Both the position numbers and the translations under genes were made by a program. Shown here one piece after another: positions 1 to 64,000 of a stretch of 64,000 nucleotides of DNA. This DNA is from Albidovulum sediminis (GTDB taxonomy: Bacteria; Pseudomonadota; Alphaproteobacteria; Rhodobacterales; Rhodobacteraceae). How positions within the stretch are numbered: the stretch's first letter is position 1; each line of letters starts with the position of its first letter. The notes under the pieces were generated by a model. It made no database searches, was not told the DNA's origin, and was given only the letters and a program-made list of their open reading frames with translations. The stretch spans positions 434,001-498,000 of the forward strand of contig NZ_JAOCQF010000001.1 of the NCBI RefSeq assembly GCF_025380365.1, written 5' to 3'.

Positions 1-12
1 TCCTCGGGGGGC

Positions 13-35
13 GCGGGGGGCAGACGGCCCCCCGC
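13..35 (-). terminator. GC-rich hairpin downstream of MFS gene
   Basis: An 8-bp stem (13-20 with 28-35) closes a 7-base loop about 35 bases beyond the stop of the MFS gene. There is no T-tract in the minus-strand direction, so it would be an atypical intrinsic terminator or only a 3' stabilising structure. Confidence 0.35.
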
Positions 36-69
36 TCTCCTTCAGACCCGCCTCTTCAAACCCGCAGCT

Positions 70-1323
70 TCAGCCGTCGCGCGGCGTCCGACGGAACAGC
101 CGCCCGGCGATGAACGAGGTGCGCGGGGTGTAGATGTAGGGGGTGCGCGGGCCGACCGAGGGGCGCGCCCGCATCCTCAGGATGCCGAAACCGATCAGCA
201 GGACATGGATCACCGCGATGAAGACGAACATCGCCGAGGGGCCATAGGCCTCGATCAGCCACGAGGCGGCGGCGGGCGAGGCGATGGCGCCGACCGCGTA
301 GAGGAACATCAGCGCCGCCGAAAGCTCCACCCGCTCGTCGTCCTGCGCAAAGTCGTGGGCATGCGCGGTCGAGAGCGAATAGATCGGCATCGTGGTCGCA
401 CCGAAGAAGGCAGCCCCCGCAAAGACCGCGACGGTGCCCATCCCCGACACCGCGATTGTCACCGCGCAGGACAGGATCGCCACCACCGAGATGCCGATCA
501 GGACGTGGCGGCGGTCATGGCGGTCGGCCAGCCAGCCGAGCGGGAACTGCACCAGCGCGCCGCCGACGACGAAGGCGGCGAGGAAAAGCGCGATCATGTC
601 CTGCGTCAGCCCGACCTCGAGCCCGTAGATGGGCCCGACCATGCGGAAGGCGGCACTCGTCACCCCCGACACCACGACGCCAAGCGCGGCCAGCGGCGAG
701 CGTTGCCAGGCCAGCCCCGGACGCAGGCGCGGGGCCAGCGGCATGCCCGGCTCCTCGGCCTTGGAGACGAGCATCGGCAGCAGCGCCGCGCAGCACAGGA
801 GTGCGAGCATGTTGTAGGAGAAATAGGCGGCGGGCGTCAGCACCCCGATGACCAGCTGTGCCGCCAGCGACCCGCCGGTATCGACGACGCGGTATATGCC
901 CATCGCGCGGCCCCGCGTCTCGTTCGTGACCTTGGCCTGAAGCCAGGCCTCGATCACCGTGTAGGCGCCCGCGACGCAGAGACCCGAGAGCATCCTGAGC
1001 CCCGCCCAGGCCAGCGGATCGACGATCATCATGTGGGCGATGACGCCGATCGTTCCCGAGGCGGTAAAGGCGCCGAAGGCGCGCGAATGGCCAACCGCCC
1101 CGATCAGGCGCGGCGCCCACCAGCAGCCGATGAAGAAGCCGAAGAAATGCGCCGACCCCATGGTGCCGATCTCGGCCTTGGAGAATCCGAGTTCCACCCC
1201 CGACAGCGCGTCGAGCGGCGCGACTGACCCGGTGCCGAGTTGCAGGAACACGACCGACAGGAAAAGGGCGGCGAAGGAGATCAGAAGGCGCATCGCGGGG
1301 GCTCTTGCAGGTGCCGCCACCAT
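70..1323 (-). CDS. MFS transporter
   Basis: Predicted inner-membrane secondary transporter of 417 aa with about twelve hydrophobic segments, the usual size of the major facilitator superfamily. A second-half loop reads GWLADRHDRRHVLIG, which is the classic MFS cytoplasmic motif (G-x-x-x-D-R/K-x-G-R-R/K type), and the first half shows the pseudo-symmetry expected. The product resembles the YcaD-like branch, but the substrate cannot be read from the sequence. The start at 1323 has a GGAGG four bases upstream; an alternative ATG at 1293 would start directly at the first hydrophobic helix. The gene lies in the same direction as the YceI gene, 52 bp away, so the two may share a transcript. Confidence 0.85.
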   Translation of the reverse strand: MVAAPARAPAMRLLISFAALFLSVVFLQLGTGSVAPLDALSGVELGFSKAEIGTMGSAHFFGFFIGCWWAPRLIGAVGHSRAFGAFTASGTIGVIAHMMIVDPLAWAGLRMLSGLCVAGAYTVIEAWLQAKVTNETRGRAMGIYRVVDTGGSLAAQLVIGVLTPAAYFSYNMLALLCCAALLPMLVSKAEEPGMPLAPRLRPGLAWQRSPLAALGVVVSGVTSAAFRMVGPIYGLEVGLTQDMIALFLAAFVVGGALVQFPLGWLADRHDRRHVLIGISVVAILSCAVTIAVSGMGTVAVFAGAAFFGATTMPIYSLSTAHAHDFAQDDERVELSAALMFLYAVGAIASPAAASWLIEAYGPSAMFVFIAVIHVLLIGFGILRMRARPSVGPRTPYIYTPRTSFIAGRLFRRTPRDG

Positions 1324-1375
1324 GTCGCCTCCGGCGCCGGTTGCCCAGAGCGAAAACGCAGGCCGGGGGCGGAAA

Positions 1376-1951
1376 TCAGGGCGACAGCACCAGCCGCGCC
1401 AGGATCTTCAGCCGCACCTCGTCGCCCACCAAGTCGGCAAAGCCGGTCGCGCCGAACTCCGACCGCCGCACCGTTCCCGTCAGTTGCACCGCAAGACGCT
1501 CACGGTAGCCCGGATCGGTCCCCTGAGGGCGGAAGACGCGGGCCGAAAGCGTGACCGGCCGGGTCTGGCCGCGCAGGGTCAGCATGCCGGTCACCACCGC
1601 CGCATCGCCCTCGCGGCGGAACCCCGTGCTCTCGAAGCTGATCTTGGGGAAGCGGTCAGTGGCCAGCACGCCATCGCTTTTCATCGCCTGCGTGGCGAAA
1701 GGGATGTTCGCGACCGCACCCGCGGCGTCAAGGACGACCAGCGCCCGGCTGTTGGCCGCGCGATCGAAGTCGAGCGTCAGGTCCGCCTCCGCGACCGGGA
1801 AGGTGCCGCGAATCGTGCCCTCGTTGAACCCCACCTCGAAGCCGACAAGCGACCCCTCGGCCTGAAGGACGTAATCGAGCGGCCTGGCGGTGGCGGGCGG
1901 GGCCAGCCCCGCCGCAAGGCCGATCAGCAGGGCCGCGAGGGCTGGGCGCAT
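1376..1951 (-). CDS. YceI family periplasmic protein
   Basis: A 191-aa exported protein. The first 22 residues form a signal peptide (hydrophobic stretch ending near ATARP). The rest matches the YceI lipocalin-like fold: an N-terminal strand region with GSLVGFEVGF, a central DGVLATDRFPKISFESTGF segment that is diagnostic of the family, then VTGMLTLRGQTRPV. YceI proteins bind isoprenoid or other amphiphilic lipids in the periplasm; several are base or acid induced. The start at 1951 was chosen because a GGAG lies five bases ahead and because it begins at the signal peptide; a longer frame reaching 2011 adds a proline-rich tail without export features. It is divergent from wrbA across about 220 bp. 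Confidence 0.88.
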   Translation of the reverse strand: MRPALAALLIGLAAGLAPPATARPLDYVLQAEGSLVGFEVGFNEGTIRGTFPVAEADLTLDFDRAANSRALVVLDAAGAVANIPFATQAMKSDGVLATDRFPKISFESTGFRREGDAAVVTGMLTLRGQTRPVTLSARVFRPQGTDPGYRERLAVQLTGTVRRSEFGATGFADLVGDEVRLKILARLVLSP

Positions 1952-2170
1952 GGCGACTCCGTCAGGGGGCGGCGGCGGTCCGACGGCGCCGGATTCCGCG
2001 TGCGGCAGCATAGCCGCTCCGGTTCCGTCGCGCGCTCATATTGTGGTGAGCGCGCTGCCCCGAGGGCCCTTTTTTATGTGCAAGAAAGAACAGAGTCGGT
2101 TCGATAATGGCCAGATAACATCCCCACCGCACAGACTACATTACCGCAAGATGAATCGCCGGAGACCGAA

Positions 2171-2764
2171 ATGACCAAACCGAACATCCTTGTCGTCTTC
2201 TATTCCACATACGGCACCAACCATGCCGTCGCCCAGGCCGCGGCCGAGGCTGCCGGCGCCGCGGGGGCGGAAGTGCGCCTGCGCCGCATCGCCGAAACCG
2301 CGCCGGAGGCCGTCGTCAACGGCCAGGACGCGTGGAAGGCGCAGGCCGAAAAAACCTCGGACATTCCCGTGGTAAGCCACGAGGACATGGAATGGGCCGA
2401 CGGCTACTTCTTCTCCGCCCCGACGCGCTACGGCGTGTCCGCCAGCCAGTTGCGCGTCTTCATCGACACGCTCGGGCCGCTCTGGATGAAGGGGGCGCTG
2501 GCCAACAAGACCTTCACCGCGACGACCAGCGCGCAGAACGCCCACGGCGGGCAGGAGGCGACGATCCTGTCGCTTTACACGACCGTGATGCACTGGGGCG
2601 CGATCATCGTGGCGCCGGGCTACACCGACCCCGCGATCTTCGAGGCGGGCGGCAACCCCTATGGTTATTCCGCCAATGCCGGCAGCTTTGACGACAAGGG
2701 CCGCGCGGCGGTGGCGCATCAGGCGAAACGCCTGGTCGCGATGACCGCGAAGCTCAAGGCCTGA
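2171..2764 (+). CDS. wrbA: NAD(P)H:quinone oxidoreductase, WrbA type
   Basis: A 197-aa flavodoxin-like protein, the typical WrbA length. The FMN phosphate loop is [14 protein letters not shown] (residues 7-20), followed by the WrbA-specific region [20 protein letters not shown] and the [17 protein letters not shown] loop that contacts flavin and quinone. WrbA enzymes are cytoplasmic tetramers that reduce quinones by two electrons with NAD(P)H, avoiding semiquinone formation under oxidative stress. A weak GGAGA lies ahead of the ATG. The preceding 120 bases are AT-richer than the surroundings and probably hold its promoter, but no clear -35/-10 pair was found. It converges with the sugar kinase gene. 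Confidence 0.93.
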
Positions 2765-2783
2765 GGCGGCGCGCCCTGCAGGG

Positions 2784-3716
2784 TCAGACCGGCTCTACCG
2801 GGCAGGCCGCGATCAGGCGCCGGACATCCGTCGCGCGGCACAGCTCGGTGGCCGGCGTCATGACGGCGGCGCTGGCAGCTGCCATGCCCTCCTGCAGGGC
2901 ACGGACGGGGGGCCGCCCGCGCGCCAGCGCCAGCACCATCGCGGCCATGAAACTGTCGCCCGCGCCGATCCGGCTTTGAACCGGGACGGCGGGGGCGCGG
3001 ACCAGGAACCGCCCTTCCGGACCCGCCATGACCGAGCCTTCGGCGCCGCGCGCCAGCACGACGCGGTCGGCGGCGCCCCCCTTGACCAGCGACTGCGCAT
3101 AGTCGGCGCTGTCGCGCGCGGTCGCCAACGCGCTTCCCGCCTGCGCCTCGGCCTCGGCCGCGTCGAGCCTGAGGAGCGCCAGCCGCGCCTGACCCGCGAT
3201 CGCCGCCGCCAGCGCAGCGCCCGAGGTGTCAACCGCCAGAAGCGCCCCCTTGCGCGCCATCCGCCGCGCCAGGTGGAGCGCGAAATCTGCGGGCACGCCG
3301 GGTGGCAGACTGCCCGAAAGGACAAGGAACTGGCCAGCCCCGACCGCCGCCACGGCCGCCGACAGGGCGCTGTCCGCATCGCGCCGGCGCCAGGCAGGGC
3401 CGGGCAGGACGAAGCGGAACTGTTGCCCCGTGCCCGCGTCCGTGACCGTCAGGCCTTCGCGCGTTTCGCCGCGGCAGGGCAGCGGCGCAAGCGCCACCCC
3501 CTCCCGTTCCAGCAGGGCCGCAAGCCGGTCCCCCGTCGCGCCGCCAAGCGCCGCAATCGCCAGCGTCCGGCCGCCAAGACGCCGGATCACGCGCGACACG
3601 TTGATGCCGCCGCCGCCCGGATGGACCGCGGGGGCGGTGCAGCGCAGCTTGGGGCCGGGCACGACCTTCGCCGTCTCGACCGCAAGGTCGAGCGCGGGGT
3701 TGAGCGTGAGCGTCAC
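2784..3716 (-). CDS. 1-phosphofructokinase family hexose kinase (PfkB)
   Basis: Cytoplasmic PfkB/ribokinase-family sugar kinase of about 310 aa. Visible motifs are TLTLNPALDLAVE at the N terminus (the 1-phosphofructokinase/tagatose-6-phosphate kinase subtype), HPGGGGINVSRVIRRLGG for substrate binding, and GAGDSFMAAMVLALARG, which carries the catalytic Asp and anion hole. The family phosphorylates fructose-1-phosphate, fructose-6-phosphate or tagatose-6-phosphate; without fruB or fruA nearby the substrate is open. The start is uncertain: an ATG at 3782 gives 22 unrelated residues, while the GGAAGGAG at about 3735-3742 would serve a CTG about 12 bases upstream of GTG at 3716. I place the start at that GTG. 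Confidence 0.85.
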   Translation of the reverse strand: MTLTLNPALDLAVETAKVVPGPKLRCTAPAVHPGGGGINVSRVIRRLGGRTLAIAALGGATGDRLAALLEREGVALAPLPCRGETREGLTVTDAGTGQQFRFVLPGPAWRRRDADSALSAAVAAVGAGQFLVLSGSLPPGVPADFALHLARRMARKGALLAVDTSGAALAAAIAGQARLALLRLDAAEAEAQAGSALATARDSADYAQSLVKGGAADRVVLARGAEGSVMAGPEGRFLVRAPAVPVQSRIGAGDSFMAAMVLALARGRPPVRALQEGMAAASAAVMTPATELCRATDVRRLIAACPVEPV

Positions 3717-3816
3717 GACGGGCAGCAGGGCGGCACTCCTTCCGGTCGGTAAGAGAGTGCCGCAAAAGTCGCGCCCGGCCAAGCGCGCCCGGCCAAGCGC
3801 GGCCGGGCCCGGCGCC

Positions 3817-4758
3817 TCAGCCCAGCATCAGCTGGTAGGCCGTCGGCACGTAGCGGAAGCCGTCGCCCGCGGCTTCGATGAAGCCGGTGGCGGGGAAGGG
3901 CATGTGATAGCCGACGAAGGGGATCCGCTCGGCCGCGATCATGCCCAGAAGGCTCTTGCGGGTCGTCGCCGCCTGCGCCTTGTCCGCGTCGAACTTCACC
4001 TCCCACTCGGGGTGGGCCAGCGACCAGACCGGGTGGTTGGCCGCGTCCGCGATCAGCACCAGCGACTTGCCGGCGCTGTCGATCCGGTAGGCCATGTGGC
4101 CGGGGGTGTGGCCGTGGGCGGCGATTGCGGTGATGCCGGGGGCGACCGTGCCGCCGTCGTCGAGGAAGCTGAAGCGGTCGTTCAGCGGGCGCACCTTGGT
4201 GTCGAAGGTCTCGTTCCCGGCACCCATCCAGTGGTTGTGCTCGGCCGCGCCGGTGACATAGGCGGCGTTGGCGAAGGTCGCCCCCGCATCGCCCATCAGT
4301 CCGCCGATGTGATCGCCGTGCATGTGGGTGATGACCACGGTATCGACCTCGTCCGGGGTGTGGCCGGCGGCGGCTAGGGCGGCGGTGATGCCCTGCGGGT
4401 CAAGCCCGGTGTCGAACAGGATCAGCGCCTCGCCGGTATTGACCAGCGTGGGGGTGAAGAAGAACTGCGCCACATCGGTGGGCAGGAAGGCCGCGTCCGA
4501 GGCGGCGGCGAATTCCTCGGGGCTGACGTTCAGGCCGAAGATCTCCTGCGGCTTCTCGACCGCGCGGGTTCCGGCCAGAAGCGTCGTCACCTCGAAATCG
4601 CCCAAGGCAAAGCGGCTGAAGGTCGGAACGCTCATCCCCTGCTTCGCGGCCTTCGCGTGGACGGCCGAGGGGATCGCGGCGGGAATGGCAGTGGCCAGCG
4701 GAAGGGCGGCAGCGGCAAAAAGCGCCTGGCGGCGCGACAGTCCGGATCTGTCAGTCAT
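3817..4758 (-). CDS. Tat-exported MBL-fold metallo-hydrolase
   Basis: A 313-aa metallo-beta-lactamase-fold protein with a twin-arginine signal peptide (GLSRRQALFAAAALPLATA, residues 6-24). The zinc ligands are visible as HMHGDHIGG and, further on, HGHTPGHM; a downstream Asp in LIADAANH completes the binuclear site. The fold hydrolyses lactones, thioesters, sulfates or phosphoesters. This subfamily with LVNTGEALILFDTG and HTPGHMAYRI resembles AHL-lactonase-like or quinol-hydrolase-like periplasmic members, and the substrate is not known. GGGAGAG precedes the ATG. It stands alone between the kinase and lrgB. Confidence 0.85.
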   Translation of the reverse strand: MTDRSGLSRRQALFAAAALPLATAIPAAIPSAVHAKAAKQGMSVPTFSRFALGDFEVTTLLAGTRAVEKPQEIFGLNVSPEEFAAASDAAFLPTDVAQFFFTPTLVNTGEALILFDTGLDPQGITAALAAAGHTPDEVDTVVITHMHGDHIGGLMGDAGATFANAAYVTGAAEHNHWMGAGNETFDTKVRPLNDRFSFLDDGGTVAPGITAIAAHGHTPGHMAYRIDSAGKSLVLIADAANHPVWSLAHPEWEVKFDADKAQAATTRKSLLGMIAAERIPFVGYHMPFPATGFIEAAGDGFRYVPTAYQLMLG

Positions 4759-4837
4759 CTCTCTCTCCCGTTTCTTGATCGCCGGATACTAGGATGTGGT
4801 CACGTCCGGGCCGTTCACAATCCCGTGGGAGCGCGAT

Positions 4838-5554
4838 TCAGAGGAAAAGCCAGAGCACCATCGGGGCGACGAAGGCCGTGGCGATGGCATTCAGCGCCAT
4901 GCCGAGGCCCGCGAAGGCGCCGGCCGTCGCATCCACCTGGAAGGCGCGCGCGGTGCCGATGCCGTGGCTGGCGATGCCGACGGCCAGGCCGCGGGCGCGC
5001 CAGTCGCGGATGCCCATGGCGTTGAGGAGCGGCGTGGCGACGACGGCGCCCACGATGCCGGTCAGGATCACCAGCACCGCGGTCAGCGTCGGCGCCCCGC
5101 CCACACGTTCGGCGATGCCGATGGCGACCGGCGCGGTCGCCGACTTCGGCGCGAGCGAGGCGAGTTCCACCGGCCCGACCCCCAGTGCCGCCGCGATGGC
5201 GACGGCCGAGACCGCGGCGGTCAGCGACCCCGCGGCCAGGGCCGCAAGCACCGGCAGCGCCGCCCGCCGCAGCCGGCCGAGCGTGTCGAACAGAGGCAGC
5301 GCAAGCGACACCGTCGCCGGACCCAGCAGGAAATGGACGAACTGCGCCCCCTCGAAATAGATGCCGTAGGGCGTCTCGGTGGCCCACAGGATCGCCGCCA
5401 GGATCACGACCGCGATCAGCACCGTGTTCACCCAGGGCCTGCGCCCCGACCAGCGGAAGCAGGCATCGCCCGCGACATAGGCGGCCAGCGTCAGCCCCAG
5501 CCAGAGAAGCGGCCCTTCGGACAGGTAGCTCCAGAAGGCGGCAAGCTCACTCAT
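4838..5554 (-). CDS. LrgB family protein
   Basis: A 238-aa polytopic membrane protein of the LrgB/CidB family. Recognisable family features are LLGPATVSLALPL, the conserved LAPKSATAPVAIGI segment and ASHGIGTARAFQ near the C terminus. LrgA/LrgB pairs were first described as antiholin-like murein-hydrolase modulators in Staphylococcus; related plant and Bacillus proteins transport glycolate or pyruvate, so a transport role is at least as likely here. Its ATG overlaps the stop of the upstream lrgA by eight bases, indicating translational coupling. Confidence 0.9.
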   Translation of the reverse strand: MSELAAFWSYLSEGPLLWLGLTLAAYVAGDACFRWSGRRPWVNTVLIAVVILAAILWATETPYGIYFEGAQFVHFLLGPATVSLALPLFDTLGRLRRAALPVLAALAAGSLTAAVSAVAIAAALGVGPVELASLAPKSATAPVAIGIAERVGGAPTLTAVLVILTGIVGAVVATPLLNAMGIRDWRARGLAVGIASHGIGTARAFQVDATAGAFAGLGMALNAIATAFVAPMVLWLFL

Positions 5555-5900
5555 CCGCCGCCCCCGTCAGCCGCGCGACAAGGACGAAGGCCGCCGCCCC
5601 CGCCGCGATGGCGAGCACAGTCGAGACGACGACGGCGACGAGGAGCGAGGCCGCCTGCGTGCCCAGCGTGGACAGGTGGCCTACGACGCCAACGCCCGCC
5701 GGAACGAAGAGGAGCGAGAGGTTGGCAAGGATGCCCTCGGCGGTGGGGCGCGCCAGCACCGCAAGGCGCGGCCAGGCGACGACAAGGCCGAGCATCAGCA
5801 CCATCCCGATCACAGGGCCGGGCACGGGAAGGCCCAGAAGGCGCGCGCCGGCCTCTCCGGCAAGCTGGCAGGCGAGAAGGACGATGAGGGTGTGGATCAT
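5547..5900 (-). CDS. CidA/LrgA family protein
   Basis: A small membrane protein of 117 aa with four hydrophobic segments, the usual size for LrgA/CidA. The family signature LPVPGPVIGMVLMLG and LSLLFVPAGVGVVGH are present. The family pairs with LrgB, forming the second component of the holin-like or carboxylate transporter. It is the first gene of a two-gene operon, overlapping lrgB by eight bases. The start at 5900 is the only one that keeps the first helix as the N terminus. Confidence 0.9.
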   Translation of the reverse strand: MIHTLIVLLACQLAGEAGARLLGLPVPGPVIGMVLMLGLVVAWPRLAVLARPTAEGILANLSLLFVPAGVGVVGHLSTLGTQAASLLVAVVVSTVLAIAAGAAAFVLVARLTGAADE

Positions 5901-6055
5901 GGGGCCGCTCCGGTCTGGTCGGGCGGAGCTTAGGCGGAGGGAAGGTCGCCGCCAACCGGATCGTTCGGGGAGCCTTGTCCGGGCGCGCTGGCCCTCCGCT
6001 CGCGCCTCGGGCGTTCGGCGGGGAAATCGTCCACTGGACGATGTCCGATCCCGCC

Positions 6056-6463
6056 TCACTCCCACCAGCGGTCGATTTCGGCGATGTCCTCGTCGGACCA
6101 GCCGAAGTGGTGGGCCAGTTCGTGGATCATCACATGCGCGACCATCTGGCCCAGCGTCACGTCGCCCCGCTCGGCCCATTCGTCCAGGATCGGGCGGCGG
6201 AACAGCCAGATCGTGTCGGGCCGGTCGACCACGTCCATCACCGATTTCTCGGTCATCGGGATGCCGTCGTAGAGCCCGGTCAGCTCGAACGGGTTCTCGA
6301 TGTCCATCTCCTCGAGGATCTCCTCGGGGGCGAAATCCTCGACCCGGATCAGCACGCCGCGCGCGGGGCCTGCGAACTGGGCCGGCAGCTCCGCGAGCGT
6401 CGCGCGGGCCAGCGTTTCGATCGCCTCGATATCGGGCGCCGCGCGCCCCAGCCAGTCGTTCAT
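6056..6463 (-). CDS. zincin-like metallopeptidase family protein
   Basis: A 135-aa cytoplasmic protein of the minimal zincin family (Zincin_1 type). The zinc motif is HELAHHFGWSDEDI close to the C terminus, an HExxH followed by HFGxSDxD as in this family. The middle contains the conserved FELTGLYDGIPMTEK and DTIWLFRRPILDEW segments. Such proteins are widespread in Alphaproteobacteria and Actinobacteria and their substrate is unknown. The start at 6463 has AGGAGAGG just upstream; a longer frame to 6571 overlaps the gltX leader and is not supported. It is divergent from gltX with only 76 bp between the two starts. Confidence 0.88.
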   Translation of the reverse strand: MNDWLGRAAPDIEAIETLARATLAELPAQFAGPARGVLIRVEDFAPEEILEEMDIENPFELTGLYDGIPMTEKSVMDVVDRPDTIWLFRRPILDEWAERGDVTLGQMVAHVMIHELAHHFGWSDEDIAEIDRWWE

Positions 6464-6539
6464 GCGCCTCTCCTTGTCGGCCCTCATATGGACAAAATGC
6501 GCCGCCTGTGAAAGAGGGTGCGGCAACAGGAGGCTTCTG

Positions 6540-7862
6540 ATGACCGTCACCCGCTTCGCGCCCTCGCCCACCGGCTATATCCACGTGGGCAACCTGCGCA
6601 CCGCGCTGATGAACTACCTGATCGCCCGCAAGACCGGCGGCACCTTCATCCTGCGCCTCGACGACACCGACCGCGAACGGTCGAAGCAGGAATACGCGGA
6701 CGGGATCAAGGAAGACCTCGACTGGCTCGGCCTGCACTGGGACCGGGTCGAGCGGCAGTCCGACCGGCTGGAGCGTTACGGCGCCGTCGCCGCCGACCTG
6801 CGGGCGTCGGGTGCCTTCTACGAATGCTTCGAGACGCCGACCGAACTGGACCTGAAGCGCAAGAAGCTGCTCAACATGGGCAAGCCGCCGGTCTACGACC
6901 GCGCCGCGCTGAAGCTTTCGGAGGAGGACCGGGCGAAGCTCAGGGCCGAGCGCGAGGGCTACTGGCGCTTCCTGCTCGACCAGAAGCGCACGGATTGGGA
7001 GGACGGCATCCTCGGCCCGGTCTCGATCGACACGGCCTCGGTCTCGGACCCGGTGCTGATCCGCGCCGACGGGCAGGTGCTTTACACCTTCGCTTCCTCG
7101 GTCGACGACGTCGACATGGGGATCACCCATATCGTGCGCGGTGCCGACCACGTCACCAACACCGCGACGCAGATCCAGATCATGCGCGCGATGGGCGGCA
7201 CGCCGCCCGCCTTCGCGCACCACTCGCTCCTGACCGGCGCGCAGGGCGAGGGGCTGTCGAAGCGGCTCGGCACGCTCAGCCTGCGCGACCTGCGCGCGCA
7301 GGGGGTGGCGAAGGAGGCGCTCCTCAGCCTGATGGCGCGGCTTGGCTCCTCGCAGCCGGTGGAGCTGAAGATGTCGCTCGACGAGATCGCGGATGGGTTC
7401 GACCTGTCGCAGTTCGGCGCCGCGCCGACGAAATTCGACGCCGAGGATCTCTGGCCGCTGACGCGGGCGCGCAACCAGGCGCTGCCCTTCGCGGCGGTGA
7501 AGGACCGGATCGCCGCGCTGGGCGTGCCGGCTGACAAGGCCGAGCGGTTCTGGGCGGTGGCGTCGAAGAACATCACCCGGCTCGACGACCTGTCCGGGTG
7601 GTGGACGCTTTGCCGCGACGGCGCGGAACCGGTGATCGCGCCCGAGGATGCGGGCTTCGTCGCCGAGGCGATGGCGCTGTTGCCGGCGCCGCCCTACGGC
7701 GAGACGGCCTGGGCGGACTGGACCGCCGCGGTGAAGGAGCGGACCGGCCGCAAGGGGCGGGGCCTTTTCATGCCCCTGCGCCTGGCGCTGACCGGGCAGG
7801 CGCAGGGGCCGGAGATGGCCGAACTGATGCCGCTGCTGGAGCGGGTCCGCGCGAAGGGCTGA
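6540..7862 (+). CDS. gltX: glutamate--tRNA ligase (second-copy type)
   Basis: Class I aminoacyl-tRNA synthetase of 440 aa that charges tRNA with glutamate. The HIGH-like motif is FAPSPTGYIHVGNLRTAL at the N terminus, and the KMSKS-like motif is GEGLSKRLGTL near residue 240. The C-terminal anticodon-binding part is alpha-helical and ends in TGQAQGPEMAELMPLL, the usual GluRS ending. Many alphaproteobacteria carry two gltX copies; the HVGN and LSKR variants here fit the second-copy type, and such organisms usually use the Glu-tRNA-Gln amidotransferase route. AGGAGG lies six bases before the ATG. The longer upstream frame has no start signal. Confidence 0.93.
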   Translation: MTVTRFAPSPTGYIHVGNLRTALMNYLIARKTGGTFILRLDDTDRERSKQEYADGIKEDLDWLGLHWDRVERQSDRLERYGAVAADLRASGAFYECFETPTELDLKRKKLLNMGKPPVYDRAALKLSEEDRAKLRAEREGYWRFLLDQKRTDWEDGILGPVSIDTASVSDPVLIRADGQVLYTFASSVDDVDMGITHIVRGADHVTNTATQIQIMRAMGGTPPAFAHHSLLTGAQGEGLSKRLGTLSLRDLRAQGVAKEALLSLMARLGSSQPVELKMSLDEIADGFDLSQFGAAPTKFDAEDLWPLTRARNQALPFAAVKDRIAALGVPADKAERFWAVASKNITRLDDLSGWWTLCRDGAEPVIAPEDAGFVAEAMALLPAPPYGETAWADWTAAVKERTGRKGRGLFMPLRLALTGQAQGPEMAELMPLLERVRAKG

Positions 7863-7888
7863 GCCCGCGCCTGCGGCCGGCTGCGGGA

Positions 7889-7940
7889 GCGGGGGTTTTC
7901 CACCCCCGCACCCCCGTAAAGTATTTGGGCCAGACTGAAA
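7889..7940. repeat. hairpin plus TATTTGGG-type intergenic repeat, copy 1
   Basis: Between the convergent gltX and cyclotransferase genes there is a perfect 8-bp hairpin (7889-7896 with 7902-7909, loop TTTCC), a C-rich linker and then GTATTTGGGCCAGACTGAAA at 7921-7940. The same 20-mer occurs inverted at 53333-53352, and a shorter version lies at 31786-31793. In the cyclotransferase gene's direction the 20-mer starts directly after its stop codon and the hairpin follows, so the unit may act as a terminator for that gene. Confidence 0.75.
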
Positions 7941-8507
7941 TCAGGGGCGAATGACGGGAAGGCCGAGGGCGGCGAGATGGGCGTCGGTCAGCGCGCGTTC
8001 GGCCGCGGCGAGGGGCTGGTGGCGGGGATAGAGCGGGGCGGCGCGGTCGTCGTGGATCGCCGTCCAGCCGGCGGTCGTGGCGAAGAAGCGGCCGACGCCA
8101 TCCTCGCCGAATTCGCGCAGGAAGCCCTGCACCACCACGTCGAGATAGCTGAGCAGGATCGGGTGGCGGTCCGCGGTCTGGTGCGCGGGGTCGATCGTGT
8201 AGATCTCCACCCGTGCGGCCCATCCAAGTGGCTCGGCGAAATCGCCTGTGGCCAGCGGGCGGCGGAGATAGGCGGCCTCGCGCCGGTCGAGGGCGGCCCA
8301 GTCGTTGCCGGGGACCGCGGCGAGAAGCCCGTCGATGCTGCCCGGGGCGGGTTCGGCGGAGAGGAAGGCGAAGGGGCGCAGCCGGGTCTGGCGCCAGGTG
8401 CGCCGCCAGCCGGCAAGCGTCGCGGGCCGGGCGGGCGTGTGGTCGTGCGTCGCCCGGTTCACGAGCGATCCGTAGCCGAAGAAGGCGGGAGGGCGGTCAT
8501 CCGGCAT
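7941..8507 (-). CDS. gamma-glutamylcyclotransferase family protein
   Basis: A 188-aa protein of the gamma-glutamylcyclotransferase fold. The substrate loop FFGYGSLVNRATHD at the N terminus is the GYGSL motif, and AALDRREAAYLR carries the conserved acidic residue expected from ChaC/GGCT-like enzymes. Family members release 5-oxoproline from gamma-glutamyl dipeptides or glutathione, but many bacterial members are uncharacterised. I start at the ATG at 8507 because it is close to the GYGSL motif; a TTG at 8525 would add six residues. Confidence 0.8.
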   Translation of the reverse strand: MPDDRPPAFFGYGSLVNRATHDHTPARPATLAGWRRTWRQTRLRPFAFLSAEPAPGSIDGLLAAVPGNDWAALDRREAAYLRRPLATGDFAEPLGWAARVEIYTIDPAHQTADRHPILLSYLDVVVQGFLREFGEDGVGRFFATTAGWTAIHDDRAAPLYPRHQPLAAAERALTDAHLAALGLPVIRP

Positions 8508-8640
8508 GGTCGGGGGCCGAGGCAAAGTTGATCGTCACGCAAGCAAGTTGCGCCCGGAAGGGGTTCGGCGCAAGAATGTATTCCATCGCATACACTATTG
8601 CCAGACCCCCCGTGACCCGGCTATTGCTTGCCTGTCAGGA

Positions 8641-8808
8641 TCGGGAGAATCCGGCAGGGCGGCGACGCCCCGGCCGGTGCCGAAGGAGCAACCGCCCCGG
8701 TAAACTCTCAGGCGCCAGGACCGTCCTGATGACGAAGAACTCTGGAGAGACCCCGGGCCACCGGGGCGCCGAAGGGATAACGATCTCAGGCGGAAGGACA
8801 GAGGGGGC
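8641..8808 (+). promoter_or_regulatory. tandem glycine riboswitch
   Basis: The leader of gcvT carries two successive glycine aptamers. The first (about 8641-8728) shows GGGAGAATCC, GCCGAAGGAGCAA, AACTCTCAGGC and AGGACCG in order; the second (about 8737-8808) shows CTGGAGAGACC, GCGCCGAAGGG, ATCTCAGGC, AAGGACAGAGGGG. These are the conserved blocks of the gcvT RNA motif in both copies. In this family glycine binding switches the downstream cleavage system on. A further hairpin at 8816-8834 (8-bp stem) lies between the second aptamer and the ribosome binding site of gcvT and is a candidate expression platform. Confidence 0.95.
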
Positions 8809-8879
8809 ATCGGAAGGGTGGAATGGTTCCGCCCTGAACGGTGCCGGATCATGCGAACCGGCGGGAGAGGAGGGACGGC

Positions 8880-10007
8880 ATGGCCGACCTGAAGCGCACG
8901 GTTCTTTACGATCTGCACATCGCCCTTGGCGGCAAGATGGTGCCCTTCGCGGGCTACGAGATGCCGGTGCAGTACCCGATGGGGGTGCTGAAGGAGCATC
9001 TGCACACACGCTCGCACGCGGGGCTTTTCGACGTCAGCCACATGGGCCAGGTGATCCTCAGGCCGAAGTCGGGCGCGGTCGCGGATGCCGCGCTGGCGTT
9101 CGAGCGGCTGGTGCCGGTGGATGTGGCAGGGCTGGCCGAGGGCCGGCAGCGCTACGGTATGTTCACCGATGAGGCGGGCGGCATCCTTGACGACCTGATG
9201 TTCGCCAACCGCGGCGATCACCTCTTCGTCGTGGTGAACGCCGGTTGCCGGGACCAGGACATCGCCCACATGCGCGCGCATCTGGCGGATGCCTGCGAGG
9301 TCGAGGAAATCACCGACCGCGCACTGGTGGCCCTTCAGGGCCCCGCGGCGGAGGCGGCGCTGGCCCGCCTGTTGCCCGGCGCGGCGGCGATGAGCTTCAT
9401 GCAGGTCGCGATCCTGGACTGGGACGGGGTGGAGATTTGGGTGTCCCGGTCCGGCTATACAGGCGAGGACGGCTATGAAATCTCGGTCCCGGACGCCCAG
9501 GCGCGGGCCTTCTGCGAGGCGCTTCTGGCGATGGAGGAGGTGGCGCCCATCGGCCTTGGCGCGCGCGATTCGCTGCGGCTCGAGGCTGGGATGTGCCTTT
9601 ACGGGCACGACATCGACACCACGACCTCGCCGGTCGAGGCGAACCTGTCCTGGGCGATCCAGAAGGCCCGCCGGGCGGGCGGCGCGCGCGCGGGCGGCTT
9701 TCCCGGCGCCGGGCGCATCCTGCGCGAACTGGCCGAGGGGCCGGCCCGCCGCCGCGTCGGGCTGAAGCCCGAGGGCCGCGCGCCGATGCGCGAGGGCACG
9801 CAGGTCTTTGCCGCGGCCGAAGGGGGCGAACCCATTGGCGCGATCACCTCGGGCGGGTTCGGCCCGTCGATCGAGGGGCCGATGGCGATGGCCTACCTGC
9901 CCGCGACCCTGGCCGAGGGCGCGACCGTCTATGGCGACGTGCGCGGCAAGCGCCTGCCGGCCACGATCGTTCCCATGCCCTTCCTTCCCAACCGTTTCAA
10001 ACGCTGA
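8880..10007 (+). CDS. gcvT: glycine cleavage system aminomethyltransferase (T protein)
   Basis: T protein of the glycine cleavage system, 375 aa. It transfers the methylene group from aminomethyl-lipoyl GcvH to tetrahydrofolate, releasing ammonia. Family hallmarks are KMVPFAGYEMPVQYP near the start, LFDVSHMGQ, RSGYTGEDGYEIS in the folate-binding core, and LRLEAGMCLYGHDID with the catalytic Asp. A strong GGGAGAGGAGGG lies just before the ATG at 8880; the frame open to 8841 is part of the riboswitch leader. It is the first gene of the operon gcvT-gcvH-gcvP and is under glycine riboswitch control. Confidence 0.97.
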   Translation: MADLKRTVLYDLHIALGGKMVPFAGYEMPVQYPMGVLKEHLHTRSHAGLFDVSHMGQVILRPKSGAVADAALAFERLVPVDVAGLAEGRQRYGMFTDEAGGILDDLMFANRGDHLFVVVNAGCRDQDIAHMRAHLADACEVEEITDRALVALQGPAAEAALARLLPGAAAMSFMQVAILDWDGVEIWVSRSGYTGEDGYEISVPDAQARAFCEALLAMEEVAPIGLGARDSLRLEAGMCLYGHDIDTTTSPVEANLSWAIQKARRAGGARAGGFPGAGRILRELAEGPARRRVGLKPEGRAPMREGTQVFAAAEGGEPIGAITSGGFGPSIEGPMAMAYLPATLAEGATVYGDVRGKRLPATIVPMPFLPNRFKR

Positions 10008-10025
10008 CCAACAGGAGAGAGACCG

Positions 10026-10385
10026 ATGAAATATACCGAAGATCATGAGTGGCTGCGCGTCGATGGCGATGTCGTGGTGGTGGGCATCACCGCGCATGCC
10101 TCCGAACAGCTGGGCGACGTCGTCTTCGTCGAACTGCCCGAGGCCGGCACCGCGGTGTCAGCCGGCGACGAGGTCTGCGTCATCGAAAGCGTGAAGGCCG
10201 CGTCCGACATCCGCGCGCCCCTGGACGGCGAAATCGTCGAGGTGAACGGCGATCTGGCCGACAACCCCGGCATGGTGAACGAGGACCCGACCGGCAAGGC
10301 CTGGTTCTTCAAGATGAAGATCGCCGACCTCTCCGCGCTCGACGGGATGATGGACGAGGCGGCCTACAACGAGATGATCGGATAA
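10026..10385 (+). CDS. gcvH: glycine cleavage system protein H
   Basis: Lipoyl carrier protein of 119 aa that shuttles the aminomethyl intermediate between the P, T and L proteins. The lipoylation site is the Lys in [15 protein letters not shown] at about residue 59, and the N terminus [11 protein letters not shown] is the family signature. GGAGAGAG precedes the ATG, 18 bases after gcvT, and gcvP follows 12 bases later, so the three are one transcript. The L protein (dihydrolipoyl dehydrogenase) is not in the window and is usually shared with 2-oxoacid dehydrogenases. Confidence 0.97.
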
Positions 10386-10397
10386 GGACCAAGGGCA

Positions 10398-13247
<2,850 letters not shown>

Positions 13248-13255
13248 GCCCACAG

Positions 13256-13279
13256 GCCCCCGGGAATTCCCCCGGGGGC
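13256..13279 (+). terminator. GC hairpin after gcvP
   Basis: A near-palindrome begins eight bases after the gcvP stop: GCCCCCGG pairs with CCGGGGGC around an 8-base loop. It has no T-tract (ACCCCCC follows), so it may terminate weakly or protect the 3' end of the gcvTHP mRNA. Confidence 0.5.
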
Positions 13280-13359
13280 ACCCCCCTTCGATTTGATTTC
13301 GGACAAGGCGCATCCGCCTGTGGCATGATCAGGTGGCCCAAAGCCAAGGGAACCGCGCC

Positions 13360-13677
13360 ATGAACGAACTTGCCCCCGCCACCGCCGTACAGGTCATCTT
13401 CCTCGCCCGAGAAGGCACGATGGCCGAGGCTGAGTTGCGCGACTTCATCGCCAACCTGAACGACGACGAAAAGGCCGAACTGACCGCCGTCGCCTGGATC
13501 GGGCGCGGCGCGTTCGAGCCGGAGGACTTCGACGAGGCGGTGGCCACCGCGCTCGCCGAGGCGACGACACCGACCGAGGATTACCTGATGGGCATGCCCC
13601 ACCTCGCCGAGAACATCGAGGCGGGGCTGGATGCGCTGGGCGTCGATGTCACCGGGGAGGAGGAAGACCTGCTGTAG
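13360..13677 (+). CDS. DUF3775 domain-containing protein
   Basis: A 105-aa acidic cytoplasmic protein. It has a central DFIANLNDDEKAELTAVAWIGRG helix-turn region and a C-terminal YLMGMPHLAENIEAGLDALG helix, which I recognise as the DUF3775 pattern common in Rhodobacteraceae. No function is known. The ATG at 13360 with AAGGGAA upstream is preferred over one nine codons earlier. It stands alone between gcvP and the thioredoxin gene, in the same direction as both. Confidence 0.75.
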   Translation: MNELAPATAVQVIFLAREGTMAEAELRDFIANLNDDEKAELTAVAWIGRGAFEPEDFDEAVATALAEATTPTEDYLMGMPHLAENIEAGLDALGVDVTGEEEDLL

Positions 13678-13738
13678 CCGGTCTTGTCCGGTCGCGGGTG
13701 CATGCCAATATGTTCTGCGAATGGAATTCGAGGATGCC

Positions 13739-14185
13739 ATGGCCGAAGCCCTGAAGCTGACCTGTACGACCTGCGGACAGACGAACCGCGTTCCCGCCGA
13801 CCGCATCGCGCTTGGCCCCAAATGCGGGACCTGCGGCGATCCGCTGGCATCGGGCAAGGTGGCAGAACTTGACCCCGCCGCCCACGACAAGATGGTCCGC
13901 ACCGACACGCTGCCGGTCGTTGTCGATTACTGGGCCCCCTGGTGCGGCCCCTGCCGGATGATGGCGCCGCAGTTCGCGCAGGCCGCGATGGCCCTGAAGG
14001 GGCGGGCGCGGTTTGCCAAGATCAACACCGAGGATCATCCAAGGGTTTCCCAACGCCTTGGAATCCGTGGGATTCCGCTCCTTATCCTCTACGCGGGCGG
14101 GCGTGAGGTGGCCCGCCTCGCGGGTGCCCGCCCCGCCGCCGAGATCGAGGCTTTCGTGCGCCAGGGAATGCCTGCGTCCGCGTGA
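13739..14185 (+). CDS. trxC: thioredoxin 2 (TrxC type)
   Basis: A 148-aa thioredoxin with the extra N-terminal zinc module that separates Trx2/TrxC from Trx1: two CxxC pairs at the N terminus (CTTCG and CGTCG about 19 residues apart). The thioredoxin active site is [14 protein letters not shown]. The cis-proline region reads [14 protein letters not shown]. TrxC reduces cytoplasmic disulfides and is often induced by oxidative stress through OxyR in enterobacteria; no such site is evident here. The start at 13739 has GAGG five bases upstream and begins right at the zinc module; ATG at 13721 would add six residues. Confidence 0.92.
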
Positions 14186-14217
14186 CGAAAAATATCCCCG
14201 CCCGCCGGGAGGATCGC

Positions 14218-14246
14218 TTGACAACCCCCGGCGCATCGGCCAAATA
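14218..14246 (+). promoter_or_regulatory. candidate sigma-70 promoter of tRNA-Ala
   Basis: A perfect -35 hexamer TTGACA (14218-14223) is followed after 17 bases by CAAATA (14241-14246), seven-odd bases before the expected start of a short tRNA leader. The mature tRNA begins at 14259. The spacing is ideal; the -10 is a weak match to TATAAT. Confidence 0.65.
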
Positions 14247-14258
14247 CGCCCTCGGTGC

Positions 14259-14334
<76 letters not shown>

Positions 14335-14884
14335 GTCACCGTCGATCTTCCGGAAATGGCAAGCAAGTGAAGCGGCCGCGCGCGATGCCGGGGTCGTGAA
14401 TCGTCCATTCCGGCGCGGTTTCCCTGGGTGACCTTGACGCTCCGCCGAGGCCGTCGAACTACTTCCGGACCGTTGATCGCATGCGCCGCAAGCGCGCGGG
14501 TGGATGCGATCATCCCTCGGGCGCGGCGGGGGGTGCTGCATCTTCGCCAGCCATCGCCATGCCGGCGCGTGTTTCGAATTCGGAAACCGTTCGAACGGAG
14601 TCGCCCGAAAGGCGACCGCGGCGAACCGTCGCCGGGCCAGCGCAGCATTTCGGTGGAAAATGCGCGGGCGAGGGTCCATAGGGGGCGAAGCGAGGCGCGC
14701 GTTCCCGCCCGCAAGAGCCGGGAGCACGCGTCAGCAAGGTGGAGAGTGGAGCGGTGGCAGTGCGGTTCGACAGGCCCGAGACATGGTTTCCGGCGTCCCG
14801 CGGCGCCCTTGCAGGTCTGCGGGCGCGTCCCGTGCATCGTCCGTCCCGGCGCGCTCCGGATACCGTCGCATCCGGGAACCGCGC
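14335..14884. other. 550-bp gap between tRNA-Ala and the glycan cluster
   Basis: No convincing gene is visible. Open frames cross it on both strands but have no family match and the amino-acid composition of GC shadow frames (Arg, Pro, Ala rich). I looked for a second copy of the tRNA 3' end that would mark an integrated island and did not find one. It may hold the promoter of the flippase gene. Confidence 0.5.
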
Positions 14885-16312
14885 ATGAGCCCGCGCGGCA
14901 TCCGTCCCCGGCTCGCATCCCTGTTCGCCCGCAAGGGCCCGGATGCCGAAGGCGGACCGTCCCAGGCGGTTCCGGGTGGAAGGATCGCTGACCGGATCGG
15001 GTCCAGCGCGGCGGTTATCGTCGGCAACCTCTTCGGCGGCCAGCTGCTGCGCCTGGCGGGGAACCTCGTCCTTTCGCGCATCCTTTTCCCCGAGGCCTTC
15101 GGCCTGATGACGCTGGTGACGGCGGTCATCGTCGGGGTCACGATGTTCTCGGACGTCGGCATCAAGCCATCGATCCAGCAAAGCAAGCGGGGCGACGACC
15201 AGGTTTTCCTCGATACCGCCTGGACGATACAGATCCTCCGCTCCTTCGCGCTGTGGATCGCATGCTGCCTCCTGTCCTGGCCGGCCGGGCAGTTCTTCAA
15301 CGAGCCCATGCTGACCCAACTCCTTCCGGTGGCAAGCTTTTCGCTGGTCGTCATGGGGTTCTTCCCGACCCGCGAGGACACCGCCAGCCGGCACCTGAAG
15401 ATCGGGCGGGTGATGGCTATAGATCTCGTGTCCCAGGCGCTAGGACTGGTCGTCATCATCGGGCTTGCCTGGTGGCTGCGCTCGGTCTGGGCGATGGCCT
15501 TCGGCATGGTAATCGGTGCCGTCATCAAGCTCGTGCTCTACGACCTCCTGCTGCCTGGCCCGCGCAACCGCCTGTGCTGGGAACGCGAGGCCCGGATCGA
15601 GCTCATCCACTTCGGCAAGTGGATATTTCTCAGCACCGCGTTCAGCTTCCTGCTGTCGCAAAGCGACAAGATGATCCTGGGCAAGTTCATCACCCTGGAA
15701 GGGATCGGCATCTACAATGTCGGCTTCTTCATTGCCGCCGCACCGATGATGATCGCGACATCCATGAACGGGCGGATCATGCTGCCGCTTTGCCGCGACC
15801 ACCCGCCGGGAAAAAGCGCGACCGACTTCGCCCTGGTTCGGCGCGTCCGCGTCCGGTTCACGATGGCGTTCCTGGCCTGCCAGCTGGCTTTGTCCCTGCT
15901 GGGCGTGACGATCATCGAGATCCTCTACGACGACCGGTTCCATGCCTCCGGCGGCGTGGTCGTCGCGGTTGCGCTGATGAACATCCCGTTCCTGATCGGC
16001 ATGACCTACGAGAACGCGGCGATGGCTTCGGGCGATTCCCGCGCTGTCTTCGCGCTGAACGCGACCCGCGCGATCCTGCAGACGGGTCTGTTCCTGGCGG
16101 GGATCCAGATTGGCGGCCTGACCGGGGCCTTCGTCGGCTTCGCGGCGGGCCATCTGCTGGCGCATGCGATGGTGATCCGCATCGCGGTGAAGCACGGGGC
16201 CTGGGATCCGCTGCACGATGCCGCGATGGCGCTGATCGGGGCCGGCGGCGCGGCGCTGGCCCTTTGGGTCCACGCCGACGACCTGGCGCTTCTGGCCGGG
16301 TTCCTGAGCTAG
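14885..16312 (+). CDS. oligosaccharide flippase family protein (Wzx-like)
   Basis: A 475-aa polytopic inner-membrane protein with about twelve to fourteen hydrophobic segments after a basic cytoplasmic N terminus. The early segment [28 protein letters not shown] matches the first helix region of the polysaccharide-transporter branch of the MOP superfamily (Wzx/PST, ExoT/WzxC-like). The family flips undecaprenyl-linked oligosaccharide across the membrane. It opens a glycan cluster with a DegT aminotransferase and two glycosyltransferases downstream, which supports that role. The ATG at 14885 is the last before the conserved part; longer frames run into shadow sequence. Confidence 0.85.
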
Positions 16313-16811
16313 GCGATGCCGATGCGGTCACGCTCCCTCGCGCCGGTCCCGATCCCGCCCCGAAGGCGCGGGCCATCGCGGCGGGAATCATTGCCCCCTC
16401 CACCGGCAACAATCGCCCGCCCGACCCCCCAATGGCCACGCCCGGAGACAGGTCTGCGCGGTCGCGGCGGACTTCTGCCCGATATCATTGAGTCGCCGTG
16501 CGGGCTCGGTCAGGATGGTGCCGCGGGCTGGGCTGCCCGCCCGGCCGGACGGCCATCCAACTGCGAACGGAGCTATCGGTGATCAGTGTCGAGGAAGGGA
16601 GGACCGGCGCAATCCCTTCGGTCCCCGGCAAGTCGCTCGGGGGCGGAGGCGTGCCCGGCCCGGAGGCGCGCACGGCACACCCGGCGGTCGGGCCGTCATC
16701 TCCGGGGGCCGTCATGCCGGGGGCCGTCCTTCCTGCGGCAGTCCAGCCCGCCGAAACTTGCAACAGTTGAATCCGAAATCGGCCATGCAGAACCTCAAGG
16801 AAGACCCGGCG
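16313..16811. other. 500-bp gap inside the glycan cluster
   Basis: There is no supported gene between the flippase and the aminotransferase. The frame that runs into the aminotransferase from upstream has no recognisable domain and a low-complexity Gly/Arg/Pro composition. A separate promoter for the downstream three-gene operon is likely in its 3' part, where the sequence is locally less GC-rich (around 16755-16800). Confidence 0.5.
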
Positions 16812-17927
16812 ATGACAAGACCGCCTGTTTACGTGACGCGCCCCATCCTGCCGCCCCTCGACGCGGTGCAGGATCTCATGCGGGAAATCTGGCAAAGCCG
16901 GATCCTGTCCAATGGCGGCCCGATCCTGCAGCGGTTCGAGGCGGCACTTGGCGCCTATCTGGGCGTCGATCACATCTCGCTGGTCAACAACGCCTCGCTC
17001 GGTCTGGTGCTGGCGCTCAGGCACCACGGGATCACCGGAGAGGTCATCACACCGCCCTTTTCCTTCGTTGCCACCAGCCACGCGATCCGCTGGGCGGGGG
17101 CCGAACCCGTGTTCGCGGACATCGACCCGGTGACGCTGAACCTGGACCCCGCCGAGGTCGAGAAGCGGATCACCGACAGGACGCAGGCGATCCTGGCCGT
17201 GCACTGCTACGGGGTGCCCTGCGACACCGAGGCGCTCGGGGACATCGCGCGGCGTCACGGGCTGAAGCTGATCTACGACGCCGCGCACGCGTTCGGCGTG
17301 CGGGATGACAGCGGCCGCTCTGTCTGCCTCGCGGGCGACCTGTCGATCCTCAGCTTTCATGCGACGAAGGTTTTCAACACGTTCGAAGGCGGCGCGATCA
17401 TCGCGCCGGACCGCGAAACCAAGCTCGCGCTCGACCGTCTGGGCAACTACGGGATCGTCGATGAGACCACCGTTCTCGAAACCGGCCTGAACACCAAGAT
17501 GAGCGAGTTGAACGCCGCTGTCGGGCTCGCGCTCCTGCCGCAGGTGGACGAAGCGATCGCCGACCGGGAAAGGATCGCGACACGCTACCGGGACGCGCTG
17601 TCCGGCGTGGCGGGGGTGCGGGCCGTCTGTCCGACCGGGCGGGCAGGGCACAACTACTACCACTTTCCCATCCAGGTCGGCCCTGGCTATCCGGTCGGAC
17701 GCGACGCCCTTTACGCACGTCTGCGTCAGGACGGCCTCTTTGCCCGGCGCTATTTCTATCCGCTGATCTCCGATCTGCCGATGTACCGCGATCTGCCCTC
17801 CGCCGATCCGGCGGCGCTGCCCGCTGCGCGTCAGGCCGCGGACCAGGTCCTGTGCCTGCCGATCTTTCCCGGCCTCGATCCGGTCGATCAGGAACGGATC
17901 ATCGCGATCGTCCGGTCGCCATGCTGA
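16812..17927 (+). CDS. DegT/DnrJ/EryC1/StrS aminotransferase family protein
   Basis: PLP-dependent sugar aminotransferase of 371 aa. It has the substrate-binding ILSNGGPILQRFEAALGAYL and SLVNNASLGLVLALR segments, FSFVATSHAIRWAGAEPVFAD, and the Schiff-base Lys within LSFHATKVFNTFEGGAI. Enzymes of this family make aminodeoxy sugars from nucleotide 4-keto or 3-keto sugars, for example dTDP-viosamine or Fuc3N-type precursors. The product here is unknown. AAGGA precedes the ATG at 16812; an in-frame ATG at 16785 lacks a good site. The stop overlaps the start of the next gene by seven bases, so it is co-translated with the GT61 gene. Confidence 0.9.
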   Translation: MTRPPVYVTRPILPPLDAVQDLMREIWQSRILSNGGPILQRFEAALGAYLGVDHISLVNNASLGLVLALRHHGITGEVITPPFSFVATSHAIRWAGAEPVFADIDPVTLNLDPAEVEKRITDRTQAILAVHCYGVPCDTEALGDIARRHGLKLIYDAAHAFGVRDDSGRSVCLAGDLSILSFHATKVFNTFEGGAIIAPDRETKLALDRLGNYGIVDETTVLETGLNTKMSELNAAVGLALLPQVDEAIADRERIATRYRDALSGVAGVRAVCPTGRAGHNYYHFPIQVGPGYPVGRDALYARLRQDGLFARRYFYPLISDLPMYRDLPSADPAALPAARQAADQVLCLPIFPGLDPVDQERIIAIVRSPC

Positions 17928-18973
17928 TCCACTCCGCGTTTCTCGGCTGGGGTTGGCGCCGGCTCGTGCGCGGCCGGAACGCGACGATCGCCGAGGTCGC
18001 CGCAGACAGCTGGGAAGTCAGCCCGGGAGACGAGGCGACGATCCCGCCGGCGCTGTACCCCGAGGGGGCGCTGGAGCGGATCCGGGGGCTTTCGCCGTGG
18101 CGCGATTGGGCGGCGGAGAAGACGCTGATCGAGGGGGCGGTGGTCCGTCATCAGCCGACGCGGGCCTTCCTGATCGAGGATGTCGTCGCCGCGGGTCCGT
18201 TTCTCTACCGCGGGCCGTGGAAGGAACGCATCGGTGCAGAGGCGATGCCGTCCGCCGTGAAATCCGCGCCCGGCTGGCAGGAGATCGACGAGGCGCAACT
18301 TGCGGTGACCCTGACCGGGGCCGATTACTTCGGAAACTTCCTGCTGGACAGCTTTCCGCTGGAATTGATCCCGCCGGCGGGCGCTACAAGGATCGGCGCG
18401 CCGGGCAAGGTCTACAGGCACGCGCCGGGATACCGCGACCTTCTGGCACTGCCCGAGCCCGCCATGGCGGGCAACGCGCGCATCAGGCGCCTGACGGTCT
18501 ACCAGGATTTTGCGCAGAACGCCTTCAAGGAAGCGCGCTATCGCACGCTGCGCGAACGCCTGCGCCTGCGCCTTGGCCGGCCCTCGACCGGCCCGGGTGT
18601 CTTCCTTGCACGCGGCGATGACGGGGAACCGCGACGGCTGACCAACGAGGCGGCGCTCTGCGAAATGCTGGCGGCGCGCGGTTTCGACATCCTGGAGCCG
18701 TCCGGACTGGCGCCGGAAGAGATATCGCGCAGGCTTCTTGGCGCGCCGATCGTAATCGCCGTCGAGGGAAGCCACCTGTCGCACGCGATCTATTCCCTGG
18801 CCGACGATGGCGCCTTCCTGGTCATCCAGCCCCCGGACCGCTTTGCCATGCCCTACAAGGAGTTCGCTGACCGCATGGGCATGCGTTTCGGCTTTGTCGT
18901 GGCCGAACCGGCGGAGGGCGGCTTTGTCGCCGACGCCGGAGAGATCCTTTCAATGGTGGAACGCCTGACATGA
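17921..18973 (+). CDS. glycosyltransferase 61 family protein
   Basis: A 350-aa protein that resembles the DUF563/GT61 family: a variable N-terminal half and a more conserved C-terminal half with VFLARGDDGEPRRLTNE, then GFDILEPSGLAPEEIS and VIAVEGSHLSHAIYSLADDG followed by FLVIQPPDRF. That order (Rossmann-like donor site, His-containing loop, then a hydrophobic strand ending in PP) is typical of bacterial GT61 proteins in capsule and EPS clusters. The start overlaps the aminotransferase gene and the end overlaps the GT4 gene by ATGA, so the three form one translationally coupled unit. Confidence 0.75.
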   Translation: MLIHSAFLGWGWRRLVRGRNATIAEVAADSWEVSPGDEATIPPALYPEGALERIRGLSPWRDWAAEKTLIEGAVVRHQPTRAFLIEDVVAAGPFLYRGPWKERIGAEAMPSAVKSAPGWQEIDEAQLAVTLTGADYFGNFLLDSFPLELIPPAGATRIGAPGKVYRHAPGYRDLLALPEPAMAGNARIRRLTVYQDFAQNAFKEARYRTLRERLRLRLGRPSTGPGVFLARGDDGEPRRLTNEAALCEMLAARGFDILEPSGLAPEEISRRLLGAPIVIAVEGSHLSHAIYSLADDGAFLVIQPPDRFAMPYKEFADRMGMRFGFVVAEPAEGGFVADAGEILSMVERLT

Positions 18974-20187
18974 TCGCTGCCCCGGATGCGCCGCGCGAAC
19001 TGGTCCTGCTTCCGTCCCTGACCGCGCAGCGGGGGCCGCGCGGCGGTCTGATCCTGACCCGCAAGTACATGACCGGGACGGCTGAAATCGCCCGGACATG
19101 GCCCGGGCCGGTCACCAGCCTTGCCCGCCTTTCCGACACGCCCACGACTGACATGGACCACACCGAATACCTGCCCGGCGAGGCCGAGACGGAGCTTGAG
19201 ATCCGCCCCGAGGAGGAAGAGAGGCTGGCCGCGCGGCTGTCCTCGGCGGCGGCGGTCCTCGGCTTTCTCTCGCGCGAGGAGGCGGGGACCGCGCGGCTCT
19301 GCCGGCGCCTTGGCGTGCCCATCGTCTTCACCGCCGAATATTCCCCCACCACCGAACGGCAGATCCTCGATGCCGAGGTGTCGAACCCGATCCTCCGGCT
19401 GCGCCGCCGGCTGTGGCTCTGGCGGACCGAGCGCATCCGCAGGAAGGTGCTGGGCATCGCCGCGGGGCTGCACTGCTCCGGCACCCCGACCTACGAGGCC
19501 TATCGCGATCTGAACCGGAACACGCTTCTGTTCTTCGACAACCGCGTCAGCCGCGATGGCGTCATCTCCGACGCCGACTTCGCCGGGAAGATCGCGCGGC
19601 TGAAGCGTGCCGCGCCGCTCAGGCTGGTCTTCGGCGGGCGCCTCATGGCGATGAAGGGGGTCATGGAACTGCCGCGGGTGGCCGCCGACCTGGCCCGGCG
19701 CGGCGTGCCGTTCCAGTTCGACATCTTCGGTTCCGGGCCGCTCAAGGACGCGCTTGAGGCGCAGATCCGCGACCAGGGGCTGCAGGACCGGATGGCCCTT
19801 TGCGGTGTGCGCGACTTCGACACCGGCTGGATCCCCTATCTCAAGGAACAGGCCGACCTGTTCGTCTGCTGTCACCCGCAGGGCGATCCGTCAAGCACCT
19901 ACCCCGAGGTGATGTCCTGCGGCGTTCCGATCGCGGGATACGACAACGAGGCCTTCTGCGGCATCGTCCGGGAATCGCGGGGCGGGTGGGTCGCGCCCAT
20001 GTTCGATTCCGCCACGCTTGCCGGAACGATCGCGCGGCTGCACGAGAACCGGGACGAAATCGCCGAAACCGCTACCCGGGCGCGGGATTTCGCGCGCCAG
20101 CACGTGTTCGAGCAGACATTTGCGAACCGCGCGGCCCATCTGATCCGCGTTAGCCGCCTGCCGGCGGACCTGAAGTCCGGGGTCTGA
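18970..20187 (+). CDS. glycosyltransferase family 4 protein
   Basis: A 405-aa GT-B fold glycosyltransferase. The C-terminal half has the GT4 pattern: RLVFGGRLMAMKGVMELPR (the xGRLxxxKG donor loop), FDIFGSGPLKDALE, then FVCCHPQGDPSSTYPEVMSCGVPIAGYD with the E-x7-E-like region. It likely transfers a hexose to the growing repeat unit made by this cluster; donor and acceptor are not known. It begins within the stop of the GT61 gene (ATGA) and closes the operon. Confidence 0.85.
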   Translation: MIAAPDAPRELVLLPSLTAQRGPRGGLILTRKYMTGTAEIARTWPGPVTSLARLSDTPTTDMDHTEYLPGEAETELEIRPEEEERLAARLSSAAAVLGFLSREEAGTARLCRRLGVPIVFTAEYSPTTERQILDAEVSNPILRLRRRLWLWRTERIRRKVLGIAAGLHCSGTPTYEAYRDLNRNTLLFFDNRVSRDGVISDADFAGKIARLKRAAPLRLVFGGRLMAMKGVMELPRVAADLARRGVPFQFDIFGSGPLKDALEAQIRDQGLQDRMALCGVRDFDTGWIPYLKEQADLFVCCHPQGDPSSTYPEVMSCGVPIAGYDNEAFCGIVRESRGGWVAPMFDSATLAGTIARLHENRDEIAETATRARDFARQHVFEQTFANRAAHLIRVSRLPADLKSGV

Positions 20188-20221
20188 CCCGGGGCAAGGG
20201 GGCGATCGCCGCCGCCCTTCG

Positions 20222-21070
20222 CTACTCGCTCAGATCCAGTTCCTCGTTGATGGCGTCCAGCGTCGCGATCCTCTGACCGACCTCCTCGGCGTTCTGGCCA
20301 AGGTAGGCCACCGCCATCAGGCGCAGCATGGCCACCATCGTCGCATGCGTGGGCAGGACGCCGTAGGTCGCGACATGACAGGGCAGGACCAGGTCGCAGA
20401 AGCGCTGCGCCTGTGCCGCGAAGGCGTGATCGGTGACGGTGATGATCTGCATCCGCGTCGTGCGCGCATGGGCCAGAAGCGCGCGCAGAAGCTTGGGCCG
20501 CGGTTCGAAGCTCAGCAGGACCAGCACGTCGCGCGGCCCCGTCATCGACAGTTCCGCCGCCCAGTCCTGCCCCGCCCCCTCGATCTGGTGGACGTCGTGG
20601 CGCAGCCGCGAGAACATCGACCGGCCAAGGCGGGCCGCGCCGTATTCGTCGCCGAAGCCCAGGAACCAGACGCGCGGCGCGGCGCCAAGCACGGCGGCGA
20701 TCCTCGGCAAGAGGTCGGAGCGCAGTTCCTCGAAGGTGCGGGTAAGGTTGCGCAGTTCCAGTTCGACATGCTCCGACAGCGCCCGGCCAAGGCTTGCCGG
20801 TTCGCCGCGCGATTCGAATCGCGCATAGGGTTCGCGCCGGTTGCGTTCCTCGCGCGCCTGAAGGCGGACCTCCTCGAAGTCGGCGTATCCCAGGGTGCGG
20901 AAGAATCGGGCGGTCGTCGCCTTCGACACCCCGGCCAGCCCGGCCAGCTCTGTCGCCGTGTGGGTTTCCACAAGGCTCTGATTGTCCAGCAGTATCTGCG
21001 CGATCTTCTGCTCGCTCGAGGTCAGCCGCCGCTGCCGTTCCTGAATCCGAAGGATGAGTCTCGAGGCCAT
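20222..21070 (-). CDS. MurR/RpiR family transcriptional regulator
   Basis: A 282-aa repressor-type regulator. Residues 1-75 form the RpiR helix-turn-helix domain with the recognition helix in VSKATTARFFRTLGYADFEE; residues about 110-260 form an SIS domain (VWFLGFGDEYGAARLG, RDVLVLLSFEPRPK) that would bind a phosphorylated or small ligand. It is transcribed away from the COG0212/ABC transporter operon, and the 74-bp space between them has GAAAC inverted and direct repeats suited to an operator. It probably controls both itself and the uptake operon. Confidence 0.9.
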   Translation of the reverse strand: MASRLILRIQERQRRLTSSEQKIAQILLDNQSLVETHTATELAGLAGVSKATTARFFRTLGYADFEEVRLQAREERNRREPYARFESRGEPASLGRALSEHVELELRNLTRTFEELRSDLLPRIAAVLGAAPRVWFLGFGDEYGAARLGRSMFSRLRHDVHQIEGAGQDWAAELSMTGPRDVLVLLSFEPRPKLLRALLAHARTTRMQIITVTDHAFAAQAQRFCDLVLPCHVATYGVLPTHATMVAMLRLMAVAYLGQNAEEVGQRIATLDAINEELDLSE

Positions 21071-21085
21071 GTCACCGAAAACTTC

Positions 21086-21129
21086 TTGACGTTTGAAACC
21101 ATCGTTTCACAAATATGAAACAGTGAAAC
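21086..21129 (+). promoter_or_regulatory. promoter with RpiR-type operator repeats
   Basis: TTGACG (21086-21091) and a CAAATA-like -10 (21110-21115) frame a perfect inverted repeat TGAAACCATCGTTTCA (21094-21109). Two more TGAAAC copies follow at 21116-21121 and 21124-21129. The inverted repeat fills the spacer between -35 and -10, the position expected for a repressor site. The regulator is encoded 16 bases further left on the other strand. Confidence 0.7.
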
Positions 21130-21144
21130 AGGCGGGGCTGCAAG

Positions 21145-21882
21145 ATGACGACCTCCAGGGTGATCCGCGAAAAAATATGGACCAAGCTGCACGACGTGGC
21201 GAGGCCCGATACCCGGTTCCACCTGAACTTCGCCGAGGTCATCCCCGATTTCGAAGGCTCCGAGGCCGCGACCGACCGTCTGGTCGAGGACCCCGCCTAC
21301 CTCGCCAGCCGCTTCGCCTTCATCACCCCCGACAATTGCCTGAACGACCTGCGCCGGCGCATGATCGAGGCCGGAAAGCCCTTCGTGATGTCGACCTACG
21401 GCATCTACCGCGGCTTTCTCTTCCTCGACCCCGCGCGCGTGCCCGCCGGGGCCGCGCGCTATGCCTCCTGGCTCGACGGCATGGAATACTTCGGCCAGCC
21501 GATCACGCTGGCCGAGATCGCCCGGCGCGGCCGCTTCGACTATCTCGTCACCGGCGCCTCGGCGGTGTCGGTCAACGGTGTCCGCTTCGGCAAGGGGCAC
21601 GGCTTCTTCGACCTCGAATGGGGCATGTTCACCGATCTGGGTCTGGTCGACGAGACGACACCGGTCCACGCGCTCGTCCATGACGTGCAACTGGTGCAGG
21701 AACAGCTTCAGCCCTCCGAAACCGACATCCTCGTCGACAAGATCTTCACGCCGACGCGCACGCATGTCGTCGAGCGGCGGGCACGGCGCCCGCGCGGGGT
21801 GAAATGGCCGTTGCTCGACCCACGGCAGATCGCCGCCACCCCCCCGCTTCAGGAATTGCAGCGCCTTCAGGGCCTTGCCTGA
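21145..21882 (+). CDS. 5-formyltetrahydrofolate cyclo-ligase paralogue (COG0212 type)
   Basis: A 245-aa protein of the 5-FCL fold. True 5-FCL has a GxGxGYYDR nucleotide loop; here the equivalent reads RFGKGHGFFDLEWGMF, the form I know from COG0212 paralogues that do not act as cyclo-ligases. The N terminus also lacks the classic Lys/Arg substrate residues. Comparative work has linked such paralogues in plants and prokaryotes to thiamin metabolism, although their reaction is unknown. Its place as first gene ahead of a THI5/NMT1-type ABC transporter agrees with that. A role in one-carbon folate metabolism is the alternative. Confidence 0.8.
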   Translation: MTTSRVIREKIWTKLHDVARPDTRFHLNFAEVIPDFEGSEAATDRLVEDPAYLASRFAFITPDNCLNDLRRRMIEAGKPFVMSTYGIYRGFLFLDPARVPAGAARYASWLDGMEYFGQPITLAEIARRGRFDYLVTGASAVSVNGVRFGKGHGFFDLEWGMFTDLGLVDETTPVHALVHDVQLVQEQLQPSETDILVDKIFTPTRTHVVERRARRPRGVKWPLLDPRQIAATPPLQELQRLQGLA

Positions 21883-21910
21883 CCCATCCGCAACCAGAGG
21901 AGATCCCGCG

Positions 21911-22885
21911 ATGACCCTCAGACTGAACCGCCGCCACTTCCTGCAGGCCGCCGCAACCGGTGCCGCTGCCGCCTCGCTCCCCCGGCGCGCACTTGCGGCC
22001 GGCGGTCCCTTAACCATGCAGGCCGCCTGGATCAACGACGCGGAATTCGCGGGCTACTTCCTCGGGCTGGATGGCGGGCACTATGCCGCCGAGGGGCTCG
22101 ACCTGACCTATCTCTCCGGCGGTCCGGACGTGATCCCCGAAAGCACGATCATCGCGGGGCGCGCGGACCTGGCGCTGACCACGCCCGATACGACGATCAA
22201 GGCGATCGTGGAGCAGGGGGCACCCTTCCGGATCATCGGCGCGCAATACCAGAAGAACCCGATCGGGATCGTCTCGCTGGCCTCGAACCCGATCCGGGAA
22301 CCGAAGGACCTGATCGGCAAGACGCTGGCCGTGCCCCCGGTCAACGTGATCTCGGTCGAGGCGATGCTGAAGATGAACGGGCTTTCGCCGGCAGACGTCA
22401 ACATCGTGCCCTATGCCTACGACCCGACGCCGCTGGTGAAGGGCGAGATCGACGCGAGCCTCGATTTCACCACCAACGTGCCCTACACGATCAGCCAGCA
22501 GGGGGTCGAGGCGACGTCGTTCCTGCTCTATGACTTCGGCTACACGATCTACAACGACACCGTCGTCGTGACCGAGGAGGTGCTGGCCGGCAAACGCGAC
22601 CTTCTGGTGGCCTGGCTGCGCGCCTCGCGCCGGGCCTGGGCGGAAAACCTGGCCGACCCCGCGCTCTGGCCGCCGAAGTTTGCCGACACCTGGTTCAAGG
22701 GCACCGGCCGCACGATCGAGAACGAGGTCTTCTTCAACACCGCGCAGAAGCCCCTGATCGAACATCCCGACGGGATATTCGCGCTTTCGGGCGACGGGAT
22801 CGAGAAATGCCTCAGCGCGCTCGGCACGGTGGGGATCGTGGGCAGCCACGACATGTTCGACGCCTCGCTGCTTGCCGAGGTGTGA
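21911..22885 (+). CDS. ABC transporter substrate-binding protein, NMT1/THI5 type
   Basis: A 324-aa periplasmic solute-binding protein. It starts with a Tat-like signal, RLNRRHFLQAAATGAAAASLPRRALA (residues 4-29). The mature part has QAAWINDAEFAGYFLGLDGGHYAAEGLD, a pattern shared with THI5/ThiY/SsuA-type proteins that bind pyrimidine, sulfonate or nitrate-type ligands, and VIPESTIIAGRADLALTTPD. THI5-like ligands include hydroxymethylpyrimidine and formylaminopyrimidine. GGAGA precedes the ATG. The stop shares one base with the start of the ATPase (TGATG). Confidence 0.88.
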   Translation: MTLRLNRRHFLQAAATGAAAASLPRRALAAGGPLTMQAAWINDAEFAGYFLGLDGGHYAAEGLDLTYLSGGPDVIPESTIIAGRADLALTTPDTTIKAIVEQGAPFRIIGAQYQKNPIGIVSLASNPIREPKDLIGKTLAVPPVNVISVEAMLKMNGLSPADVNIVPYAYDPTPLVKGEIDASLDFTTNVPYTISQQGVEATSFLLYDFGYTIYNDTVVVTEEVLAGKRDLLVAWLRASRRAWAENLADPALWPPKFADTWFKGTGRTIENEVFFNTAQKPLIEHPDGIFALSGDGIEKCLSALGTVGIVGSHDMFDASLLAEV

Positions 22886-23655
22886 TGGCCGCCCCGGACG
22901 GGATCGTGCTTGAAGGGGTCTCGAAGACCTTCCGCGGACGCGGCAAGGTGGTCGAGGCCCTGCGCGATGTCAGCCTGGCCTGCCCCTCGGGGTCGTTCAC
23001 CGCGATCATCGGGCCTTCGGGCTGCGGCAAGTCCACGGTCATGCGCATCGCGCTCGGGCTCGAAACCGCCGACAGCGGTAGCGTGCGCATCGCCGGCGAG
23101 GCTCCGATGGAGGCGGCGCGCGCCGGCATCACCGGCGTCGCCTTCCAGGACGCGGCGCTGCTGCCCTGGCGCAGCGTCCGGCGCAACGTCGAGGTCCCGC
23201 TCGAGGTGCTGCGCCGGCGGCCCTCCGACCATGCCGCCGAGGTGGCGGCGATGATCGGTCTGGTCGGCCTTGGCGGGTTCGAGAACTCGCTTCCCGGAGA
23301 GCTGTCGGGGGGCATGCGCCAGCGCGTCGCCATCGCGCGCGCGCTGGTCACCCATCCGCAGGTCCTGTTCATGGACGAGCCCTTCGGCGCGCTCGACCAG
23401 ATCCTGCGCCGGCAGATGAATGTCGAGTTGCAGCGGATCTGGGCCGAGACGGGTTCGACGGCACTCCTCGTCACGCACGGCATCGACGAGGCCGTGTTCC
23501 TCGCCGACCGTGTCGTCGTCATGCATGCCGCGCCCGGCCGGGTGGTCGAGGTCATCGACGTGCCGTTCGAACGCCCGCGGCGGCCGCCGCTCTTTTCCGA
23601 CCCGGCCTTCCACCGGGTCTGCGATCATATCGCCGAGGTGCTGCATGGCGGCTGA
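22885..23655 (+). CDS. ABC transporter ATP-binding protein
   Basis: A 256-aa ATPase of the nitrate/sulfonate/taurine/THI5 group. Walker A is GPSGCGKST, the Q loop lies in GVAFQDAALLPWRS, the signature is LSGGMRQRVAIARAL and Walker B is LFMDEPFGALD with the H loop in VTHGIDEAVFLADR. It powers the adjacent double permease. Translation is coupled on both sides, TGATG with the binding protein and an 11-base overlap with the permease. Confidence 0.93.
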   Translation: MAAPDGIVLEGVSKTFRGRGKVVEALRDVSLACPSGSFTAIIGPSGCGKSTVMRIALGLETADSGSVRIAGEAPMEAARAGITGVAFQDAALLPWRSVRRNVEVPLEVLRRRPSDHAAEVAAMIGLVGLGGFENSLPGELSGGMRQRVAIARALVTHPQVLFMDEPFGALDQILRRQMNVELQRIWAETGSTALLVTHGIDEAVFLADRVVVMHAAPGRVVEVIDVPFERPRRPPLFSDPAFHRVCDHIAEVLHGG

Positions 23656-25216
23656 TCGCGGCAGCGGCTGGCGCGGCCTGCGGGTGGCGATCCTGATCCT
23701 CGCGCTGTGGGAGGTGGCCGGCCGGTTCGACCTGGTGGCGGGCGGCGCGCTGCCCTCGGTCGGAGAGATCCTGGTCCGGCTCTGGCAGGACCGCGCCGAC
23801 TACCCGCTGCATGTCTGGGCCACACTCTACGCCTCGGCCGCGGGCTTCGTCCTCGGCAATCTGGCCGGCGTCGCCGCCGGGGTGGTGTTCGCGCTTTCGA
23901 CCACCGCGCTGCGCATCTTTCGCGGCGTCAACATCGCCATCTTCGCGCTGCCGCCCATCGCCATCGCGCCGATCCTCGTGCTGACGCTTCCGGGCATGGC
24001 GCCGCGCGTCGCGCTGGCCGCGCTCGGGGTCTATTTCGTCACCATGACGGCGACGGTTGTCGGCATCTCCCAGGCCGACAGCCGGGCCGCCGACCTTGTC
24101 CGCGCCTACGGCGGCAGCCGCCGGGACGTGCTGCGCCTCGTGGAGTTTCGCGGCGCCCTGCCGGTCATCCTCGCGGGGCTGCGCATCGCGGCGCCGAACG
24201 CCGTCCTCGGCGCCATCCTTGCCGAGTTCGGCGGCGGCGGGCGCTGGGGGCTTGGCACCTATCTGCTCGGCTCGCTCGGGCGGGGCGAGCCTGACCGCCT
24301 CTGGGGGATCGGCGTGATCGCGACGCTGATCGCGGGGCTGAGCTATGCGGCCTTCGCGCTGCTGTCGCGGCGCTTCCTCGGATCGGCCCGCGCGGTGACA
24401 CTGAACACCGCCGTGCCGGCCGCGCAGCCCGACCGCGGCCCGCTTGCACGGCGGATCGTGATGTCGCTCGCGACCGTCGCGCTGCCGTTCTTCCTCTGGT
24501 GGGTCTTCATCAAGGCGACCGGCGTGCCGGACCTGATCGCCAAGACCCCCGCGGCGGTGGTGGACTATCTTTTCTTCTCGCCTGCCGCCGGTGCGGCGCA
24601 GGAACGGCTCTGGGCGGCGATGGCCCAGACGCTGCCGATCACCTTCCTCGGTATGGTGGCGGGGCTGTCGTTCGCCTTCATCCTTGCCATCCTGTCGCGG
24701 CTTGCCCCGCGCGCGATCGAGGCCTTCATGCCGGTGGCGCTCGTCACCCAGACCATGCCGCTGGTCGCGCTGACGCCGCTGCTTGTCCTCATCCTCGGGC
24801 GCGGAACCTCGCTGACCCTCTGGGTCACCATCTCCGTCACCTTCTTTCCCGCCTTCGTGACGCTGGCCCAGGGGATCGCCCTTGTCCCCCGAAGCGCCGA
24901 GGAATTGCCGCGCGTCTACGGTGCCAGCCGCTGGACCGAAATGCGGATGGTGACCATCCCCGCCTCGCTGCCCTACCTGTTCGCGGCGACCCGGCTGACG
25001 GTGCCGCGCGCCCTTCTGGGGGTGATGATCGCGGAATGGCTGGCGACCGGCAGGGGGCTTGGCAACCTGCTGAACCAATCGCGCGGCTATCTGGACTATG
25101 CGATGATCTGGACCGTGGCCGCGGTGTCGGTCGGCCTCGCGGTGCTGTTCTACCAGGCCGTCGTGATGGTGGAGCGGCGCGTTCTCGGGCGGCTGGGCAT
25201 GACCACGGCCGAATAG
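23645..25216 (+). CDS. fused double ABC transporter permease
   Basis: A 523-aa membrane protein that contains two complete BPD_transp_1 (binding-protein-dependent permease) modules in tandem. The first half has its EAA-type loop at DLVRAYGGSRRDVLRLVEF, the second at ELPRVYGASRWTEMRMVTIP; each is followed by the usual last two helices. A short linker of about 25 residues containing TAVPAAQPDRG joins them. Transporters of this family normally use a homodimer of one single-module permease of about 260 aa, so this is a fused heterodimer. The ATG at 23645 overlaps the ATPase gene. Confidence 0.9.
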   Translation: MAADRGSGWRGLRVAILILALWEVAGRFDLVAGGALPSVGEILVRLWQDRADYPLHVWATLYASAAGFVLGNLAGVAAGVVFALSTTALRIFRGVNIAIFALPPIAIAPILVLTLPGMAPRVALAALGVYFVTMTATVVGISQADSRAADLVRAYGGSRRDVLRLVEFRGALPVILAGLRIAAPNAVLGAILAEFGGGGRWGLGTYLLGSLGRGEPDRLWGIGVIATLIAGLSYAAFALLSRRFLGSARAVTLNTAVPAAQPDRGPLARRIVMSLATVALPFFLWWVFIKATGVPDLIAKTPAAVVDYLFFSPAAGAAQERLWAAMAQTLPITFLGMVAGLSFAFILAILSRLAPRAIEAFMPVALVTQTMPLVALTPLLVLILGRGTSLTLWVTISVTFFPAFVTLAQGIALVPRSAEELPRVYGASRWTEMRMVTIPASLPYLFAATRLTVPRALLGVMIAEWLATGRGLGNLLNQSRGYLDYAMIWTVAAVSVGLAVLFYQAVVMVERRVLGRLGMTTAE

Positions 25217-25323
25217 CGCCGCCGTCCCGCCGGCCTCTGCGCCCCTTTATCGCCTATCCCTTTGGGGGAATATGGCCGCCGCCGCCGCTCTGCTATTCCG
25301 TCCCGGACACGAGGGAGGACAGA

Positions 25324-26205
25324 ATGCGCGAAGTGACCTTTGCCGCGACCCAGATGGCCTGCACATGGGACGCCGATGAAACCCTGGAACGGGCCGAGGC
25401 GCTGGTCCTCAGGGCCGCCGGGGCAGGGGCCCAGGTGATCCTGCTGCAGGAACTGTTCCAGACCCCCTACTTCTGCCTCGAGATCGACGCGCGCCACCTC
25501 GACCTGGCGAGGACTCTGGAAGAGGACCGCGCCGTCGGCCATTTCCGCGCGTTGGCGCGGCGGCTGGGCGTCGTCCTGCCGATCTCCTTCTTCGAACGTG
25601 CGGGGCTCGCGCACTACAACACGCTGGCCATGATCGACGCAGATGGCGAGATCCTCGGCACCTACCGCAAGACCCATATCCCGCAGGCGGCGGGGTATGA
25701 GGAGAAGTATTACTTCACCCCCGGCGATACCGGCTTCAAGGTCTTCCAGACCCGCTTCGGCCGGATCGGCTGCGGCATCTGCTGGGACCAGTGGTTCCCC
25801 GAAACCGCGCGCGCGCTGGCGCTGATGGGGGCCGAGGCGCTCTTGTTCCCCACCGCCATCGGGTCGGAGCCGCAATATCCCGACCTCGACAGCGCGGGCC
25901 ACTGGCAGCGCGCGATGCAGGGCCACGCGGCGGCCAACATCCTGCCGGTCGTCGCCTCGAACCGGATCGGCGTGGAACGCGACGGCCGGACCGAGATGAC
26001 TTTCTACGGCTCCTCCTTCATCGCCGACCATACCGGCGCGATGGTGGCCGAGGCGGGGCGCGAGGAGGAGGCGGTGCTGACCGCGCGCTTCGACCTGGAC
26101 GAAATCGCGCGCTACCGCCGTGCCTGGGGCGTCTTCCGCGACCGCCGGCCCGACATGTACGGCGCGCTTCAGACCATGGACGGGGTCAACCGCGTGATCG
26201 GCTGA
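25324..26205 (+). CDS. carbon-nitrogen hydrolase, N-carbamoylputrescine amidase-like
   Basis: A 293-aa nitrilase-superfamily enzyme with the Glu-Lys-Cys triad: Glu in LLQELFQTPYFC, Lys in TYRKTHIPQAAGYEEKYYF, Cys in CGICWDQWFPE. These and GDTGFKVFQTRFG are close to plant and Pseudomonas N-carbamoylputrescine amidase (AguB), which converts N-carbamoylputrescine to putrescine. No agmatine deiminase is nearby. In a thiamin or pyrimidine uptake locus an amidase acting on a formylated or carbamoylated pyrimidine is an alternative. It is 107 bp after the permease; a small promoter could lie there. Confidence 0.85.
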   Translation: MREVTFAATQMACTWDADETLERAEALVLRAAGAGAQVILLQELFQTPYFCLEIDARHLDLARTLEEDRAVGHFRALARRLGVVLPISFFERAGLAHYNTLAMIDADGEILGTYRKTHIPQAAGYEEKYYFTPGDTGFKVFQTRFGRIGCGICWDQWFPETARALALMGAEALLFPTAIGSEPQYPDLDSAGHWQRAMQGHAAANILPVVASNRIGVERDGRTEMTFYGSSFIADHTGAMVAEAGREEEAVLTARFDLDEIARYRRAWGVFRDRRPDMYGALQTMDGVNRVIG

Positions 26206-26214
26206 CCCGCGCGG

Positions 26215-27363
26215 TCAGTCGCGCGCCAGCACCGGCGCGGGCCGGTAGCGGCCGGCCAGATGCGCGGGCGCGCGCGCCTCAAGCTCGGCAAGCGTGGAGC
26301 GGATCGCGGGCGCACCGTGGCGGGCCAGCGCCTCGAACGGCCCGTGCGGGAAGTTCAGGCCCAGCCGCATCGCGGTGTCGATCCCCTCGGCCGTCACCCC
26401 GCCCTCGGCCAGTAGCCAGCCCGCCTCGTTGATCAGCGCCGCCTCGATCCGGCGCACGATCGCCGCCGCATCCCCGGGCGCATCCCCGGGCGCATCCTCG
26501 GGTGCGGGACCGGGGGCGGCGGGAAAGACGAATCCGCGCCCGGCCTTGCGCCCGAGCGCGCCCGAGGCGACCTGCGCCCTGAGGGCTGCAAAGACGTGAT
26601 AGCGCGGATGCCCGCCCATCGCCGCCGAAAGCCCCTCGGTCGCGGCCAGGTTCACGTCCGCGCCGACAAGGTCGATGAGCGAGAAGGGCCCCAGCCGGTA
26701 GCCCGCCGCGACCATCGCCGCGTCGACCGCGGCCGCCGTCCGGCCCTCCTCCAGCAGCGCCAGCGCCTCGCCGTAGAAGGGGCGCGCGCAGCGGTTGACG
26801 ATGAAGCCGGGGCGGTCGGGGCAGGCGATTACGGTCTTGCCCGCGGCCTCCGCCAGCGCCCGTCCGAGCGCCAGCGCCGAGGGATCGCTGCCCGCGTGAC
26901 CGGCAAGCTCGACCAGCTTCATCGCCGGGGCGGGGTTGAAGAAGTGGAGCGCGATCAGCCGGCCCGGCCGTGCCAGCCCTTCGGCCACGCCCGCGAGGGG
27001 CAGGGACGAGGTGTTGGTGGCCAGAACCGCGTCCGCCGCCAGCCCCGGCTCGATCCGCGCGAACAGCGCGCGCTTGGCCGCCATGTCCTCGACGATTGCC
27101 TCTATCGCCAGCGTCGATCCGGCCAGATCCTCGGGCACCGCCACGATCCGCAGCCGCGCGAGTGTCGCGTCGCGCGCCTCGGGCGAAAGCTTGCCTGCCG
27201 CCACCCGCGCGTCGAGTGCGGCGGCCATTCGGGCCGGGGCGCTGTCGCGCGCCGGGGCGTGGGCGTCGGTCGCCGCGACCGGAAAGCCCGCCGCCGCGAA
27301 GACCTGCGCGATGCCCAGGCCCATCGTGCCCAGCCCCGCGACTGCGATCTGCGCTGTCTCCAT
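26215..27363 (-). CDS. 3-hydroxyacyl-CoA dehydrogenase
   Basis: A 382-aa NAD-dependent dehydrogenase of the single-domain FadB C-terminal type. The NAD loop is IAVAGLGTMGLGIAQVFAAAG; the catalytic part shows ATNTSSLPLAG, LHFFNPAPAMKLVE (catalytic His and Asn region) and DRPGFIVNRCARPFYGEAL. It oxidises a 3-hydroxyacyl-CoA to 3-ketoacyl-CoA. It is divergent from the 2-aminobenzoyl-CoA operon across a 127-bp space with tandem palindromes, which suggests that both are regulated together and that this enzyme acts late in that pathway. A 12-bp direct repeat (positions about 26467-26503) codes for the odd APGDAPGDA stretch. Confidence 0.9.
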   Translation of the reverse strand: METAQIAVAGLGTMGLGIAQVFAAAGFPVAATDAHAPARDSAPARMAAALDARVAAGKLSPEARDATLARLRIVAVPEDLAGSTLAIEAIVEDMAAKRALFARIEPGLAADAVLATNTSSLPLAGVAEGLARPGRLIALHFFNPAPAMKLVELAGHAGSDPSALALGRALAEAAGKTVIACPDRPGFIVNRCARPFYGEALALLEEGRTAAAVDAAMVAAGYRLGPFSLIDLVGADVNLAATEGLSAAMGGHPRYHVFAALRAQVASGALGRKAGRGFVFPAAPGPAPEDAPGDAPGDAAAIVRRIEAALINEAGWLLAEGGVTAEGIDTAMRLGLNFPHGPFEALARHGAPAIRSTLAELEARAPAHLAGRYRPAPVLARD

Positions 27364-27410
27364 CGCCCGTCCCCTGCCGACCTGCCGCCCATGATGGCCT
27401 GCGGGACAGA

Positions 27411-27442
27411 AATTTCAAGCTGGAAATTTCAAGCTTGAAATT
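27411..27442. promoter_or_regulatory. two overlapping 18-bp palindromic operators
   Basis: AATTTCAAGCTTGAAATT at 27425-27442 is a perfect palindrome. AATTTCAAGCTGGAAATT at 27411-27428 is the same site with a single change and overlaps it by four bases. The pair sits between the divergent starts of the 3-hydroxyacyl-CoA dehydrogenase (27363) and the monooxygenase (27491). The symmetry and length fit a winged-helix MarR dimer, and a MarR gene lies third in the operon. Confidence 0.8.
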
Positions 27443-27490
27443 ATTTCCGACCGGTGCCAGTCTGATGGCAGGGCATGAGGGAGGCGGCGG

Positions 27491-29773
27491 ATGAAGGTTC
27501 TGTGTCTCGGGGGCGGGCCGGCGGGCCTTTACTTCGCGATCTCGATGAAGCTGCGCGACCCCGCCCATCAGGTCACCGTTCTGGAACGCAACCGCGCCAA
27601 TGATACCTTCGGCTGGGGCGTGGTCCTGTCCGACGACGCGCTGTCGCGGATGCAGAAGAACGACCCGAAATCGACCGACGCGATCCGCAGCCATTTCGCC
27701 TACTGGGACGACATCGCGGTTGTCCACGACGGCCACCGCACCGTGTCGGGCGGCCACGGCTTTGCCGGGATCGGGCGCCGGCAGATGCTGATCCTGCTCC
27801 AGGACCGCGCACGCGAACTGGGCGTCGACCTGCGCTTCGAGACCGAGTTCGAAAGCGCGGAGACCTACCGCAAGGATTACGACCTTGTCGTCGCCTCCGA
27901 CGGCATCAATTCCCGCGTCCGCAAGGAATACGAAGGCACCTTCCGCCCCGACATCGATGTGCGCCGCTGCAAGTTCGTCTGGCTCGGCACCCACCAGAAA
28001 TTCGACGACGCCTTCACCTTCATCTTCGAAAAGACCGAACACGGCTGGGTCTGGGCGCATGTCTACCAGTTCGACGCCACCACCGCGACCTTCATCGTCG
28101 AATGCCTGCCCGAGACCTGGGACCGCTGGGGGTTCGAGCGGATGTCGAAGGAGGAAACGGTCGAGACCTGCCGCAGGATCTTCGCGCGTCACCTGGGCGG
28201 GCATGACCTGATGTCGAACGCCGCCCACCTGCGCGGCTCGGCCGTCTGGATGCAGTTTCCGCGCGTCATCTGCGAACGCTGGTACACCGGCAATGTCGTC
28301 CTGATGGGGGACGCGGCGGCGACCGGGCATTTCTCCATCGGCTCGGGCTCTCGCCTCGCCTTCGACAGCGCCATCGCGCTGGCAGACTACCTGCACAGCG
28401 AACCCACCCTGGAGGCCGCCTTCGAACGCTACCAGGAGGAGCGGCGGACCGAGGTGCTGCGCCTCCAGTCGGCCGCGCGCAACAGCCTCGAATGGTTCGA
28501 GGAGGTGGAGCGCTATCTGGACCTGCCGCCTGCCCAGTTCGCCTATTCGCTCCTGACCCGCAGCCAGCGGATCAGCCATGAGAACCTGCGCCTGCGCGAC
28601 CCCGAATGGCTGCGCGGCGCCGAGGACTGGTTTCAGGAACAGGCCGGCGGCACGCCCGGACGCGCGCCGATGTTCGCACCCTTCCGGCTGCGCGACATGG
28701 CGCTCAAGAACCGCGTCGTCGTCTCGCCCATGGCGCAGTACAAGGCCGTGGACGGCTGCCCGACCGACTGGCACTTCGTCCACTACGCCGAACGCGCCAA
28801 GGGGGGCGCGGGGCTCGTCTATGTCGAGATGACCTGTGTCAGCCCCGAGGGGCGGATCACGCCGGGCTGCCCCGGCCTTTACGCGCCCGAACATGAGGCC
28901 GCCTGGACCCGGCTTGTCGATTTCGTGTACCGGGAGACGACGGCGAAGATCTGCTGCCAGATCGGTCACGCGGGCCGCAAGGCCTCCGTTCAGGTCCCGT
29001 GGGCGGATGACGAGATGCCGCTGGCGGAGGGGTGGGAGGTCATCGGCCCCTCGGCCCTGCCGTGGTCGCCCGCCCACCCGGTGCCGCGGGAAATGACGCA
29101 GGCAGACCTGGACCGTGTGCGCGACGAATTCGTGCGGGCAACCGAAATGGCCGCGCGGGCGGGCTTCGACATGATCGAACTGCATGCCGCGCACGGCTAC
29201 CTGATCTCCAGCTTCATCAGCCCGCTGTCGAACCGGCGCACCGACGCCTACGGCGGCAGCCTGGAAAACCGCATGCGCTGGCCCCTGGAGGTGCTGGGCG
29301 CCATGCGCCGCACCTGGGGTGAGGCAAGGCCCCTGTCGGTCAGGATTTCCGCCAACGACTGGGTGGGCGATGAAGGCGTGACCCCGGCCGAGGCGGTGCA
29401 GATCGCGCGGATGTTCGCCGCGGCGGGGGCCGACATCATCGACGTCAGCGCCGGCCAGACCTCGCCCAAGGCAAGGCCGGTCTACGGGCGCATGTTCCAG
29501 ACCCCGTTCTCCGACCGCATCCGCAACGAGGCGGGGCTGGCGACGATGGCGGTGGGCAACATCACCGAGGTCGATCACGTGAACTCCATCCTGCTCGCCG
29601 GCCGGGCCGACCTCGTCTGCCTGGCCCGCCCGCATCTGGCGGACCCCTACTGGATGCTGCACGCGGCGGTGGAGATGGGGGATACGGCCGAGGCCTGGCC
29701 GGTGCCCTATCACCGCGGCCGTGACCAGGCGCGGCGGCTGAGGGAAAAGACGGTGGAGGCGATCCGGGCATGA
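27491..29773 (+). CDS. abmA: 2-aminobenzoyl-CoA monooxygenase/reductase
   Basis: A 760-aa fused flavoenzyme. Residues 1-380 form an FAD monooxygenase of the salicylate-hydroxylase type (dinucleotide loop [16 protein letters not shown]; second FAD motif [15 protein letters not shown]). Residues about 395-740 form an old-yellow-enzyme (NADH:flavin oxidoreductase) domain with the active-site His in [13 protein letters not shown] and the [15 protein letters not shown] signature. This two-part layout is that of 2-aminobenzoyl-CoA monooxygenase/reductase, which hydroxylates and then reduces the ring of anthraniloyl-CoA. Annotation as salicylyl-CoA 5-hydroxylase is the main alternative, but the aminobenzoate-CoA ligase in the operon favours aminobenzoate. 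GAGGGAGGCGG precedes the ATG. Confidence 0.9.
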
Positions 29774-30510
29774 CGCTGGCGGGAAAGCGCGTTCTCATCA
29801 CCGGCGGCGGCGCCGGCGCGGGGGCGGACCTGGCACTCGGTTTCGCCCGTGCGGGCGCCGAGGTCGTGATCACCGGGCGGCGGGCCGATGCGCTGAAGGC
29901 CACGGCGGCGCTCTACGAGGGGATGCGCTGGGTGCAGGGCGACGTCACCGACGAAGCCTCGGTGCGGGCGATGTTCGCCGAGGCCGGGCCCTGCCAGATC
30001 GTGATCGCCAACGCCGGCGCGGCCGACAGCGGGGTGATGGCGAAGACGACGCTCGACCAGTGGAACGCGATGATCGCGGTCAACCTGACCGGCGCGTTCC
30101 TGACGCTCCGCGAGGGGCTGCGCCAGATCGACGGCTGGGGGCGCCTGATCGCCATTGCCTCCACTGCGGGGCTGAAAGGTTACGCGAAGGTCGCGCCCTA
30201 TGCCGCTGCGAAACATGGCGTTATCGGGATTGTCCGCTCGCTCGCGCTGGAAATCGCGCGCACGCCGGTCACGGTGAACGCGATCTGCCCCGGATTCCTC
30301 GACACGCCGATGACCGACCACTCGGTCGCGGTCATCGCGGCGAAGACCGGCCGCAGCCCTGCCGAGGCGCGCGCGGCGCTTGAGGCGATGAGCCCGCAGA
30401 ACCGGCTGATCCGCCCGGCGGAGGTTACCGCCTGCGCGCTCTGGCTTTGTGCGGCGGGGTCGGAGGGGGTGAACGGCCAGGCCATCCCGATCAACGGGGG
30501 CGAGGCATGA
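29770..30510 (+). CDS. SDR family oxidoreductase
   Basis: Short-chain dehydrogenase of 246 aa. The cofactor loop is [17 protein letters not shown]; the structural motif is IANAGAAD; the catalytic residues are Ser in IAIASTAGL and Tyr-Lys in PYAAAKHGV. It begins in the stop of the monooxygenase gene (ATGA). In this pathway it could reduce or oxidise the cyclic keto-acyl-CoA product made by the monooxygenase/reductase. The lack of an Asp after the glycine-rich loop at the end of the second strand (VITGRRAD) suggests NADP(H). Confidence 0.88.
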
Positions 30511-30938
30511 GCGATCTGTCGAAGCGCCGTCTGAAGCTCTGGATCCGGCTGCTGGGGGTGACCCGGTCGGCGGAAAACCGGCTCAGGGAATTCCTGCGCG
30601 TGACCCATGCCACGACGCTGCCGCGCTTCGACGTGATGGCGGCACTCTACCGCCGGCGCGAGGGGGTGACGATGAGCGAGCTTTCCCGCATGCTCCTCGT
30701 CTCGAACGGCAATGCCACCGCCGTGGTGGACCGGCTCGAGGCCGAAGGCCTGGTCCGGCGCACGCCCTCGGCCGCCGACCGGCGCACCGTCTTCGTCGCC
30801 CTGACCGAGCCGGGGCTGGCCGCCTTCGAAACGCTCGCCGCCGATCACGAGCGCGAGGTGGACGCGATCCTTTCCGCGCTTTCGGAGGAGGACCTGGACC
30901 GCATGACGGAAATCCTGAAACGGATGGGAAAACAATGA
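30507..30938 (+). CDS. MarR family transcriptional regulator
   Basis: A 143-aa winged-helix protein. The recognition helix lies in [28 protein letters not shown] and the wing in [20 protein letters not shown], as in MarR-type repressors of aromatic-acid operons (for example BadR or HcaR type). It starts in the stop of the SDR gene and its own stop overlaps the next start (ATGA), so it is embedded in the catabolic operon. I infer that it represses from the tandem palindromes at 27411-27442 and is relieved by a CoA thioester such as 2-aminobenzoyl-CoA. Confidence 0.9.
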
Positions 30939-31747
30939 CCTTGATGGCGTCCCTCAAGCCCGTTCACTTCCTGTGGGAGGTCATCGACCGCGTTGCGGTG
31001 ATCCGGCTTGCCCGGCCCGAGCGGAAGAACCCGCTGACCTTCGAAAGCTACGCCGAACTGCGCGACACCTTCCGCGCGCTGCCCTATGCCGAGGATGTGG
31101 ACGTGGTGGTGCTGGCCCCGAACGGCGGCAACTTCTGTTCGGGCGGGGACGTGCACGACATCATCGGGCCGCTCGTCGGCATGGACATGAAGGGCCTTCT
31201 GGCCTTCACCCGGATGACCGGGGATCTGGTCAAGGCGATGCTGCACTGCACCAAGCCGGTGATCGCGGCCGTCGACGGGGTGGCGGTGGGGGCGGGCGCG
31301 ATCCTGGCCATGGCCGCCGACCTTCGGATCGCCACGCCCGAGGCGAAATGCGCCTTTCTCTTCACCCGCGTGGGCCTTGCAGGCTGCGACATGGGCGCCT
31401 GCGCCATGCTGCCCCGGATCGTCGGTCAGGGGCGGGCGGCGGAACTGCTCTACACCGGGCGGACGATGAGCGCCGAGGAGGGCGCGGCCTGGGGCTTCTG
31501 GAACGCGCTCCACCCGGCGGAGCGTCTGGAGGCGGAGGCGATGGCGCTGGCGGCGCGGCTCGCGGCCGGCCCGACCTTTGCCCACGGCATCACCAAGACG
31601 CAACTGAACCAGGAGTGGACCATGGGGCTTGACCAGGCGATCGAGGCCGAGGCGCAGGCGCAGGCGATCTGCATGCAGACCCGCGATTTCGAACGCGCCT
31701 ACCGCGCCTTCGTGGCGAAGGAGAAACCGGTCTTCGAGGGAAACTGA
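30935..31747 (+). CDS. enoyl-CoA hydratase family protein
   Basis: Crotonase-fold enzyme of 270 aa. The oxyanion-hole segment is [13 protein letters not shown]; the second active-site part reads [20 protein letters not shown], a variant in which a Glu is replaced by Asp, often seen in alphaproteobacterial aromatic-degradation hydratases. It would hydrate an unsaturated acyl-CoA or open the ring hydrolytically after the monooxygenase/reductase step. It starts in the stop of marR and is followed by a hairpin repeat before the acyl-CoA dehydrogenase. Confidence 0.9.
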
Positions 31748-31755
31748 GGGCAAGG

Positions 31756-31793
31756 CAGGGGGCGCTGCCCCCCTGACCCCCCGGGATATTTGG
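31756..31793. repeat. hairpin plus TATTTGGG repeat, copy 2 (short form)
   Basis: CAGGGGG (31756-31762) pairs with CCCCCTG (31769-31775), then CCCCCCGGG and ATATTTGGG follow, ending at 31793. The order (G/C hairpin, C-run, TATTTGGG) is the same as in the copy at 7889-7940, but without the CCAGACTGAAA extension. It lies in the 60-bp space between two genes of the catabolic operon and may lower read-through. Confidence 0.6.
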
Positions 31794-31807
31794 GAAAAGA
31801 AGAAGGG

Positions 31808-32941
31808 ATGAGCGACAGGAGCTTTCTGGATTGGCCGTTCTTCGACGATCGCCACCGCGATCTGGCGGCGTCGCTCGAGGCGTGGTGCGACCGTCACCTG
31901 CCGGTCGATCACGGCGATGCGGATGCGGCCTGCCGGGGGCTGGTGGCGGCGCTGGGCGCGGGCGGCTGGCTGGCCCATACCGGCGCGGGGGCGGGCGAGC
32001 GGCTGGATATCCGCACGCTCTGCCTGATCCGCGAGACGCTGGCGCGCCACGACGGGCTGGCGGATTTCGCCTTCGCCATGCAGGGGCTGGGGATGGGGGC
32101 GGTCAGCCTGTTCGGAACCGAAGCGCAGCGCGGCTGGCTGGCGCGGACGCGCGCCGGGACGGCGATCGCGGGCTTCGCGCTGACCGAGCCGGGCGCGGGG
32201 TCGGACGTGGCGCAGACCGCGACCACGGCGCGGCGCGAGGGCACGGACTGGGTGCTGGAGGGGGAGAAGACCTATATCTCCAACGGCGGGATCGCGGATC
32301 TTTACGTGGTCATCGCGCGAACCGGCGAGGGGGAGGGCGCGAAGGGTCTGTCCGCGTTCCTGATGCCGGCGGAGGCGCCGGGGCTGAGCGTGGCGGAGCG
32401 GATCGAGGTGATGGCGCCGCATCCGCTGGCGCGGCTGAGGCTGGATTGCGTGCGGCTGGGCGAGGGCGCGCGGATCGGCGCGGCGGGGCAGGGCTTCAAG
32501 GTGGCGATGACGGTACTCGATCATTTCCGGCCCACGGTCGGGGCGGCGGCGCTGGGCTTTGCCCGCCGCGCGCTGGACGAGGCGCTGGCGCGGGTGGCGC
32601 GGGTGCGGCCGGGGGGCGGGCGGCTTGCCGACCACCAGATCGTGCAGGGGCACCTGGCCGACATGGCGCTGAAGATCGACGCGGCGGCCCTGCTGGTTTA
32701 CCGCGCGGCCTGGGCCAAGGACGGAGGCGCAGCGCGGATCAGCCGCGAGGCGGCGATGGCGAAGCTTTACGCCACCGAGGCGGCGCAGGAGGTGATCGAC
32801 ATGGCAGTGCAGCTGCATGGCGGCGACGGGGTGCGCACGGGCGTCGCGGTCGAGGGCCTTTACCGCGAGATCCGGGCGCTGCGAATCTACGAGGGCGCCT
32901 CGGACGTGCAGCGGATGGTCATCGCGCGGGGGCTGGCATGA
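31808..32941 (+). CDS. acyl-CoA dehydrogenase family protein
   Basis: Flavoprotein of 377 aa with the three-part ACAD layout: helical N-terminal part, middle beta part with [16 protein letters not shown] and [11 protein letters not shown] (FAD contacts), C-terminal helical part with [13 protein letters not shown] and [18 protein letters not shown], where the Glu of YEG is the expected catalytic base. It would desaturate an acyl-CoA intermediate and pass electrons to ETF. The start is uncertain: the ATG at 31808 has its purine-rich site only one base away, and a TTG six codons earlier is possible. Confidence 0.9.
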
Positions 32942-33357
32942 GCTATTCCCGCGTCATTCCGGTCGAGTTCAACCATTGCGACCCGGCGGGCATCGTCTTT
33001 TTCCCGCGCTACTTCGAGATGGTGAACTCCGTTGTGGAGACCTTCTTCGCCGAGGTGCTGGGCCGACCCTTCGCGGCGGTCGTGGCGGCCGGGCACGGGG
33101 TGCCGACGGTGCGGCTGGAAAGCGATTTCCGCGCGCCCTCGCGCCTGGGCGACCGGCTGCGGTTCACGCTGCGGGTGGAGCGGGCGGGGACCACGTCGCT
33201 GGCCCTGGCCCACGAGGCACGGGCGGGGGAGGAACTCAGGATCGCGGTGAGGCAGACGATCGTCTGGACCGAGGGCGGGCGGGCATGTCCCTGGCCCGTA
33301 GAGATCCGGGCGCGGATCGAGGCATTTCAGGAGGATGGCGATGCACAGCCCGCATGA
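32938..33357 (+). CDS. acyl-CoA thioesterase family protein (4HBT type)
   Basis: Hot-dog-fold thioesterase of 139 aa, the usual length for 4-hydroxybenzoyl-CoA thioesterase-like proteins. The active-site stretch [18 protein letters not shown] contains the conserved Asp and the xxGxxxxxxY pattern. In CoA-dependent aromatic pathways such enzymes recycle CoA from dead-end thioesters. It begins in the stop of the dehydrogenase gene (ATGA) and overlaps the RidA gene by 17 bases, so expression of the three is coupled. Confidence 0.88.
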
Positions 33358-33748
33358 ATTCCTGCACCCGGCGGGGTGGAAGCCGGCGGTCGGCTATTCC
33401 CACGGCATGGCGGCCACGGGCCGGATGGTCCTGACCGGCGGTGTCATCGGCTGGAACGCCGATCAGGTCTTCGAGACCGACGACTTCGTGGGTCAGGTGC
33501 GGCAGGCGCTGATCTCGATCGTGGAGATCCTCGCCGCCGGGGGGGCGCGGCCGGAGCATCTGGTGCGGCTGACTTGGTATGTCACCGACAAGCGGGAATA
33601 CCTGAACAATCTCAAGGCGCTGGGCGCCGTCTACAAGGAAGTGGTCGGGCGCCACTATCCGGCGATGGCGCTGGTGCAGGTGGTGGCGCTGGTCGAGGAC
33701 CGGGCCAGGGTGGAAATCGAGGCGACGGCGGTCATTCCGCAGGGCTGA
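33341..33748 (+). CDS. RidA family protein
   Basis: A 135-aa protein of the YjgF/YER057c/UK114 (Rid) family. The core segments MVLTGGVIGWNADQVFETDDF and LTWYVTDKREYLNN are typical, but the Arg that in true RidA binds 2-aminoacrylate (in CRVQVYL-type segments with IPARSCV) is not obvious, so it belongs to an Rid subfamily (Rid4-7 type). Rid proteins hydrolyse enamines and imines; in an aminobenzoate pathway this could release ammonia from the amino-enone product. AGGAGG lies six bases before the ATG at 33341, which settles the start over the ATG at 33335. Confidence 0.85.
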   Translation: MHSPHEFLHPAGWKPAVGYSHGMAATGRMVLTGGVIGWNADQVFETDDFVGQVRQALISIVEILAAGGARPEHLVRLTWYVTDKREYLNNLKALGAVYKEVVGRHYPAMALVQVVALVEDRARVEIEATAVIPQG

Positions 33749-33773
33749 GGCGCGAAGGGTGGGAGGACCCGAC

Positions 33774-35396
33774 ATGCTGGGACCGACAGGACACGAAGAT
33801 ACGTTCACGCGGGACAACCTGCCGCCGGAGGACGCGTGGCCGGAGATCCGGCTGGCGGGGTTCGACTATCCCGACTGGCTGAACGCGGGGGTGGAGCTGT
33901 CCGACCGGATGGTCGAGAAGGGCTTTGGCGATCATACCGCGCTGATCGGGAACGGGCGCATCCGGACCTACAAGGAACTGGCCGACTGGTCCAACCGGAT
34001 CGCCCATGCGCTGGTCGAGGATTACGGCGTAAGGCCGGGAAATCGTATCCTGATCCGGTCCGCGAACAACCCGGCGATGGTGGCCTGCTGGCTGGCCGCG
34101 ACCAAGGCGGGGGCGGTCGTCGTCAACACCATGCCGATGCTGCGGGCGGGCGAGCTTTCCAAGATCGTCGACAAGGCGGAGATTGCGCTCGCGCTTTGCG
34201 ACACGCGGCTGATGGAGGAGATGGTGGCCTGCGCGAAGGGCTCGCGCTTCCTGGCGAAGGTCGTGGGTTTCGACGGAACCGCGAACCACGACGCGGAGCT
34301 GGACCGGATCGCTCTGGGCAAGCCGGTGCGGTTCCAGGCGGCGCGGACCGGGCGCGACGACGTGGCGCTTCTGGGCTTCACCAGCGGCACCACGGGGGAA
34401 CCTAAGGCCACGATGCACTTCCACCGCGATCTCCTGATCATCGCCGACGGCTATGCGCGCGAGGTGCTGAAGGTCACGCCCGAGGACGTCTTTGTCGGCT
34501 CTCCGCCCCTGGCCTTCACCTTCGGGCTGGGCGGGCTGGCGGTCTTTCCACTGCGGTTCGGGGCGGCCGCGGCACTTCTGGAGCAGGCGACGCCGCCCAA
34601 CCTGATCTCCATCATCCAGGAACACAAGGCGACGGTTTGTTTCACTGCGCCAACGGCTTACCGGGTGATGTTGAAGGCGATGGAGGAGGGGGCGGACCTT
34701 ACTTCCCTGCGCGCGGCGGTCAGCGCGGGCGAAACCCTGCCGGCGCCGGTCTACGAGGAGTGGATGGCCAGGACCGGCAAGCCGATGCTGGACGGGATCG
34801 GCGCGACCGAGATGCTGCACATCTTCCTGACCAACCGCTTCGACGACCACCGCCCGGCCTGCACCGGCCGGCCGGTGACGGGCTACGAGGCGCGCGTGGT
34901 CGATGCGGAGGGGCGCGAATGCCCGCGCGGCACGCCGGGGCGGCTTGCGGTCAGGGGGCCGACGGGGTGCCGCTACCTCGCCGACGAGCGGCAGCGGGCC
35001 TATGTGCAGAACGGCTGGAACATCACCGGCGACACCTTCGTGCAGACCGAGGACGGCTATTTCCACTTTGCCGCGCGCAACGACGACATGATCATCTCGT
35101 CGGGCTACAACATCGCCGGGCCGGAGGTGGAGGCCGCGCTCCTCTCGCACCCGGACGTGTTCGAATGCGCCGTCATCGGCGCCCCGGACCCGGACCGTGG
35201 CCAGATCGTCGAGGCGCATGTGGTTCTGGCGGAAGGCAAGGCCGGAGATGCCTTGATGGTCAAGGTCTTGCAAGATCATGTGAAGGCAGTGATCGCGCCC
35301 TACAAGTACCCGCGCCGGATCGTCTTCGAGACTGCGCTGCCGAAGACCCAGACCGGCAAGATCCAGCGGTTCCGCCTGCGTGCACCTGAGGGGTGA
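33774..35396 (+). CDS. abmG: 2-aminobenzoate-CoA ligase
   Basis: Adenylate-forming acyl-CoA ligase of 540 aa. The ATP loop is FTSGTTGEPKATMH; A5-like GIGATEMLHIFLTN and A8-like GRLAVRGPTGCRYLADE follow; the C-terminal catalytic Lys is in PKTQTGKIQRF. The sequence near the N terminus (DTFTRDNLPPEDAWPEI) and the overall type fit benzoate/2-aminobenzoate-CoA ligases. It activates anthranilate for the monooxygenase/reductase encoded five genes upstream. GGGAGGA precedes the ATG at 33774. Benzoate or another substituted benzoate remains possible as substrate. Confidence 0.88.
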   Translation: MLGPTGHEDTFTRDNLPPEDAWPEIRLAGFDYPDWLNAGVELSDRMVEKGFGDHTALIGNGRIRTYKELADWSNRIAHALVEDYGVRPGNRILIRSANNPAMVACWLAATKAGAVVVNTMPMLRAGELSKIVDKAEIALALCDTRLMEEMVACAKGSRFLAKVVGFDGTANHDAELDRIALGKPVRFQAARTGRDDVALLGFTSGTTGEPKATMHFHRDLLIIADGYAREVLKVTPEDVFVGSPPLAFTFGLGGLAVFPLRFGAAAALLEQATPPNLISIIQEHKATVCFTAPTAYRVMLKAMEEGADLTSLRAAVSAGETLPAPVYEEWMARTGKPMLDGIGATEMLHIFLTNRFDDHRPACTGRPVTGYEARVVDAEGRECPRGTPGRLAVRGPTGCRYLADERQRAYVQNGWNITGDTFVQTEDGYFHFAARNDDMIISSGYNIAGPEVEAALLSHPDVFECAVIGAPDPDRGQIVEAHVVLAEGKAGDALMVKVLQDHVKAVIAPYKYPRRIVFETALPKTQTGKIQRFRLRAPEG

Positions 35397-35484
35397 CGCC
35401 GGGGCAGGACGGGGAGATTCCGGCTTGCGCGCGGTTGCAAAGCCATCAGACTGACGACCATCAAACAACAGGGAGAGAGTTGAG

Positions 35485-36627
35485 ATGAAAGCGAGAACCA
35501 TCCTTCTTGGAACGCTTGCCGCGCTGGCGCTCGGCGCGGGGGCGGCGGGTGCCGAGGGCATCAAGGTGGGCATGATCACCACGCTGTCGGGCGGCGGCGC
35601 GGGCCTTGGCATCGACGTGCGCGACGGCTTCCTGCTGGCGCTGAAGATGGCCGGCGCGACCGATGTCGAGGCCGTGATCGAGGATGACCAGCAGAAGCCC
35701 GACATCGCGGTTCAGATCGCCGACAAGATGATCCAGTCCGATCAGGTCGACGTGCTGACCGGCATCATCTGGTCGAACCTCGCCATGGCGGTGGTCCCGG
35801 CGGCGGTGGCGCAGGGCAAGTTCTACCTGTCGCCCAACGCCGGCCCCTCGGCGCTGGCGGGTTCGGGCTGCGACAAGAACTACTTCAACGTCGCCTGGCA
35901 GAACGATAACCTGCACGAGGCGGCCGGGGCCTATGCGAATTCGGCCGGTTACAATAACAGCTTCATGCTGGCGCCGAACTATCCCGCGGGGACGGACGCG
36001 ATCACCGGCTACAAGCGCTTCTACACCGGCGCGGCGGCGGGTGAGGTCTATACCCAGCTTGGTCAGACCGACTACGCAGCCGAGATCGCGCAGATCCGGG
36101 CCAGTGGCGCGGACAGCGTGTTCTTCTTCCTGCCGGGCGGCATGGGCATCGCCTTCATGAAGCAGTACGCGGAATCGGGCGTGGGCATCCCGCTGGTCGG
36201 GCCTGCCTTCTCGTTCGACCAGAACATCCTTCAGGCGGTGGGCGACGCGGCCCTTGGCGTGCGCAACACCTCGCAGTGGAACAAGGATCTGGACAACGCG
36301 GCCAACGCGGCCTTCGTGGCGGCCTTCCAGGCCGAATACAACCGCCTGCCGTCGCTTTACGCCAGCCAGGGCTATGACACCGCGAACCTGCTTCTGTCGG
36401 CCAAGGCCAAGGCGGACGTGGCCGATCAGGACGCCTTCCGTGCGGCGCTGGAGGCGGCCGACTTCGCCTCGACCCGCGGCGACTTCAAGTTCGGGCCGAA
36501 CCACCACCCGATCCAGGACATCTACGTCCGCGAGGTGGTGAAGGAGGGCGACATCTACACCAACAAGCTTGTGGGCGTGGCGCTGGAAGACCGCGGCGAC
36601 GCCTATGTGGACGAGTGCAAGATGTAA
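35485..36627 (+). CDS. ABC transporter substrate-binding protein, branched-chain/aromatic type
   Basis: A 380-aa periplasmic protein of the LivJ/Leu-Ile-Val-binding family. A Sec signal peptide covers residues 1-23 (ends GAAGAEG). The mature part begins IKVGMITTLSGGGAGLGIDVRDGFLLA and continues with VLTGIIWSNLAMAVVP and APNYPAGTDAITGYKR, as in the subset that binds benzoate-like aromatics rather than leucine. It is likely to capture 2-aminobenzoate. GGGAGAGAG precedes the ATG. An 88-bp space separates it from the ligase gene and it is followed by a strong hairpin before the permease genes. Confidence 0.9.
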   Translation: MKARTILLGTLAALALGAGAAGAEGIKVGMITTLSGGGAGLGIDVRDGFLLALKMAGATDVEAVIEDDQQKPDIAVQIADKMIQSDQVDVLTGIIWSNLAMAVVPAAVAQGKFYLSPNAGPSALAGSGCDKNYFNVAWQNDNLHEAAGAYANSAGYNNSFMLAPNYPAGTDAITGYKRFYTGAAAGEVYTQLGQTDYAAEIAQIRASGADSVFFFLPGGMGIAFMKQYAESGVGIPLVGPAFSFDQNILQAVGDAALGVRNTSQWNKDLDNAANAAFVAAFQAEYNRLPSLYASQGYDTANLLLSAKAKADVADQDAFRAALEAADFASTRGDFKFGPNHHPIQDIYVREVVKEGDIYTNKLVGVALEDRGDAYVDECKM

Positions 36628-36634
36628 GCGCAAG

Positions 36635-36662
36635 GGGGGCCGGGGCACGACCCCGGCCCTTT
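36635..36662 (+). terminator. hairpin between binding-protein and permease genes
   Basis: A perfect 9-bp stem GGGCCGGGG/CCCCGGCCC (36637-36645 with 36651-36659, loop CACGA) ends in TTT, and two G-T pairs extend its base. It follows the stop of the binding protein by 7 bases. Such hairpins after a periplasmic binding-protein gene usually attenuate read-through or protect the upstream message, so that binding protein is made in excess over permease. Confidence 0.7.
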
Positions 36663-36682
36663 CCAGGGGGAATGATCCGGTG

Positions 36683-37594
36683 ATGCTTCTGGCGGAGCAG
36701 GCGCTGAACGGCCTGCAATACGGGATGATGCTGTTTCTAATGGCCGCCGGGCTGACGCTCGTCTTCGGGGTCATGGGGCTGATCAACCTGGCGCATGGCT
36801 CGCTCTACATGCTGGGCGCCTTCGCCTGCGCCTGGGTGGCGGCGGCGACGGGGTCTTTTGCGCTGGGGCTGGCGGCGAGCCTTGCGGCCGCCGCCGCCGC
36901 GGGCGTGCTGGTCGAGGTGGCGGTGATCCGGCGGCTTTATGCGCGCGACCATCTGGAGCAGGTGCTGGCCACCTTCGCGCTGATCCTGGTCTTTTCGGAA
37001 GGCACGCGCTGGGTTTTCGGGTCGTTCCCGCTTTACCTCACGCTGCCGGCGGCGCTTTCCGGGGCGGTCACGCTGCCTGGCGGGCTGCAATACCCGCTGT
37101 TCCGGCTGGCGATCATCGGCGTCGGCGCGGCGGTGGCGGTGGGGCTGTGGTTGCTGATCGCGCGCACGCGGCTTGGCATCCGCATTCGCGCGGGCGAGGC
37201 GGACAGGGAGATGGTGGCGGCTCTCGGCGTCGACATCGCGCGGCTTTACACGCTGGTCTTCGCGCTCGGTGCCGCGCTTGCGGGGCTGGCCGGGGCGCTG
37301 GTGGGCACGATCCAATCGGTGCAGGTGGGGATGGGGGAGCCGGTGCTGATCCTGGCCTTCGTCGTCATCGTCATCGGCGGCATCGGGTCGATCAAGGGGG
37401 CGCTGGTCGCGGCGCTGCTGGTCGGGCTGACCGATGCGCTGGGAAAGGCGCTTCTGCCGGCGCTGTTCGCGCGCTTCATGGAGGTGTCGGCGGCGAACGG
37501 GATCGGCGCGGCGCTTGGCTCCATGCTCATCTACATCCTGATGGCGGGGGTGCTGATCTGGCGCCCGCAGGGGCTTTACGGGGCGCGGGGCTAG
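36683..37594 (+). CDS. branched-chain amino acid-type ABC permease (LivH family)
   Basis: A 303-aa inner-membrane protein. The N-terminal ALNGLQYGMMLFLMAAGLTLVFGVMGLINLAHGSLYMLGAF is the LivH signature; the coupling loop is RAGEADREMVAALGVDIARLY, and IGGIGSIKGALVAALLVG lies near the end. It pairs with the LivM-type permease encoded directly downstream with one base between. A GTG one codon before the ATG is an equal start candidate. Confidence 0.9.
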   Translation: MLLAEQALNGLQYGMMLFLMAAGLTLVFGVMGLINLAHGSLYMLGAFACAWVAAATGSFALGLAASLAAAAAAGVLVEVAVIRRLYARDHLEQVLATFALILVFSEGTRWVFGSFPLYLTLPAALSGAVTLPGGLQYPLFRLAIIGVGAAVAVGLWLLIARTRLGIRIRAGEADREMVAALGVDIARLYTLVFALGAALAGLAGALVGTIQSVQVGMGEPVLILAFVVIVIGGIGSIKGALVAALLVGLTDALGKALLPALFARFMEVSAANGIGAALGSMLIYILMAGVLIWRPQGLYGARG

Positions 37595-37595
37595 G

Positions 37596-38576
37596 ATGAG
37601 ACGGGTTGCCATCCTCAATGCCACCGTCTTCGCCGCGCTGGTCGCGGTGGCGCTGGTCGCCCATCTCGCGGGCGCGCCCTATGTGGTGACGCTGGCCACC
37701 AAGGCCGCGATCTTCGCGCTGGCGGGCGTGGGTCTGAACCTCGCGCTCGGCTACGGGGGGATGGTGTCCTTCGGGCACGCGGTCTTCTTCGGGATAGGCG
37801 GCTATGTCACCGGCATCTTCGCAAGCCACGCGGCCGCGGGCACGCCGGTCCTGACCTTTCCGTTCACCGTCGCGGGCAGTGCCGAAATGCTGGGCCTCTG
37901 GCCCATGGCGATGGTGGTCACCGCGCTGGCCGCGCTGGTGATCGGGGCGCTGAGCCTGCGCACGAGCGGCGTCTACTTCATCATGGTCACCCTCGCCTTC
38001 GCGCAGATGGTCTATTACTTCGCGATCAGTTGGCGCGCCTATGGCGGGGAGGACGGGCTGTCCTTCTACGTCCGCAACAGCTTTCCGGGGCTGAACACCT
38101 TTGCCCCGCTCCAGTTCTTCGCCATCGCGGCCGGGCTGCTGGCGCTGGCGATGGGCTTTTCGGCGCTGGTCACGCGGTCGCGCTTCGGGCTGGCGCTGCA
38201 GGCGGCGCGGGCGAACCGGCAGCGGGTCATGGCCTCGGGCATCCGGCCCTTCGCGCTGCAACTGACGGCCTTTGTCCTCTCGGCGGTGATCGTCGGGCTG
38301 GCGGGGTCGCTTTACGCCGACCTCAACCGCTTCGTCAGCCCGGCGATGCTGTCCTGGCATATGTCGGGGGAGATCATGGTGTTCGTCATTCTCGGCGGCG
38401 TCGGGCGGCTGGCGGGGCCGGTCGCCGGGGCGGGGGTCTTCATTCTGCTGGAGCAGGTGCTGGGCGGGGTGTCGGAATACTGGCAGGCGTTGCTGGGGCT
38501 TCTGCTGCTGGCGATCGTGCTTTATGCGCCGGGCGGCATCCTGGGCCTGTTGCCCGGGGGGCGGCGCCATGTCTGA
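37596..38576 (+). CDS. branched-chain amino acid-type ABC permease (LivM family)
   Basis: A 326-aa membrane protein. The family pattern is ALAGVGLNLALGYGGMVSFGHAVFFGIGGYV near the N terminus, then LRTSGVYFIMVTLAFAQM and the coupling segment ALQAARANRQRVMASGIRPF. With the LivH-type permease it forms the membrane channel of the aromatic-acid importer. It overlaps the next ATPase gene by eight bases. Confidence 0.9.
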   Translation: MRRVAILNATVFAALVAVALVAHLAGAPYVVTLATKAAIFALAGVGLNLALGYGGMVSFGHAVFFGIGGYVTGIFASHAAAGTPVLTFPFTVAGSAEMLGLWPMAMVVTALAALVIGALSLRTSGVYFIMVTLAFAQMVYYFAISWRAYGGEDGLSFYVRNSFPGLNTFAPLQFFAIAAGLLALAMGFSALVTRSRFGLALQAARANRQRVMASGIRPFALQLTAFVLSAVIVGLAGSLYADLNRFVSPAMLSWHMSGEIMVFVILGGVGRLAGPVAGAGVFILLEQVLGGVSEYWQALLGLLLLAIVLYAPGGILGLLPGGRRHV

Positions 38577-39318
38577 CGTGATCCTCAACATCCGCGGGCT
38601 GGAGAAAAGCTTTGGCGCGCTCAAGGCCACCGACGGGGTGACGCTTGACCTGCGCCGGGGGGAGATCCACGCGCTGATCGGGCCGAACGGGGCGGGGAAA
38701 TCGACGCTGATCAAGCAGATCACCGGAGAGCTGCGGCAGGACCGCGGCACCATCACCTTCGAGGGGCAGGCGATCGACACGCTCGACGCCGCGGCGCGGG
38801 CGCGGTTGGGGCTGGCGCGCAGTTTCCAGGTCTCATCGGTGGTGCCGGAGTTCACGGCGCTTGAAAACACCATGCTGGCCGTTCTGGGCGCGGGGGGCGG
38901 GGTGTTCCGCTTCCTCAGACCCGCGCTGCAGGATCGGGCGCTGACCGATCCGGCGCGGTTCCACCTGGAGCAGGCGGGGCTGGCCGGGCGGGAAGGCGTG
39001 CCCGCAAGCACGCTGTCGCATGGCGAACGGCGGCGGCTGGAGATCGCGATGGCGCTGGCGATGCGGCCGCGCGCCTTCCTGCTCGACGAGCCGATGGCGG
39101 GGATGGGGGCGGAAGGCGCGCGCGACCTGACCGCGATCCTGTCGGACCTTCGGGCCGAGGCGCCGATCCTGCTGGTCGAGCACGACATGGACGCGGTCTT
39201 TGCGCTGGCTGACCGCATCTCGGTCCTGGTCTACGGGCGCATCATCGCCACCGGCCCGGTCGCCGAGATCCGCGCCAACCCCGAGGTGCGCCGGTCCTAC
39301 CTGGGGGAGGAGGCATGA
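38569..39318 (+). CDS. ABC transporter ATP-binding protein (LivG family)
   Basis: A 249-aa ATPase. Walker A is GPNGAGKST, Walker B with neighbours is AFLLDEPMAGMG, and the signature reads LSHGERRRLEIAMAL. The longer insert after Walker A and the MAGMG ending after Walker B place it in the LivG rather than LivF group. Translation is coupled to the LivM and LivF genes by short overlaps on both sides. Confidence 0.92.
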   Translation: MSDVILNIRGLEKSFGALKATDGVTLDLRRGEIHALIGPNGAGKSTLIKQITGELRQDRGTITFEGQAIDTLDAAARARLGLARSFQVSSVVPEFTALENTMLAVLGAGGGVFRFLRPALQDRALTDPARFHLEQAGLAGREGVPASTLSHGERRRLEIAMALAMRPRAFLLDEPMAGMGAEGARDLTAILSDLRAEAPILLVEHDMDAVFALADRISVLVYGRIIATGPVAEIRANPEVRRSYLGEEA

Positions 39319-40004
39319 GCGCGCTGCTGGAGCTTTCGGGGGTGACGGCGGGTTATGGCGCGGTGCAGGCGCTTTACGGTGTCGGCCTGACGGTGGGCGA
39401 GGGGGAGGCTGTCGCGCTGATGGGGCGCAACGGCATGGGCAAGACGACGACGGTGCGCACCATCGCGCGGATGCTGCCGGCGACGGGCGGGCGCGTCGCC
39501 TTCGCGGGCACGGACCTTGCCCGGCTGCCGTCCTACCGGGCGGCGCGGCTGGGGATCGGCCTTGTGCCTGAGGGGCGGCGGACCTTCGGGCCGCTGACGG
39601 TGTCCGAAAACCTGGCCGTCGCCGCGCGCCCCGGCCCCTGGGACGTGGCGCGGGTGACGCGGCTGTTCCCGCGCCTGGGCGAGCGGATGGGGCAGACGGC
39701 GCGGACGCTGTCGGGGGGCGAGCAGCAGATGCTGGCGATCGCGCGGGCGCTGATGACCAATCCGCGGCTTCTGATCCTCGACGAGGCGACCGAGGGGCTG
39801 GCACCCTCGGTCCGGCAGGAGATCTGGGCGGCGATCCGCGCGCTGAAGGGCGAGGGCCTTGCCATCCTCCTGATCGACAAGTCGGTGCGCGAGATCGCGG
39901 GCGTGGCCGACCGCGCCGTGATCCTCGAACGCGGGGCAACCGCCTGGGCCGGGGTGATCGGCGCGCTCAGCGCCGATGTCGCCGACCGCTATCTGGGGGT
40001 CTGA
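39315..40004 (+). CDS. ABC transporter ATP-binding protein (LivF family)
   Basis: A 229-aa ATPase, the usual short LivF form. Walker A reads GRNGMGKTT, the signature LSGGEQQMLAIARAL and Walker B LLILDEATEGLAPS. It closes the importer operon; its start overlaps the stop of the LivG-type gene (ATGA). The MATE gene converges from the right after 20 bases. Confidence 0.92.
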   Translation: MSALLELSGVTAGYGAVQALYGVGLTVGEGEAVALMGRNGMGKTTTVRTIARMLPATGGRVAFAGTDLARLPSYRAARLGIGLVPEGRRTFGPLTVSENLAVAARPGPWDVARVTRLFPRLGERMGQTARTLSGGEQQMLAIARALMTNPRLLILDEATEGLAPSVRQEIWAAIRALKGEGLAILLIDKSVREIAGVADRAVILERGATAWAGVIGALSADVADRYLGV

Positions 40005-40024
40005 GCGGGGCAGCCCGCCCGCCT

Positions 40025-41392
40025 TCAGGCATGGACCGCCGGCGCCCCGTTTTCGAGTGCCCTGCGCGCCAGCACGGCTGCGCGGGCGAAGGTGCCGCGG
40101 TGGGCGCGCCAGAGCATCCAGACGACGACGCCCGACAGCGCCACGTTCGAGAGCGGCATCGCGAGCCAGACGCCGTCGACGCCCAGAAACAGCGGCAGCA
40201 GCCACAGGAACGGCAGTTGCACCGCCATGTTGCCCGCGGTGATGAAGGTGGCGCTGCGCGCCTGCCCGACCGCCTGGAAATAGGTCGCCGACAGGATGAT
40301 GAACCCGTCCAGAACCATCGCCGACAGATGCAGCCGCAGCCCGTGCGCCGCCTCGGCGATCAGGGCGCGGTCGCTGCCGGCGAAGACCTGCGCCACCGGG
40401 CCGGGGAAGGCCACGACCAGCACGGTCAGCACCGCCCCGCCGCCCAGGCTCAGCATCAGCGCAAGCTTCAGGACGGCGGCCATCCGCATCCGGTCGCGGG
40501 CGCCGTGGTAGTAGCTGACCAGTGGCTGCATGCCGCCGCCGACGCCCTCGGCGAAGTAATAGAAGAAGGACATGACATAGCCCGCGACAGTGTAGGCGGC
40601 CAGCGTCAGGGGGCCGCCATGCTTGAGAAACAGCATGTTGTGCAGCACCACGACGAAGCTGACGTAAAGCGCCATCACCATCGAGGAGAAGCCGATCGCC
40701 AGGATGCGGGCGGCGCGCGCCAGCGCCGTCCGTCCGGGGCGGAGTGCGCGGAAGGCGCCGAGGCGGGCCATGGCGACGGTGCAGAGGGCGATCACCACAA
40801 GCTCCGCGATCACCGTGGCGCGGGCGGCCCCGGCCAGGCCGTGGTCCAGGCGGATGACGAACAGCCAGTCGAAGCCGACGTTGACGGCGGCGCCGGCCAG
40901 CATCGCCACGGTGGCAAGCCGCGGCGCGCCGAGGTTGCGAAGCAGAAGCGGGAAGGCCATGCCGGCCATGATCGCGGGCGCGGCCCAGCCCTGAACGGAC
41001 AGGTAGCCAAGCCCCATCGCGGCCAGCCCCGCCTCCGCGCCCTGAAGCGCCAGGAAGGCCGGCCCGAAGCCGAGGATCGCGGCGCCGGTCGCCGCGCCGA
41101 TCAGCACCATGAGCAGCAGCGTCACCGCCAGCGTCTCGCCCCGCGCGGCTGCGTCGCCGGCCCCGCGCGCGCGGCCGATCTCGGCCCCGCCGCCCATGCC
41201 GACCAGCATCGCGACCGCCCAGATGATCCCCGCGAGCGGCCAGGCGAGGTTCAGGGCCGACAGGCCCGGCGCGCCGAGTGCGTGGCCGATGAAGATGCCG
41301 TCCACGACCGCGTAAAGCCCGCTGACCATCAGCGCGGCCATGGCGGGCAGGGTGTAGGACCAGAAGGTCCGGGTCAGGGTCGTCGTCGTCAT
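40025..41392 (-). CDS. MATE family efflux transporter
   Basis: A 455-aa polytopic inner-membrane protein with twelve predicted helices in two related halves. The first half has SGLYAVVDGIFIGHALGAPGLSALNLAWPL and GMGGGAEIGRARGAGD, typical of the MATE family (DinF/NorM relatives). MATE proteins extrude cationic drugs or other toxic compounds using sodium or proton gradients. GGAGGT is placed six bases before the ATG at 41392. The gene is 15 bases downstream of a marR gene in the same direction and is probably controlled by it. Confidence 0.9.
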   Translation of the reverse strand: MTTTTLTRTFWSYTLPAMAALMVSGLYAVVDGIFIGHALGAPGLSALNLAWPLAGIIWAVAMLVGMGGGAEIGRARGAGDAAARGETLAVTLLLMVLIGAATGAAILGFGPAFLALQGAEAGLAAMGLGYLSVQGWAAPAIMAGMAFPLLLRNLGAPRLATVAMLAGAAVNVGFDWLFVIRLDHGLAGAARATVIAELVVIALCTVAMARLGAFRALRPGRTALARAARILAIGFSSMVMALYVSFVVVLHNMLFLKHGGPLTLAAYTVAGYVMSFFYYFAEGVGGGMQPLVSYYHGARDRMRMAAVLKLALMLSLGGGAVLTVLVVAFPGPVAQVFAGSDRALIAEAAHGLRLHLSAMVLDGFIILSATYFQAVGQARSATFITAGNMAVQLPFLWLLPLFLGVDGVWLAMPLSNVALSGVVVWMLWRAHRGTFARAAVLARRALENGAPAVHA

Positions 41393-41407
41393 CTCAACCT
41401 CCACCCG

Positions 41408-41860
41408 TCAGGCAGAGGGCAACCCCTGACAGGCTTTCTCGAAAAGTTCCTCGAACCGGGCCAGTTCCTCGTCGCTGAGAGCAGCGGCTAGGGTGGCGGC
41501 GGCGCGCGCGTGAATGGCGTTTTCCTCGCCTTCCAGTGCCGTGGTCCTGGGCGTGGGCCGGATCAGGCTTGCACGCTTGTCCTCGGGGTCGGGGGTCCGT
41601 TCGAGATATCCCCGCGCCTCGAGCTTGGAGGCCATGGCACTGGCGGAGGCCTTGCTGACCCCCATGCGCTCGGCCAGATCGGTCAGGCGCAACCCCTCGG
41701 GGTGCCAAGCGACGACATCGAGATAGTCGTACTCGGTGGAAGTCAGCTCCATGCTGCCGCTTTTCTGCGACTCCTGTCGCCAGAGACGCCACAGGTGCCA
41801 CTGAAGGCGCCTGATGCTGTCTTGCAGCTGCGTGGTTGCATCCGTTTGTTTGTTAGTCAT
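41408..41860 (-). CDS. MarR family transcriptional regulator
   Basis: A 150-aa winged-helix repressor. The DNA-reading helix is in LRLTDLAERMGVSKASASAMASKLEARGYL and the wing in ERTPDPEDKRASLIRPTP. It precedes the MATE gene in a two-gene operon, a common pattern for drug-inducible efflux. A perfect 16-bp palindrome covers its own start codon and is an obvious autoregulatory operator. Confidence 0.92.
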   Translation of the reverse strand: MTNKQTDATTQLQDSIRRLQWHLWRLWRQESQKSGSMELTSTEYDYLDVVAWHPEGLRLTDLAERMGVSKASASAMASKLEARGYLERTPDPEDKRASLIRPTPRTTALEGEENAIHARAAATLAAALSDEELARFEELFEKACQGLPSA

Positions 41861-41867
41861 GACTAAC
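41852..41867. promoter_or_regulatory. perfect 16-bp palindrome over the marR start
   Basis: GTTAGTCATGACTAAC is fully self-complementary and its centre is the CAT/ATG of the marR start codon (ATG begins at 41860 on the minus strand). The surrounding sequence is AT-rich compared with the neighbourhood. A bound MarR dimer here would block initiation of its own operon. Confidence 0.85.
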
Positions 41868-41999
41868 TTGTTTTCCCGCCCATGTCAAGCACCCTGTTTG
41901 CCGGTCCCGAGACGACGCAGGATCGGCGCGGCCTCGCGAATGACTCTTCCGGCCATAGTTAACGCAGCCTATGAAGAGGGCAAGCAAAGGAGGACGCCG

Positions 42000-42848
42000 A
42001 TGAGCCGCACGAACAGCCTTCCGGTTCTGGGTGTGGCGCTGACACTGGACGAGCTGGAGGGCGTGGAGGGGCTGAAGGCCTTCGTCCTGGGCGCTGACCG
42101 CGACGTGGAGGTGCGCGACTTCATCCCGGTCGGCGCGATCGGGCAGGACTGGCGCGCCATCGGCCGGCGCGGGCGGGCGGCGCTGCAAGGGCATCGCGGG
42201 CGCATCGGCATCCATGGCCCCTACGAGGGGCTTCTGGTTGATACGCCCGACCCCGAGGTGCGCGCCATCGTCCAGCGCCGGTTCCTTGACGCGCTTGACG
42301 GTTTGGCCGTGATGGCCGAGGGGCGGGAGGCGGCGCACATGGTGCTGCACAGCCCCTACACGACCTGGCACGCCCACAACCGGAGCACCGAATGGGACGA
42401 TTGCGCCGGCATCCTGGCGCGCACCCATGCCACGCTCACCCCCGTGGTGCGGCGGGCCGAGGCGCTGGGCGTCACGCTCGTCCTCGAGAACTGCGAGGAT
42501 GTGGACCCGGCCGAACGGGTGGCGCTGGCCGCCTCGTTCGGGAGCGCGGCCGTCGCGGTCTCGATCGACACCGGGCACGCGCAGTATGCCCATCGCGCCA
42601 CCGGGGCGCCGCCGGTCGATGCCTTCGTCCGCGCGGCGGGGGCGCGCCTTGCGCATGTGCATGTGCAGGATGCCGACGGATGGGGCGACCGGCACTGGCC
42701 GATCGGGCAGGGCAACATTGCCTGGCCCGCGGTCTTTGCCGCGCTGGCCGGGCTTGCCGTCATGCCGCGACTGATCCTGGAATTGGCCGATGTGCGGGGG
42801 GTCTTCGCCTCGGCCCGCTGGCTTGAGGCGCAGGGTCTGGCGCGGTGA
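42000..42848 (+). CDS. TIM-barrel sugar phosphate isomerase/epimerase-like protein
   Basis: A 282-aa protein that resembles the AP-endonuclease 2 fold used by xylose isomerase-like epimerases. Metal-ligand-like segments are GIHGPYEGLL, HMVLHSPYTTWHAHN, VLENCEDVDP, SIDTGHAQYAH, and AHVHVQDADGWGDRH, in the order seen in the family (Glu, Asp/His, His-x-His). No substrate can be named. AAGGAGG lies before the ATG at 42000. It converges with the XRE-cupin regulator eight bases away and is close to the amidohydrolase/Rieske pair, so it may belong to the same catabolic function. Confidence 0.8.
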   Translation: MSRTNSLPVLGVALTLDELEGVEGLKAFVLGADRDVEVRDFIPVGAIGQDWRAIGRRGRAALQGHRGRIGIHGPYEGLLVDTPDPEVRAIVQRRFLDALDGLAVMAEGREAAHMVLHSPYTTWHAHNRSTEWDDCAGILARTHATLTPVVRRAEALGVTLVLENCEDVDPAERVALAASFGSAAVAVSIDTGHAQYAHRATGAPPVDAFVRAAGARLAHVHVQDADGWGDRHWPIGQGNIAWPAVFAALAGLAVMPRLILELADVRGVFASARWLEAQGLAR

Positions 42849-42855
42849 TCGCGCG

Positions 42856-43467
42856 TCAGGCGGGGCGGGCCGAAACGGTGAGGAAGGTGACCGTGTCGGT
42901 CAGGATCGAGCGCACGCCATGGCGCAACTGCGCGTCGAAGGTCAGGGAATCGCCGGGCCCCATGTCGTAGACATGGTCGCCGCAGCCGTAGACGCACTGC
43001 CCTTCGAGGATGGTGATGAGCACGTAGCCGGTGTTGTGGTAGACCGGGTGGGTGCCGTCGTCGGCGCGGCTGAGGGTGACGCGCGCCACCGAGAACCGCA
43101 GGGCGTTGTTGGCGAAGCTGCCGAGGATCCGGTAATCGTGGGTGTGGCCGGGCGCGATGCGCCGGGCCTGCAGCCCTTCGCCGGCCCGCGCGAAGGCGAT
43201 GTCGGACTTCTGCACCGTGTGCTGGAAAAGCGAGATCACCGGCACGTCAAGCGCCGTGGCCAGCGATTCGAGCGTGGAGAGAGAGGGGGAGACCTGCCCA
43301 TTCTCGATGCGGGAGATCATTGCGGGCGACACGCCGGACTTGCGGCCGAGTTCGCGCAGCGTGATCGAGGCGTGGACGCGCAGGTTGTGGACGGCGGTGC
43401 CGACCGCCGACGAGATCCCCGATTTTCCCTCGGCTCCCGCCGGGTCGATGGACTGGTTCTCCGCCAC
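42856..43467 (-). CDS. XRE family regulator with cupin domain
   Basis: About 203 aa. Residues roughly 18-75 are an XRE helix-turn-helix (LRELGRKSGVSPAMISRIENGQVSPSL, the PuuR-like type); residues about 110-200 form a cupin_2 sensor (HPVYHNTGYVLITILEGQCVYGCGDHVYDMGPGDSL). Such regulators sense small metabolites in catabolic loci. I prefer the GTG at 43467 because AAGGAGG is directly ahead of it; an ATG at 43518 would add 17 unrelated residues. A short inverted repeat about 80 bases upstream is shared in part with the Rieske promoter region. Confidence 0.88.
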   Translation of the reverse strand: MAENQSIDPAGAEGKSGISSAVGTAVHNLRVHASITLRELGRKSGVSPAMISRIENGQVSPSLSTLESLATALDVPVISLFQHTVQKSDIAFARAGEGLQARRIAPGHTHDYRILGSFANNALRFSVARVTLSRADDGTHPVYHNTGYVLITILEGQCVYGCGDHVYDMGPGDSLTFDAQLRHGVRSILTDTVTFLTVSARPA

Positions 43468-43545
43468 GAGCCCTCCTTTCGCGCCTGCCCCGATTATGCG
43501 CGAAAGCGATCGTGCCACCAGCCCGAACTGCCCCCGCCCGTGACA

Positions 43546-43562
43546 GGTGACGTAAAGTCACC
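43546..43562. promoter_or_regulatory. inverted repeat upstream of the XRE-cupin gene
   Basis: GGTGAC and GTCACC flank GTAAA, giving a 6-5-6 inverted repeat across the stop codon of the amidohydrolase gene. On the minus strand it contains GTGACTTTA, the same nonamer as at 44600-44608. It is a candidate site for the XRE-cupin regulator. Confidence 0.6.
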
Positions 43563-44583
43563 CGAGGGTTTGCTCAAGACACTCAAAAGCATTGGCGCCG
43601 GCTATTCGGAGTTTGTCCGCCGGGGCGATGTCGGCCGGATCGAGGGCGCGCGCGTGGGGGTCGTCGAGGAAGATCGGGTAGTCGGAGCCGAGGAAGATGC
43701 GGTCCGCGCCCAGCACCTTGACCGCCGCCTCCAGCGCGCGCGGGCCGAGCGAGGCGCAGTCGTACCAGAGGTTGCGCAGGCGCGCGGTGGGGAAGGGCTC
43801 GTCGGGGTTCCGGTGGCGCGCGATCGCCTCCATCCGCTCGAAGATGAAGGGGAGCGTGCCGCCGAGGTTGACGATCTGGAAGCCGAGGCGCGGCCAGAGG
43901 TCCTGGATGTCGGACAGGATCAGGGTAAGCGCGGATTGCGATGCCTGCGCCTGAAGGGCGACCGCCGAGGTGCGGTACTGCATGAAATCGGCCGGCGGCG
44001 GGGGCGGCACCTCTCCGACCTTGAGGCCGGGGTGGATCATGACGTGGCAGCCCGTCTCGTTCGCGGCGGCGAGGACCGGGGCGAGGGTCTTCGCCTCGGC
44101 CACCGAGTTGAAGTAGTTCGAGGGCAGGATGATGCCGGGAAGGTTCAACTCGCGCCGGATGCGGCGCACTTCGCTGACCGCGGCGTCGATGTCGGCCAGC
44201 GGCAGGCCCGCAAGGCCGAAGATGCGCCCGCCCGTCGCCCCGCGCAGGCCGGCGAGGTGGTCGTTGAAGGCCGCGATCATGGCGCGCGCCTCGGGTGCGG
44301 GCAGCACGTCGAGACCGAGCGCGCCGGGAAAGGTCAGGAGCCGATGGGTCAGCCCCTGCGCGTCCATCTGCGCGAGACCCACGGAGATGTCGAAATAGTC
44401 CGGCTTGAACGGAAACTCGCCGTTCATCGCGACCATGCCCAGCGTCCCGTCGTCACGGCGCCGGAGGTAGGGGCGGGCCTCGCGGGCGGACAGCGCCTCC
44501 ACCAGGCCGCCGCCGTAGAAATGGGCGTGCATGTCGATGCGCAAGGGGCGTGCCGGGGCGGGGCGGAGTGAAGGATCGGGCAT
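43558..44583 (-). CDS. amidohydrolase family protein, ACMSD-like
   Basis: A 341-aa TIM-barrel metal-dependent enzyme of the amidohydrolase-2 family. The metal-binding HxH is in IDMHAHFYGGG at the N terminus; later ligands are likely the His in CHVMIHPGLK and the Asp in FLGSDYPIF. The family contains 2-amino-3-carboxymuconate-6-semialdehyde decarboxylase, gamma-resorcylate decarboxylase and related decarboxylases and hydrolases of aromatic breakdown. It is divergent from the Rieske oxygenase gene with 82 bp between, suggesting that the oxygenase product or its precursor is the substrate. Confidence 0.87.
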   Translation of the reverse strand: MPDPSLRPAPARPLRIDMHAHFYGGGLVEALSAREARPYLRRRDDGTLGMVAMNGEFPFKPDYFDISVGLAQMDAQGLTHRLLTFPGALGLDVLPAPEARAMIAAFNDHLAGLRGATGGRIFGLAGLPLADIDAAVSEVRRIRRELNLPGIILPSNYFNSVAEAKTLAPVLAAANETGCHVMIHPGLKVGEVPPPPPADFMQYRTSAVALQAQASQSALTLILSDIQDLWPRLGFQIVNLGGTLPFIFERMEAIARHRNPDEPFPTARLRNLWYDCASLGPRALEAAVKVLGADRIFLGSDYPIFLDDPHARALDPADIAPADKLRIAGANAFECLEQTLG

Positions 44584-44599
44584 CTCTGGCCTGCGGCAA

Positions 44600-44620
44600 G
44601 TGACTTTAGTTTGACTTAAT
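44600..44620 (+). promoter_or_regulatory. GTGACTTTA-type repeats in the divergent promoter
   Basis: GTGACTTTAG (44600-44609) is followed by the related TTGACTTAAT (44611-44620), 11 bases on, i.e. one helical turn. The first shares GTGACTTTA with the minus strand of the inverted repeat at 43546-43562. It lies between the divergent amidohydrolase and Rieske genes, so one bound regulator could serve both. Confidence 0.55.
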
Positions 44621-44665
44621 CATCTGCTAATGATCGGAGCAAGCGAATCCGAAGGGGAGGGGACC

Positions 44666-45700
44666 ATGTTTTCGGGCGAGTTTCCACGCAATGCCTGGTA
44701 CGTCGCGGGCCGGAGCGAGGATTTCGGCCGCGACCTGCGCGCGGTCAGGCTGTTCGGCGACGAGATCGTCTTTTACCGCCGTGGCGACGGCAGCCCGGTG
44801 GCGCTGGAGGATGCCTGCCCGCACCGCAAGCTGCCGCTCTCGAAAGGCACGCTTAAGGGCGATACGGTTGTCTGCGGCTATCACGGGCTGACCTTCGACG
44901 GGGCGGGTGGATGCGTCGCCGCCCCCACGCAGGAGGGCGCGATCCCGAAACGCGCGCGGGTGCATTCCTATCCGCTGGCCGAACGCTACGGCTTTGTCTG
45001 GATCTGGCCGGGCGACCCGGCGAAGGCCGACACGGGCGCGATCCTGGAGATCCCGAACTACGACAACCCGACCTGGGGGCAGACCCGGCGCGGCGCGCTC
45101 GACATCGCGTGCAACTACCTCTGGATCACGGACAACCTGCTGGACCCGAGCCATGTGGCCTGGGTGCACCTGACCTCCTTCGCGGGCGCGGGCACCGACA
45201 ACGTGCCCTTGCAGATCACCGAAGGCGCGGACCGGGTGATCGTCTGGCGCTGGATCCCCGACCGGCCTGCCGCGCCCTATTACCAGCAGTTCCTGGGCTT
45301 CAACGGCAACTGCGACCGCAAGCAGCACTACGAATGCCGCACGCCCTCGATCGCCATCAACAAGTCGATCTACACGCCCGCCGGGACCGGGGGCGACGAC
45401 GACGCCCTGCCGGGGACGGCCTTCGTCAACTTCTCCTACAACTTCATGACGCCGGTCGACGAGGACCACACGCTCTACTTCTGGTTCCAGCACCGCAGCG
45501 CGCTGGCCGGTGACGAGGAGGTGTCCGAACGCATGTTCGCGGGTGCGACGATGGCCTTCAACGAGGACAAGGAGGTTCTGGAGGCCGTCCACAAGGGCAT
45601 GAAATCCCCCGCGACCCCCTACCTCAACCTCGGCCTCGACGCGGGCGCCATGCGCTTCCGCAAGCTGGTGGAGCGGATGGTCGAGGCGGAACGGGGGTAG
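44666..45700 (+). CDS. Rieske aromatic ring-hydroxylating oxygenase, alpha-subunit type
   Basis: A 344-aa oxygenase of the vanillate O-demethylase (VanA) type. The Rieske [2Fe-2S] ligands are visible as CPHRKLPLSKG and CGYHGLTF (C-x-H ... C-x2-H). The mononuclear-iron site is DNLLDPSHVAWVH (D-x2-... H-x4-H). Such proteins demethylate or hydroxylate aromatic acids. A partner reductase (VanB type) is needed and none is encoded in the window. Purine-rich GGGGAGGGG precedes the ATG at 44666; an upstream ATG at 44630 is not needed. Confidence 0.9.
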   Translation: MFSGEFPRNAWYVAGRSEDFGRDLRAVRLFGDEIVFYRRGDGSPVALEDACPHRKLPLSKGTLKGDTVVCGYHGLTFDGAGGCVAAPTQEGAIPKRARVHSYPLAERYGFVWIWPGDPAKADTGAILEIPNYDNPTWGQTRRGALDIACNYLWITDNLLDPSHVAWVHLTSFAGAGTDNVPLQITEGADRVIVWRWIPDRPAAPYYQQFLGFNGNCDRKQHYECRTPSIAINKSIYTPAGTGGDDDALPGTAFVNFSYNFMTPVDEDHTLYFWFQHRSALAGDEEVSERMFAGATMAFNEDKEVLEAVHKGMKSPATPYLNLGLDAGAMRFRKLVERMVEAERG

Positions 45701-45748
45701 GGGCGTCAACAGGGTTGCGGAAACCGCGCAGGATGCCGGGCGCGCGAC

Positions 45749-45772
45749 CTGCCGGGCCGCAAAGCCCGGCAG
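45749..45772 (+). terminator. hairpin after the Rieske oxygenase gene
   Basis: CTGCCGGGC pairs with GCCCGGCAG (9 bp, loop CGCAAA), then TCTGGTAT follows. It starts 48 bases after the stop of the Rieske gene; a weak T-content downstream makes it a plausible terminator. Confidence 0.55.
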
Positions 45773-45797
45773 TCTGGTATCCGGTGGTCGGGATCAA

Positions 45798-45843
45798 GGA
45801 GTTTGGCTCCGCCCTGAGAGAGCCGCCGGGCGGAGCCAACTCC
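45798..45843. other. long perfect-stem hairpin
   Basis: TTGGCTCCGCCC (45803-45814) pairs with GGGCGGAGCCAA (45828-45839) without mismatch; after a one-base bulge GGAG/CTCC extends it to 16 bp. The 13-base loop contains GAGAGAG. It could be a second terminator, a small-RNA structure, or the end of a lost mobile element. Confidence 0.6.
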
Positions 45844-46132
45844 AGAAACTCATCGTCGCACTTACACTTGCCGCACTGGTTACACACACAACGACGATGA
45901 TATCTGCGTCTCAGATAATATCGCATGGCGCGGCGCTTTGGGGAACTTGTCTAAATGGACATGCACTTTCGGCCAAAGTGAACAATCCCGCGCCGGCCGG
46001 GCGGATTGGCTGGGCAAGTCCGTAAAATTCGCCGAAATTCTGACGGACTCCTGCCGCCGCAATACCTTCGCGCTCACGGGACTTATCAGGGGTCACACGC
46101 CGGCGACTCACTCGACGGCACGGGTCGGCCCG

Positions 46133-46315
46133 TCATTTCCGGCGTTGCAGCCTCGACCAGGCCTTGCGCAGCTCCGCCCGCTCCGGCGCGTAAGAGGTGT
46201 CGAAGATCGACTCGCGCTGTTCCCGATCCGCCGGTTCCGGCCTGGTTTCCGGCTTCGGCGATGTGCCGCTGCGGTCCTTGCCGGGTTCACTTTCCAAGGG
46301 GGTGTTCTTCATCAT
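46133..46315 (-). CDS. small hypothetical protein
   Basis: A 60-aa hydrophilic protein rich in Glu, Arg and Pro, with a C-terminal helix-prone ERAELRKAWSRLQRRK. I do not recognise a family. The evidence for a gene is the ribosome binding site GAAAGGA six bases before two consecutive ATG codons (46315 and 46312) and a codon use that is less GC-extreme than shadow frames. It lies downstream of the DUF982 gene in the same direction. Confidence 0.45.
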   Translation of the reverse strand: MMKNTPLESEPGKDRSGTSPKPETRPEPADREQRESIFDTSYAPERAELRKAWSRLQRRK

Positions 46316-46385
46316 TTGGCGTCCTTTCTGGGCAATGTTGCCGTTCCCGGATCGGCTCCGGAGCCCTAACAAGGCGCCGCGCCGG

Positions 46386-46664
46386 TCAGCTGGTCGGTTG
46401 AAGCTGGGCGTCCGCGATCAGGGTCTCGTGCACGAAGCCTGCGGATCGGGCCGCCGCGATGAAGGCGCGCCGGGCAGTGCCAACCGAGCAGATGCAGTCC
46501 ATGGCGTCCTGGATCCTGCTGAGCGCGGTCTGCCGCGCGTCGTCGGCGATCGGCCACCGGTTGCGTAGCCAATAGCGCACCTGTTCGACGGTGCTGAAGC
46601 TTTGCAGGGTGCCGTCGGACGACACCACGAAGTTGAGGGGGTGCCCCCAGTTGATTTCTATCAT
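46386..46664 (-). CDS. DUF982 domain-containing protein
   Basis: A 92-aa protein with the DUF982 pattern: WGHPLNFVVSSDGTLQSFSTVEQVRYWLRNRWP followed by an alpha-helical part and ARRAFIAAARSAGFV. DUF982 proteins are small and frequent in Rhizobiales and Rhodobacterales, often in several copies, and their function is unknown. The start at 46664 (MIEINWGHP) is normal for the family. The site before it is weak (AAGAAAC). Confidence 0.8.
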   Translation of the reverse strand: MIEINWGHPLNFVVSSDGTLQSFSTVEQVRYWLRNRWPIADDARQTALSRIQDAMDCICSVGTARRAFIAAARSAGFVHETLIADAQLQPTS

Positions 46665-46775
46665 GTCCAGTTTCTTACATATAATTCTTCCAGCGAGCGT
46701 ATGGGACGGCGCCGGAAAAGAGGTGGGGAAGGCGACCAAATCGCCCCCTTCCCGAGTGCCACGTGAAGTATGCCC

Positions 46776-46982
46776 TCAAGCGAGCTTAAGGTTCGTTGCC
46801 GACTCGCGGCCATTGCGGTCAGACTCGACGTCGAAGCTGACAGCCTGACCATCTTTGAGGTGCTGGATGCCCGCTCGCTCGAGCGCGGTGATGTGAATAA
46901 ACACATCTTTGCTCATGCCCTCTGGGGCAATGAAGCCGAAGCCTTTGGTGGAGTTGAACCATTTCACGGTGCCAGTGGCCAT
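46776..46982 (-). CDS. cold-shock domain protein
   Basis: A 68-aa CspA-type protein. RNP1 is KGFGFIAP and RNP2 is VFIHITAL, as needed for single-stranded RNA or DNA binding. It melts mRNA structures at low temperature or during growth changes. AAGGA lies before the ATG at 46982. A long leader is typical for csp mRNAs, and 46983-47110 upstream is AT-richer, but I did not find a definite cold-shock box. Confidence 0.95.
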   Translation of the reverse strand: MATGTVKWFNSTKGFGFIAPEGMSKDVFIHITALERAGIQHLKDGQAVSFDVESDRNGRESATNLKLA

Positions 46983-47217
46983 CGTGTCATTCCTTGAATG
47001 GGCGCCGCCCACGGGACGTGGCGGCTTGGCAAAGCTGAAAGTCCAAAGCTGAGCCAGAAGGAACAGGTTCGAAGATAGAGATGCCCGCCCTAGATAGGTC
47101 ATCGTAACGCCGATTGCGAGCTTTAGTTCTCATTGGCGCCGCCAGCCGTCGCTTAGCCCTTGTTCCGGCACGAAAGATTCTTTCGGTGTTCGATTTGTCG
47201 CGCCTGCCAACCGCCTC

Positions 47218-47400
47218 ATGCCAATCTGGAAAATCGTTCAAGAGGAACTTGGGCACGACAACCCCAAGGGGCACCCCAGGCACCGCTGCAACAACCGCCT
47301 CTGCATCAACCCCGACCACTTGGAACTGGGCAGCCGGGGCGAGAACCTGCAGGACGAGCGGAACTTCGCGGCGAACGGGGTGGATTACGACCTGCTGTAG
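47218..47400 (+). pseudogene. HNH endonuclease remnant
   Basis: A 60-aa frame with the C-terminal part of an HNH_3-type nuclease: HRCNNRLCINPDHLELGSRG contains the H-x-C...C-x-N-P-x-H-L ligand and metal pattern followed by ENLQDE. The N-terminal part expected from complete phage or island-borne HNH proteins is missing; the frame upstream stays open but shows only a short plausible extension. I read it as a truncated remnant of a mobile gene, though a tiny free-standing protein cannot be excluded. Confidence 0.6.
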
Positions 47401-47535
47401 GCCAGCCCCGTGTCACTGACCCGCCGGAACTCGAAAGCGGGAGACCCGTCGGACCCGATGGGGGCTGGTGGTCTGTTTGTCGAGAACCACTGGCCTCGCG
47501 CGGTATCGAGCCAGATCGTAGCCCAGGTTACCACG

Positions 47536-47823
47536 CTAATCCCCCACGAGAGACCGCATCTGGGCAAACATGGTTTCCATCTGCCCAATCAGTTCGTCCC
47601 TGTCTATCGAGAGCCAAGCAGGGAGTTTATCGAGTACTTCGTCGATGGCCAGCTTCGTCGTCTCGACGGTCTCCTGAATGTATTGGTCCACCGTGCCTTG
47701 CTGGTTTTCTTCCTGCCACTCTGTATAGTCGTTGTATTCGAACGCAGTGGCTACGCCTGAAATTGGAACAACCAGGGTCAGGCTGCGTAGAAATTGCACG
47801 ACGTGCGCGGACCGACTGTGCAA
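47536..47823 (-). CDS. hypothetical protein, AT-rich
   Basis: An open frame of 95 aa beginning with TTG. Residues 8-27 are hydrophobic and end in VATA, like a signal peptide or a membrane anchor; the rest is acidic and helical (YNDYTEWQEENQQ, then ETTKLAIDEVLDKLP). The codon choice is unlike GC shadow frames, which favours a real gene, but no ribosome binding site precedes the start and no family is known to me. Confidence 0.4.
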   Translation of the reverse strand: MHSRSAHVVQFLRSLTLVVPISGVATAFEYNDYTEWQEENQQGTVDQYIQETVETTKLAIDEVLDKLPAWLSIDRDELIGQMETMFAQMRSLVGD

Positions 47824-47867
47824 GAGTGCTGGCCTAAGCGATAGAGGGCTCTATACTCTTCACTGGA

Positions 47868-48683
47868 ATGAAACCCGGGGCGGAAAGAACAAAAGGGGTC
47901 TTGCGCCGCGCTGCGCGTCTGCAAATGGTCGAATGCGAAATGGCAGGATTATACGACACACGGTACTATCGCTCGATTTCTTCAGGATCCCGCCGCTCGG
48001 CGGTATCGGTTTTCAACCATTTGGCGCCGTTACTGGAAGATGGTGAAGCATCGCTTGTTGATGTTGGCTGTGGTTCCGGCGCTTGGGCTGCTGTGTTCGC
48101 TGAACGGTTCGCCACCAAGGATATCCGCGGAATTGATGGCGACTATGTCGACCGTGCTAGGCTTGAGATTGCCGAAGACGCATTTCAGGCCCATGACCTG
48201 ACACGCCCTTTGAAGGCGGACCGGCGTTTCGCGCTGGCAAGCTCGCTCGAGGTCGCCGAACATCTGCCCGAGGCATCGGCTCCGATCCTGATCGACACCC
48301 TGTCGGGGTTTTCCGATCGTGTGCTCTTCTCGGCGGCTGTTCCGGGGCAGGGCGGCGAATATCATGTGAACGAACAGCCGCTGGAGTACTGGCGGGCGCT
48401 GTTTAGGGCGCGCGGATTTACTGCTGTCGATTGCATCCGCCCGGTCCTGCGCAAAGACCGTTCTGTCGCCCCTTGGTATCGGTACAATTCGATTCTTTAT
48501 GTGCGTGACGACGCGGTGGCGACCCTTCCTGCATCGTTAGGCCGCCATGTCGTCCCCGAGGGCACCCCATTGCCGAACTACGCGTCAGCCTGGTGGCGGC
48601 TGCGCTGTGCAATCCTGTCGCTGCTGCCCGCTTCGGTCGTTCAGGAACTGGCGCGCCTGAAACGCCGCAGTCTGAGCCTTTGA
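47868..48683 (+). CDS. class I SAM-dependent methyltransferase
   Basis: Up to 271 aa. Motif I is ASLVDVGCGSGAWAAVF, followed by the acidic GIDGDYVD and by SSLEVAEHLPE, where the ubiE/methyltransferase-11 class has its motif. The C-terminal HVNEQPLEYWRALFRARGF is common to members acting on glycans or lipids. The start is unclear: ATGs at 47868, 47925 and 47940 are all in frame without a strong site, and family similarity begins near the third (MAGLYDTRYY). It precedes the GtrA/GT2 operon and likely belongs to it. Confidence 0.85.
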   Translation: MKPGAERTKGVLRRAARLQMVECEMAGLYDTRYYRSISSGSRRSAVSVFNHLAPLLEDGEASLVDVGCGSGAWAAVFAERFATKDIRGIDGDYVDRARLEIAEDAFQAHDLTRPLKADRRFALASSLEVAEHLPEASAPILIDTLSGFSDRVLFSAAVPGQGGEYHVNEQPLEYWRALFRARGFTAVDCIRPVLRKDRSVAPWYRYNSILYVRDDAVATLPASLGRHVVPEGTPLPNYASAWWRLRCAILSLLPASVVQELARLKRRSLSL

Positions 48684-48702
48684 CGGCCGATCGGATGGAT
48701 TG

Positions 48703-49089
48703 ATGGAAGCGCAGACCAGTACCTTATCCACGATTATGCGGTTCGGGTTGATCGGTGGGCTGACGGCCCTGATCTACGTGCTGTCATTCATGTTTCTAGC
48801 GGCGCAGGGCCTGGCGACGTTCTCCGCCAACCTGATCGCCTATTTGGTGGCGATCGTCTTCCAGTTCGCAGGACACAGATGGCATACGTTCCGGTCTCAG
48901 GCCGCGATCCTTCCCGCTGTTCTTCGTTTTGCCGTCACAAACGGGATCGGGCTTTTTGTTAGCAGTGTCCTTGCCTATGCGTTGCGTGACCTCCTGCGAC
49001 TTGGTTCGATGTCAACCGGGGTGATCGTCTCCGGTACTCTTGCGATCCTCAACTGGCAACTCATGCGGCTTTGGGTGTTCCGTAGATGA
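48703..49089 (+). CDS. GtrA family protein
   Basis: A 128-aa protein with four transmembrane helices, the standard GtrA layout (FGLIGGLTALIYVLSF first helix, HRWHTFRS loop, last helix ending RLWVFRR). GtrA-like proteins help to flip undecaprenyl-phosphate-glucose made by the adjacent GT2 enzyme. The ATG at 48703 was chosen over TTG at 48700. Its stop overlaps the start of the GT2 gene (ATGA). Confidence 0.9.
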   Translation: MEAQTSTLSTIMRFGLIGGLTALIYVLSFMFLAAQGLATFSANLIAYLVAIVFQFAGHRWHTFRSQAAILPAVLRFAVTNGIGLFVSSVLAYALRDLLRLGSMSTGVIVSGTLAILNWQLMRLWVFRR

Positions 49090-50096
49090 AAGCGATGGCA
49101 ACCGGCCTATCCGTCTGTGCCCCCCGACGGCAAGCTGGCAAGCCGCTGACGGTTTCTTTTGTCGCGCCCTGTTATAACGAGGAGGCGAATGTCGAAGCGT
49201 TCATCGATGCAATCCTCGGGCTTTGGGATCGCATGAAGACCGATATTCCGTCCCTTGGAAGCTGCGAGATCGTTCTGGTCGACGACGGTTCCTCGGACCC
49301 TACATGGGACTTGATCAGATCGGCCTCGCGTCGCAGGCCCGAGGTTGTCGGCGTGCGTCTTTCGCGAAATTTTGGCCACCAGGCTGCGCTGCTTTCCGGC
49401 CTGATGACGGCGCGCGGCGATGCGGTCATTAGTCTGGACGCCGATTTGCAGGATGACATAGAAATCATTCCGGCGATGTTGCGTGCCTATGTTTCCGGAG
49501 ACGAGATCGTCTTTGGCGTTCGCAGCGACCGCAGTAGCGACACCGTATTCAAGCGGATGAGCGCGCACGTATACTACCGCCTTCTCGGAGCCTTGGGGGT
49601 CGACTCGGTCTACAACCACGCCGATTTCCGGCTGATGAGCCGAAAGGCCCTTGATGCGCTGATGCAATACGGCGAGCGCAATCTTTACCTTCGCGGATTG
49701 ATCAAGAGCTTCGGCTTTCGAACTTCCACGGTCGAATACGAACGCAAGCGGCGCGAACGCGGGCAGTCCGCCTATACGTTGCACAAGATGATTGTGCTTG
49801 GCCTCAATGGGATCACTGCCTTTTCCGTCCGGCCGCTTAGGCTTTTCTTCTATCTGGGTATGACTATTTCGACATTCTCGCTTGGCTACATCATCTATTC
49901 CGTCGTCATGGCATTCATGGGTGTGACGATCTCGGGCTGGGCATCGCTGATCGTGTCGATCTACCTGATCGGCGGCATCCAGATCATCGGGATCGGCATC
50001 CTCGGCGAATACATCGGACGGATCTACATCGAGACAAAGGGACGACCGCACTACCTTGTCGAAGAGATTGCACGCAATGAAGAAATGGACAGGTGA
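49086..50096 (+). CDS. glycosyltransferase family 2 (GtrB/DPM1-like)
   Basis: A 336-aa enzyme: residues 20-240 are a GT-A domain (VSFVAPCYNEEANVEAF, LVDDGSSDPTWD, SLDADLQDD as the metal DxD region) and residues about 250-320 carry two transmembrane helices (FFYLGMTISTFSLGYIIYS and IVSIYLIGGIQIIGIGILGEY). This is the layout of GtrB and polyprenyl-phosphate glycosyltransferases, which load glucose or another sugar onto undecaprenyl phosphate. It sits between GtrA and a large membrane protein, the place usually taken by the final transferase of a gtr operon. Confidence 0.9.
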   Translation: MKAMATGLSVCAPRRQAGKPLTVSFVAPCYNEEANVEAFIDAILGLWDRMKTDIPSLGSCEIVLVDDGSSDPTWDLIRSASRRRPEVVGVRLSRNFGHQAALLSGLMTARGDAVISLDADLQDDIEIIPAMLRAYVSGDEIVFGVRSDRSSDTVFKRMSAHVYYRLLGALGVDSVYNHADFRLMSRKALDALMQYGERNLYLRGLIKSFGFRTSTVEYERKRRERGQSAYTLHKMIVLGLNGITAFSVRPLRLFFYLGMTISTFSLGYIIYSVVMAFMGVTISGWASLIVSIYLIGGIQIIGIGILGEYIGRIYIETKGRPHYLVEEIARNEEMDR

Positions 50097-51672
50097 CACC
50101 GCGACGGCCGCACTGGCGCTGTTGATAGCGGTTCTCTTGCTGGCGCCGCTGGTACGCAATGCGTACCTGCCGCTCGAAGATCTGCCGAACCACATCGCGC
50201 GGCGCTTCGTCGCGGCCAATCTGGATGGTCCGCTTTCCGAGTATTTCACCTATTCGGTCAGCCTGACAACGAATGTCGCGGTCGATATGCTTTGGCTGGC
50301 GCTTGGCCAGCTGGCCACGGATGCGGCAACATTCTCGCGCGCGGTGATTGCCATGGGGATGGTCGGGTTCGTGGCCAGTGTCGCGGTGCTCTACCGAGTG
50401 CTGCACAAGTCGTGGTCGGTGTGGTCCCTTGCGTCCGCCCTGCTCGTGCACAATGCGGCATTGCTCTGGGGGTTCGAAAATTTCTATCTATTCAGCATGT
50501 TCGTGATCCTCGGATTCGCGGCTTGGGTGGGGTATCGCGGACGACCGATCTTGCACGCAGGTTCGGCGTTGCTTTTTTCCGTCGTTCTCTATGTCGGCCA
50601 TGTTCTCGACCTGCTGGCTTTCGCCTGCATCGTGACGTCTTACGAACTGTCGAGGTTTCGGCGAAGTGGTTGGCTTCGGCCAGCCTCGATGAGCTGGCCA
50701 GCACTGCTGATCGTTGGCTCCGTCGTGCTTGCAGCACTGGCGTTCTCAGCTCCCGGCAGCAGCACTGATGGGTATGGCGCTGTCACAACCTTCGGCCACC
50801 CGATGACCAGGCTGAGCGCATTGCTGTCGCCCTTCGGCCGCTCTCCGGCCGGCGATGAGCTGATATGGCTGTTGCGCGGCGGGGTGCTTATCTTGGCTAT
50901 GGCGTCAATCGCGGTCCTTCTAAAGGGCAGGTTCGGTTTTCGTCTCGAACTGGCCCGGGATCTGGCCCTGCCGCTGTCGTTGTTCGGGCTCTTGACACTG
51001 ATGATGCCCAGTACTCTGGCCGGTGTCGCATTTGTTCACATCCGTTTTCCGGCGCTTTGGCTTGCGCTGGCGATCGGCGCGACAAAGTTGGAATGCAAGA
51101 ACCGGAACGCCGCCCGCGCTCTGTCGGTCCTGCTGGTCGTGGTCGTGACCTCCCGGACCTACGTTTTTGACCGGGCGGCACACGCCTACAGTGCTGACAT
51201 CGCCGATCTGAAAGCCGTCGCTGCCGATCTGCCTGCCGGATCGCGCGTCATTCCGGTCCGTGGCGACAGGTTGGTCCTAACCACCTTCGATTGGCACACC
51301 GCGGCGTATCTCGTCCCCTTCGCGCAGGCCTTCGTGCCGACGCTGTTCGTCCGGGGGTCGCATCCGCTGCATTTGACGGAAAAGTGGAAGCACCTGTCCG
51401 CGCCTCAACCCTCTTCCTCACCTGCCAGGGCCGCGAGGCTGGCATTCGATGGCAAGTGGCCGGAAAACTCCGGGGTTTGGTGGAACTACCTCGAATTCTG
51501 GGACACGGGCTTTTCCTACATCCTGCTTTCCGGAGAATGGCCGGACGGGGTTAGCCCCTTGTCAGCCGAGACCGTCGAAACGCGGGGCGCCTTCACGCTT
51601 CTCCGGATCCGCGACGTGAAGGGTGCGGACGGTACTGTCGTGTGTGGGCGGCTCCGTTTGTGCAAGGGTTGA
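50077..51672 (+). CDS. multi-pass membrane protein, likely GT-C type transferase
   Basis: A 531-aa protein with about nine or ten predicted helices from residue 10 to about 350 and a soluble C-terminal part. An early periplasmic loop contains LPLEDLPNHIARRF, where GT-C enzymes often carry acidic catalytic residues. I do not recognise a named family. Position and topology fit the third, serotype-specific component of a GtrABX-type system, which moves the sugar from the polyprenyl carrier onto a surface glycan. It overlaps the GT2 gene by 20 bases (ATG at 50077). Confidence 0.7.
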   Translation: MKKWTGDTATAALALLIAVLLLAPLVRNAYLPLEDLPNHIARRFVAANLDGPLSEYFTYSVSLTTNVAVDMLWLALGQLATDAATFSRAVIAMGMVGFVASVAVLYRVLHKSWSVWSLASALLVHNAALLWGFENFYLFSMFVILGFAAWVGYRGRPILHAGSALLFSVVLYVGHVLDLLAFACIVTSYELSRFRRSGWLRPASMSWPALLIVGSVVLAALAFSAPGSSTDGYGAVTTFGHPMTRLSALLSPFGRSPAGDELIWLLRGGVLILAMASIAVLLKGRFGFRLELARDLALPLSLFGLLTLMMPSTLAGVAFVHIRFPALWLALAIGATKLECKNRNAARALSVLLVVVVTSRTYVFDRAAHAYSADIADLKAVAADLPAGSRVIPVRGDRLVLTTFDWHTAAYLVPFAQAFVPTLFVRGSHPLHLTEKWKHLSAPQPSSSPARAARLAFDGKWPENSGVWWNYLEFWDTGFSYILLSGEWPDGVSPLSAETVETRGAFTLLRIRDVKGADGTVVCGRLRLCKG

Positions 51673-51965
51673 TTTGAGCTGATGGCGATCGTTCGGTGCG
51701 CGGTCATGTGTCCGGTCGTTGTGCGCGGTACGTCTGAACGCCTTCGCTGATGAAGTCCGCCCGCTAGGCCATCATCAGGCCAACGAGCCGTCGCGCCTTG
51801 ACTGCACCTCGGGGTGTTCCAACTGAGGTCTCGCTTGACCATCATCACTCACGTCTGCCCTTGCATTTCCTAGCGAAGCCTCTGGGGCACCCCATGGGGC
51901 AGCGCGAACGGCGCCCGGATCGCAAGACCCAAGCCTTCGAAGGCTGCCGTCATGTCTGGACTGGT
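51673..51965. other. 293-bp gap between the glycan operon and tRNA-Gln
   Basis: No gene was found. The stretch is AT-richer in its first half and adjoins the 3' end of tRNA-Gln. A short hairpin-like GGGGCACCCCATGGGGC lies at about 51883-51899. There is no recognisable integrase, and no second copy of the tRNA 3' end was seen in the window. Confidence 0.45.
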
Positions 51966-52040
<75 letters not shown>

Positions 52041-52141
52041 TCCGGTGCGGCGGTTCTTATCCAAGCGCCCGCAGCGCTGCAAGCCCAAAATCGCGCTTTC
52101 CGCCGGTTGAGGCCGCACGCGATCCCGGCTATGTCCGGTCG

Positions 52142-53329
52142 ATGCGTTCCTGCGATGTCCTTGTTCTCGGGGCCGGTGCGGCCGGCATGTTCGCCGCCGC
52201 CGAGGCCGCCCGGCGCGGCGCTCGCGTGATCGTGATCGATCATGTCGCGCGCCCGGGCGAGAAGATCCGGATCTCGGGCGGCGGGCGGTGCAACTTCACC
52301 AATCTCGCCACCGCGCCGGACCGGTTCCTGTCGGAAAACCCGCGCTTTGCGGCCTCGGCGCTTGCCCGCTTCACCGCGCGCGATTTCGTCGCCCGGATCG
52401 ATGCGGCCGGCATCGCCTGGCACGAAAAGACGGCCGGCCAGCTGTTCTGCGACGGCTCCGCCCGGCAGGTCGTCGACATGCTGGTCTCGGACCTGCGCGC
52501 AGCCGGGGCGGAGCTGATCCTGTCCTGCGCGATCACCTCCGTTGCCCGAAAGGGCGATGGGTTCGTGACCGGCACCGCCAATGGCGACATCGCCTCCCGC
52601 CGGGTGATCGTGGCGACCGGGGGGAAGTCGATCCCGAAGATGGGGGCGACCGGCTTCGGCTACCGGATCGCGGCGGATTTCGGGCTGCGCGTCACCGAGA
52701 CGCGGCCGGCGCTGGTCCCGCTGACCTTCGCCGAACAGGATCTTGCGGGCCTCCGCCCGCTCGCGGGCGTCGCACTTCCCGCCCGGCTTGCCTGCGGCAA
52801 GGCCCGGTTCGAAGAACCTATTCTCTTCACCCACCGCGGCCTTTCGGGCCCGGCGGTCCTGCAGATATCGTCCTACTGGCGCGAGGGGGAGGAGATCCTG
52901 GCCGATCTCCTTCCTGGCGCCGATCTTGCCCGCGACCTCGCGGCGCTCCGGTCCGTGGCCGGCCGGCAGGCGCTGTACAACGTCCTTGCCCGCTTCCTGC
53001 CCGAGCGGATCGCCCACTGGGTCTGCGCGCGGGCGGAACTTTCCGGTCCGCTTGCCGCGCAGTCGAACGCCGCCCTCGACCGTCTCGCGCAAACCATCCA
53101 TCGCTGGCACCTCCGCCCGGTGGGCACCGAAGGCTACCGTACCGCCGAGGTGACGCTCGGCGGGGTCGACACCGCAGCGCTCGACGCCCGCACGATGGAA
53201 GCAAGATCCGTTCCCGGCCTCCACTTCGTGGGCGAGGTGGTGGACGTCACCGGCTGGCTCGGCGGCTACAACTTCCAGTGGGCCTGGTCCTCGGGCTGGG
53301 CCGCGGGGCAGGCCGCGTCCGGCGGCTAA
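52142..53329 (+). CDS. NAD(P)/FAD-dependent oxidoreductase, HI0933/YhiN type
   Basis: Flavoprotein of 395 aa. The FAD loop is VLVLGAGAAGMFAAAEAARRG; the family hallmark KIRISGGGRCNFTN follows, then VATGGKSIPKMGATGFGYRIA in the middle and VVDVTGWLGGYNFQWAWSSG at the end, which bind the second part of FAD. The HI0933/YhiN family is widespread and its substrate is unknown. The ATG at 52142 is the first plausible start after tRNA-Gln; upstream parts of the frame would run through the tRNA. Confidence 0.92.
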   Translation: MRSCDVLVLGAGAAGMFAAAEAARRGARVIVIDHVARPGEKIRISGGGRCNFTNLATAPDRFLSENPRFAASALARFTARDFVARIDAAGIAWHEKTAGQLFCDGSARQVVDMLVSDLRAAGAELILSCAITSVARKGDGFVTGTANGDIASRRVIVATGGKSIPKMGATGFGYRIAADFGLRVTETRPALVPLTFAEQDLAGLRPLAGVALPARLACGKARFEEPILFTHRGLSGPAVLQISSYWREGEEILADLLPGADLARDLAALRSVAGRQALYNVLARFLPERIAHWVCARAELSGPLAAQSNAALDRLAQTIHRWHLRPVGTEGYRTAEVTLGGVDTAALDARTMEARSVPGLHFVGEVVDVTGWLGGYNFQWAWSSGWAAGQAASGG

Positions 53330-53332
53330 CCC

Positions 53333-53364
53333 TTTCAGTCTGGCCCAAATACTCCCGCCGGAGG
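53333..53364. repeat. TATTTGGG-type intergenic repeat, copy 3
   Basis: The reverse complement of 53333-53352 is GTATTTGGGCCAGACTGAAA, identical over 20 bases to 7921-7940. It begins six bases after the HI0933-type gene and leads into a small CTCC/GGAG hairpin (53353 region). In the direction of the gene just ended, the order (20-mer, then hairpin) is the same as for the cyclotransferase gene at 7941. Confidence 0.75.
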
Positions 53365-53443
53365 CGCCTGAGCCGCCGCCGGCGGGCGGCGGCGAGGCAA
53401 GGGGTGTGCGCGCGCCCGCGCGCTCCGCTGATCTCCCTCGGGA

Positions 53444-54277
53444 TCAGACCCGGACCGGGTCGGCCTTGGCCACGCGGTCGATCGCCATCAGCGTGCCCAG
53501 CAGCTTCGGCATCTGGTCAAGCGAGATCATGTTCGGCCCGTCCGAAGGCGCATGGTCGGGGTCCTCGTGCGTCTCGATGAAGACACCGGCGATGCCAAGG
53601 CTGACCGCCGCGCGTGCCATCACCGGCGCGAACTCGCGCTGGCCGCCGGACGAGCCGCCCAGACCGCCGGGCTGCTGCACCGAATGGGTCGCATCCATGA
53701 TCACCGGGTAGCCGGTCTTCGCCATCGTCGGCAGCGACCGCATGTCGGCGACCAGCGTGTTGTAGCCAAAGCTTACGCCGCGTTCGGTCAGAAGGATGCG
53801 CCGGTTGCCGGTGCTTTCCACCTTGGCGGCGACATTGGCCATGTCCCAGGGCGCCAGGAACTGGCCCTTCTTGATGTTGACGGCGCAGCCGGTTTCGCCC
53901 GCCGCGATGAGGAGGTCCGTCTGCCGGCAAAGGAAGGCCGGGATCTGGATCACGTCGACGACACTCGCGGCGACCCTCGCCTGTTCGGCGTCGTGGATGT
54001 CGGTCAGGACCGGCACGCCAAGTGCTGCGCGCACGCCCTCCAGCACCTTCAGTCCAGCCTCCATCCCGATCCCGCGCTTGCCCTTGAGGGATGTGCGGTT
54101 GGCCTTGTCGTAGCTGGCCTTGAAGATGTACTGCGCGCCGGCCGCGCGGCAGGCCTCCGCCATCCGGCCCGCGATCATCTGCGCATGATCGGCGCTTTCC
54201 AGCTGGCAGGGCCCCGCGATCACGGTCAGAACCCGGTCGTTGCCGACGGTCAGCCCGCCGATCGTCACATCCGTCAT
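53444..54277 (-). CDS. kdsA: 3-deoxy-8-phosphooctulonate synthase
   Basis: A 277-aa enzyme that condenses arabinose-5-phosphate with phosphoenolpyruvate to Kdo-8-phosphate. Family motifs are TVIAGPCQLESADHA, FKASYDKANRTSLKG, TDIHDAEQ, VIQIPAFLCRQTDLL and IKKGQFLAPWDM. It is the last gene of an operon with the capsule exporter genes kpsT and kpsE. Kdo is needed for lipid A-core and for the poly-Kdo linker of group 2/3 capsules, so this copy may serve capsule. GGAGAGG lies before a double ATG (54280 and 54277). Confidence 0.95.
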   Translation of the reverse strand: MTDVTIGGLTVGNDRVLTVIAGPCQLESADHAQMIAGRMAEACRAAGAQYIFKASYDKANRTSLKGKRGIGMEAGLKVLEGVRAALGVPVLTDIHDAEQARVAASVVDVIQIPAFLCRQTDLLIAAGETGCAVNIKKGQFLAPWDMANVAAKVESTGNRRILLTERGVSFGYNTLVADMRSLPTMAKTGYPVIMDATHSVQQPGGLGGSSGGQREFAPVMARAAVSLGIAGVFIETHEDPDHAPSDGPNMISLDQMPKLLGTLMAIDRVAKADPVRV

Positions 54278-54293
54278 CATCGGCCTCTCCAAG

Positions 54294-55841
54294 TCAGGCG
54301 CTGACCTGTTCCCGCAGGATCGAGACGGTCAGCGACAGCATCAGGTAGATGCCAGCAAAGATCAGGAAGGCCAAGGCGGTATTTTCAAACGCGCGCGGAT
54401 AGGTCGGCTCATCCGGCGCGATCGGGCTGACGCCGGTCGAGAGGTAGCGCACCTGCCGGTTCGCCTCGATCCGCGCCAGTTCCAGCTGCTGGAGCGCCTG
54501 TGCCAGCATCATCTGCCGGGTCTGAAGATCATGTTCCGCGATCCGCATCTCGCCCGTCACGGCCGCCAGCGATCCGTTCGCGCCGGAGGTGCCGGTCAGC
54601 TGGCTGCGCAGGTCCGCGACCAGGGACGCGATCCGGGCGATGTCGCCCTTCACCCCTTCCACCCGCGCCTGGTTGGGGCGGGCGTTGTCGAGAAGCTGCT
54701 CAAGCTCCAGCCGCTTCTGCTGGCCTTCCAGTTCGAGCGTCGAAATCTGGGTCAGGATCGCCCCGGATTCCGACAGCGGGTCGAAGACGCCCAGACGCTC
54801 CTGCAGTTCCTGCACCCGCTTTTGCGCGGCCAGAAGCTTGGCCTCGGCATCCTCGTAGACCTCGCGCGCGCCCTTCATCTGATCCTCGCGCAGGCGTAGC
54901 GACAGGTTGTCCACCCGTTCCTCGGCATAGCCGATCAGCGCCTCGGCGAAGCTTTGCGAGGTGGCGGGATCGGCGGCGATCACCTCCATCTTGATGATAC
55001 CCTCGGTCGGGTCGAAGCCGATGCGGACGTTGCGGCGGTAGAGCTTGTAGGCGTCCTCGTTCGAGGCGTCTGGCGCAAGGCGCTGGATCGGGTCGATCCA
55101 GTCCTGGCTGAAATGCGCCTTGAAGCCGAGGTCGGCATCGAGCCGGGCCATCGCATCGCGCGACTGGAGGTAGCTTTGAACGGTGATCGAATCCTGCGAT
55201 GTCGCGAACTGCGTGCCGCTCAGCAGGCCGCCGATGCCCGCCGCGCCCGGCGCTTCGGCCTGCTGGATCAGGAATTCGCTGCGGGTGGCGAAAAGGGGCG
55301 TGGCGACGGCGAGGAAGTAGTAACCGGCGAGGATTGTCGGCAGCACCACGAAGGCCGCAAGCCGGGCCATCAGGGCGACAACGGCACGGCGGCGGCGGCG
55401 CACGATCTCGCGCTGCATCTTCAGGATCTCGCGCGCACGCTCCCCTTCGCCCAGAGGGGCGGCGGGCAGTTGCCGTTCCGGCTGCGGCACGACGCGGGGC
55501 AGGCCCGCGTCCGGCGCGGCCTCCGTCCCCGGCTGGCCGGCGATGCCCACCAGTTCGGCGCGCGCGAAGGGGTCGATCCCGGCCTTGCGCAGGAGCCGCA
55601 CGGCATCGAATTCCGATGTCGCGGCAAAGCCTCGGCGCTGGGCGATCCGCTGGGCGGTGCGCAACTGGTGGCCGGTCAGCCCCTCGGCCCGGATCGCCGC
55701 GATCTCGGCATCTTCGGCGGGTGCGGCGGCGGCGGTAGGAAAGGGATCGTTGCCGAAGCCGTCCTCGTCGCCGCCCTCCAGCGGCAGCAAGTCGGTCGGG
55801 GCGGCGCGGCGGATGCGGAACCGGGTGGCCTTAGGCGGCAT
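54294..55841 (-). CDS. capsule polysaccharide export inner-membrane protein, KpsE-like
   Basis: A 515-aa PCP-type protein. After a cytoplasmic N-terminal region of about 150 aa, with a helical module EIAAIRAEGLTGHQLRTAQR, a first membrane helix lies at about 151-174; a long periplasmic coiled-coil part (EDQMKGAREVYEDAEAKLLA) follows; a second helix lies near 486-506. This is the layout of KpsE/CtrB/WcbD proteins that couple the ABC transporter to the outer-membrane channel. The ATG at 55841 overlaps the kpsT stop by eleven bases. Confidence 0.88.
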   Translation of the reverse strand: MPPKATRFRIRRAAPTDLLPLEGGDEDGFGNDPFPTAAAAPAEDAEIAAIRAEGLTGHQLRTAQRIAQRRGFAATSEFDAVRLLRKAGIDPFARAELVGIAGQPGTEAAPDAGLPRVVPQPERQLPAAPLGEGERAREILKMQREIVRRRRRAVVALMARLAAFVVLPTILAGYYFLAVATPLFATRSEFLIQQAEAPGAAGIGGLLSGTQFATSQDSITVQSYLQSRDAMARLDADLGFKAHFSQDWIDPIQRLAPDASNEDAYKLYRRNVRIGFDPTEGIIKMEVIAADPATSQSFAEALIGYAEERVDNLSLRLREDQMKGAREVYEDAEAKLLAAQKRVQELQERLGVFDPLSESGAILTQISTLELEGQQKRLELEQLLDNARPNQARVEGVKGDIARIASLVADLRSQLTGTSGANGSLAAVTGEMRIAEHDLQTRQMMLAQALQQLELARIEANRQVRYLSTGVSPIAPDEPTYPRAFENTALAFLIFAGIYLMLSLTVSILREQVSA

Positions 55842-56484
55842 ATTCGTACATCCGTTTCGCCTCTTCGAGGGTGTCAAACATGTGCAGCCGACCGTCCCTG
55901 AGAACGGCGGCCGAGCGGCAGAACTTTTCCAGCGTCTTGGCCTGATGCGAGACGATGACGACGGTGGCGTTGCGCAGCCTTTCGCGCAGGATCCCGCCGG
56001 CCTTGCGGTTGAACTCCACGTCCGTCGTGCTCGGCATGCCCTCGTCGATCAGGTAGATGTCGAATTCGAGCGCGAGAAGCATCGCAAAGCCCAGCCGGGC
56101 CTTCATGCCGCTGGAATAGATCGACACCGGGCGGTCGAAATATTCGCCGATGTCGCAGACCCAGCGGCAGAACGCCTCAACGTAGTCGGGGTCGAGCCCG
56201 TAAAGCCGGGCGAGGAAGCGCGCGTTTTCCCGCGCGCTTTGCCCGGCGTTCATGGTCGAGGGGGCGCCCAGCGGAAAGGATACCCGGCAGGCGCGGCGGA
56301 TGCGCCCCTCGTCCGGGCGTTCGGTCCCGGCCATCATGTTGATGATCGTGGTCTTGCCCGTCCCGTTCGGGGCCAGGATGCCCAGCGAATTGCCCAGTTC
56401 GACCCTGAAGGTCGCCCGGTCCAGAATCACCTTGCGTTGTGTGCCCGTCCAGTAGGACTTGCTCACCTCGATGAATTCGAGCAT
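55831..56484 (-). CDS. capsule polysaccharide ABC transporter ATPase, KpsT-like
   Basis: A 217-aa ATPase of the polysaccharide-export group. Walker A is GILAPNGTGKTTIIN, the signature is IYSSGMKARLGFAMLLA as in KpsT/CtrD, and Walker B is IYLIDEGMPSTTD. With KpsM it exports lipid-linked capsule polysaccharide. The KpsM permease gene is not seen in this window, so it must be elsewhere. It is the first gene of the kpsT-kpsE-kdsA operon on the minus strand. Confidence 0.92.
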   Translation of the reverse strand: MLEFIEVSKSYWTGTQRKVILDRATFRVELGNSLGILAPNGTGKTTIINMMAGTERPDEGRIRRACRVSFPLGAPSTMNAGQSARENARFLARLYGLDPDYVEAFCRWVCDIGEYFDRPVSIYSSGMKARLGFAMLLALEFDIYLIDEGMPSTTDVEFNRKAGGILRERLRNATVVIVSHQAKTLEKFCRSAAVLRDGRLHMFDTLEEAKRMYEYAA

Positions 56485-56617
56485 CTGCCCGCCCCGATCA
56501 CTGCTCTCGCTCCGTCGTCCTTACGGCAATTTTCTTAACAGGGACGATACGCGGTTATCCGGGCTGCATTATGACGCCTTCGCGCCCGAAAGGGGAAGGG
56601 GGATGTTGCACGCGGGC

Positions 56618-57871
56618 TCAGCCGCGCACCTTCTCCACCTTGCAAAGCCGGCCTGCGGCCAGAGAGATCAGCGCCGCCCCGAAGGAGAAGAGCGCGCCCA
56701 TCTTCGCCGCGTCCTGCACCGGCCCGCCGGGGAAGGCGACCGAGGCGACGAAAAGTGCCACCGTGAAGCCGATCGCGGCGACGCAGCCCACCACCACTAG
56801 GTCGATCGTCCGCATCCCTTGCGGCAGGCCGAAGCGCAACGGATAGGCCGCGATCCAGCCCATGATGGCGATGCCCACCGGCTTGCCGATGATGAGGCCG
56901 AAGAAGACCAGCCAGGTCGGCTCGGAGATGGCCGAGAACTCGACGCCCGCGTTCAGCAGGCCGAAGAAGAACAGGATGATCTCCACCGGGTATTTCAGGT
57001 GATGCTCCATCCAGTTCAGCAGGTCGGTCAGGTGTTCCTCCGCCGCGGCGAAGATGCCGAAGGCGCGGTCGGCATGGGGCACCGTGGGCACGATCGGCAA
57101 GAGGCCGAGCGCGGGGTGGATGCCTGCCTCCTGAAAGCCGAACCAGCTGAGCGCCGCGGCAACCAGGTAGGGCCAGAACGACAGGTACTTGCGTACCCAG
57201 GTCGAGTTGGGCCTGAGCTGGTTGCCGCGGTCCATCCGCCGCGGCAGCCAGTTGAAGAGGACGAAGACCGTGACAGCCGCGCCCAGCGACAGCAGGAGCC
57301 ACTCCGGCGCGAGGTCTCCGGTCGGGTAGAAGATGGCAAGGATGATGAGGCCCGCGGCATCGTCCGCGATCGCGAGCAACAGAAGGAAGCGGATCGCCGG
57401 GTGCCCGGCGCCGAAGACCATGCGCCCGACGAGGTAGGAGAAGGCGATGTCGGTCGCCGTCGGGATCGCCCAGCCGCGGCTGACGCTTTCGTAGACGCCG
57501 AGGACGGCGGCAAGGCCCAGATAGACGGCGACCGGCCCCAGCATGCCGCCCGCCGTGGCGATCAGCGGCGTCACCGCCTTGCGCCCGCGCAGCGCGCCGT
57601 TTTCCAGGATCACCGCCTCCCACACCTCCTTCGCGGCGATCGCGAAGAACAGCGCCATGAGAACGTCGTTCACGAGAAAGTGCAGCGTCAGCGTGCGGGT
57701 GACATGGCCGCCCTCCTCGTGCGGGTGGCCGATCCAGAAGTTGTCGATCAGCACGAAGTCGACGAAGTGGTGGTAGCTCTCGGCGTGGATATTCGCCCAG
57801 ACCAGGGCCAGAAGCGCGCCTGCGATCAACAGCAGCGAATAGCTGGAGACGAAATTCCAGACGCGATACAT
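56618..57871 (-). CDS. nhaA: Na+/H+ antiporter NhaA
   Basis: A 417-aa antiporter with the NhaA core. The Asp pair used in ion binding is in AIADDAAGLIILAIFYPTG; preceding it are GWAIPTATDIAFS and NDVLMALFFAIAAKEVWEA, both family hallmarks. NhaA exchanges two protons for one sodium ion and supports pH and salt tolerance. GGAGGAGGG stands seven bases before the ATG at 57871; a longer frame to 58156 is antisense to the next gene and not real. Confidence 0.93.
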   Translation of the reverse strand: MYRVWNFVSSYSLLLIAGALLALVWANIHAESYHHFVDFVLIDNFWIGHPHEEGGHVTRTLTLHFLVNDVLMALFFAIAAKEVWEAVILENGALRGRKAVTPLIATAGGMLGPVAVYLGLAAVLGVYESVSRGWAIPTATDIAFSYLVGRMVFGAGHPAIRFLLLLAIADDAAGLIILAIFYPTGDLAPEWLLLSLGAAVTVFVLFNWLPRRMDRGNQLRPNSTWVRKYLSFWPYLVAAALSWFGFQEAGIHPALGLLPIVPTVPHADRAFGIFAAAEEHLTDLLNWMEHHLKYPVEIILFFFGLLNAGVEFSAISEPTWLVFFGLIIGKPVGIAIMGWIAAYPLRFGLPQGMRTIDLVVVGCVAAIGFTVALFVASVAFPGGPVQDAAKMGALFSFGAALISLAAGRLCKVEKVRG

Positions 57872-57991
57872 GCGGTTCCCTCCTCCCGGCTTTCCGGTTG
57901 GCTTACTGGAAACGGGCTGTCGGGGCAACCGCCAGCACGCCGCAGGCGCATCGCCGTTGCCGCGATGCGGCGCGCGCCCTAGAGTGCCGGC

Positions 57992-58618
57992 ATGAACAGT
58001 CCTGAACCCGGACTTCTGCCCGACATCGCGGCCTGTCGGCTGTGCGCTGCGGACTTCGTGGCGACGGCGACGGCGCACGAGCCGCGTCCGGTGGTCTGGT
58101 TCCGCCCCGGCGCGCGGATGCTGATCGCGGGGCAGGCGCCGGGCGCCCGCGTCCATGCCTCCGGCCGGCCCTTCACCGACCCTTCGGGCGACCGGTTGCG
58201 CGACTGGCTGGGGCTGGAGGAGTCAACCTTCTACGACCGCGACCGGGTGGCAATCGTGCCCATGGCCTTCTGCTTTCCGGGCTATGACGCGAAGGGCGCG
58301 GACCTGCCGCCGCCCGCGCGCTGTGCGGCCACCTGGCACGGCCGGGTGATGGCCGCACTCGGGCCGCCGCGGTTGACCGTTCTTGTCGGCGGGCATGCGC
58401 AACGCTGGCACCTCGGCGAACGGGCCTCTGCCGGCGGTGTCACCGCCACCGTCGCGCGCTGGCGCGACTTCGGCCCCGGTGTTTTTCCCTTGCCCCATCC
58501 GTCCTGGCGCAATACCGCGTGGCTGAAACGCAATCCCTGGTTCGCGGAGGATCTGCTTCCCGCCCTCCGCGCCCGGGTGGCCGAGGTGATGCGCGATGAC
58601 CGAGACGACCCCGCTTGA
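57992..58618 (+). CDS. uracil-DNA glycosylase family protein
   Basis: A 208-aa protein of the UDG superfamily fold. The N-terminal MLIAGQAPGARVHASGRPFTDPSGDRLRDWLG contains the uracil-pocket GQAPG motif and the FTDPSG segment; PLPHPSWRNTAWL near the end is the DNA-intercalation HPS motif. The two Cys of CRLC are present but not the full iron-sulfur set of families 4/5. It most resembles the bacterial UdgX-neighbour/UDG-like group of unproven activity. It overlaps the SseB gene by 23 bases. Confidence 0.85.
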   Translation: MNSPEPGLLPDIAACRLCAADFVATATAHEPRPVVWFRPGARMLIAGQAPGARVHASGRPFTDPSGDRLRDWLGLEESTFYDRDRVAIVPMAFCFPGYDAKGADLPPPARCAATWHGRVMAALGPPRLTVLVGGHAQRWHLGERASAGGVTATVARWRDFGPGVFPLPHPSWRNTAWLKRNPWFAEDLLPALRARVAEVMRDDRDDPA

Positions 58619-59402
58619 CCTGGCCCATGCCGCGATGCAGGCCGCACCCGAGGATGACGCGGCGCGGCTGCGCTTCTATCACCGGCTGGCCGATACCGAG
58701 CTTTTCCTGCTTCTCGCCGCAGAACCCGCGGGGGACGACATCGCGCCGCAGGTCTTCGCGCTGGAGCAGGGGGCCTTCGTCGCCGCCTTCGACCGGGAGG
58801 AGCGGCTGGCCACCTTCTGCGATGCGCCCGCGCCCTATGCCGCGCTGCCGGGCCGGGTCGTCGCCGCGCAGCTTGCGGGGCAGGGGATCGGGCTGGCGCT
58901 GAACCTGGCCGTCGCGCCCTCGGCCCATCTTCTGCCGGCCGAGGCGGTGGACTGGCTGGCCCGCACGCTCGGGCAGCGGCCGGACCGCGCCGAGGGTCGG
59001 CCGCGCGGCTTCGCGCCTGCGGGCGATGTCGCCCCGGCGCTGGTCGCGGAACTGGAGGCAAAGCTGCGCGGGCTCGGGGCGCTGGCCCGGCAGGCGGGAC
59101 TGGCGCGCGCCGTTCACGACGACGGGCGCGCGCCGCTGGTCGCGGGCTTTGTCGGCGCGGTGCCCGGCGCCGAGCCGGGGCTGGCCAAGGCGGTGGCCGA
59201 GGCGCAGGTCTTTTCGGGTGGCGAGACCGAACTTGAGGTGGCCTTCCTGCCGCCCGAAGGCGCGGCGACGGAGGCTTTCCTGCGGGTGTCACGCGCCATC
59301 GACCTGTCGATTCCCCCGGCGCCGGACGAGGGCGCCACCCGGCCGGAACCCGCCGCCCCGAAGGTGCCCTACCTGCGCGGCTACCGGCAGCGCGATGGCT
59401 GA
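58596..59402 (+). CDS. SseB family protein
   Basis: A 268-aa protein with the SseB N-terminal domain (RFYHRLADTELFLLLAAEP, then FALEQGAFVAAFDREERLATF) and a C-terminal part with VEAxV-type strands (QVFSGGETELEVAFLPP). SseB-like proteins are named after an enterobacterial sulfurtransferase-linked protein and have no firm function. It begins 23 bases before the stop of the UDG-like gene, so the two are translated together. Confidence 0.85.
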   Translation: MTETTPLDLAHAAMQAAPEDDAARLRFYHRLADTELFLLLAAEPAGDDIAPQVFALEQGAFVAAFDREERLATFCDAPAPYAALPGRVVAAQLAGQGIGLALNLAVAPSAHLLPAEAVDWLARTLGQRPDRAEGRPRGFAPAGDVAPALVAELEAKLRGLGALARQAGLARAVHDDGRAPLVAGFVGAVPGAEPGLAKAVAEAQVFSGGETELEVAFLPPEGAATEAFLRVSRAIDLSIPPAPDEGATRPEPAAPKVPYLRGYRQRDG

Positions 59403-59469
59403 CCCGGCGACCCGAGGCCCCGCACGGCTTGGCCTGTCAATGCTCTGAAGTCATGGGCCTTTCGCCCGG

Positions 59470-60408
59470 TCAGTACCCGAGCTTGCGGTCCACGAGATAG
59501 AGGAACGGCTCGCCCGCCTCGCCACGGCGGATGTTCTCCGCCACCACCCCGGCGGCCGTCGCGGTGCGGGTGTCGGCGGCCACATGCGGCGTCACCGTCA
59601 CCTTCGGATGCGCCCAGAAGGGATGGCCGGGGGGCAGCGGTTCGACCCGGAAGACATCGAGCGTCGCCTGCGCGATCCGGCCTGCATCCAGCGCCGCCAG
59701 AAGCGCGTCGTCGTCGATCAGCGCGCCGCGGCCCGGATTGATCAGGAAACTGCCCATCGGCATGCAGGCGAAGCGTTCGGCGTTCATCAGGTTCTCGGTC
59801 GCCGCGGTGCGCGGCAGGAGCGTCACCAGGATGTCGGCCCGCGCCAGCGCCTCGGCCAGCCCCGCCTCGCCCGAAAGGCAGGCGATGCCCTCGATCGCCT
59901 TTTCCGTCCGGCTCCAGCCGGTGACGGGAAAGTTGAGCTGCGCCAAGGCCTTGGCACAGGATGTTCCCAGTTCGCCAAGGCCCAGGATGGTGACGCGCCG
60001 GTCCCGCGCCAGGGGCGGCTTGACGCCGTGACGCCAGACGCCGTCCTGCCCGAGGATATGGGCATCCATGCCCAGGTGATGGCGCAGGACATGGCCCGTC
60101 ACCCATTCGACCATCCCCTCCGTCAGTCCGTCGTCGACCATCCGGCACAGCGGTTGCGTCAGCGTGGGGTTGGGGGCGATGCGCTCCACCCCGGCCCAGA
60201 GGCTGAGGACCGCCTTGCAGCGGGTGAAGGGGCCGAAGTCCGAGAGCGACTCGGTCGGGGCGTAGACGATGTAGTCGACCGCGGCCGGGTCCGGCGCGCT
60301 GTCGGACAGGTTGACCGCCAGGCCCCTCTTGGCCGAGGCCGCCCGGATCGCGTCCCGGTATTCGGGCCAGATGTCCTTGCCCGCGGCGAAATAGACGTTC
60401 AGTGCCAT
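59470..60408 (-). CDS. ghrA: glyoxylate/hydroxypyruvate reductase A
   Basis: D-2-hydroxyacid dehydrogenase of 312 aa. The NADP-binding loop reads VTILGLGELGTSCAKALAQL followed by GWSRTEK, whose Arg favours NADPH. Catalytic Arg is in LINPGRGALIDDDAL, Glu in LDVFRVEPLPPGHPFW and His in VTPHVAADT. This is the GhrA group, which reduces glyoxylate and hydroxypyruvate in the cytoplasm. It is the last gene before the rodA end on the same strand, five bases apart, possibly by read-through. Confidence 0.92.
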   Translation of the reverse strand: MALNVYFAAGKDIWPEYRDAIRAASAKRGLAVNLSDSAPDPAAVDYIVYAPTESLSDFGPFTRCKAVLSLWAGVERIAPNPTLTQPLCRMVDDGLTEGMVEWVTGHVLRHHLGMDAHILGQDGVWRHGVKPPLARDRRVTILGLGELGTSCAKALAQLNFPVTGWSRTEKAIEGIACLSGEAGLAEALARADILVTLLPRTAATENLMNAERFACMPMGSFLINPGRGALIDDDALLAALDAGRIAQATLDVFRVEPLPPGHPFWAHPKVTVTPHVAADTRTATAAGVVAENIRRGEAGEPFLYLVDRKLGY

Positions 60409-60412
60409 GCTC

Positions 60413-61552
60413 TTACCTTGTCCGGTGAATGTGCGCGCTCTGGATCAGGCCGAAGGCCAGAAGCAGGATCATCATCGCCGTCCCGCCGTAGGATACCAGC
60501 GGCAGCGGCACCCCCACGACCGGGATCAGCCCCATCACCATCGACATGTTGACGGCGAAGAACAGGAAGAAGGTGGACCCGATGCCGATGGTCAGGAGCG
60601 AGGCATAGCGGTCCTTGTTGGCGATCCCCGAGGCCAGCGCGAAGACGACGACCAGCGCGTAAAGCAGGAGGAGCGAGAAGGCGCCGACAAAGCCGAACTC
60701 CTCGGCCAGGGTGGTGAAGATGAAGTCGGTGTGCTTTTCGGGCAGGAAGTTCAGCCGCGACTGCGTGCCCTGCATGTAGCCCTTGCCGGCCCAGCCGCCG
60801 GAGCCGAGCGCGATCTGCGCCTGCATGATGTTGTAGCCCGCATTCAGCGGGTCGCTGCCGGGGTCGAGGAAGGTGTCGATCCGCTTGAACTGATAGTCCT
60901 TGATCAGTTGCCACTCGGTCCCGCGGCTCTCGAAGACCGCGAAGACCAGCGCGACGACCAGCGCGATGACGGTGCCGAAATACCACCAGCTGACGCCGGC
61001 CGCGAACATCACGATGCCGCCGCCCGCGACCAGAAGGATGGCGGTGCCAAGGTCGGGCTGCTTGAGGACGAGGAAGGTGGGCAGCAGGATCAGCGCGACC
61101 GGGATCGCCACCCAGAGCGGCCGCGACACCTTCTTGACGTCCAGCCAGTCGTAATAGGCCGCGAGCAGCATCACGAGGCCGATCTTCATCAGTTCCGACG
61201 GCTGCAGCCTCAGCGGGCCAAGCTCGATCCAGCGCTGCGCGCCCATGCCGATGGCGCCGAAAAGCTCCACCGCGACCAGAAGGACGAGGGAAACGAAATA
61301 GGCGAGTGCCGAGACGTTGCGCCAGAACCAGATCGGCACGAAGGCGACCACGAACATGCCCACCATGCCGGCGGCGAAGCGCTTCATCTGCGGTTCGGCC
61401 CAGGTTTCCAGCCGGCCGCCGGCGACGGAGTAAAGCATCAGGAACCCGACCGAGGCGATGGCGGTCAGCAGCACCACGATCGGCCAGTTCACGTGCAGCA
61501 CCTTGCGGATGCCGGTCGGGACGGTCTTGACGTTGTACTCAAGGTAGCTCAT
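60413..61552 (-). CDS. mrdB: rod shape-determining peptidoglycan polymerase RodA
   Basis: SEDS-family membrane enzyme of 379 aa with ten predicted helices. Conserved parts are QPSELMKIGLVMLLAAYY, KQPDLGTAILLVAGGG, FLPEKHTDFIFTTLAEEFGFVG and VPLPLVSYGGTAMM. RodA polymerises lipid II strands for lateral wall growth together with PBP2. The ATG at 61552 overlaps the mrdA stop (ATGA), so the two partners are made together. Confidence 0.95.
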   Translation of the reverse strand: MSYLEYNVKTVPTGIRKVLHVNWPIVVLLTAIASVGFLMLYSVAGGRLETWAEPQMKRFAAGMVGMFVVAFVPIWFWRNVSALAYFVSLVLLVAVELFGAIGMGAQRWIELGPLRLQPSELMKIGLVMLLAAYYDWLDVKKVSRPLWVAIPVALILLPTFLVLKQPDLGTAILLVAGGGIVMFAAGVSWWYFGTVIALVVALVFAVFESRGTEWQLIKDYQFKRIDTFLDPGSDPLNAGYNIMQAQIALGSGGWAGKGYMQGTQSRLNFLPEKHTDFIFTTLAEEFGFVGAFSLLLLYALVVVFALASGIANKDRYASLLTIGIGSTFFLFFAVNMSMVMGLIPVVGVPLPLVSYGGTAMMILLLAFGLIQSAHIHRTR

Positions 61553-63492
61553 GCGCGCGACTTCGCCCCCTGGCTGTCGGTGCGCGGCAGCAGGTTCATG
61601 TCCTTGCGCTGCGCCTCGATCCGGTCGCGCTGGCTGGCGGGATAGGCGCTGAGCGGGGGCAGGTCCTTGTAAAGCGCCTGCAGCAGGATGTCGCGCGCGA
61701 CCGGGGCGGCCACCGCCGACCCGCCGCCGCCATGTTCGACCACGACCGAGACCGCGATTTCCGGGGCGTCGTAGGGCGCGAAGCAGACAAAGAGCGCGTG
61801 GTCGCGCCGGTTCCACGGCAGGTCGTCGTTCGAGATCACGCCGCGGTCGCGTTCGGCCTTGGTGATGTTGCGCACCTGGCTGGTCCCGGTCTTGCCGGCC
61901 ATGCGCATCGCCTCCTCGACGATGCGCGACCCGTAGGCGGTGCCGCGCTGGTTGTTGATGACGTCGAACATGCCCTTGCGCACCGCCCGGAGCGCGTCCT
62001 GGGGCAGGTCGAGCGGGCGCGGCGCGGGATCGGGCGCGGGCACGCCGTCGCGGGCCCGCACCAGGCGCGGGCTGACATCGGTGCCCGAGGCCAGGCGCGC
62101 GGTCATCACCGCAAGCTGGAGCGGCGAGGCCAGCACATAACCCTGGCCGATCCCGGCATTGAGCGTGTCGCCCACCTGCCAGTCCTTGCCGTACTTGCCG
62201 AGCTTCCAGGCGCGGTCGGGGGCGATCCCCTCGGTGATCGCCGACATCGGCAGGTCGTGGCGCACCCCGATCCCCAGCCGGCGCGCCATCGCGGCGATGC
62301 GGTCGATGCCGACGCGCTGCGCGATCTCGTAATAATAGACGTCGCAGGACTGCTCCAGGCTTTGCGACAGGCCCACACGCCCGTGGCCGCCGCGTTTCCA
62401 GCAGTGGAAGCGGCGGTTGCCAAGTTCGGTGAAGCCGGGGCAGTAGACGGTTTCGCCGGGGTCGATCACGCCGGCCTCCATCGCGGCGAGCGCGGTCACC
62501 ATCTTGAAGGTGGAACCCGGCGGATAGGCGCCCTGCACGGTCTTGTCGGCCAGCGGCCGGTGGTCGTTTTCGGTCAGGGACTTGTAGTCGGCCGAGGAGA
62601 TGCCGCGCACGAACAGGTTGGGATCGAAGGTCGGCGACGACACGATGGCCAGAATGTCGCCGTTGCGCACGTCCATCACGACGGCGGCCGCGCTTTCGTT
62701 GCCCAGCCGCGCCTGCGCGTAGTTCTGCAGGTAGCGGTCGAGCGTCAGTTGCAGCGTGGTGCCGGGGATGCCCTCCTTGCGGTCAAGCTCGCGCATCACC
62801 CGCCCGGTCGAGGTCACCTCGATCCGACGGGTGCCGGCCTTGCCGCGCAGGTCGATCTCGAGCTTGCCCTCGACGCCGACCTTGCCGATCTGGAACTTCG
62901 GGATCTGCAGGAGCGGGTCGGGATTCTCGATCTTCGACAGGTCGTAGTCGCTGACCGGGCCGACGTAGCCCAGCACATGGGCGAAATCGCCCGCCTGCGG
63001 ATAGACGCGCGACAGGCCCACCTCGGTGGTGATGCCGGGAAGGGCCGGGGCGTTGACGGCGACGCGGGAGAAGTCTTCCCACCGAAGCTGGTCGGCGACG
63101 GTGATGGGCAGCGTCGGGCTGCGGCGCATCACCTCCTTGAGGGTGCGGGCGATGTCGTCCTCGGTCATCGGGATCAGCCGGGCAAGGCGGCGCAGAACCT
63201 CCTCGACCTCGCCCGCATCCTCGCGCGTGATGACGACGCGGTAGTTCTGGCCGTTGCCGGCCAGAACCCCGCCGTTGCGGTCGAGGATCAGGCCGCGCGC
63301 CGGTGGCAGAAGCCTGATCTTGATCGAGTTTTCCTCGGCCAGAAGGCGGAACTGGTCCGCCTGTTCGACCTGCATGAAGCGCATCCGGAGCGCAAGCGTC
63401 GCCACCGTCGCGGCCTGGACCCCGCCGATCACGAGCGCCCGCCGGCTGATCTTGCGCGCGCTTTCCAGACTGTCCTTGGGGGAGCGCCTCAT
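61549..63492 (-). CDS. mrdA: penicillin-binding protein 2
   Basis: Class B transpeptidase of 647 aa. A single N-terminal membrane helix (ALVIGGVQAATVATLALRM) is followed by the pedestal domain with PARGLILDRNGGVLAGN, and the transpeptidase domain with SxxK in YPPGSTFKMVTA, SxN-like EQSCDVYYYE and KTGT in MAGKTGTSQV. It cross-links peptidoglycan in the elongasome with RodA and MreCD. The ATG at 63492 overlaps the mreD stop; the frame open further upstream is a shadow of mreD. Confidence 0.95.
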   Translation of the reverse strand: MRRSPKDSLESARKISRRALVIGGVQAATVATLALRMRFMQVEQADQFRLLAEENSIKIRLLPPARGLILDRNGGVLAGNGQNYRVVITREDAGEVEEVLRRLARLIPMTEDDIARTLKEVMRRSPTLPITVADQLRWEDFSRVAVNAPALPGITTEVGLSRVYPQAGDFAHVLGYVGPVSDYDLSKIENPDPLLQIPKFQIGKVGVEGKLEIDLRGKAGTRRIEVTSTGRVMRELDRKEGIPGTTLQLTLDRYLQNYAQARLGNESAAAVVMDVRNGDILAIVSSPTFDPNLFVRGISSADYKSLTENDHRPLADKTVQGAYPPGSTFKMVTALAAMEAGVIDPGETVYCPGFTELGNRRFHCWKRGGHGRVGLSQSLEQSCDVYYYEIAQRVGIDRIAAMARRLGIGVRHDLPMSAITEGIAPDRAWKLGKYGKDWQVGDTLNAGIGQGYVLASPLQLAVMTARLASGTDVSPRLVRARDGVPAPDPAPRPLDLPQDALRAVRKGMFDVINNQRGTAYGSRIVEEAMRMAGKTGTSQVRNITKAERDRGVISNDDLPWNRRDHALFVCFAPYDAPEIAVSVVVEHGGGGSAVAAPVARDILLQALYKDLPPLSAYPASQRDRIEAQRKDMNLLPRTDSQGAKSRA

Positions 63493-64000
63493 AGCCGCTG
63501 CCCCATCGCGTCGACCTCGCCGGGTGCGGCGCGGCGCAGGCCAAGCAGCGCCTGAAGGGCGAAGGCAAGGAAGGGATAGGCGGCCATCGACACGATCAGC
63601 TGAAGCAGCGATATCCCGAACCCCGCCTGCGGTACGACGAAGAGCGCAAGCAGGGCGCGGTTGACCAGCATGATGGCAAACATGGCCAGAGATGCAATCA
63701 GCCATTCGAGCAGGAAGTTCACCTCGCGCAGGCCGATCCGGTGCGAGCGCAGGAATTCCGTCACCACGAGCACGAGCGCCGCCCAAAGCCCGGGCGGGCG
63801 CATCGTCAGGATGTCCTCGACCAGGATCACCGCGGCAATCAGGGGCGCGGGCACGTGGTCCGGCCGCCGGATCACCCAGAGGAGGGTGAGCAGGAGCACG
63901 AAGTCCGGCCCCGGCACGCTGACCGGAAGGGTCGACAGCGGCAGAAGCCGCAGGAACAGGAAGCCCGCGCAGAGAAGCGCGTAGATGACACGGTAGCCAA
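63489..64000 (-). CDS. mreD: rod shape-determining protein MreD (5' end beyond window)
   Basis: Membrane protein of at least 169 aa, open to the right edge, so its start is not in the window. GTG at 63917 gives a shorter frame but the codons upstream read GYRVIYALLCAGFLFLRLLP, a normal first MreD helix. Later segments LVNRALLALFVVPQAGFGI and MAAYPFLAFALQALLGLRR agree with the family. It belongs to the mreCD-mrdAB operon, and mreC is expected just right of the window. Confidence 0.88.
   Translation of the reverse strand, partial: GYRVIYALLCAGFLFLRLLPLSTLPVSVPGPDFVLLLTLLWVIRRPDHVPAPLIAAVILVEDILTMRPPGLWAALVLVVTEFLRSHRIGLREVNFLLEWLIASLAMFAIMLVNRALLALFVVPQAGFGISLLQLIVSMAAYPFLAFALQALLGLRRAAPGEVDAMGQRL

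Follow-up and report, generated by a model that had tools for sequence, protein, structure and literature searches.

The 64,000-nucleotide stretch of Albidovulum sediminis DNA analysed here (hereafter the window) carries a gene cluster resembling those for aerobic degradation of 2-aminobenzoate (anthranilate) through CoA thioesters. It raises the question of which substrate the cluster serves, how its expression is controlled, and which of its products remove the nitrogen and open the ring.

Organisation of the gene cluster

Profile searches of the window's open reading frames located, in a single locus and at the expected positions, every gene named in the original prediction. Thirteen genes are encoded on the + strand (positions 27491–40004), adjacent genes overlapping at 7 of the 12 junctions with the start codons chosen here. 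A divergent gene on the − strand (26215–27363) encodes a 382-aa 3-hydroxyacyl-CoA dehydrogenase (HAD; PF02737/PF00725) whose best NCBIfam model, PRK08268/PaaH-like, is matched below cut-off. The first + strand gene encodes a 760-aa fusion of an FAD monooxygenase and an old-yellow-enzyme domain, the predicted 2-aminobenzoyl-CoA monooxygenase/reductase (ACMR; 27491–29773; NF006101, PF01494 and PF00724). It is followed, with a 4-bp overlap, by genes for a short-chain dehydrogenase/reductase (SDR; 29770–30510; PF00106/PF13561), a MarR-family regulator (30507–30938; PF12802/PF01047, scanned from a longer frame at 30447), a crotonase-fold enzyme (30935–31747; NF006107), an acyl-CoA dehydrogenase (31808–32941; PF00441/PF02770), a 139-aa 4HBT (hot-dog) thioesterase (32938–33357; PF13279, 47 bits; PF03061, 39 bits), a Rid-family protein (33335–33748; PF01042) and an aryl-CoA ligase (33774–35396). 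The remaining five genes encode a Liv-type importer, consisting of a periplasmic binding protein (35485–36627; PF13458, 252 bits; nearest solved structure 4evq), the permeases LivH (36683–37594; scanned from a longer frame at 36569) and LivM (37596–38576), and the ATPases LivG (38569–39318; scanned from a longer frame at 38524) and LivF (39315–40004).

The companions of an abm-type cluster, namely beta-oxidation-type genes, MarR, RidA and an ABC binding protein, are all linked according to the profile searches, and the five-gene importer, the thioesterase and the divergent HAD share the same locus. No thiolase was found among the genes identified within the stretch, so the pathway would be complete only if a thiolase encoded elsewhere in the genome serves it. 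The earlier description of the locus as complete-looking goes too far: it holds for the genes it named but does not extend to thiolase, and the ring-opening enzyme is a candidate only.

The fusion enzyme and its distribution

ACMR scored 1252.9 bits against NF006101 (cut-off 1078), with both domains in one frame (FAD_binding_3, residues 2–320; Oxidored_FMN, residues 394–725). The curated NCBIfam name of this model is "bifunctional salicylyl-CoA 5-hydroxylase/oxidoreductase", whereas the original prediction mentioned salicylate solely as a refuting outcome.

The fusion enzyme was found above cut-off in 136 of 394 sampled genomes of Rhodobacteraceae, and the plasmid 1 of Paracoccus denitrificans PD1222 carries the same gene order, importer included. 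The gene set is not rare in the family, contrary to the suggestion that it is less known there; the pathway itself has been described before and is frequent in related bacteria. We annotated 140 ACMR loci, calling gene presence at identity thresholds that we set, and 120 of them had enough flanking sequence. Loci with a crotonase and/or an acyl-CoA dehydrogenase gene were termed beta-type (106/120). Among these 106 loci, a MarR gene was present in the stretch in every case, crotonase in 105, SDR in 102, ligase in 96, RidA in 93 and thioesterase in 69; a HAD of the window's type lay near ACMR in 32 of the 120. The window ACMR falls within a 23-row clade (SH-aLRT 100) comprising 14 beta-type loci and 9 beta-type loci with kyn genes, four of these nine having been picked for kyn. 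As a name for loci of the beta-oxidation type, the salicylyl-CoA 5-hydroxylase of the database is probably a misnomer.

Substrate of the pathway

Anthranilate is a product of tryptophan and indole. Of the 120 loci with enough flank, 35 had kynA and/or kynU in the sequence retrieved; all 35 were beta-type, although six had been chosen on account of this linkage. With seven sufficiently flanked loci left out because they had been selected for linkage to kyn or gentisate genes, kynA/kynU lay no more than 7 kb from ACMR in 29 of the remaining 113, a frequency that leads us to favour anthranilate over the salicylyl name. The kyn genes lie inside the operon in Thalassospira, and kynA is divergent from it in Ruegeria pomeroyi. 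In 7 of 40 ACMR-holding genomes a kynureninase gene lay no more than 8 kb from ACMR, against about 0.15 expected by our own rough estimate; the mere presence of kynureninase was only weakly linked to ACMR (38/40 genomes with ACMR versus 31/40 without).

The host itself encodes a kynureninase (293 bits, cut-off 246) and a tryptophan 2,3-dioxygenase (420 bits, cut-off 391) in adjacent genes about 170 kb from the operon, and it can obtain anthranilate from tryptophan by way of kynurenine. Profile searches of the host genome revealed no clear anthranilate dioxygenase: both Ring_hydroxyl_A matches were closest to glycine betaine monooxygenase, under its cut-off, and one of the two proteins also weakly matched the anthranilate 1,2-dioxygenase model (82 bits, cut-off 672). 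A VanA-type Rieske protein at 44630 was narrowly above the Ring_hydroxyl_A cut-off. The ligase has as its nearest solved sequence the anthranilate-CoA ligase 4wv3, followed by benzoate-CoA ligases, and is predicted to be an anthranilate-CoA ligase; it scored 353 bits against TIGR02262 (cut-off 375). The central claim of the original prediction, an abm-like anthranilate pathway via CoA thioesters, thus gains contextual support from the relatives' kynA/kynU genes, the nearest solved ligase, the host's kynureninase and tryptophan 2,3-dioxygenase, and the lack of a gentisate dioxygenase match in its genome.

Two other substrates have to be weighed. In a salicylate route, the ligase would form salicylyl-CoA, the fusion enzyme gentisyl-CoA and the thioesterase gentisate, followed by ring cleavage. 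Besides the curated name of NF006101, this is suggested by the gentisate-dioxygenase-like and FAH genes near the fusion family in five of the 120 loci (including L097, which had been chosen for this feature), by fusion relatives of 54–56% identity that adjoin gentisate-type genes, and by L097 of genome G135, which lies inside the window's 23-row clade and has a gentisate-dioxygenase-like gene directly after the ligase. However, gentisate 1,2-dioxygenase (TIGR02272) had no match in the host genome at E ≤ 0.001, 25 of 40 tested ACMR-holding genomes lacked a gentisate dioxygenase match at E < 1e-50, and four of the five gentisate-type loci yielded neither a crotonase nor an acyl-CoA dehydrogenase, both of which the window has. 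The linkage to kyn genes (29/99 unpicked beta-type loci versus 0/14 others) also argues against it, as does the window's RidA, which fits an amine intermediate, although excerpts of one study place RidA-like genes in benzoate and catechol regulons too, whose substrates lack nitrogen (PMC6449761). We therefore consider salicylate very improbable. Slightly less probable still is a different ortho-amino acid, such as hydroxy- or methyl-anthranilate, as the true substrate with anthranilate as a side substrate: the specificity of ligase and binding protein is not fixed by sequence, and the ligase is below the curated cut-off of its subfamily, but the genes linked in relatives, kynA and kynU, lead to anthranilate.

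A palindromic candidate operator upstream of ACMR

Two overlapping 18-bp palindromes, AATTTCAAGCTTGAAATT, occupy positions 27411–27442. These two copies were the sole genome-wide matches at up to two mismatches (control, 0), and the 14-bp core had no other match genome-wide at up to one mismatch. With up to two mismatches, the core was found upstream of ACMR in 96 of 139 loci versus 2 of 2780 shuffles; no copy was found at the host kyn genes within the mismatches searched, which, like their distance from the operon, counts against the anthranilate reading. The conserved palindrome is likely the operator of the operon's own MarR protein and gives this regulator a concrete candidate site. Taken as a whole, we hold it highly probable that the operon serves abm-type anthranilate catabolism via CoA thioesters, run by its own MarR at the double palindrome.

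Residue changes in the crotonase and Rid proteins

Classical enoyl-CoA hydratases have two catalytic glutamates. The window crotonase (477 bits against NF006107, cut-off 330) carries I123 and F143 at these sites, and both glutamates were absent from all 113 aligned copies, the first site being I (112) or M (1) and the second F (113), whereas a FadB-like control protein had E at both. A single aspartate, D152, was kept in 113/113. Its nearest solved structure is 3g64, an uncharacterised protein, and further ones include PaaG isomerases, among them the mutant D136N with oxepin-CoA. Similarly, the active-site arginine conserved in classical RidA enamine/imine deaminases is replaced by methionine (M111) in all 100 aligned Rid proteins, the ones that passed a length filter out of 103; Arg occupies this site in one of the two solved relatives, 3vcz, but not in the other, 5v4f. 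In the SDR, S131, Y144 and K148 were kept in at least 97% of the 116 orthologues that passed a length filter (out of 124) and were aligned, and R37 in all 116, the conserved arginine suggesting NADPH as cofactor. The C-terminal glutamate of the acyl-CoA dehydrogenase, E362, was kept in at least 97% of 108. The expectation that gene order would yield candidates for the later steps was partly borne out, the candidates being these crotonase and Rid changes.

Proposed pathway

The product of the Azoarcus ACMR is 2-amino-5-oxocyclohex-1-ene-1-carbonyl-CoA. In the window pathway, the Liv importer would take up anthranilate and the ligase, judging by its nearest relatives, would form 2-aminobenzoyl-CoA, which ACMR would oxygenate and reduce to that same product. 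The Arg-less Rid protein may then accelerate the hydrolytic conversion of the CoA-bound enamine/imine into 2,5-dioxocyclohexane-1-carbonyl-CoA, and the crotonase, with its single aspartate and no glutamates, may open this cyclic beta-keto thioester hydrolytically or act as an isomerase just ahead of ring opening. The SDR would reduce the ketone that is left, and beta-oxidation would be completed by the acyl-CoA dehydrogenase, the 3-hydroxyacyl-CoA dehydrogenase and a thiolase encoded elsewhere; the thioesterase may free CoA from dead-end thioesters.

In excerpts of a 2015 review, the pathway beyond the first two steps is described merely as beta-oxidation (PMC4539516). We tentatively suggest, as a whole reading on the doubtful side, an undescribed route in which the operon removes the nitrogen and opens the ring on CoA. 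The Rid protein would act on a thioester and, for that reason, have methionine where an arginine once bound the carboxylate; the crotonase, its hydratase glutamates lost, would now open 2,5-dioxocyclohexane-1-carbonyl-CoA; and ACMR would act as a hub, its product entering either this beta-oxidation module or, elsewhere among bacteria, modules of gentisate or small-cupin type. If true, the "unreported enzyme" on the way from anthranilate to gentisate would be found in the latter modules.

Somewhat better odds, still short of even, attach to an anthranilate pathway whose crotonase catalyses an isomerisation (an enamine/imine or double-bond shift), ring opening being left to a thiolase encoded elsewhere that cleaves by thiolysis. 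The PaaG isomerases among the crotonase's nearest structures point this way, as do the PcaF-like thiolases encoded in 18 of the 106 beta-type stretches and directly within the operon in S. meliloti AK21. That known ring-opening hydrolases are not among the crotonase's nearest solved relatives counts against the pathway proposed above. Nevertheless, one probe found no thiolase in 88 of the 106 beta-type stretches, which nearly all carry the crotonase.

Comparison with known systems

The abm clusters of Azoarcus (Aromatoleum) evansii include genes for MarR, a RidA-like protein and an ABC binding protein. By description, the window resembles them in these three, in the ligase, in the fused ACMR and in the beta-oxidation-type enzymes; excerpts of the review place ligase and ACMR first and "beta-oxidation" afterwards in that organism (PMC4539516). 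In Cupriavidus metallidurans CH34, abm and kyn genes are annotated, yet excerpts of one report record no growth on anthranilate (PMC8879955).

For Arthrobacter sp. Rue61a, excerpts of the published study describe two assayed anthranilate-CoA ligases yielding anthraniloyl-CoA, the product also predicted for the window ligase; an ACMR that shares 50% identity with the Azoarcus enzyme; a C7H8O4 CoA ester, possibly cyclohexanedione-carboxyl-CoA, only in anthranilate-grown cells; and, among the plasmid genes, PaaX-related regulators where the window has MarR (PMC3534580).

The gentisate-type loci of Cupriavidus taiwanensis (L108), Caballeronia (L114), genome G610 (L126) and Novosphingobium (L115) belong to the same fusion family at 54–56% identity. 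Unlike in the window, SDR, crotonase, acyl-CoA dehydrogenase and ligase were not found in them at the set thresholds, nor was RidA (a 38% match in L115 was below threshold), and gentisate-dioxygenase-like and FAH genes stand in place of the beta-oxidation set.

A further counterpart is the cluster on plasmid 1 of P. denitrificans PD1222 (NC_008688.1), whose order matches the window (HAD on the − strand, ACMR, SDR, MarR, crotonase, acyl-CoA dehydrogenase, thioesterase, RidA, ligase, binding protein, LivH, LivM, LivG, LivF) and whose ACMR is 82% identical; the outer neighbours differ. We know of no experiment on either cluster. New here are the palindrome upstream of ACMR, the glutamate-less crotonase and the Rid protein with Met for Arg, and the comparison narrows the search for the later steps to individual proteins whose altered residues are open to assay once the enzymes are purified.

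Gene organization and distribution of the locus

The region at 26215-40004 comprises one divergent 3-hydroxyacyl-CoA dehydrogenase (HAD) gene followed by thirteen co-directional genes. These encode, in order, the fused 2-aminobenzoyl-CoA monooxygenase/reductase (ACMR; 27491-29773, plus strand), a short-chain dehydrogenase/reductase (SDR), MarR, a crotonase, an acyl-CoA dehydrogenase, a 4HBT thioesterase, RidA, a CoA ligase and a five-gene Liv-type importer. Reading frames and domain matches bore out every gene call of the original prediction, which had seen here a complete-looking aerobic 2-aminobenzoate pathway via CoA thioesters. The thioesterase gene (32938-33357) is concealed within a longer frame, and its product matches general 4HBT families of Pfam and no NCBIfam model at E ≤ 1e-20. 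In this 4.29-Mb genome, the segment directly ahead of the operon (22807-26205) carries taurine/nitrate-type ABC transporter genes and then a gene for an N-carbamoylputrescine amidase (frame 24499-26202, TIGR03381 above cut-off). The open frames at 46386-51672, which include a family-2 glycosyltransferase gene (49086-50093), show a third-position GC of about 0.65-0.80 versus about 0.84-0.92 in the operon, and this region is possibly acquired DNA.

The gene cluster as such is ordinary. The NCBIfam model NF006101, which names ACMR salicylyl-CoA 5-hydroxylase, scored above cut-off in 136 of 394 genomes sampled from the same family and in 31 of 249 sampled from the phylum, and a contig search for ACMR relatives yielded at least 80 loci at 77-89% identity, mostly Rhodobacteraceae by title. 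Five loci of the same family (L103, L104, L143, L144 and L145; genomes G255, G055, G390, G139 and G282) form a divergent ACMR branch with 45-47% identity, scores of about 1000 bits, under the NF006101 cut-off, and mixed neighbours.

For comparison of gene content, 140 ACMR loci were annotated by tblastn with the window and reference proteins, gene presence being called by identity thresholds of our choice. We kept the 120 loci with at least 7.5 kb downstream and at least 2.5 kb upstream, leaving out 20 for short flanks. A crotonase and/or acyl-CoA dehydrogenase gene was present in 106 of the 120 (beta-type loci) and not found in the other 14; counts over this set are weighted toward the window's relatives, because the 80 named loci are the nearest among the matches listed, and the loci are not independent. 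Eight loci (L097-L102, L150, L151), seven of them within the 120, had been chosen because kyn or gentisate genes lie near ACMR. The divergent-type HAD and the importer were both present in five of the 120 loci, the window counted among them.

Linkage to kynurenine genes and the nature of the substrate

The genes kynA (tryptophan 2,3-dioxygenase) and kynU (kynureninase) lead from tryptophan to anthranilate. One or both were found in 35 of the 106 beta-type loci, six of the 35 having been chosen for that linkage, versus none of the 14 others. Without the seven picked full-flank loci, 29 of 113 loci were linked (29/99 beta-type, 0/14 others), all with a kyn gene within 7 kb of ACMR. By source, these represent 17/63 nearest named loci, 4/24 loci of the phylum sample, 3/11 plasmid records, 5/14 other family loci and 0/1 for the window itself, in whose genome the kynureninase and tryptophan 2,3-dioxygenase genes adjoin each other about 170 kb from the operon. 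The kyn genes lie within the operon in Thalassospira marina, kynA adjoins the ligase gene in Aminobacter, and kynA is divergent from ACMR in Ruegeria pomeroyi DSS-3. Proteomic work on Phaeobacter inhibens reportedly places tryptophan use along the anthranilate-CoA route.

Two sets of 40 family genomes were also compared, one with the fusion above cut-off and the other without a full-length fusion; each took the first genomes in handle order with a completeness of at least 95%, passing over G055 (divergent) and G069 (truncated). Of the 40 fusion-holding genomes, 7 have a kynureninase gene within 8 kb of ACMR. Its presence alone was a weak marker (38/40 genomes with the fusion versus 31/40 without); among kynureninase signals, only linkage to ACMR is informative. 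Among solved sequences, the ligase is closest to 4wv3, an anthranilate-CoA ligase. The genomic context for anthranilate as substrate is fairly strong.

A salicylate/gentisate pathway is kept only as a rival reading of the locus. Gentisate dioxygenase was matched at E < 1e-50 in 15 of the 40 fusion-holding genomes versus 7 of the 40 without, and was above cut-off in 3 of the 80; in one genome (G135) its gene lies within 8 kb of ACMR. Gentisate dioxygenase had no match at E ≤ 0.001 in the window's own genome. In a quick tree of 72 ACMRs with 18 open forks, the window falls within a 23-row clade of beta-type loci (SH-aLRT 100), nine rows of which are kyn-linked, four of the nine having been picked for kyn. 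One row of this clade, L097 of G135, also carries a gentisate-dioxygenase-like gene 3' of the ligase gene, and four gentisate-linked rows without beta genes are placed in at least two other parts of the tree. A parallel anthranilate 1,2-dioxygenase route was rejected: both Ring_hydroxyl_A matches found in the genome search, which missed a VanA-type protein at 44630 that is above cut-off on direct domain scan, are best to glycine betaine monooxygenase, and one shows a weak anthranilate-dioxygenase match (82 bits versus a cut-off of 672).

The Rieske oxygenase at 44630-45697 has a vanillate O-demethylase-type C-terminus, and an amidohydrolase (43558-44583) and a TIM-barrel protein (41814-42845) are encoded nearby. 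Elsewhere, at L108, L114, L115 and L126 (and also L097), the fusion enzyme is found near a gentisate-1,2-dioxygenase-like protein (330 bits versus a cut-off of 442 at L114) and an FAH-family hydrolase. In the stretches of the first four, searches found no SDR, crotonase, acyl-CoA dehydrogenase or ligase, and L115 has a weak RidA match. Here lies a candidate for the unreported step from anthranilate (or salicylate) to gentisate.

Candidate order of the later steps

Conserved residues were examined in alignments from which rows were left out by length (SDR 8/124, RidA 3/103, acyl-CoA dehydrogenase 2/110, crotonase 0/113). In the crotonase, the two glutamates of the FadB-like control are replaced by Ile (112 copies; Met in one) and Phe (all 113). 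With both hydratase glutamates replaced, this enzyme should not be a classical hydratase. Asp152 is kept in 113/113; its counterpart in 4fzw, a protein named 1,2-epoxyphenylacetyl-CoA isomerase, is likewise an Asp. Among solved sequences, 3g64 (uncharacterised) comes closest, ahead of others that include PaaG isomerases (one a D136N mutant with oxepin-CoA), and MenB is among the weak matches. Fold comparison of a predicted model (pLDDT 81) gave the crotonase fold, which is compatible with either a hydrolase or an isomerase. All 100 aligned copies of the Rid protein carry Met111, at a position where 3vcz has Arg and 5v4f, another solved relative, does not. SDR Arg37 is present in 116/116 and may be a sign of NADP(H) use. 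The acyl-CoA dehydrogenase retains its C-terminal Glu (E362) in 97% or more of 108 copies.

Among the 14 non-beta loci, five combine ACMR with SDR, RidA and thioesterase genes in one stretch; they also carry FAH, small-cupin and hot-dog genes, while neither crotonase nor acyl-CoA dehydrogenase was found. Such loci hint that SDR and RidA work near the ACMR product. According to PMC3534580, anthranilate-grown Arthrobacter contained a C7H8O4 CoA ester that may be cyclohexanedione-carboxyl-CoA. Its presence fits deamination preceding ring opening. Together with this ester, the residue patterns suggest an order in which the ligase would act first, then ACMR, and RidA next; the crotonase would follow by hydrolysis or isomerisation, then the SDR, the acyl-CoA dehydrogenase and HAD, and a thiolase encoded elsewhere would complete the sequence. 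For both deamination and ring opening, the locus offers candidate enzymes that can be tested.

A further context is seen at L113, L135, L152, L153 and L154, where ACMR, SDR, thioesterase and RidA occur with FAH, a small cupin and a second hot-dog protein, and where neither crotonase nor acyl-CoA dehydrogenase was found. An indolepyruvate-ferredoxin-oxidoreductase-like alpha subunit is encoded in the ACMR stretch of 17 of the 120 loci (L014, L113, L114, L152, L154 and others), and was under the TIGR03336 cut-off in both proteins scanned. A cyclase-family gene occurs in 8 of these 17 versus 8 of the 103 loci without the subunit, and the ligase is missing from 8/17 versus 14/103. If the cyclase were an isatin hydrolase, isatinate might, speculatively, be converted directly to anthraniloyl-CoA, an idea for which a literature search gave no match.

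A putative operator upstream of ACMR

Two overlapping 18-bp palindromes at 27411-27442, between HAD and ACMR, are the sole such sites genome-wide at up to two mismatches, as is their 14-bp core at up to one. Among 139 loci whose upstream region spans 180 bp or more, which are related and so not independent, 96 carry the core upstream of ACMR at up to two mismatches, versus 2 of 2780 shuffles preserving base composition only. We infer that MarR binds this palindrome pair.

Comparison with known systems

The aerobic anthranilate-CoA pathway itself is already known: the relevant passage of a review (PMC4539516) gives its first two steps, then beta-oxidation. PMC6221969, citing Qu 2017, points to proteomic as well as genetic evidence of a cluster of this kind, apparently in Cupriavidus sp. 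SHE, and describes the functional gene of the gentisate route as not revealed. The abm genes (2-aminobenzoate-CoA pathway) are annotated in Cupriavidus necator JMP134 (PMC2842291) and in C. metallidurans CH34, there without growth on anthranilate (PMC8879955). Among open-licence PMC papers, none was found that combines "aminobenzoyl-CoA" with "kynureninase". The gene order of the locus, importer included, is common to Paracoccus denitrificans PD1222 and to Defluviimonas sp. WL0002, the closest among the matches listed.
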